IMG/VR virus record: IMGVR_UViG_3300043803_000702
Coordinates: 1-23,499 of that record
From: a virus
Strand: one strand, 5' to 3'
Length of the DNA: 23,499 bases
Part shown: positions 1-23,499 of the stretch, one piece after another
Position numbering within the stretch: position 1 is the stretch's first letter
Layout of the letters: every line of letters starts with the position of its first letter
Notes under the pieces: generated by a model
What the model was told of the DNA's origin: nothing
The model's database searches: none
Seen by the model: the letters and a program-made list of their open reading frames with translations, nothing else
Position numbers and translations under genes: made by a program

Positions 1-1
1 G

Positions 2-385
2 TGGGTCGCGCATTCTAGGCACGCCGAATCGTTCACCGAGGCACTGGAGAAGGCCAGAGAAGGGCAGGCCCCCCTCGCCGCTGAAGGCGTGAAGTTCGAC
101 GACGGCAAGCCGCGGTACGATCTGATCCCGCCGGAGGCGCTGGAGGGCTTAGCCAAGGTGCTGACCTTCGGGGCGAAGAAATACGCGCCGCGCAACTGGG
201 AAAAGGGGATGGTCTGGGGCCGCGTGTTCGGCGCCTTGATGCGGCACCTGTGGGCGTGGTGGCGAGGCGAGGACAAGGACGCAGAGACCGGTCTGTCGCA
301 TCTCGACCATGCCGCCTGCTGCATTGCCTTCCTGCAGGCCTACGAAGTGCGGAAGTGCGGCACCGACGATAGGGGCCAGAAGTGA
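2..385 (+). CDS. MazZ/DUF5664-like dATP/dGTP diphosphohydrolase, 5' end outside window
   Basis: The family hydrolyses purine deoxynucleoside triphosphates to the monophosphate and pyrophosphate in the cytoplasm, and phages use it to shape the dNTP pool. Visible signatures are the N-terminal block VKFDDGKPRYDL (from base 89), then VLTFGAKKY, APRNWEKG and a MazG-like metal-binding helix pair HLWAWWRGED...ETGLSHLDHA, in which the Glu/Asp residues would hold Mg2+. The frame is open to the window edge (SFTEALEKAREGQAPLAAEG precedes the block). A GTG at 89 is a possible start, but its only purine-rich stretch (GAAGG) sits 1 nt away, too close to be a good Shine-Dalgarno, so the gene probably begins upstream. 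Its TGA overlaps the ATG of the next gene (TGATG), so the two are likely co-translated. Family assignment is from memory of conserved motifs. Phages with 2-aminoadenine DNA encode relatives, but so do many ordinary phages. Confidence 0.72.
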   Translation, partial: WVAHSRHAESFTEALEKAREGQAPLAAEGVKFDDGKPRYDLIPPEALEGLAKVLTFGAKKYAPRNWEKGMVWGRVFGALMRHLWAWWRGEDKDAETGLSHLDHAACCIAFLQAYEVRKCGTDDRGQK

Positions 386-606
386 TGCAGACCCGCCTTG
401 GCTCGCTTATCGAGGCGTGGGCCAACACCTTCATAGGGTATTGGATAAACGTCGTGCTGGGGCTCGCCATATACCCCTTGTTCGGGGCGTCGTTCAGCTT
501 CGCTCAGAACTTGGGTATCGGCGCGGTCTTCACCGTGGTGTCGATCGTGCGGGGGTACGCCGTCCGCCGGTGGTTCAACTACCGGCTGGCTCAGATGCGG
601 TTGTGA
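385..606 (+). CDS. Small phage membrane protein, DUF7220-like
   Basis: A 73-residue protein with two hydrophobic stretches, about residues 14-34 (TFIGYWINVVLGLAIYPLFG) and 42-58 (NLGIGAVFTVVSIVRGY), followed by a basic tail (RRWFNYRLAQMRL). It should sit in the inner membrane with two helices. The pattern SLIEAWANTFIGY...YPLFG...NLGIGAVFTVVSIVR.Y.VRR matches a small protein common in phages of proteobacteria that I know as DUF7220. No function is established. The start was set at the ATG that shares its A with the stop of the upstream nucleotide-hydrolase gene; a GTG one codon earlier is possible. The 3' end overlaps the 3' end of the convergent minus-strand gene by 16 bp. Confidence 0.68.
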   Translation: MQTRLGSLIEAWANTFIGYWINVVLGLAIYPLFGASFSFAQNLGIGAVFTVVSIVRGYAVRRWFNYRLAQMRL

Positions 607-1019
607 CCTCGGCGATCGGGCGCCGTCAGGGTTTCGTTTGGGCGGGGCTTGATCGCGCCGGCGCCGCCGATGCGGACGCCCTGATACACCCACCAAGCAC
701 GGGCGGCAGACATCCCGTCTTCACGGCACACGGCCCGCAGGCGCGCGTCGGCGAGGATGCGGAACTCTGGAGGCAGCAGGCCCTCGCGCATGAGCTGGTA
801 GAAAGCGTCGTGTTCGAGGCTCCCCCGCATGAAGTTCTTCGTGTCGAGGGCCCAGCTTGCCCCGTCCCAAGCGTAGCCCTCCTTGACGATCAGCTGCCCG
901 CTTCTCGACAGCAGAAGGTAGCGATTGCCGACAGCCTCCGGGGGCGGGATCCCCGTGTCGGCCATGTAGTCAGCTGCGAGCTGGTATTCGTAGCCCTCCC
1001 GGTAGTGGATCTGCATCAT
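591..1019 (-). CDS. Conserved phage protein of unknown function (DUF1353-like), downstream of endolysin
   Basis: A 142-residue protein beginning MMQIHYREGYEYQLA. The start is the ATG whose bases overlap the endolysin TGA (ATGA), typical of translational coupling; the frame stays open further upstream, but only inside the endolysin gene. Notable conserved-looking blocks are GYAWDGAS (about residue 52), DTKNFMRGSLEHDAFYQLMREGLLP (63-87), and CREDGM...ARAWWVYQGVRIGG near the C terminus. The 'domain with H-D pair after a YAWDG strand' resembles phage DUF1353-type proteins, an assignment I hold only loosely. No signal peptide or membrane helix is visible. Its place as the last gene of the lysis cluster suggests a late function, which cannot be named. 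The C-terminal tail (KPRPNETLTAPDRRGHNRI) is basic and probably disordered. Confidence 0.72.
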   Translation of the reverse strand: MMQIHYREGYEYQLAADYMADTGIPPPEAVGNRYLLLSRSGQLIVKEGYAWDGASWALDTKNFMRGSLEHDAFYQLMREGLLPPEFRILADARLRAVCREDGMSAARAWWVYQGVRIGGAGAIKPRPNETLTAPDRRGHNRI

Positions 1020-1567
1020 CCGAGCGCCTCCAGCGCCGTGATGTAGAAGGCCAGACGATCGGCTTGGCCGTTCAGCCCGCCGTTTATTCTTCGGGTGATT
1101 CTCTGGAATTCTCCACGATCCGCAAGCGCATTGAGCCCTCGGGAGTCCCAGAACCACGCAGCAGATCTTGCGGCATTCGTAGGAGTCTCCAGTAGCTCTG
1201 GCACATGCAATAGGTCAAGGCCGAGAGCAGTTCCACATGCCTTGTGGTTATCGTAGCCAGTAACCTGAATGAGTCCGTGGCCGCACCACCAAGGTCCGGG
1301 AGTGCTGTCGTGTTCGGCCGCAATTCGGATGGCTTCTGGCTTGGTGTTGCCGAGGTCTGCGCGGCCGTCATAGGCCAGACCTGATGCAATTTCCCTGACA
1401 TATCTGAGGCTCCCTGATTCGTGGGCGAGCTGTGCGAGGAACGCGGCTTGCTGCTTGACGGTCGATATGCTGAATTCGGACATAGCGGCGTTGAGCGGGG
1501 GGAGGAAAACCTTCGCGCGCTTACCGGCCAGGGGGACGATTCTGTGGAGCTGTTCGAGGGTTAGCAT
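1016..1567 (-). CDS. Endolysin, GH19 chitinase-like (peptidoglycan hydrolase)
   Basis: A 183-residue enzyme expected to cleave peptidoglycan glycan strands at the end of infection. Family hallmarks are QQAAFLAQLAHESGSLRYVRE (residues 39-59), YDGRADLGNT (66-75), the GHGLIQVTGYDNH core (96-108) and SAAWFWDSRGLNALAD (135-150). Glu50 of the HES motif and Glu59 are nine residues apart, the same spacing as the catalytic Glu pair described for the SPN1S endolysin. Many relatives read YEGR and GRGLIQ; here these are YDGR and GHGLIQ. No signal peptide is seen, so release depends on a holin. The ATG at 1567 has an AGG seven bases upstream; a GTG at 1585 is possible but has no ribosome site. The gene lies after the holin candidate and its stop overlaps the next start. 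Confidence 0.9.
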   Translation of the reverse strand: MLTLEQLHRIVPLAGKRAKVFLPPLNAAMSEFSISTVKQQAAFLAQLAHESGSLRYVREIASGLAYDGRADLGNTKPEAIRIAAEHDSTPGPWWCGHGLIQVTGYDNHKACGTALGLDLLHVPELLETPTNAARSAAWFWDSRGLNALADRGEFQRITRRINGGLNGQADRLAFYITALEALG

Positions 1568-1594
1568 GTTGGGCCTGGAGGTCACAGTAAAGGT

Positions 1595-1628
1595 GCCCGC
1601 CCACTATACACCACCAGCGGGCGTTTTT
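1595..1628 (+). terminator. Terminator-like hairpin on the plus strand, between holin candidate and endolysin
   Basis: On the plus strand GCCCGC (1595-1600) pairs with GCGGGC (1617-1622) around a 16-base loop, followed at once by GTTTTTA (T run 1624-1628). This is the form of a Rho-independent terminator for plus-strand transcription, i.e. for the operon that ends at 606. On the minus strand the same hairpin has no U tract and falls in the leader of the endolysin mRNA, about 28 bases before its ATG. Confidence 0.5.
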
Positions 1629-1634
1629 AGGTAA

Positions 1635-1976
1635 TCACGACAACACCTTTTTCAGCCACTTCAGGGCTTCCGGGCCCAAGTCTGTGATGACGAACCAGAT
1701 CGCCGCAACAGCCGCTAACGCACCACCGATGAAAGTCTTCTGCCGGTCGGCTGCGATGCACAACTTCTCCAGCCTGTCGGAGGTCTGCACCAAGAGCTGC
1801 ACTATGCCCGGCGAGATGTTGGCGTCCGCGTCCGCCTTGCGGAACAGGGCGTCGTGGATCTCCTGCTGCTGCCGGCGGTCCATCTGCTCTTCCTCGATGT
1901 GTCGTTGGAAGTGCTGGTAGAACCGCTCCAAGCGGTCGTCAGACCATCGGCGATCGTGATGCCCTTGTTCGCTCAT
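1635..1976 (-). CDS. Single-helix membrane protein of the lysis cluster, holin candidate
   Basis: A 113-residue protein with a charged, helical N-terminal two thirds (RLERFYQHFQRHIEEEQMDR) likely to form a coiled coil, one hydrophobic helix at about residues 82-99 (FIGGALAAVAAIWFVITDL), and a short basic amphipathic end (KWLKKVLS). This is a plausible holin or other lysis membrane protein, placed directly before the endolysin gene and after the fibre/SGNH genes. No sequence motif proves holin function; a spanin component or a non-lytic membrane protein is possible. The ATG at 1976 lies five bases after the upstream stop; a GTG at 2006 would overlap the upstream gene and adds only ten unconvincing residues. 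Confidence 0.65.
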   Translation of the reverse strand: MSEQGHHDRRWSDDRLERFYQHFQRHIEEEQMDRRQQQEIHDALFRKADADANISPGIVQLLVQTSDRLEKLCIAADRQKTFIGGALAAVAAIWFVITDLGPEALKWLKKVLS

Positions 1977-1981
1977 AGTGT

Positions 1982-2953
1982 TTAATACCCCATCGCCTTT
2001 AGCCACGATATGGCCATCGTCGCCTGACCGTTCTCACTCGGATGTACCCGATCGGAGGTCAGTACCTGCGTCGCAGGGTCGTATTTAAGCGGAACAAATG
2101 TTATTGTCAAGCCGTCCGCTGTCAGGGTTGCGATGTGCGCTTGCAATGCCGCAGTGTATGCCGCTACCGCAGCGTCACTCCCTTTGTTAAACGGCGCGCC
2201 AAGCGCATAGCTGGTCGCCCGCATGCGCAAAACTTCACCCGCATACACCGATGGCCCCGGAGTCGGGTGGCCTATCCAGTCGCAATACACCCGGCCAGAT
2301 AGCACTTTTACGACAACAGAGTGAGTCGTATCGGCCAGTCCGTCGATGCGGATCAGGACTGGCCCGTAGTTCTTTCCGCCTGCGTATGTCGTTCCGCCCT
2401 GCGTCTGGTATGGGCCGTAATCCACGCCATCTACCGACACCAAAAAACTACCGGTCAGGTTCGTTTGCTGGATTGATCCGACATAGACGACAGCCCCTCT
2501 GGTAGTTGCTGTTAGCGTCGATCCTGCCGTCGCTGACCACCTACCAATAGGATTGACGGTTGATGAAACATTCGTCCAAGCACCCGTCGCTGCCAGAGAT
2601 TGCGCTGTATATTTCGTCGATGTTGCGAGCCAGGCGAGGACCGCGCGCAGGGATTGTTCCCAGTGAGCGGTCGTTGCGCCGAAATAACGCATATCGTTGT
2701 AGCCCGTAAGCAGCAACACCTTATCGGACGGCATCGGTTGAACGCCGTAGATCGCGGCGATTTCCTCGGCTAACTGCGTGCCGCCGATGCCGAGATTGAC
2801 AGCGGGCATCCCGGTCCATGCCGATACCGTTTTTGGATAGGGGTTTGTGATGTTCGTCCCTTTGGTAATCGAATCGCCGACGGCATAAATCGTGTCGGCT
2901 GGCGCGGTGCAGGCTAAGAACAACGCGACGGCAAAAAACATAACTTTCTTCAT
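1982..2953 (-). CDS. SGNH/GDSL-type hydrolase with N-terminal signal peptide
   Basis: A 323-residue esterase-type enzyme. Block I is GDSITKG (26-32, nucleophile Ser28), block II the glycine region NLGIGG (53-58), block III GYND (84-87), and block V SDRVHP (300-305, Asp301 and His304 completing the triad). Residues about 128-222, between blocks III and V, form a beta-rich insertion that looks like a carbohydrate-binding sandwich. Such enzymes in phages usually remove acetyl groups from surface polysaccharide. The N terminus MKKVMFFAVALFLACTAPA followed by D is a classical Sec signal peptide with an APA cleavage site, which is unusual for a tail component. The start at 2953 is supported by AAGGGGAA just upstream and by the signal peptide; ATG 2974 would add seven residues and overlap the fibre gene. 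The substrate is unknown. Confidence 0.82.
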   Translation of the reverse strand: MKKVMFFAVALFLACTAPADTIYAVGDSITKGTNITNPYPKTVSAWTGMPAVNLGIGGTQLAEEIAAIYGVQPMPSDKVLLLTGYNDMRYFGATTAHWEQSLRAVLAWLATSTKYTAQSLAATGAWTNVSSTVNPIGRWSATAGSTLTATTRGAVVYVGSIQQTNLTGSFLVSVDGVDYGPYQTQGGTTYAGGKNYGPVLIRIDGLADTTHSVVVKVLSGRVYCDWIGHPTPGPSVYAGEVLRMRATSYALGAPFNKGSDAAVAAYTAALQAHIATLTADGLTITFVPLKYDPATQVLTSDRVHPSENGQATMAISWLKAMGY

Positions 2954-2956
2954 GAC

Positions 2957-2964
2957 TTCCCCTT
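2957..2964 (-). promoter_or_regulatory. Ribosome binding site that decides the SGNH hydrolase start
   Basis: The minus-strand sequence AAGGGGAA ends three bases before the ATG at 2953. It favours that start, which exposes an N-terminal signal peptide, over the in-frame ATG at 2974. Confidence 0.55.
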
Positions 2965-2966
2965 TT

Positions 2967-5747
2967 TTACTCATATGAAATGTTGATGGCGCCAGCGTCG
3001 AACGTCGGCGTCCCGCTCACTGTAGTTACGCGCAGTTGGGTTAAGGTTGCTGACAGTGCTTTACTCCCCGACACGAAATACGCTCGCGTATTGGTATCGT
3101 CCCCCAAGCCACCAGTGCATGTCCATTTATTGGTCGCCGCGTCGAGCAAGGAGAGCACTAGAGAACCGCTGAGGACATCGGCGGCCAGTACGGAATTGAT
3201 GCCAAAACCGGCAGAATACCCAGCCGTGGTGATGGCCGCGGATGCTATTCTGGCCCCTGCAGCGTTATACGCGGTTGTCTCAATGCCGCCAGAATCCCCG
3301 ATTTGCACCAGTAGATTACTGGTCCCGTTTGTGCTGACCACGTCAAAATTGATTGTGATGCGTTTCGTCCCTGCCGGAATTCCAGAGAATAGAACCGCAG
3401 TTCCTGAAGTAGCAGCAACAGGAGTGCCAAGCGTAATCCCCCCACCGCCGAGCGCAGCAATCGCCTGTGCCACTCGTAGAGGAGATACCGAGCGCAATGC
3501 CGCCTCGGTGCCGGCTTCCATCTCGGCCTGCGAGGCGGATACCGTAGCGATGTCGGCATCGTAGGCTTGAACATCGGTGCCGATGGTCAGCCCGAGCGAA
3601 GTTTTCAGCGTTGCGCCGGATTCGACAACGAAGTTTGTCCCGTTACCGATGACCACGCCATTATCAGTCGGTGTCAGTCCAGCGATGTCATCAAGCTGTG
3701 CGTCTGCTGACTGGTACGCCGTCGAAGCCGTGTAGGCCGCTGTGCCGAGTGTGCCGCCCGTTCCTATCGCCAAGGTGCTGCCGTCTGTCGCTGTGAGCGT
3801 CAGGGTGTTGCTGGCGGTCAGCGTCTTTCCATCAACAAGGGTGAGCGTCGATCCGGTCGCCGGAGCGGTGAATGTAACCTTGTTGATCGTCGTTGCCGAA
3901 GCTACGCCAAGTGCCGGAGTAACCAGCGTCGGCGAAGTGTTCATGACAAACGTGCTGCCGGTGCCGGTCTGCGCGGCGACGGCAGTTGCATTGCCGGTTG
4001 AGGTAATCGGCCCGGTCAGGTTGGCATTGGTTGTAACGGTTCCAGCAGTCAGTCCTGCTGCTGTGCCGGTCAGGTTGGTTGCAACACCGGAGGCAGGTGT
4101 CCCGAGAGCAGGCGTGACGAGCGTTGGCGACGTGGCGAAGACCAGTGCGCCGGAACCCGTTTCGTCGCTGATCACGCCCGCAAGTTGTGCCGAAGTCGTC
4201 GCCGCGAACTGCGACAACGGGTTAGCGACAAGCGCGTCTCCACCACCGACGCCGCCAGGGGTCGCCCACGTACCGTCACCACGCCAGAAGGTCGAAGCAG
4301 TCGCGGATGCGCCGCTGTTCAGATTTGCAACAGGCAGATTTCCAGTAACACCGGACGCCAACGGCAAGCCGGTACAATTGGTCAGCACCCCGGCAGATGG
4401 CGTGCCGATATTCGGCGTCGTCAGCGTTTTGTTAGATAGCGTTTCTGAACCGGCGAGACTTGCGACATTGGCGTCGGATACTGCGCTGTTGAGCTGTGCC
4501 AGCGTGAAACTGCCGAGAACGGCGGCATTGCCGACACTGGTGACATGCCCGGTCAGGTTGGCGTTGGTTGTCACCGTCGCAGCATTGCCAGTGCAGGATG
4601 CCGACGATCCTGTAGTGTTCTGGTTCAACGTCGGGAAATCTCCGGCCACGGCAATGCTTGGCGCTCCAGTCGTCGTTGTGTTCTTGAGTATTCCGGTCGC
4701 CAGCCCGGCCATCGAAACCCCGTTTATTTTCACCACCGTCGCTGCGTTGCCGACGCTAGTAACATCACCGGTTAGATTCGCATTGGTCGTAACGCTGCCT
4801 GCCGTCAGTCCAGAAGCGGTGCCGGTTAAGTTTGTCGCCACTCCGGATGCAGGCGTCCCGAGGGCGCCGCCTGAATACAGAAGCGTTGCATTTGCATCGG
4901 GCAGCGTGAAAGTTTTCTCTGCCGTCGTTGGCCCGGAGAACTTGGCGAAACCGTTGCCGGTGCCGCCGTAGGTCGAGGCGATAACTTGGGTCAGCGCGGC
5001 CGATCCGTCGAAGTCGTTACCGTAGAGCGCACGTGGCGTTGTCAGGGTTGCTGCGCTGCCAGTCGTGCTCTGGTTCAGCGTCGGGAAGGTGCAATTATCC
5101 AGGATGCCTGATGTCGGCGTTCCGAGCGCCGGAGTAACCAGTGTCGGCGACTCAGCAAAGACCAGCGCGCCGCTGCCTGTCTCGTCCGATATGACCCCAG
5201 CCAGTTGCGCCGAGGTAGTCGCTGCGAATTGCGACAACGGTCCGGCGATGAGCACGGCAATCGCCGCTTGCGTCGTGGCCTCGGCGACGGCCTCAACAGT
5301 AGCCTCAATACCAGCCGCACTAGCAGCGGCGTCCTCTGCCGACGCAGCAGCGGCTATCGCGCTGTTCGCGGCGGTCTGTGACGAGGTGAAGGTGATCGCC
5401 GTGGTTCCTGGCGTGATCGGGTCCGCGCTGGCGATTACGAAGAAGAGCCCGGCGTTGATAGTGCCTTCCTGGACCGTAACCTCTGTACCCTTGACAACAT
5501 CGTTCGGACCATTGAAGTCCGTGCTGCGCGACCATGTGCCCGACGACATATCGTAGAAACCGTTCAGGGTCGTGTCTATTTTGTCCTTGACCAACACCCT
5601 CTTGTTCGTATCCGCCTCCACCACCGTCACGCCGTCGATCGTCTGGAAGCCCGCCAACGTGATGTCCGCCGTCGTCGCCACCCGAACAGGGGCCTTGATG
5701 GCGAGGTCGCCCGAAATACCGTTTATCCGATCAACCGACAGAGCCAT
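2967..5747 (-). CDS. Tail fibre protein with internal repeats
   Basis: A 926-residue receptor-binding or fibre protein. Residues 1-120 form a compact domain ([20 protein letters not shown]... [20 protein letters not shown]) of a type seen at the virion-attached end of phage fibres. Residues 125-165 are an Ala-rich helical stretch. Residues 168-700 hold Thr/Gly/Asn-rich repeats such as [19 protein letters not shown] and [17 protein letters not shown], and a 45-residue block occurs twice (170-214 and 510-554). The last 150 residues (from about 770, [23 protein letters not shown] to [10 protein letters not shown]) form a Gly/Ser-rich beta-sandwich tip found at the end of many fibres. No enzyme motif or chaperone domain is visible. 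The SD AAAGGAA overlaps the stop codon of the giant gene upstream, so the genes are probably coupled. The SGNH gene follows 13 bases later. Confidence 0.88.
4086..4220 (-). repeat. Fibre internal repeat, copy B
   Basis: Encodes fibre residues 510-554, from [20 protein letters not shown] to [10 protein letters not shown]. It matches copy A in 43 of 45 residues, yet the two DNA copies differ at many synonymous positions. Confidence 0.85.
5106..5240 (-). repeat. Fibre internal repeat, copy A
   Basis: Encodes fibre residues 170-214, the same 45-residue block as copy B except for two substitutions (Glu/Thr near position 30 and Thr/Ala near position 43). The block lies directly after the Ala-rich helix, at the beginning of the repetitive shaft. 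Confidence 0.85.
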
Positions 5748-5756
5748 GGTGTTCCT

Positions 5757-8700
5757 TTACTTTTTCGATTCGGGCGAGGCTACGCCCGTGATTGTACCCC
5801 GTACCGCATCAAGGGGTCCAGTTGGTGCCACGGCCCCTGCCGCTACGTCAGCGAGGTAGCCGACTGGGCGGGCGAGGGCCGCCGCCGGCAGTCCGGTGAA
5901 GAGGCCGATAAGCTCGGCAACATCCTTGATCGGCTTGCTCGGCTTGCCCCCGTCGAACACTGCGGAGTACAGGTCTTTCGGCAACTTCAGCCCGGCCTCC
6001 AGCGCGCTGATAGCCGGCGCCGTGTTGATCTTGTCGTCGTAGGGCTTGCTGTTCATCGCGTTGATCGTCGCCATCACGGCACGCCCAGGCAGCAGGGCAA
6101 GACCGGTGGCGAACTTCACAGGCCCCATGACGAGGATCTGCTGCGCCCAGTCGTCGATAAGCTGCCCGTCTTTGTCGTCATCGTCCGGACCACCACGGAA
6201 CAGCTGCGCGATCAGCTCGGCGACGATCGCCTGCGCGTAGAAGCCGATGCCGACGATGAAGAAGGCGCGGGCAAACTTCTGCGGCATGCCGACATCGCGT
6301 GCCAGATTCTTCGACCATGCGTTCCCGAGCAGCTGGGCTTGCGTGTTCGACCAGCCAGCGAACTGCGTGAAGAGCTGGAAGAACGGGTGCCCGGCCTCGT
6401 AGGTGGCCAAGTCGGTCGGGCCTGTCGCGCCCTGTGTCTGGCGAATAAGCTCGTCGGCCACATGCACTGCGTCGTTCTCGGAGATGTCTGGCACGCGGTC
6501 CTTGACCTCGTTGTAGCCCGCCGTCCAGATGATCGAACTCAGGTAGGCATCCACCGCGCTCTGCAGGAAATACGCATGCCGCGCTGTCCAGTTTTTGGCG
6601 GAGTCATAGACCGACGGGTTGAGCAGGATCTCGTGGATATTGTGCGAGGCCGCTGATACTTCGTTCTCGATCCGCACGCGCATGTATTTCGACCGGCTCG
6701 TGACGAACTCGACGTTCTCGCTGTGCGAGAACAGGCCCCTGCCCAGCGCCTTCATCAGGTAGCTCGGCTTCTCCATCTTCAGCGATGCCGACAGCACGCC
6801 CGTTACCTGCTGCAGCGTGTTGCTGGCGTTGGCCATCATCCGGGACATACCGGCGTTGGCCCGTGCCTGCGACCAGAAGCTGCCAGCCCCGCCGAACTCT
6901 GGCGAGGACAGCGACGTCTGGTGCTTCGCCGCGCGGTTGAGCCACGGCGTAATCATGCTGTTGATCGCCTTCGGGAAGATGCGGTTGATCGCCGAGGAGA
7001 TGCGCGGGCGCCCAAGGACGCGACGCACGTCGTTGATCGGCACCGTCATGTGCGAGAACAACAGCACCTTGTTGATGTGCCCGGCAAGGCTGCGCAGATC
7101 GAGCAGCAGCTCACGGTTGTAGTTCTCGACGCGGGACTGCGCGAAGCCCTTGGACGGCGTCGGGAAGGCCAGGTTCATCGCGTCGGTTTCCTGCTCCTGC
7201 AGCTTGCGCTTCTCGGCGTCCTTGACGATGTCCGTGTCGGTCAGCGCCGGCACGTAGCCGCCGCGATATTCACCGAACGGCGTCGTCACCGGGTTGGCAG
7301 TGATCTCCGAGAAGAACCGGCCGAAGACTGAGCGGTGCGCAGCCTGCGCAGCCGGCTTCATCGACTCCAGCAGATCCCACACGCCCTGCGCGAAGTCGTA
7401 ATGTGTTTTGGTCAGCACGCCCTCGTTGTGCATCCGCTCGACGAAGGTGTCCCATTTCGAGGTGTCCATCGAGCCATCGTCACGCAGATCCGCCCAGCCA
7501 CGACCGAGCAGCAGCTTGCGCTTGTTGCTGTCGTTGCCTGTGTGCAGGATCGCGTGCAGCAGCTCGGCCACACCACTGCCGCCGGTGCCTTTGCCGAACA
7601 CGTAGCCAAGCTCCGGGGCGTTGATAAGCCTCGGCGCCAGCGACGGACGGATAGCGTCGAGCAACTTGCCGTAGGTGTCCAACGCACCAGCCCGGGCGAT
7701 CAGGTAGTTCGACTCCGCGTCCTTGATGACGCCGATGATGTACTTCGAGAAAGGTCCAGCAACGCGGTTGCCGTCCAACCCGTCGGCCCACTGCTCCATC
7801 CTGCGGGTGACGCTCTTCACGGTCTCGAACAGGAGGCCGATCTTCTCGGCGTCCGTGACAGCATGTCCCTCGCCGGGCACGCGAAGCGGGATGCCTTTGT
7901 CTTCCAGTACCGCGTAAAGTTCCTCGTCGATCGCTTCCAGCGCAACGAGTTTGCCCTCGATCTCGAAGGACCGCGTGCGGCTGGCCAGAGCCCAGATGTC
8001 CTTGACGGAGTCCGAGAGGTCGCGCAGCTGCGCAAGCGGGATCTTCTCCCAGGGCCCTGCCACCATCCCGTCGATCAGCTCCGCCAAGCGGGCGCCCGTC
8101 GCCGGGTCGTGCTCCGTGACGGTCTCCAGGTAGTCCTTGGCCTTGAGCCCCTTGCGCTCGGAGCCGATGCCGACGTCGAAGAGGACCGCACGGAGGGCAT
8201 TGACCGTCGCGAAGTCGCGAGACTTCACGGCGCTGGACTCGTCGTTGTAGGCCGCCAGCTTCTTGAAGCGGTCGATTATTTTCTTGATTTCCTTCTCGGC
8301 GAGATAGGCTTCCTTCGCAGAGACGTGATTGACCAGCTCCGTGCGCTTCTCGGCTGCGGCCTTCTCACGGTCTCCTTTGCGCAGCGCTTCGAGTGCGGCC
8401 TTGCCGGCGCGGGACTCTGCTGCAGCGAAGCCCCAAGGCTTCAGGGTCTTGCTGCTCTTCGTCTCGATGATCTGGCGGGCGTACTCCTTGGCCGCCTTCA
8501 TCAGCACGCTTGGCGCCCCGATGTTCTTGGCCAGTGCCGACAGCTCCGTCGCCACCATCCGGGTGCGCGCGTCGTTGTGGATCGCCTCGTCAGCAGCGCG
8601 GGAGATAGCCTCCGGGCTGGACAGATCGCCGTACTGCTCCAGCATCCGCTGGTCGGTCAGAGCTTCGACTTCATCGGTGAATTTCGTCAGGCCGATCAAC

Positions 8701-11700
8701 TGGCTGACTAGCTCGTCGCCGGTGGCGATGCCGACACGCTCGGCCACTTCATCAGGCGTCAGCCCGATCTCGGCGAGCATGCCGTACTGGCCATACTTCA
8801 GGGCCTTGCGCCAGTCGGGCGCCGGTGTCAGGGCCTCTTCCGGGAACATGGCTGCGACTTCGGAAATCTGCAGCTTGTGGATGCCGAGCGGGGCAATGTC
8901 CATGCCTTCGGGATTGAGCAGCTTCCCGTGCTTCAGGTAGCGCTCTGCCATTCGGATAGGTGTCGCGGCTACCTCGGCCTTCACTTCCTTGAAGACGGCA
9001 GCCCGCTGTTCTTTGGCGTCGGCCTGCAGCTCGGCGATGATCTTGTTGCGGCGGTTCTGCAGCCACTTCATGTCGCGCAGCCCGCGGGTCCGCAGCATCT
9101 CCTCGGCGTCGGCCCTCTGATCGCTGGAGAGGGCCGTGTAGGCCGCGAAGTCCTTGTCCGACATGCCAGCCTCAGCCGCGTCTTTGAACAGCGCTACGAA
9201 GCCGCGCGCCGCGTTGGCGGCTGCGATCTCGCTCTCGGGCGCCAGCATGTTGTCGAATACCGCAGCAAGTTCCGGGTTCAGCTTCGCGCCGTCGTGGCCG
9301 GCGATGAACTCCTTGATGCTGGCATAGACCTTCGTGAGCCAGGACGCGAAGCGCTGGAACAGCGGCTGCAGCTCCAGGCTCGGAGCCTTGCCGGTGAAGA
9401 GGTACTGCTCGAAGCTCTCGGCGAACTGCTCGTGGTAGGGGCGCTGCAGCTCCAGCGGCATCGCCTGCCAGGTCGCGACGTCGGCAATCCCGAACTGCTT
9501 CAGGATCTCGGCCATCCCCTTCGTGATCGCTTCCGGGGCATCAGGCTGCGAGGCCAGATCCGCATAGACGGTCAGGAAGAAGTGCCCGGTCTCATGCAGG
9601 AAGGTCGAGAGATTGGCGTCAGCCAGCAGGCGGAGGTCGAGCGTGTTCGGGTTGAAGCTGCCGAGCTTGTCGCCGTTCTTGGCTGCGTAGAGGTCTGTCG
9701 CTTGCTGCCACAACGCACCGGTGATCTCGTCGATGTAGTAGCTCTTGGCCGGGTCGAACTTCGAGAAGTCGATCTGCGCGGCGGTGTCCGGGTGCTTGGC
9801 GGTGATTTTCTCTTTCCACTTTGTGGCCGTGAGCGCGCCGCCCGGCAACGTCCGATCGTTCGCCAGCGTGATGGCTGCAGCTTTCAACGCAGGGATCTCC
9901 GCCGGCGGCGGGACCGCGGCCATGGCGTTCGCTTCCGTCAGGCCGCCGACGTGCGGAGCAATGACGCTGCGATCGCCAAGCAGCACCGCCGTGCCTTCGT
10001 TGGTGAAGTTGTCGCGTTGCAGGTATCCGTCAAAGCCGGCGTCGATGACCGAACTCTCGAAGGCGTTCGCCTTTTCGTTGTTGGTGGCGCCTGCCCGATT
10101 GCGGTACAGCTTCAGTGCGTCAGCATCGGCGTCGTACAGGTTGGTGAGCGTCGCGACGTGCGCGGCCCCGCCGACGCCTGCTTCCGGGTGGATGCCTTTA
10201 CCGTTCGACACGTAGAAAGCGATGCGCTGCTTAATGCGCGGATCGTTGGGCTCTGCCAAGCGCGTGCGCTCGGCCCCCTGCAGCCCGGTCCCGAAGGCGG
10301 AGCTGGTGAGTACGCCACGCTTCTCGCGGGAGAAATGGATGCCGACTACTGGGCCGGCGACGGCGCCGGGCTTTGCTGCGGTGTTTTCTTGGTAGAGCTT
10401 GCCCAAGCCTTGCGCGTTTTCGCGACTTGCTCGGGCGTCAGCGTAGCCATTGAAGTCAATCGTTCCGTTGTGCTCATCGACGGGCGCGGCGCCGATGCGT
10501 TCCCACCAGCTTCTGGCGCTGGGGACAATGTGCCAGATGCCGAGTTCCCCGACATCGTTGGTGATTGCTGCGACTGTTTGTTCGGCATAGCGTTTTCCTC
10601 TTTGGTCGTTTGCCACTTCGATGTCGAGCAGCATGGTCGGCCAGCCATCGGCCAGCTCAAGTACAGTGTAGCCTACACTACGACCATTTGCATCCTGAAT
10701 TTCGTACTTCACCGCGCGCTCGTTGCCGAGCGGCTTGTAGAAAACGTCGTGCCCTTCGGTCACATCCACTGGTTTTGCGAGCGCGATCTGCCCGTTCTTC
10801 CACGTCGGGAAGCCGTTCTCGGTGCCAGCCTCGGTCCATGCAACGGTCTTGCGGATCGCTTCGACTTGAGCCGGGGTGACGGTCTGGAAGTCGCGGGCTG
10901 TCTGGTGCAGGTACGCGTCGTGGATGTCGGACTCCATGCCCCGCGCCGGGAAGGTCTGTTCGCGCACGTCAAACACCTCGGAGACCCGCAGGCCCGTCTT
11001 CCCTGTGCTGTAACCTATAACCGCGTCATACCCAGCAGCGCGCACCGCGTGGGCGACGATGTTCTCCTGCACGGCGTAGGGGAGCAGATTCCCGCGCCGG
11101 CTGTTGCGCACGATCTCCGCTGCGAGCCCCGGCTCGGCGCCGTAGCGCGTTAGCATTTCCCTGACGTTTTCGATTTTCTGCGCGGTATCGGCGCCAAACC
11201 CAGAAATGGCGCGCAGCACATCGCCCCGCATGGCCTCGTAAGCCTTCTTGCCCTTCAGGATGTCATAGGCCGCTTCAGGAGCTTTGCCCCCGGTTGCGCC
11301 TTTCACGAACAAGGGGCGCCGAACGAGGGTTTCCCCCTTGAACTCTTCGGCCCTGCCGTACTCGTTACCTGAAGCGAGGGTTCCTTTTTTCTTGTAGTGC
11401 TTGGCCGTCGTTGCCCCTGTTGGTAGGTAGAAGACCCCTGTGCGGATCGCCTGCGCACCCTCCTGCGCCTGCTTCTGGTAGCGCACTAGGTCGATAAGCA
11501 ACCCGTCTTTTGTGATCTTGGCCCCTGGGGTGCCAGCCACCGCATCGATGAACTCTTGCGACGTGGGCAATTCGACGGGTACGTTCGTCTGCAGGGCCTG
11601 TTCTGGCGAGATTTGGTGCAAGACCGGCCCACCATACGCTGCGTTGAGAAGCGCGTTGCGTTCGGTCTGGAGCTGACCAAGGCGCGTGTTCAGTGCCGCG

Positions 11701-14120
11701 CGCTTCTCGGGCGAGGTCTCTGCCAGTTTGGCCAGGAGGGACCACATCTCCCCCTTCACTTCTTCCGCAGTGCGAGCCCGCTGGTTCAGCACATCCGACA
11801 GCTGCGTGCGCGGACCCTCGAAGTCCAGCCCGACGGTGAAGTGCGTGCCGTCCGGGAGCGTGGTGTAGAAGTCTTCCGGCTCGGTAGGATGCACGGTCAC
11901 GTCGGTAGAGGGGGTGACACTGCCGTCCTGGTAGATCAGCCCGTGCCGCGTGAGCACCGACTCTTGCTCGAACTTCTTGGCCAGGGCCAGTGCCTGCTCA
12001 GGCGAGACACCGGTCACGACGAAGGAGTTCTCCGGCTGGCCGTAATGCCCCTTCACTGGCGTGGCGTCGAACCCTTGGGCGGCCAGATACTGCTGCAGCT
12101 CGGCATTGCGGGCTGCGTTCTCCTCGTCGGAGAGCTTCTGCGCGTTCGGATTCTCCGCTGTCAGAATCGTCCAGTCGTCGGTCTTCAGCAGGTTCGCGAC
12201 GCCGGCCTGCGTGAAGGTGGCCTTGGAAGCCTTCTCCAGTTGGTCGAAGCCCCGTGCCGCGTTCTGCGTGCCGCCGATGTTCAGCTTGTACCCCTTGCGG
12301 GCTACGCCTTGCGCGTCAGTCCAGCCGTCACGCAGCTGCAGAGGGGTTATCCCCAACTGGCTGGCCATCGTCGTGTAGAACGCGCCTGTGAGCGTCGCGT
12401 AGCTGGAGGTGGCCTGCGGTCCGAAGCGGCCGAGGGCGTCGAGCTGGGCCTTGATGTCGTCCTGCACGGTCTTGGCGCCGGCTACGAAGTCCTCGTTGCG
12501 GGACTGCTCCTCGATGATGCGCTCGGCTTCCTTCTGGAAGAACTCGGAGGCCTTGGTGCCCGCCTCGCGCGTCTCGGCGAGCGTCGGGGCGTCAGCCCCA
12601 AAACGGATGTGCGGGATCAGCGCAGCTTCGGCGCCGGTGCCCGCGAGGCCGGTGAGCAGTTCGCCGACTGGAATCTCGATGCCCGGCCCCGCGATCTCGC
12701 CGGTGGCGAGCTGTGCCGCAGCGCTGGGCAGCACGGACACATCGATCCCCGCTTCGGTCAGTACCTCGGTGAGCTTGGCGCTGTCGATAAGCACGGAGGC
12801 GTCGGGGGCGAGGGCCTGGAAAAACGCCTTCAGGGTATCGGGGTCGCGAGCAAAAAACGCCGGGTCTTGCAGCGTCGCGAACATCTCCTGCATTTTGGCC
12901 GCGTTGATCTGCGCCTCGCCGGCTTGCGCTTCGGTGCCGATGTACCGCCCAGCAGCGATAATGCTCGCGTCAAAAGCCCCGCCAGGGATCTCGGCAATAG
13001 CCTCGCTGAAGGCGGCATTGAAGCTGACCTCCTGCCCAGATAGCGCGGAGCCGGCCACTTCCCCGCCAGCGCCACCCGCCATCTGCACGCCGGTTTGCGC
13101 GGCGAGGTTGCGACCTGTGCCTTTTGCAAGACGCACCCCTCCGGCGATGCCGGCGGTTGCGGCGTCGAAACCGCCGATTATTGCGTTTTTAACGAAGGCC
13201 CTCTGCACTGTCCTCTTGAACTCCGGGTCGGTGCTCAGCGCGCTGATCGCCTCCGTGTCGCCGAGGTCGATCTTGCGCTTGTCCAGCTCCCCGGAGATGT
13301 CGGCCTGAAAGCCAGTAAGGAACGAGCCCCCACCGGTTCCGCCCATGAGGCCGCGGACACCGCCAACAAGACCGCCGCCGATCATGAGCGGCATGACGGG
13401 GAGCAGCTGCCCTGTGGATTGGGCCATCAGCTGTGCTGTAACGGCGAAGGGGGCGTTCGCGAAGGTTCCGAGGGTGTCGCGCACGCCTTCGGAGCGGCTG
13501 AAAGCCTCAAACTCCGGCGTCATGGGGAGTTTTTTAATGTCTCCAGTGCGGCGGGTGTATTCAACCAAGTTCTCGCGGTAGCTCGCCTCCGCCTCCGCAC
13601 GACGGCGTTTCAGGGCCTCTGGACTCCCACCCACCCCAGCGAAAAGGCTGCCGTATTTTCCGGTGAGGACGCTCTTATCCCCGCCTTCGAGCGCGGCCAC
13701 CGCGTCAAGGATCTCGACGGACTCCAGGATAGTCGATGCGTCGGAAGCCCGGAGCCCGGAGGTCAGGCCGCGCTTGAAGGAGGTCAGCACCCCCTCAAGG
13801 GCTGACAGCTCCGGCACCTTGTCCCGGTACAGCCCTGCGTTCTTCGGATCGAGCAGGAAATTCGTGGTCTTCGGCGACGTATCGACGAGCCCGGTGAAGT
13901 CGGTGCCCTGCAGCACTTCGTGGCGCTTGGCTTCTTCAGGGTCTGCGAACAGGGACTGCGGGGGGATGCCCGTCGCGCGCGAGAGTGAGATCTGCTTGGC
14001 GAAGTCGTCCGGGCTCGTGCCCGCTGAGTTTGCCCAGTTGTTCCGCAGGGTGGTTGCTTTGAACTCGGATTCTTTCGCTAGGAAGGAGTCCAGACCGGCC
14101 TGCAGATCGTTATCGGGCAT
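5757..14120 (-). CDS. Giant multidomain virion protein (polyvalent-type, 2,787 aa)
   Basis: Probably an internal core protein ejected into the host with the DNA. Visible regions in order are: Gly-rich hydrophobic segments (about 227-270 and 311-392); a WTILTAENP...ENAARNAEL segment (637-703, resembling DUF3293); a segment ending GYDAVIGYS...SEVFDVR (892-1064) and a second, IHFSREKR...FGTGLQGAE...DAGFDGYL (1256-1386, His1262), both resembling ADP-ribosyltransferase folds of polyvalent proteins; a GNAT-like segment with QRGKRYAEQTVAAI (1135-1227); a zincin-like HETGH (1509-1513) with a candidate third ligand Glu1568; long coiled-coil regions (about 1640-2000); and a C-terminal portion resembling LPD38 domains with hydrophobic segments near 2617-2637 and 2660-2688. 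The gene abuts the transglycosylase gene with no gap and is followed by the fibre. It fills the place of T7 gp15/gp16, but is about twice the length of gp16. Domain names are from pattern memory; the virion role rests mainly on position and the C-terminal portion. Confidence 0.9.
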   Translation of the reverse strand: MPDNDLQAGLDSFLAKESEFKATTLRNNWANSAGTSPDDFAKQISLSRATGIPPQSLFADPEEAKRHEVLQGTDFTGLVDTSPKTTNFLLDPKNAGLYRDKVPELSALEGVLTSFKRGLTSGLRASDASTILESVEILDAVAALEGGDKSVLTGKYGSLFAGVGGSPEALKRRRAEAEASYRENLVEYTRRTGDIKKLPMTPEFEAFSRSEGVRDTLGTFANAPFAVTAQLMAQSTGQLLPVMPLMIGGGLVGGVRGLMGGTGGGSFLTGFQADISGELDKRKIDLGDTEAISALSTDPEFKRTVQRAFVKNAIIGGFDAATAGIAGGVRLAKGTGRNLAAQTGVQMAGGAGGEVAGSALSGQEVSFNAAFSEAIAEIPGGAFDASIIAAGRYIGTEAQAGEAQINAAKMQEMFATLQDPAFFARDPDTLKAFFQALAPDASVLIDSAKLTEVLTEAGIDVSVLPSAAAQLATGEIAGPGIEIPVGELLTGLAGTGAEAALIPHIRFGADAPTLAETREAGTKASEFFQKEAERIIEEQSRNEDFVAGAKTVQDDIKAQLDALGRFGPQATSSYATLTGAFYTTMASQLGITPLQLRDGWTDAQGVARKGYKLNIGGTQNAARGFDQLEKASKATFTQAGVANLLKTDDWTILTAENPNAQKLSDEENAARNAELQQYLAAQGFDATPVKGHYGQPENSFVVTGVSPEQALALAKKFEQESVLTRHGLIYQDGSVTPSTDVTVHPTEPEDFYTTLPDGTHFTVGLDFEGPRTQLSDVLNQRARTAEEVKGEMWSLLAKLAETSPEKRAALNTRLGQLQTERNALLNAAYGGPVLHQISPEQALQTNVPVELPTSQEFIDAVAGTPGAKITKDGLLIDLVRYQKQAQEGAQAIRTGVFYLPTGATTAKHYKKKGTLASGNEYGRAEEFKGETLVRRPLFVKGATGGKAPEAAYDILKGKKAYEAMRGDVLRAISGFGADTAQKIENVREMLTRYGAEPGLAAEIVRNSRRGNLLPYAVQENIVAHAVRAAGYDAVIGYSTGKTGLRVSEVFDVREQTFPARGMESDIHDAYLHQTARDFQTVTPAQVEAIRKTVAWTEAGTENGFPTWKNGQIALAKPVDVTEGHDVFYKPLGNERAVKYEIQDANGRSVGYTVLELADGWPTMLLDIEVANDQRGKRYAEQTVAAITNDVGELGIWHIVPSARSWWERIGAAPVDEHNGTIDFNGYADARASRENAQGLGKLYQENTAAKPGAVAGPVVGIHFSREKRGVLTSSAFGTGLQGAERTRLAEPNDPRIKQRIAFYVSNGKGIHPEAGVGGAAHVATLTNLYDADADALKLYRNRAGATNNEKANAFESSVIDAGFDGYLQRDNFTNEGTAVLLGDRSVIAPHVGGLTEANAMAAVPPPAEIPALKAAAITLANDRTLPGGALTATKWKEKITAKHPDTAAQIDFSKFDPAKSYYIDEITGALWQQATDLYAAKNGDKLGSFNPNTLDLRLLADANLSTFLHETGHFFLTVYADLASQPDAPEAITKGMAEILKQFGIADVATWQAMPLELQRPYHEQFAESFEQYLFTGKAPSLELQPLFQRFASWLTKVYASIKEFIAGHDGAKLNPELAAVFDNMLAPESEIAAANAARGFVALFKDAAEAGMSDKDFAAYTALSSDQRADAEEMLRTRGLRDMKWLQNRRNKIIAELQADAKEQRAAVFKEVKAEVAATPIRMAERYLKHGKLLNPEGMDIAPLGIHKLQISEVAAMFPEEALTPAPDWRKALKYGQYGMLAEIGLTPDEVAERVGIATGDELVSQLIGLTKFTDEVEALTDQRMLEQYGDLSSPEAISRAADEAIHNDARTRMVATELSALAKNIGAPSVLMKAAKEYARQIIETKSSKTLKPWGFAAAESRAGKAALEALRKGDREKAAAEKRTELVNHVSAKEAYLAEKEIKKIIDRFKKLAAYNDESSAVKSRDFATVNALRAVLFDVGIGSERKGLKAKDYLETVTEHDPATGARLAELIDGMVAGPWEKIPLAQLRDLSDSVKDIWALASRTRSFEIEGKLVALEAIDEELYAVLEDKGIPLRVPGEGHAVTDAEKIGLLFETVKSVTRRMEQWADGLDGNRVAGPFSKYIIGVIKDAESNYLIARAGALDTYGKLLDAIRPSLAPRLINAPELGYVFGKGTGGSGVAELLHAILHTGNDSNKRKLLLGRGWADLRDDGSMDTSKWDTFVERMHNEGVLTKTHYDFAQGVWDLLESMKPAAQAAHRSVFGRFFSEITANPVTTPFGEYRGGYVPALTDTDIVKDAEKRKLQEQETDAMNLAFPTPSKGFAQSRVENYNRELLLDLRSLAGHINKVLLFSHMTVPINDVRRVLGRPRISSAINRIFPKAINSMITPWLNRAAKHQTSLSSPEFGGAGSFWSQARANAGMSRMMANASNTLQQVTGVLSASLKMEKPSYLMKALGRGLFSHSENVEFVTSRSKYMRVRIENEVSAASHNIHEILLNPSVYDSAKNWTARHAYFLQSAVDAYLSSIIWTAGYNEVKDRVPDISENDAVHVADELIRQTQGATGPTDLATYEAGHPFFQLFTQFAGWSNTQAQLLGNAWSKNLARDVGMPQKFARAFFIVGIGFYAQAIVAELIAQLFRGGPDDDDKDGQLIDDWAQQILVMGPVKFATGLALLPGRAVMATINAMNSKPYDDKINTAPAISALEAGLKLPKDLYSAVFDGGKPSKPIKDVAELIGLFTGLPAAALARPVGYLADVAAGAVAPTGPLDAVRGTITGVASPESKK
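9417..9596 (-). other. Zincin-like metallopeptidase motif inside the giant protein
   Basis: Covers residues 1509-1568 of the giant protein. FLHETGHFFLTVYADL gives HExxH, and after about 55 residues HEQFAESFEQYLFTG gives Glu1568, a suitable third zinc ligand. The HETGH...AESFEQY layout is like the metallopeptidase domain described in phage and plasmid polyvalent proteins. Confidence 0.65.
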
Positions 14121-16385
14121 TTATCGTAGTCCAAGTTTTTGCTGCTTATAGTAGGTCAGAAGCTGGGCGTCTGTCGGTTTCGGGATGCCGTTCGCTTTGA
14201 ACAGGCTCTTGATGTCGGACAGTGATGCCGATGGTACATCAGAAATGCCCAGCGACAAAACAGCCACGGGGTTGGCGTCCCCGTAGGCGAAGCCCGCGAA
14301 GGTGCTCTGCAGCCGCACATCCTGCCGGAACAGGGTATCGACGTGCTTCAGCATCTCGACTTCGGTGAGCTTGCGGCCGATCTGCTTCTGCCGGTCGAGC
14401 ACGGACTGGTCGAGGATCGCACGAGCAGAATTCACCCGGGCCTGCCCCGCGGTGTCAGTCTCTTTCGGCGTCGGGTCGATTTCGAGCATCCGCAGGCGCG
14501 AGGACAGGATCGTGTGCAGCGTGCCGTTGTCCAGAGACTCGGCTTCGGCCACGTTGCCGCCAAGGAGGGCCGAGCGCTGGGTGTCGAATCGCTTCCAGTC
14601 GTAGGCCGACAGCTGTGTTTTCATCGGCCCCGTCCATGCCGAAGTCGGCACGCGGGCCAAGTAGTTCGGGTCGGAGTTGATCTGCGACAGGAGGCCCTGG
14701 CTGCTGTCCCGTGGGGTACCGGCGATGTGTGCCTCGAAGGTGCTGCGCACCTTGTCTTGCTCCACCGGTGGCAGTTTGTTCAGGAGGCTTGGAGGCACTT
14801 CGGCGAAGGTGCGACCCTGCCCCATGTACTTGTAGATCGACTCGGTGGTGGTCTCGATCTCCACCTTGCGGGCCTCTTCCATCGTCTTGAGCTGGTGCGT
14901 CACCAGACTGGTGGCTTCCTTTGCCAAGTCGGGACGCCCCGGATAGCGCGCGGCCATCTGGGCTTCGACCTCACGTGCGGTCGGCTGCACGATGTCGGGC
15001 GCGGCCTTCGTCGCCCCCAGAACGCGGGAGACATACGGCTTGGTTTCACCCGGCTGTGGGAGGAAATCGAGGAACGAAATCGGGCCATCTTTTGCCGGGT
15101 TGTAGCTGCCAGGCCTCCCCGGGAACGTCGCGGTGAGCGTGCCATTCTCGCGGGCGGCGGCTTCTGCCTGCTGGAACCTGTCGAAGCGCTTCTTGGCCTC
15201 GATGACGTTCCCCTCGCCCGCGTTGTAGGCTGCCGCAATTTCCTCGGGCTTGTCGAACATCTTCATCAGCCGCGTGACGTGGGCCTTCTGCAGCTTGTCG
15301 TGGTAGGCCTTGCCCTCCGGTGTCGGGGAGTAGAACAGCTCCTTGTCCCAAGGGATGCCCGCTTCTTTCGCATCCTGCTCGGCAGAGGCCGGCATGATCT
15401 GGTGCGCGCCGACGGCTTGCTGCCCCTTGCTCGGTCCCGAGGCGATGACCGGGCCCAAGATGACCTTGCCATCTTTCCCGAGGTGTTGCCCGCGGGACTC
15501 GGCTTGCGTGATGTTTCGCTCCATGTCGGCCTGCACCAGGACGGAGGAGAGCTTCCCTTCGACCGTCTGAGCGGGGAGCACGACCGTGGTCAAGAACGTC
15601 TGGGCGTCGGTGCGTACCTGCTCCGTCTCGCGCAGCTTGGTGACGTGCTCGTTGAGCTTGATGCGGGTGCCGGGGTCGATGACCAGGGTGTTTGCTTTGA
15701 GGAGCGCTTCCGCGCGCGGAAGGTCGCGGGCATCGAGAGCGGAGGTGACCGCTCCAGTAATCATCGGCGACATCGCCTTCTGTCGCATAGCCATGAGCGT
15801 GTCGGGGTCAGAGATCCCCTGCTCCTTGGCGGTAGCCATCACCAGATTTTCGAGCGCGACTCGTTGGTTGTCGAAGCCGATAGGGTCTTGCCACTGCACG
15901 ATGCCGGCATTGGTGGCCGTGGTTGCGGTGCCCTCGCGCACAATGCCTTTGTACCGCTCGGACTCCGTCATCGAGTGCCGCAGGATGTCGGACTGCAGAC
16001 CCAAGACCTCGCGGTCGGCGTGCGATTTCAGACGAGCCTGCTGGGGGGCCGACAGGCCAGACATAACCCCTTCGACCGTGGTGTTGAGCTGAGACTTGTA
16101 GCCGCTCATGTAGGTCGGGGTGAGGACGTCGCCGCCCTTCACCTGGTAGGCGCCTTTGTCCCCCATGGTGAGGTCGAGACGGGCCTGCCTGATCTTGTTC
16201 AGGGCGTCTTCCGCCTTGAGCGCGTCGAGCTTGTCCGTCTCCTGCTTCATGATGGCGCCGATGTCGCTTACGAGCTGGGCAGGGCCCATGTCTGGAGCGA
16301 CGCGCACCGGGGTGGCGTTGTAGATGTCGCGCGAAGGCCGCGGGGTGCTCAGGCCGTAATCTTCAGGAGAGGGTAGGCGTGCCAT
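14121..16385 (-). CDS. Internal virion protein with lytic transglycosylase (SLT) domain
   Basis: A 754-residue protein expected to cut peptidoglycan locally during DNA ejection. The catalytic domain lies at about residues 290-450: AESRGQ with catalytic Glu296, GAHQIMPASA (about 326-335), AAYNAGEGNV (384-393) and ETKPYVSRV. These are the standard SLT/lysozyme-like motifs in the right order. The remainder is helical, charged and without membrane segments: residues 1-290 look like a core-assembly region, and the C-terminal 300 residues are probably a second structural region. T7 carries its transglycosylase at the N terminus of gp16; here it lies centrally in the smaller of the two large core proteins. 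The ATG shares a base with the upstream stop (TGATG) and the stop directly abuts the giant gene, so the three core genes form one translational block. Confidence 0.9.
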   Translation of the reverse strand: MARLPSPEDYGLSTPRPSRDIYNATPVRVAPDMGPAQLVSDIGAIMKQETDKLDALKAEDALNKIRQARLDLTMGDKGAYQVKGGDVLTPTYMSGYKSQLNTTVEGVMSGLSAPQQARLKSHADREVLGLQSDILRHSMTESERYKGIVREGTATTATNAGIVQWQDPIGFDNQRVALENLVMATAKEQGISDPDTLMAMRQKAMSPMITGAVTSALDARDLPRAEALLKANTLVIDPGTRIKLNEHVTKLRETEQVRTDAQTFLTTVVLPAQTVEGKLSSVLVQADMERNITQAESRGQHLGKDGKVILGPVIASGPSKGQQAVGAHQIMPASAEQDAKEAGIPWDKELFYSPTPEGKAYHDKLQKAHVTRLMKMFDKPEEIAAAYNAGEGNVIEAKKRFDRFQQAEAAARENGTLTATFPGRPGSYNPAKDGPISFLDFLPQPGETKPYVSRVLGATKAAPDIVQPTAREVEAQMAARYPGRPDLAKEATSLVTHQLKTMEEARKVEIETTTESIYKYMGQGRTFAEVPPSLLNKLPPVEQDKVRSTFEAHIAGTPRDSSQGLLSQINSDPNYLARVPTSAWTGPMKTQLSAYDWKRFDTQRSALLGGNVAEAESLDNGTLHTILSSRLRMLEIDPTPKETDTAGQARVNSARAILDQSVLDRQKQIGRKLTEVEMLKHVDTLFRQDVRLQSTFAGFAYGDANPVAVLSLGISDVPSASLSDIKSLFKANGIPKPTDAQLLTYYKQQKLGLR

Positions 16386-16999
16386 CAGTCGTAGATCTGC
16401 CCAGAGAAGGTTTTAGGATTGAAGGGCCCGTTGGCCGTGAAGCTGCCTGTGTAGTCAGAGACCCCTGCGTCGATGCCCGGCGCTGGTCCGGGCGCGAAGC
16501 TGCTGAACATGCTGGAAGCCCCCTTAGCAACACTGCCCAGGATCGAGGCGTTCCCTTGCGCTCGTGCGTTTGCGACCTCGGCGTTGCCGCGGTTCGTGGC
16601 CTCCACGAGACCTGCCTGGCCACGGTACTGCAACCCCTTGGCCCGTTCGGTGGAGGCGTAGGTGCTGTAGCCGGCGTCAGTCTCACCGGCACCGACGATG
16701 CCGGCCATCAAGGTCTCGTCGAGCGGGCCCCCACCGGAAGCCGCAGACACCGCCCGCGCTCGTGAGAGCATCAGGTCGGCCTTCTTGCGTTTCGCTACGG
16801 CCTCGTGCTGCCCGGCTGCGAGTTCCTGCCCGGCGGCGTAGTCCATCTGCTTCTGGTTCGCCAGTGCGGCCTCTTCCCCTGCTTTTGCATTGGCCCTCGC
16901 GGCGTCGTTTTGGGCCTTGGCGCCCATAACAGATGCGGCTATCGACGCGGCCGTTGCGGCGTAGGAGACCCATGCGGGGATCGCGGCCATGAATGCCAT
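16385..16999 (-). CDS. Internal virion protein, T7 gp14-like
   Basis: A 204-residue protein with a hydrophobic Ala-rich start (AAIPAWVSYAATAASIAASVMGAKAQ, about residues 4-29), a long Ala/Glu/Lys-rich helix to about residue 90, and a Gly/Ser/Pro-rich tail (SSFAPGPAPGIDAG, then GSFTANGPFNP). This arrangement is typical of the small core protein that enters the outer membrane in T7-like phages. An AAGGAG five bases before the ATG at 16999 fixes the start and lies inside the 3' end of the upstream GNAT gene. A second ATG at the fourth codon is less well placed. Assignment rests on composition and position between nozzle and transglycosylase genes rather than on a catalytic motif. Confidence 0.78.
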   Translation of the reverse strand: MAFMAAIPAWVSYAATAASIAASVMGAKAQNDAARANAKAGEEAALANQKQMDYAAGQELAAGQHEAVAKRKKADLMLSRARAVSAASGGGPLDETLMAGIVGAGETDAGYSTYASTERAKGLQYRGQAGLVEATNRGNAEVANARAQGNASILGSVAKGASSMFSSFAPGPAPGIDAGVSDYTGSFTANGPFNPKTFSGQIYD

Positions 17000-17000
17000 G

Positions 17001-17372
17001 TCAGCTCCTTATCAAAGTTTCACCGAAGGGGCCGAAGGCGCCTGTCGGTCTCCAGCCCAACTTAATGAGCAAGTAGGCCGCTGTCGGTTCATCAGCATTC
17101 GCGATCGCATAGACAGGGCCCTTTGTTTTCTCAACGAGTTCCATCAGCATTCTACACCCTATGGCAAGCGCTTTCCTGTTCTTGCGCAGCGCCCCCCGGA
17201 TCTCACTGAAGGCGACCGGCTTGCCACCGAGGTAAAAGACCCCGCCGATGCCTACCAGCTCGCCCTCGCACCGGGCCGCGTAGCCGCGGAAGGAGGTCTC
17301 GGGCGGGCCCTGATACCACTCCTCGGCGTCGCGCGCGGTGGCGGGGCTGAAGACGATCTCGCTACTTGACAT
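17001..17372 (-). CDS. Small GNAT-like acetyltransferase-fold protein
   Basis: A 123-residue protein resembling GNAT proteins: a strand/turn region YAARCEGELVGIGGVFYLGGKPVAF, a helix after RKNRKALAIGCRMLMELVEK in the place of the acetyl-CoA loop, then VYAIANADEPTAAYLLIKLGWRPTG, where the N...A..L..KLGW ending is the usual GNAT C-terminal motif. The classic Q/RxxGxG/A loop is poorly kept, so acetyl transfer is uncertain and a structural role is possible. The gene lies between the nozzle and the gp14-like gene, where T7 has gene 13, and GNAT-like proteins at this position occur in other podoviruses. It overlaps the nozzle 3' end by 11 bases and stops one base before the next start. Confidence 0.75.
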   Translation of the reverse strand: MSSSEIVFSPATARDAEEWYQGPPETSFRGYAARCEGELVGIGGVFYLGGKPVAFSEIRGALRKNRKALAIGCRMLMELVEKTKGPVYAIANADEPTAAYLLIKLGWRPTGAFGPFGETLIRS

Positions 17373-20298
17373 GGCCCGTCACCGACAAGACGGTCGCGAG
17401 GACCGTGCAAGGCCGGGGGCTGGCAGCGCGGAGGCACAGTCTGGCGTCGTTGCTCCAGGCACCATCGACTTCGAGCGAATCGGCGTTGTAGCTGACCCAG
17501 ATTTTGTCGGGATCTACTTCGCCGCCTTTGTCGTCAATCAGGGGCATGCCGTCGAGATTGTCGTAGTCCTGCCCGTAGCGCAGACCTTGCGCGTGGGTGT
17601 TGGCCAGAAGAAGCCCGACGTGATGCACTTGCTGCTGCTGACTCAGGGGCACCTCGGACACGTTGGTGAATTTCGCGCTCCGGAAGTCTGCGGTGTAGGG
17701 CAGGCCGATATATGCCAGCGTCACGGCTTCGGACAGCGTGATGCCGCCACTGGACACGACGTAGGAGCCAAGGTCTTTGCCCCCACCCCAGACGACAACC
17801 GTCTCGCCTTCGAGGTGGTCGAGACCGGTGATGGTCGTCGTGGAGGCTCCGCTGTACTCGATCGAGGAGTCGGACAGGAGCGTCATGAGGTCGCCTTGCC
17901 CCTCGGTCTCCAGGGCCCACTTCTCGACGTAGCGTTTCGTGTTGCCGTTGATCGTCCTGCGCACGGTGTAATAGACGAGATCCTCGATCGGACCTGGGAG
18001 GACCGTTACGTCTTCGACGAGTCCGTCGGTCTCGTACAACACCCAACAAGTCACCTTCTCCACGCGGTCGAAAACGAGGATCGCAACAGAGCCATCCGCA
18101 CGCACGCAATGGATGCGCGTGTCCGGTTGGCGCTGCACGGCAACACGGAGAAAACCCGCGGCGCCGATCTCAGGAACGATCGCCGTGAGGTCGTTGGATG
18201 TGTAGTTGTAGGTCGAGCCATCAAGGGCCAGTTCATAGACCCGGGAGCCGCTGCGCTGCACGTAGATCCCGCCAGTATCGACCTTCACGGCACGCAGTGC
18301 GGCTGAGCCGAGGGTCGATGCTGGCTTCAGGCTAAAGGCCGTCGGCGTGAGGGGCTCGTCAAGCGAGCTTGCCTTGGCTACCAGCTCCGCACCCTGCGTG
18401 CCTACCAGCAGCGACGGCAGGGACAGGAGCCAGTTGATTGTATCGACCGGCCCGGAACCGATGCTGCGCGAGATTGGTCCGGAATCCCCCTCTGTCTCAT
18501 CGTCGAACGAGTCGAAGGCGTCGGACACTGACCCCCATATTTTGTCCTTGCCGGCCCACCATAGCCGCCCATCGTGCATGGCAACGGCGCTCGGATACCC
18601 GCGCTTGGCCGACCACGCGCCCTCAGACCAGTCATCGGTGGAAGAAGTGCTGCCAAGATCAGAAAGCACCGAGGCTGATACACTGGTCGGGCTGCTGTAC
18701 CCCGTGATTCGCGCAATGCCAACGATCGACCCTGCGGCATAGATCAGTTCGGACAAAACACTGTCGGCAACCGTGAAATCGCCCGTCTTGATACCAAGCC
18801 GGTAATAGGCTATCTGATTAGGTAGCAGATCGCTGTAGTTTCTCACGCCGGCTGTGGTCCAGCTTAAGACATCAAACCAGTCGCCCGGCTCAGTAAGGGA
18901 GCGCTGCAGGGTTACGGTCGTCGTCGCGGTGAATGTCGGATTGGCAGAAATATTGACCGAGAAGGTGCGAGCGTTACCGACTCCGGTAACGCGAATGTGG
19001 TTGGTGAAGGTATCTTCAGCGGTCAGCGTCGAAGATACTGTCTGCCCGGTCGAGACCAGACGGAACAGTGCGCCGACCTGTGATGCAGAAAACAAGCCCT
19101 TGCTCGCCGTCAGTGTGACATCGCCGGAAACGGCCGATGCCGTGATGCGGATTGGCCCGGTATTGGTTACTCTAAATGGCCCGTCAGTCGGAGCGTATTC
19201 GACCACCGACCATGACCTGGTTGCTTGGCGCTCAATACGCATCGGCGCGTAGTCTTTGCACGCAACAAATATCACATCGCCAGACTGCGAGCCGTCACCG
19301 CCGCGAATTCCGGGCAACGCGGCCACAGGCCACGGCGTAGCGACGACCATATCGCCCGCCGCCTCAACAGTCACGCTATCGACCAGTGAGGCCGCGTCAC
19401 CAGTACTAGACAGTCGGATATGGAAGTCCCCGGTCGGGGTGAAGGCCAGCGAATGATAGCCGGTGCGCAGTACGGTCGCATCGCGATACTGCTCTCCGCC
19501 CGAGCTTGAACCGATGCGGATAGTCACCTCGCCGCGCTGGATGTGGATAGCGAGGGCATGCTCCTTGTTCAGGTCCCCACCGGCCACCGTGACCTGTTGA
19601 TCGCGCATCGCCGCGTTGGTGCCAGTGCCGAGCAGCGACAGATAACCGCCGCTCGCCCAAGACGAGACTGCTCCGGGTTCGTCGGCATCGGTCCATCCGC
19701 TGATCGCATAAAACGCTTGCAGGGTATGCACGCCTGACTGCGTGCCAGAGGTATTGATTGCCGCACCACCAACCGAGGCCGACAGGGTAATAGCGTTGGT
19801 TCCAGTGTTCAGCGTCTTGACGTAGTAGGTCGTCCCGGCGACAAGGCCGGTCGGTAAAGCGCCTGTGGTGGCTAGCGTTACCGGAGCATTGAGGGCGAAC
19901 GAATCGGCTCCGGCGTAAGTAATCACGCCAGGCGAGGCGATGGTTATGGTAGCAGTGTCGGTGTATTGCGCGAAGCCACCATTGCTCACGGCAGAGGCGA
20001 CCGACGTGCGCGTGAGCACCTCGTCGTCAATCACGACGCGCATGGCGCTGTCGGTCAGTTCAATCAGTGCGGTGGCATCCGCCGCGAAGACGAACTCCAG
20101 ATGCGCGGCTGCGGCGTCGTCCTTCGTGCTGTGTAGAAAGCGGGTGCCAGGGCGGAGGGACATCGCCCCGAGTACGCGGGGCATCCAGTTCGTCTGTTCT
20201 TCCGCGGACATCGCCATGCGCTTCATGTCGGCGCGTGCCACTGCGAGCGGGGAGACGATCCCGCGGTTGAAGGCGAGGAGTACGGGGCGGGCTTCCAT
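17362..20298 (-). CDS. Tail nozzle protein, T7 gp12-like (tail tubular protein B)
   Basis: A 978-residue structural protein that would form the distal tail tube and fibre attachment surface. The first 100 residues (FNRGIVSPLAVARADMKRMAMSAEEQ.NW, then LRPGTRFL) have the family's opening pattern, and later blocks such as DGRLWWAGKDKIWGSVSDAFDSF (about residue 590) and RAVKVDTGGIYVQRSGSRVYEL (about 680) are typical of podovirus nozzle proteins. It is longer than T7 gp12 (794 aa). The excess fits two inserted modules: residues 113-196 (TTGALPTGLVAGTTYYV, a Thr/Gly-rich module of the kind seen in fibres) and 199-316, a beta-sandwich that may bind carbohydrate. The ATG is three bases after the adaptor stop; no strong ribosome site is visible, suggesting coupled translation. 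Confidence 0.87.
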   Translation of the reverse strand: MEARPVLLAFNRGIVSPLAVARADMKRMAMSAEEQTNWMPRVLGAMSLRPGTRFLHSTKDDAAAAHLEFVFAADATALIELTDSAMRVVIDDEVLTRTSVASAVSNGGFAQYTDTATITIASPGVITYAGADSFALNAPVTLATTGALPTGLVAGTTYYVKTLNTGTNAITLSASVGGAAINTSGTQSGVHTLQAFYAISGWTDADEPGAVSSWASGGYLSLLGTGTNAAMRDQQVTVAGGDLNKEHALAIHIQRGEVTIRIGSSSGGEQYRDATVLRTGYHSLAFTPTGDFHIRLSSTGDAASLVDSVTVEAAGDMVVATPWPVAALPGIRGGDGSQSGDVIFVACKDYAPMRIERQATRSWSVVEYAPTDGPFRVTNTGPIRITASAVSGDVTLTASKGLFSASQVGALFRLVSTGQTVSSTLTAEDTFTNHIRVTGVGNARTFSVNISANPTFTATTTVTLQRSLTEPGDWFDVLSWTTAGVRNYSDLLPNQIAYYRLGIKTGDFTVADSVLSELIYAAGSIVGIARITGYSSPTSVSASVLSDLGSTSSTDDWSEGAWSAKRGYPSAVAMHDGRLWWAGKDKIWGSVSDAFDSFDDETEGDSGPISRSIGSGPVDTINWLLSLPSLLVGTQGAELVAKASSLDEPLTPTAFSLKPASTLGSAALRAVKVDTGGIYVQRSGSRVYELALDGSTYNYTSNDLTAIVPEIGAAGFLRVAVQRQPDTRIHCVRADGSVAILVFDRVEKVTCWVLYETDGLVEDVTVLPGPIEDLVYYTVRRTINGNTKRYVEKWALETEGQGDLMTLLSDSSIEYSGASTTTITGLDHLEGETVVVWGGGKDLGSYVVSSGGITLSEAVTLAYIGLPYTADFRSAKFTNVSEVPLSQQQQVHHVGLLLANTHAQGLRYGQDYDNLDGMPLIDDKGGEVDPDKIWVSYNADSLEVDGAWSNDARLCLRAASPRPCTVLATVLSVTGHVK

Positions 20299-20301
20299 GG
20301 G

Positions 20302-20940
20302 TCAGCCGAGCAGGGAGCCGCGACTGCCGCGGTCGCTGCGGCCACGGCCACGACGTGCGGACACGAAGCTGCCGGTCGGGGGGAAAGTCGTCGGACCTTC
20401 CATCGCGCTGCTGGAGCGCGCGTCGCGCAGCCGTTTGTCGGCTACCTTGAGCAGCGTCCCAAAATCGGTGGCGCTCTGGTTCAGGCCCTTGATGATTTTG
20501 CTGGCCAAGTAGGCATGCACGTACTCGACGAAGTCTTCCGGCCAGAGGCTGTAGTCCCCGCCGTAGGCTGCGTCGTTGCTGACGTACCCCAAGAAGATCG
20601 GCTCGACGTCGGTGAAGAAGTACCGCTGCTCAGTCGTGTAGCTCAAGAGCGGGCTGTGCATGTACTCGTCGGAGCACAGGGCCGTGGTGCGGATGTGGTC
20701 GTCCGGGATCGGGTAAGCCTTGCGGTAGCCGAACGTCGGTTCGATGGTCGTGCTGGCGGCCAGCTGCACGGTGCGGGTGGCGAAGCGCCACTGCCCCTGT
20801 CCAAGGCAGAAATTCACCGCGCCCGCGTCCCAGACACTGTCAAGGTCGCGCCGGGGCTTCCGGTCCTCTGACAACGAGGCGATCGCCCGCTCCCCGCATT
20901 CGCGGAGCGCTCCGTTAAATAGCGATAGCTTCGTTGTCAT
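20302..20940 (-). CDS. Head-tail adaptor, T7 gp11-like (tail tubular protein A)
   Basis: A 212-residue protein with the features of podovirus adaptor proteins: LSLFNGALRECGERAIASLSE at the N terminus, AVNFCLGQGQWRFATRTV, RKAYPIPDDHIRTTALCSDE, and YSLWPEDFVEYVHAYLASKIIKGLN. The family forms a 12-subunit ring between portal and nozzle. The C-terminal 30 residues are Arg/Gly/Ser-rich (SARRGRGRSDRGSRGS) and probably flexible. The ATG follows the upstream stop by four bases with only a weak GAG-rich ribosome site, and the nozzle ATG is three bases after its own stop. The length is close to that of T7 gp11 (196 aa). Confidence 0.87.
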   Translation of the reverse strand: MTTKLSLFNGALRECGERAIASLSEDRKPRRDLDSVWDAGAVNFCLGQGQWRFATRTVQLAASTTIEPTFGYRKAYPIPDDHIRTTALCSDEYMHSPLLSYTTEQRYFFTDVEPIFLGYVSNDAAYGGDYSLWPEDFVEYVHAYLASKIIKGLNQSATDFGTLLKVADKRLRDARSSSAMEGPTTFPPTGSFVSARRGRGRSDRGSRGSLLG

Positions 20941-20944
20941 GGGC

Positions 20945-21373
20945 TCAGCTCAGGCTTTGTTCAGCGATCCACTTCTCTGCTTGGTCGCGGGTTTCGCCCT
21001 TCTCGAACATGATGGCTTTGTCCGAGTTGCGCACCACGCTCCAGCCGGCGCCGCCGCGGTGCTTCACGGTGAAGTCGGCATGCTCGACTGCAGGGTCCGT
21101 AGCTACGACCTTGCCGACGAAGTCATGGTGGCGGAGCACGGCGACGAGCGCGGCGTTGGCCGACGAACGACGAACATACAGCTCGGCGAACCACGAGCCA
21201 TCTTCAGCGGTGACTTCGATGCGCGAGCCAGGCTTCAGGTTCTTGGCGACGTGGGACCAGTATTCGGGGGCCAGCATGTCGTCGAGCGTGGTGCCGATCT
21301 CGGGGACCGTCGCGAAGATCGTGCGGTCATACTCGGCGGGGCGAATTCGGTTTTGCAGGATTTTGACGGACAC
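20945..21373 (-). CDS. Hypothetical late structural-region protein, GTG start
   Basis: A 142-residue soluble protein without membrane helix, signal peptide or motif I can name. It begins VSVKILQNRIRPAEYDRTIFATVPEIG and has a central RIEVTAEDGSWFAELYVRR strand pair and a C-terminal HRGGAGWSVVRNSDKAIMFEKGETRDQAEKWIAE, which looks like a small alpha/beta region. It lies between the small capsid-associated gene and the tail adaptor, so a structural or assembly role (for example a head-completion factor) is possible but unproven. The GTG start is supported by AAGGAG six bases upstream, immediately after a strong hairpin. Confidence 0.78.
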   Translation of the reverse strand: MSVKILQNRIRPAEYDRTIFATVPEIGTTLDDMLAPEYWSHVAKNLKPGSRIEVTAEDGSWFAELYVRRSSANAALVAVLRHHDFVGKVVATDPAVEHADFTVKHRGGAGWSVVRNSDKAIMFEKGETRDQAEKWIAEQSLS

Positions 21374-21379
21374 AAAAAT

Positions 21380-21385
21380 CTCCTT
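21380..21385 (-). promoter_or_regulatory. Ribosome binding site for the GTG-started gene
   Basis: Minus-strand AAGGAG lies six bases before the GTG at 21373 and makes this otherwise doubtful start convincing. It lies five bases past the end of the hairpin, so the hairpin could affect its use. Confidence 0.7.
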
Positions 21386-21389
21386 GAGG

Positions 21390-21422
21390 GGCCCGCCCCA
21401 GTATTGGCGCTCGGGGCGGGCC
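21390..21422 (-). terminator. Strong intercistronic hairpin, possible partial terminator after the capsid genes
   Basis: A perfect 10-bp inverted repeat, GGCCCGCCCC (21390-21399) and GGGGCGGGCC (21413-21422), encloses a 13-base loop. It lies directly after the small capsid-associated gene on the minus strand. Downstream on that strand comes CCTCAAGGAGATTTTTG, so a T run exists but is about 11 bases from the stem rather than next to it. It may be an inefficient terminator, an RNA-processing or mRNA-stabilising structure. The position parallels the terminator after T7 gene 10. Confidence 0.55.
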
Positions 21423-21431
21423 TACCGACTA

Positions 21432-21719
21432 TCAGTCGGAGTTGGTTGCGGAACCGATGACCGTGCCGTCGGACAGATCGACCGAGCGATTGACAGCGCT
21501 CAGTGCGATGACCTTGTGCGAAGTCAGGGCCGTTGCGTCGGTGGTCGAGTCCTTGTGATACACGATGTCGCCCACCTTCATGCCAAGATCCTGGCCGTTG
21601 GTGATGAAGCCTGCAGCGTCAGCCGCGGCGGTGGCGTCAGCCGAGGTGTGATACCAAATGCGCAGGCCAGCGATAGCTTGGGTGAGCAGCTGCGGAGGTG
21701 CGGAGGTCGAGTAAGCCAT
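21432..21719 (-). CDS. Small capsid-region protein, candidate head decoration or accessory protein
   Basis: A 95-residue protein beginning MAYSTSAPPQLLTQAIAGLRIWYHTS, followed by short beta-type segments (GMKVGDIVYHKDSTTD, LSAVNRSVDLSDGTVIGSATNSD). Proteins of this kind are commonly encoded next to the capsid gene in podoviruses, where they are usually unannotated; a decoration role is an inference from position and size. The ATG at 21719 is chosen because AAAGGAAG lies just upstream and relatives start MAYSTS; the frame is open further upstream, but that part overlaps the HNH gene. The stop of the HNH gene runs into the ribosome site (TGAAAGGAAG). Confidence 0.75.
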   Translation of the reverse strand: MAYSTSAPPQLLTQAIAGLRIWYHTSADATAAADAAGFITNGQDLGMKVGDIVYHKDSTTDATALTSHKVIALSAVNRSVDLSDGTVIGSATNSD

Positions 21720-21730
21720 GGTGCTTCCTT

Positions 21731-22384
21731 TCAGGAAATATGGAACGTGTTGGATTTTGAACGATTTACGGACGACAGGCAAATGCGAAGGTTCAGCGGA
21801 ACGTGCAGACCGGACACGTTATCCCCTTGCAGCGGGATAACGTGATCCACATCAACTTCTAAGCCAGCCTCTCGGAATTCGCGCGCCTCTTGGTAGATTT
21901 GCTCGATTGCTTTGAGGTCGGACCACAGCGGCGTGCGATGTAGCAGGGCAGCGCGGCGGGTGTTCCGGTAGAACAGCCCCTTCGCCCGTACATGCTCAGG
22001 GTTGGCGGCACGCCACGCCTTCAGATCGGCTTTCACCTTTCCAAGGTTGGCGAGACGCCACGCCGCGAAGATTTCACGCCTGCGTTCCGGGTTGCGGGCG
22101 GCCCAGTCTTTTGCCCATTCACGGCATTTTTCAGGATGCGCTTGTTGCCATGCAAGGTTTTTAGCCTTACGCTTCCCTAGGTGCTTTGCGTATCTGCGCG
22201 CCTCCGTCGCGGCCACCGCTTCAGGCTTCTCTTTGCGGTATTTTGCTTGAGTAGCCTTGTGGCACTCGACGCACGCTCGCGTGCTTACCAGCCTCTCTGC
22301 AACATGCCCGCGCTTGCAGGGCCTCCCCGTAAAATACCGGAGAAGTCCTGCTTGCCGTGCTGTTTTTAGCGAGACCGTAAGCAT
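21731..22384 (-). CDS. HNH endonuclease, probable free-standing homing endonuclease
   Basis: A 217-residue nuclease. The N terminus holds a Cys/His cluster (PCKRGH at 22-27, ACVECHK at 37-43) likely to bind zinc. Residues 50-150 hold a Lys/Arg/Trp-rich stretch with repeated NPE and W motifs (for example AWRAANPEHVRA), probably DNA-contacting. The catalytic domain is VDVDHVIPLQG (177-187) with Asp180-His181, then Asn199 and Asn207-Lys210 in the ordinary HNH positions. It separates the capsid gene from the small capsid-region gene, a typical spot for phage homing endonucleases. Its ribosome site is weak (AAAGACGA), consistent with low expression. Target and mobility cannot be told from the sequence. 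Confidence 0.87.
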   Translation of the reverse strand: MLTVSLKTARQAGLLRYFTGRPCKRGHVAERLVSTRACVECHKATQAKYRKEKPEAVAATEARRYAKHLGKRKAKNLAWQQAHPEKCREWAKDWAARNPERRREIFAAWRLANLGKVKADLKAWRAANPEHVRAKGLFYRNTRRAALLHRTPLWSDLKAIEQIYQEAREFREAGLEVDVDHVIPLQGDNVSGLHVPLNLRICLSSVNRSKSNTFHIS

Positions 22385-22398
22385 GTCGTCAATCGTCT

Positions 22399-23229
22399 TT
22401 ACTGCGCGGCATACGCCGAGCCGTCGTGGTTCAGAATCACGATGCCCGAATTTTGAAGGACTTTGCTCCCCATGTACGCGGTGGCGCGAGCGTAGGAGTA
22501 GTCCTGCTCTTCGTCGTACCCGACTGCGGACGCGATGTTCGCTACGTCACAACCGTGGCCGATGGCCGACTTGTGGTACATGATGCACTTTTCTGCAGCA
22601 GTACCCTTGCCGGTCAAGTTCGGATGCACGATCCAATTGACGTTGGCCCAGCGGAACATCGTCATCCCACCTTCAAACGGCTTGTTATTCACGTAATCGA
22701 CGCTCGCGAATTCCTTCGTCTGCATCAGGTACGCGTAGAAAGCCGGGGTGATAAGGGCGGAGATGTTGCCGTCCATTGGGACCGAGTTGTTGCCGAGGAT
22801 GGTCAGACCGTACATGGCCAAGGCCAGCGAGGCGGTGGCCGCGGTGCCGGTGTCTTGCGTACCGGTTTCGAGTGCGGTGATGATGTCCGAATCGACCTTG
22901 CGGTTCAGGACGCCCATCGTGGTTTCTTGCATGATGCGGCGGCCGTCGCCTTGCGAGGCGTACAGGTTGAAGCGGGTGCGGCGAACCAGGTCATGCCACT
23001 CGACCAGCGTCGCGGTGTTCTGGTTCAGGTTGTCAGCACGTGCCGGGATCAGACCATTGACACCGCGGGTGACAGCGGTGGCGCTGCCGGAGTCGGCGAC
23101 CAGGAAGACGATTTGGTTGCCCTTCACTTCACCTTCGGTCGTGACCGTCTGGCGAACAAGGGATTGGCGCTGCTCGAAGCCCGCGATGAACTCGTCGCGG
23201 TACTGTGTTTGGAAGGCGGTATCAGCCAT
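22399..23229 (-). CDS. Major capsid protein
   Basis: A 276-residue coat protein that would form the icosahedral shell. Characteristic stretches are FQTQYRDEFIAGFEQRQSLVRQTVTTEG (6-33), FLVADSGSATAVTRGVNGLIPAR (42-64), TLVEWHDLVRRT (74-85), VPMDGNISALITPAFYAYL (about 150-168), FRWANVNWIVHPNLTG, and the ending VGYDEEQDYSYARATAYMGSKVLQNSGIV. I recognise it as a podovirus-type capsid protein, and its place before adaptor, nozzle and core genes agrees. It is shorter than T7 gp10. AGGAG six bases before the ATG gives a strong ribosome site, as expected for the most abundant virion protein. A promoter and a long leader precede it. The fold (HK97 type) is inferred. Confidence 0.88.
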   Translation of the reverse strand: MADTAFQTQYRDEFIAGFEQRQSLVRQTVTTEGEVKGNQIVFLVADSGSATAVTRGVNGLIPARADNLNQNTATLVEWHDLVRRTRFNLYASQGDGRRIMQETTMGVLNRKVDSDIITALETGTQDTGTAATASLALAMYGLTILGNNSVPMDGNISALITPAFYAYLMQTKEFASVDYVNNKPFEGGMTMFRWANVNWIVHPNLTGKGTAAEKCIMYHKSAIGHGCDVANIASAVGYDEEQDYSYARATAYMGSKVLQNSGIVILNHDGSAYAAQ

Positions 23230-23235
23230 TTGAGG

Positions 23236-23240
23236 CTCCT
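23236..23240 (-). promoter_or_regulatory. Strong ribosome binding site of the capsid gene
   Basis: AGGAG on the minus strand, six bases before the capsid ATG, within TTTTAGGAGCC. It fixes the start. Confidence 0.8.
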
Positions 23241-23275
23241 AAAAGATTATGGTGGTGTTCAACTTCTACCCATTG

Positions 23276-23350
23276 CTTTCGGGGTGGCCAACTTTATCAG
23301 CGCCTTCGGGGTGCCCTTTCGGGGCCGTGTCGCTTTATGTCGGGGCCTTG
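23276..23350 (-). repeat. Four short CCCCGA repeats in the capsid leader
   Basis: On the minus strand the capsid leader contains GGCCACCCCGAAAG (23276-23289), GGCACCCCGAAGG (23303-23315), CGGCCCCGAAAG (23316-23327) and AAGGCCCCGACA (23338-23349). All share CCCCGA and lie 13-27 bases apart. GCCC-CGAAA-GGGC can form a small hairpin in the second-most upstream unit. The role is unknown; an RNA-structured leader or protein-binding sites are possible. No gene is seen between 23230 and 23417. Confidence 0.6.
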
Positions 23351-23369
23351 GCTTAGGCTTGCAATTCGG

Positions 23370-23398
23370 GTTATACCTGCTGCAACGAAACTATGCAA
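23370..23398 (-). promoter_or_regulatory. Sigma70-like promoter upstream of the capsid gene
   Basis: On the minus strand TTGCAT (23393-23398) and TATAAC (23370-23375) are separated by exactly 17 bases. Each matches the bacterial consensus in four or five of six positions. Transcription would begin near 23363, giving a leader of about 130 bases before the capsid ATG. It lies just past the stop of the upstream gene. Confidence 0.5.
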
Positions 23399-23417
23399 CT
23401 GTACTATCTGCTACACA

Positions 23418-23498
23418 TCAAATCGACTGCTCGTGCCAGTTCAATTCTGCTGCGATGTTCGAGGTGCCGGAGAAGGACGTGCAGACGACAGACACGAC
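23418..23498 (-). CDS. 3' end of an unidentified late gene, cut by the window edge
   Basis: The minus-strand frame ending with TGA at 23418 reads VVSVVCTSFSGTSNIAAELN followed by WHEQSI. The composition is protein-like, while the other two minus-strand frames give Arg-rich or early-stopped translations. In podoviruses the gene before the capsid is usually the scaffolding protein or a portal-region gene, but these 26 residues do not allow identification. The 188 bases between its stop and the capsid ATG hold the promoter and leader repeats. Confidence 0.4.
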   Translation of the reverse strand, partial: VVSVVCTSFSGTSNIAAELNWHEQSI

Positions 23499-23499
23499 G

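What the first reader, a model, noticed from the sequence alone, without database searches (positions are those of the whole stretch)
5757..14120. A 2,787-aa virion protein that combines ejection modules with several effector-type enzyme segments
One gene takes more than a third of the window. Its position between the transglycosylase and fibre genes, and its LPD38-like C terminus, mark it as a core protein that enters the cell with the DNA. Yet the middle carries a zincin motif, two ADP-ribosyltransferase-like segments and a GNAT-like segment. This fits the 'polyvalent protein' concept (DarB-like proteins of P1, LPD domains): a set of host-modifying or anti-defence enzymes delivered before any phage gene is expressed. 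The exact combination and order may be undescribed.
Basis: partly seen in the sequence, partly recalled or inferred. Interest (0 to 1): 0.85.

Follow-up and report, generated by a model that had tools for sequence, protein, structure and literature searches.

The report
Injected phage protein carrying swappable enzymes
A bacterial virus carries one giant, probably injected protein with a constant frame and a slot for exchangeable enzymes, here including a domain folded like the enzymes that destroy the methyl donor SAM, so the virus may begin disarming its host before any of its genes are switched on.

Summary
The 2,787-aa ORF is real (minus strand, 14120 to 5757) and sits between a transglycosylase gene and a fibre gene in a T7/BPP-1-like structural operon. 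It belongs to the Bbp10 (BPP-1)/phrog_9880 family. Comparison shows a constant chassis: an N-terminal region with Pfam LPD22 (aa 1-600), and a zincin (HExxH plus a conserved Glu) followed by ~1,150 aa (aa 1487-2787). Between them lies a payload slot of 181 to 1,332 aa that differs even between 50%-identical relatives. In relatives the slot holds ART-PolyVal, HD, PBECR nucleases, GNAT, methyltransferase or LPD23. LPD38 was not found. The polyvalent reading is largely right. New points are the SAM-lyase-fold payload (43 viral loci, mostly in giant proteins) and the defined slot. Presence in virions, injection and enzyme activity are inferred, not shown.

The parts
5757..14120 (-). Giant protein gene, 2,787 aa, Bbp10/phrog_9880 family
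12321..14120 (-). N-terminal chassis region, aa 1-600, with Pfam LPD22 at aa 33-120 (13761-14024)
   Evidence: LPD22 E 8.1e-16; aa 1-125 and 375-600 shared with many relatives
9660..12320 (-). Payload slot, aa 601-1487, variable in length and content between relatives
11796..12215 (-). SAM-lyase-fold domain (DUF3293 / S-AdoMet_lyase), aa 636-775; E697 aligns with catalytic E68 of T3 SAM lyase
10926..11633 (-). ART-like domain 1, aa 830-1065; family not in Pfam or PHROGs; invariant R880, Y898, E1048
10386..10868 (-).
   Evidence: no homologue or profile match
9936..10358 (-). ART-like domain 2, aa 1255-1395
   Evidence: shared with L002, L003, L021, L022, L050, L055, L069, L072; no Pfam match
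9201..9662 (-). Zincin (CLCA_X-like), aa 1487-1640; ligands H1509, H1513, E1571, base E1510
   Evidence: Bbp10 700-1000 was a seed of CLCA_X in PMC3650047
5760..9203 (-). C-terminal chassis region, aa 1640-2787, no Pfam or PDB sequence match
14121..16385 (-). SLT transglycosylase-containing virion protein, immediately upstream
   Evidence: PF01464 E 1.5e-06, phrog_10475
16385..16999 (-). gp14-like internal virion protein
   Evidence: phrog_418 internal virion protein E 1.6e-06; T7_gp14 below cut-off
17362..20940 (-). Tail tubular B-like (17362-20298) and A-like (20302-20940) proteins
   Evidence: phrog_376 and phrog_394
2967..5747 (-). Repetitive fibre-like protein, directly downstream
   Evidence: sequence; position as in BPP-1 bbp9; no Pfam match

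Best explanation
The gene encodes an internal (ejection) protein of a podovirus, built as a constant delivery chassis with a payload slot. The N-terminal ~600 aa and the C-terminal zincin plus ~1,150 aa are the chassis. The ~890 aa between them are exchangeable payload domains: here a SAM-lyase-fold domain, two ART-like domains and one unclassified segment. The most likely mechanism: the protein is packaged in the head with the transglycosylase and the gp14-like protein, is ejected at the start of infection and threads into the cytoplasm, where its domains refold; the zincin may cut the polypeptide to free the payload; the SAM-lyase domain breaks down SAM, blunting SAM-dependent defences such as type I and III restriction or BREX; the ART-like domains ADP-ribosylate host proteins. 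Shown here: architecture, slot variability, SAM-lyase fold and aligned catalytic residue, zincin ligands, gene context. Inferred: packaging, ejection, catalysis, targets and self-cleavage.
For: Conserved N and C regions with a middle of 181 to 1,332 aa that differs by whole domains even between 50%-identical relatives. Known polyvalent domains in the same slot of relatives: ART-PolyVal in 9 of 27, PBECR1/5, HD, LPD23. LPD22 in the window. SAM-lyase domain: two Pfam matches over cut-off, T3 SAM lyase as ranks 1 and 2 in the PDB for the L021 homologue's model, E697 aligned with T3 E68 by two methods. Zincin ligands conserved. Gene order of an internal-core operon. Homologous SAM-lyase-fold domain sits in a giant protein annotated as structural protein in Flavobacterium elemo phages.
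Against: No direct evidence that this protein or Bbp10 is in virions or enters the cell was found in the library. The catalytic Glu is not universal in phage copies (Glu 28, Gln 6, Asp 3 of 39), so some copies may be inactive or do something else. The known lyases work as trimers with the active site at the subunit interface, which a 300-kDa protein would have to achieve. With few injected copies and about 10 turnovers per second, bulk SAM would fall slowly (estimate). ART identities are below significance for ART1 and motif-based for ART2.
Confidence: 0.6

Rival explanations
1. The SAM-lyase-fold payload acts on a scarce SAM-derived immune signal (SAM-AMP of type III CRISPR) rather than on bulk SAM, so a handful of injected copies suffice; HD domains next to it in relatives would be part of the same anti-signalling set.
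For: SAM-AMP lyases share the fold and the conserved Glu and Gln, and a phage-encoded one is known (PMC12255297). Copy-number arithmetic favours a scarce substrate. L020 and two of 27 slots carry HD domains.
Against: The best structural match is T3 SAM lyase, not a SAM-AMP lyase. [quoted passage not shown] HD domains have many substrates.
Confidence: 0.15
2. The SAM-lyase-fold and ART-like segments are no longer active enzymes but binding modules, for example for nucleotides or host proteins, or structural fillers of the ejected protein.
For: Catalytic Glu replaced by Gln or Asp in 9 of 39 copies; the SAM-lyase fold is a PII-type, ligand-binding fold; no Pfam match for the ART-like segments.
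Against: The window's copy keeps Glu and Gln; ART1 keeps R, Y and E invariant in 43 sequences; domains are gained and lost as whole units.
Confidence: 0.15
3. The protein is a structural lysin or lysis protein, as relatives are annotated.
For: Annotations of Bbp10-like proteins as lysin, lysis protein or crystallin-motif protein.
Against: No peptidoglycan hydrolase domain in it; the adjacent gene encodes the SLT transglycosylase; slot domains are of NAD-, SAM- or nucleic-acid-directed types.
Confidence: 0.05

Closest known systems
Polyvalent proteins (Iyer et al. 2017, PMC5512222)
   Same: Large multidomain phage protein with LPD22, a zincin and disparate enzyme-type domains; relatives carry ART-PolyVal and PBECR; encoded among structural genes
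   Different: Here a single slot between conserved blocks is defined by comparison
Bbp10 of Bordetella phage BPP-1 / phrog_9880
   Same: Homologous chassis, same place in the operon
   Different: Bbp10 has a 181-aa slot and no detected SAM-lyase or ART-like domain; annotated as crystallin-motif protein or lysin
Phage SAM lyases (T3 SAMase, Svi3-3; PMC7877911)
   Same: Fold, Pfam family, aligned catalytic Glu and a Gln
   Different: [quoted passage not shown] here the domain is embedded in a giant, presumed virion protein
SAM-AMP lyases, including a phage candidate (PMC12255297)
   Same: Same fold family, conserved Glu and Gln
   Different: Specificity of the domain here is unknown
N4 virion RNA polymerase (PMC12633501)
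   Same: Giant ejected protein: N-terminal domain, enzyme, HExxH domain, large C-terminal domain
   Different: No sequence relationship detected to any PDB entry; payload is not a polymerase
ART-PolyVal (PF18760)
   Same: Similar strand motifs; several named PolyVal ADP-ribosyltransferases among weaker structural matches of ART1
   Different: Neither ART-like segment of the window reaches PF18760; ART1 appears to be a separate, unlisted family

Membership tests
Polyvalent proteins | Several domains of disparate activity in one polypeptide | tested here: met
   LPD22, SAM-lyase fold, zincin, ART-like domains in one ORF
Polyvalent proteins | Typical LPD / ART-PolyVal / MPTase domains | tested here: met
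   LPD22 over cut-off in the window; zincin ligands; ART-PolyVal in 9 of 27 slots incl. relatives only
Polyvalent proteins | Delivered into the host with the DNA | not testable with these tools
   gene order only
Bbp10 / phrog_9880 | Homology over the C-terminal ~1,300 aa | tested here: met
   phrog_9880 1074.7 bits; tblastn to BPP-1 E 1e-121
SAM lyase (PF23780) | Profile match over curated cut-off | tested here: met
   29.5 bits, cut-off 28, whole protein; 31.3 bits for the slot alone
SAM lyase (PF23780) | PII-like alpha-beta fold of T3 SAM lyase | tested here: met
   model of the L021 homologue, 8bb1 E 3.7e-4 prob 1.00; the window's own copy was not modelled separately
SAM lyase (PF23780) | Catalytic Glu (T3 E68, Svi3-3 E69) | tested here: met
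   E697 of the window aligned; not universal among phage copies
SAM lyase (PF23780) | Trimer and SAM cleavage | not testable with these tools
   needs expression and assay
ART (ART-PolyVal type) | Match to PF18760 | tested here: not met
ART (ART-PolyVal type) | ART fold | tested here: inconclusive
   ART1: rank 1 6kyf E 0.024, below significance, named PolyVal ARTs at E 0.013 and weaker. ART2: no ART among the top matches of the joint model
Zincin metallopeptidase | HExxH plus third ligand | tested here: met
   H1509, E1510, H1513, E1571; activity untested
GNAT | Profile match or canonical motif A | tested here: not met
   QRGKRYA

The most novel reading that the evidence does not exclude
Phages pre-load virions with SAM-lyase-fold enzymes, as exchangeable payload of a conserved injected chassis, to erase SAM-AMP or another SAM-derived immune signal (or to lower SAM locally) from the first moments of infection, in some phages backed by a second, separately encoded lyase.
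Probability: 0.2. Interest if true: 0.85.

Novelty: new variant of a known kind. Interest (0 to 1): 0.6.

Why it matters
SAM lyase is a known anti-restriction device of phage T3, but there it must first be transcribed and translated. A SAM-lyase-fold domain inside giant, probably injected proteins, seen in 43 viral loci and mostly in ORFs of over 1,000 aa, suggests that phages deliver this counter-defence ready-made. The constant chassis with a defined slot gives a simple way to read which counter-defences a podovirus carries, and natural relatives with and without each payload (L020, L021, BPP-1) make the idea testable. The ART1 domain, absent from Pfam and PHROGs yet found in 61 viral loci, is a candidate new effector family.

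Tried and rejected
A scan of viral contigs with the whole giant protein found nothing, as did the GNAT segment. PDB sequence searches with the DUF3293, ART1, ART2 and C-region profiles gave only chance hits; the SAKe matches are repeat hits of very low per-copy score and were discarded. A joint DUF3293+ART1 alignment was misaligned by MAFFT and not used; bridging proteins were used instead. LPD38 and the lysin/crystallin annotations were considered and rejected. Whether the label 'structural protein' of the elemo phages rests on mass spectrometry could not be established. The match of ART1 to chalcone synthases and KaiC is noise (prob <0.1).

Full report
OBSERVATION. The ORF at 5757..14120 is on the minus strand, 2,787 aa, without interruption. 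The window is an IMG/VR fragment of 23,499 bases; no more of this genome is held. Its minus strand reads major head protein (22399-23229), tail tubular A- and B-like proteins, a gp14-like internal virion protein, an SLT transglycosylase, the giant protein, a repetitive fibre-like protein and, at 1016-1585, an endolysin. This is the order around bbp10 in BPP-1 and in Pseudomonas and Caulobacter podoviruses.

FAMILY. The best profile is phrog_9880, unknown function, over aa 1465-2782. tblastn finds 111 phage records, all under 60% identity, including Bbp10 of BPP-1; 68 of them are Flavobacterium phages that match only in the DUF3293 region. Two blocks are shared within the Bbp10 family: aa 1-600 (with Pfam LPD22 at 33-120) and aa 1487-2787. 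The second begins with a zincin: HExxH is kept in 27 of 28 sequences and a downstream Glu (E1571) in all 28. Bbp10 aa 700-1000 had already been used as a seed of the zincin-like CLCA_X family (PMC3650047). The zincin therefore belongs to the chassis.

SLOT. Between the two blocks lies a region of 181 aa in BPP-1 and PfDIW6, 224 in a Caulobacter phage, 399 in L020, about 887 in the window and 1,332 in L063. Relatives 50% identical in the chassis differ here by whole domains. L020 has an HD domain and DUF3293 and then joins the chassis directly; L021 has ART-PolyVal (E 1.7e-27), DUF3293 and ART2 but no ART1; L063 has ART1 followed by ART-PolyVal. Pfam domains over 27 slot regions: ART-PolyVal 9, DUF3293 6, PBECR5 2, HD 2, and single cases of LPD23, PBECR1, methyltransferase, GNAT, DUF3990 and DUF7178. 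This is comparative evidence for exchangeable payload and fits the polyvalent-protein concept (PMC5512222).

SAM-LYASE DOMAIN. Related domains occur in 43 IMG/VR loci, mostly within ORFs of about 1,000 to 3,700 aa. PF23780 itself is matched at E <= 0.1 in 12 of 32 of these records, over its cut-off in 5, and in none of 14 control genomes. The AlphaFold model of the L021 DUF3293+ART2 stretch (pLDDT 83 overall, 90-98 over most of the DUF3293 core) has T3 SAM lyase as its first and second PDB match (8bb1, E 3.7e-4; 7ock, E 1.4e-3; prob 1.00 for both), with Svi3-3 (6znb) at rank 8. The window's own copy is 47% identical to it but was not modelled. Window E697 aligns with T3 E68 in both an HHalign and a MAFFT alignment, and Q719 with a Gln in T3's WEQDCVL; the HHalign probability against the single T3 sequence is low (28%), so the residue mapping rests mainly on the agreement of the two alignments with the fold match. 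T3 E68Q and Svi3-3 E69Q lose rescue in vivo (PMC7877911); the corresponding Glu and a Gln are the residues kept between SAM and SAM-AMP lyases (PMC12255297). Caveats: the Glu is present in 28 of 39 phage copies, Gln in 6 and Asp in 3, and the invariant QESV was part of the search pattern, so its conservation is biased. The genomes of L020 and L023 encode, besides the giant's domain, solo 137- and 138-aa ORFs matching PF23780 that keep both residues.

ART-LIKE DOMAINS. ART1 (aa 830-1065) matches nothing in Pfam or PHROGs, but 61 viral loci encode it, most as solo proteins of about 250-400 aa; of two neighbourhoods examined, L083 lies beside major head and tail protein genes and L089 beside terminase, portal and scaffold genes. 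R880, Y898 and E1048 are invariant in 43 sequences. The model is confident (pLDDT 89), but the PDB match is only suggestive: rank 1 is 6kyf, an anti-CRISPR protein that I recall to be the ADP-ribosylating AcrIF11 (E 0.024, prob 0.66). Among BFVD matches several are named ART-PolyVal or PolyVal ADP-ribosyltransferase, at E 0.013 and weaker; the two matches below 0.001 are unnamed. ART2 (aa 1255-1395) is shared with at least eight giants and has no Pfam match. I treat both as probable ARTs, unproven.

GNAT-LIKE SEGMENT. No relative, no profile match, degenerate motif. Unconfirmed.

MECHANISM. Best reading: an ejected chassis delivering payload. The layout (N region, payload, HExxH domain, large C region) resembles N4 virion RNA polymerase (PMC12633501), but no sequence relationship to a PDB chain was found, so this is an analogy. 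A quantitative caution applies to the SAM step: N4 packs 4+-1 vRNAP and P22 about 12 to 30 of each ejection protein; at about 10 turnovers per second (Svi3-3) injected copies would remove tens to a few hundred SAM per second, against roughly 1e5 or more in a cell (my estimate from general knowledge). So either the effect is local, or adds to an expressed copy, or the true substrate is scarce, such as SAM-AMP. This is the main open question.

VERDICT. The polyvalent reading is largely right, with corrections: add the SAM-lyase fold, drop LPD38, leave GNAT open, move the zincin to the chassis. New variant of a known kind; packaging, injection and activity still to be shown.

Noticed in passing
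L126:464 onward (+ strand) and L127:532 onward (- strand), in the genomes of L020 and L023: Solo 137- and 138-aa ORFs matching the SAM lyase family, in phages whose giant protein also carries the domain; both keep the catalytic Glu and the Gln.
   Followed up: partly
L065-L123, e.g. L083:5545-6741 and L089:5695-6714: A family of ~250-400 aa proteins made of the ART1 domain plus a short N-terminal part, no PHROG match, beside head, tail, terminase or portal genes in the two loci examined.
   Followed up: partly
L020 and L023, giant protein, just before DUF3293: An HD domain (HD_5, E 9.8e-17 in L020) sits next to the SAM-lyase-fold domain in the payload slot.
   Followed up: partly
window 17001-17372 (-): Small 123-aa protein, by eye GNAT-like, between the tail tubular B-like and gp14-like genes; no Pfam match even at E<=10.
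   Followed up: partly
window 21731-22384 (-): By eye an HNH-endonuclease-like protein (VDHVIPLQGDNVSGLHVPLNLRI) inserted between the major head protein and tail tubular A-like genes; possibly a homing endonuclease.
   Followed up: no
window 1982-2974 (-): By eye an SGNH/GDSL hydrolase-like protein (VGDSITKG, GYNDMR, DRVHPSENG) with a leader peptide, downstream of the fibre-like gene.
   Followed up: no
window 2967-5747 (-): The fibre-like protein contains repeated blocks ([23 protein letters not shown]...LVTPALGTP) and no Pfam match.
   Followed up: no
L004 bbp10 and many relatives: The family is annotated 'crystallin beta/gamma motif-containing', 'lysin' or 'lysis protein'; the Pfam and PHROG scans of the window protein give no support for these labels.
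   Followed up: partly
L003 (PQ492659.1): Limnohabitans phage DC33 is filed under Inoviridae in the record although it encodes a podovirus-type giant protein homologous to the window's.
   Followed up: no
L031, L035, L038, L051 and similar giants: Copies of the SAM-lyase-fold domain with Gln or Asp at the catalytic Glu position; possibly inactive or with another role.
   Followed up: no
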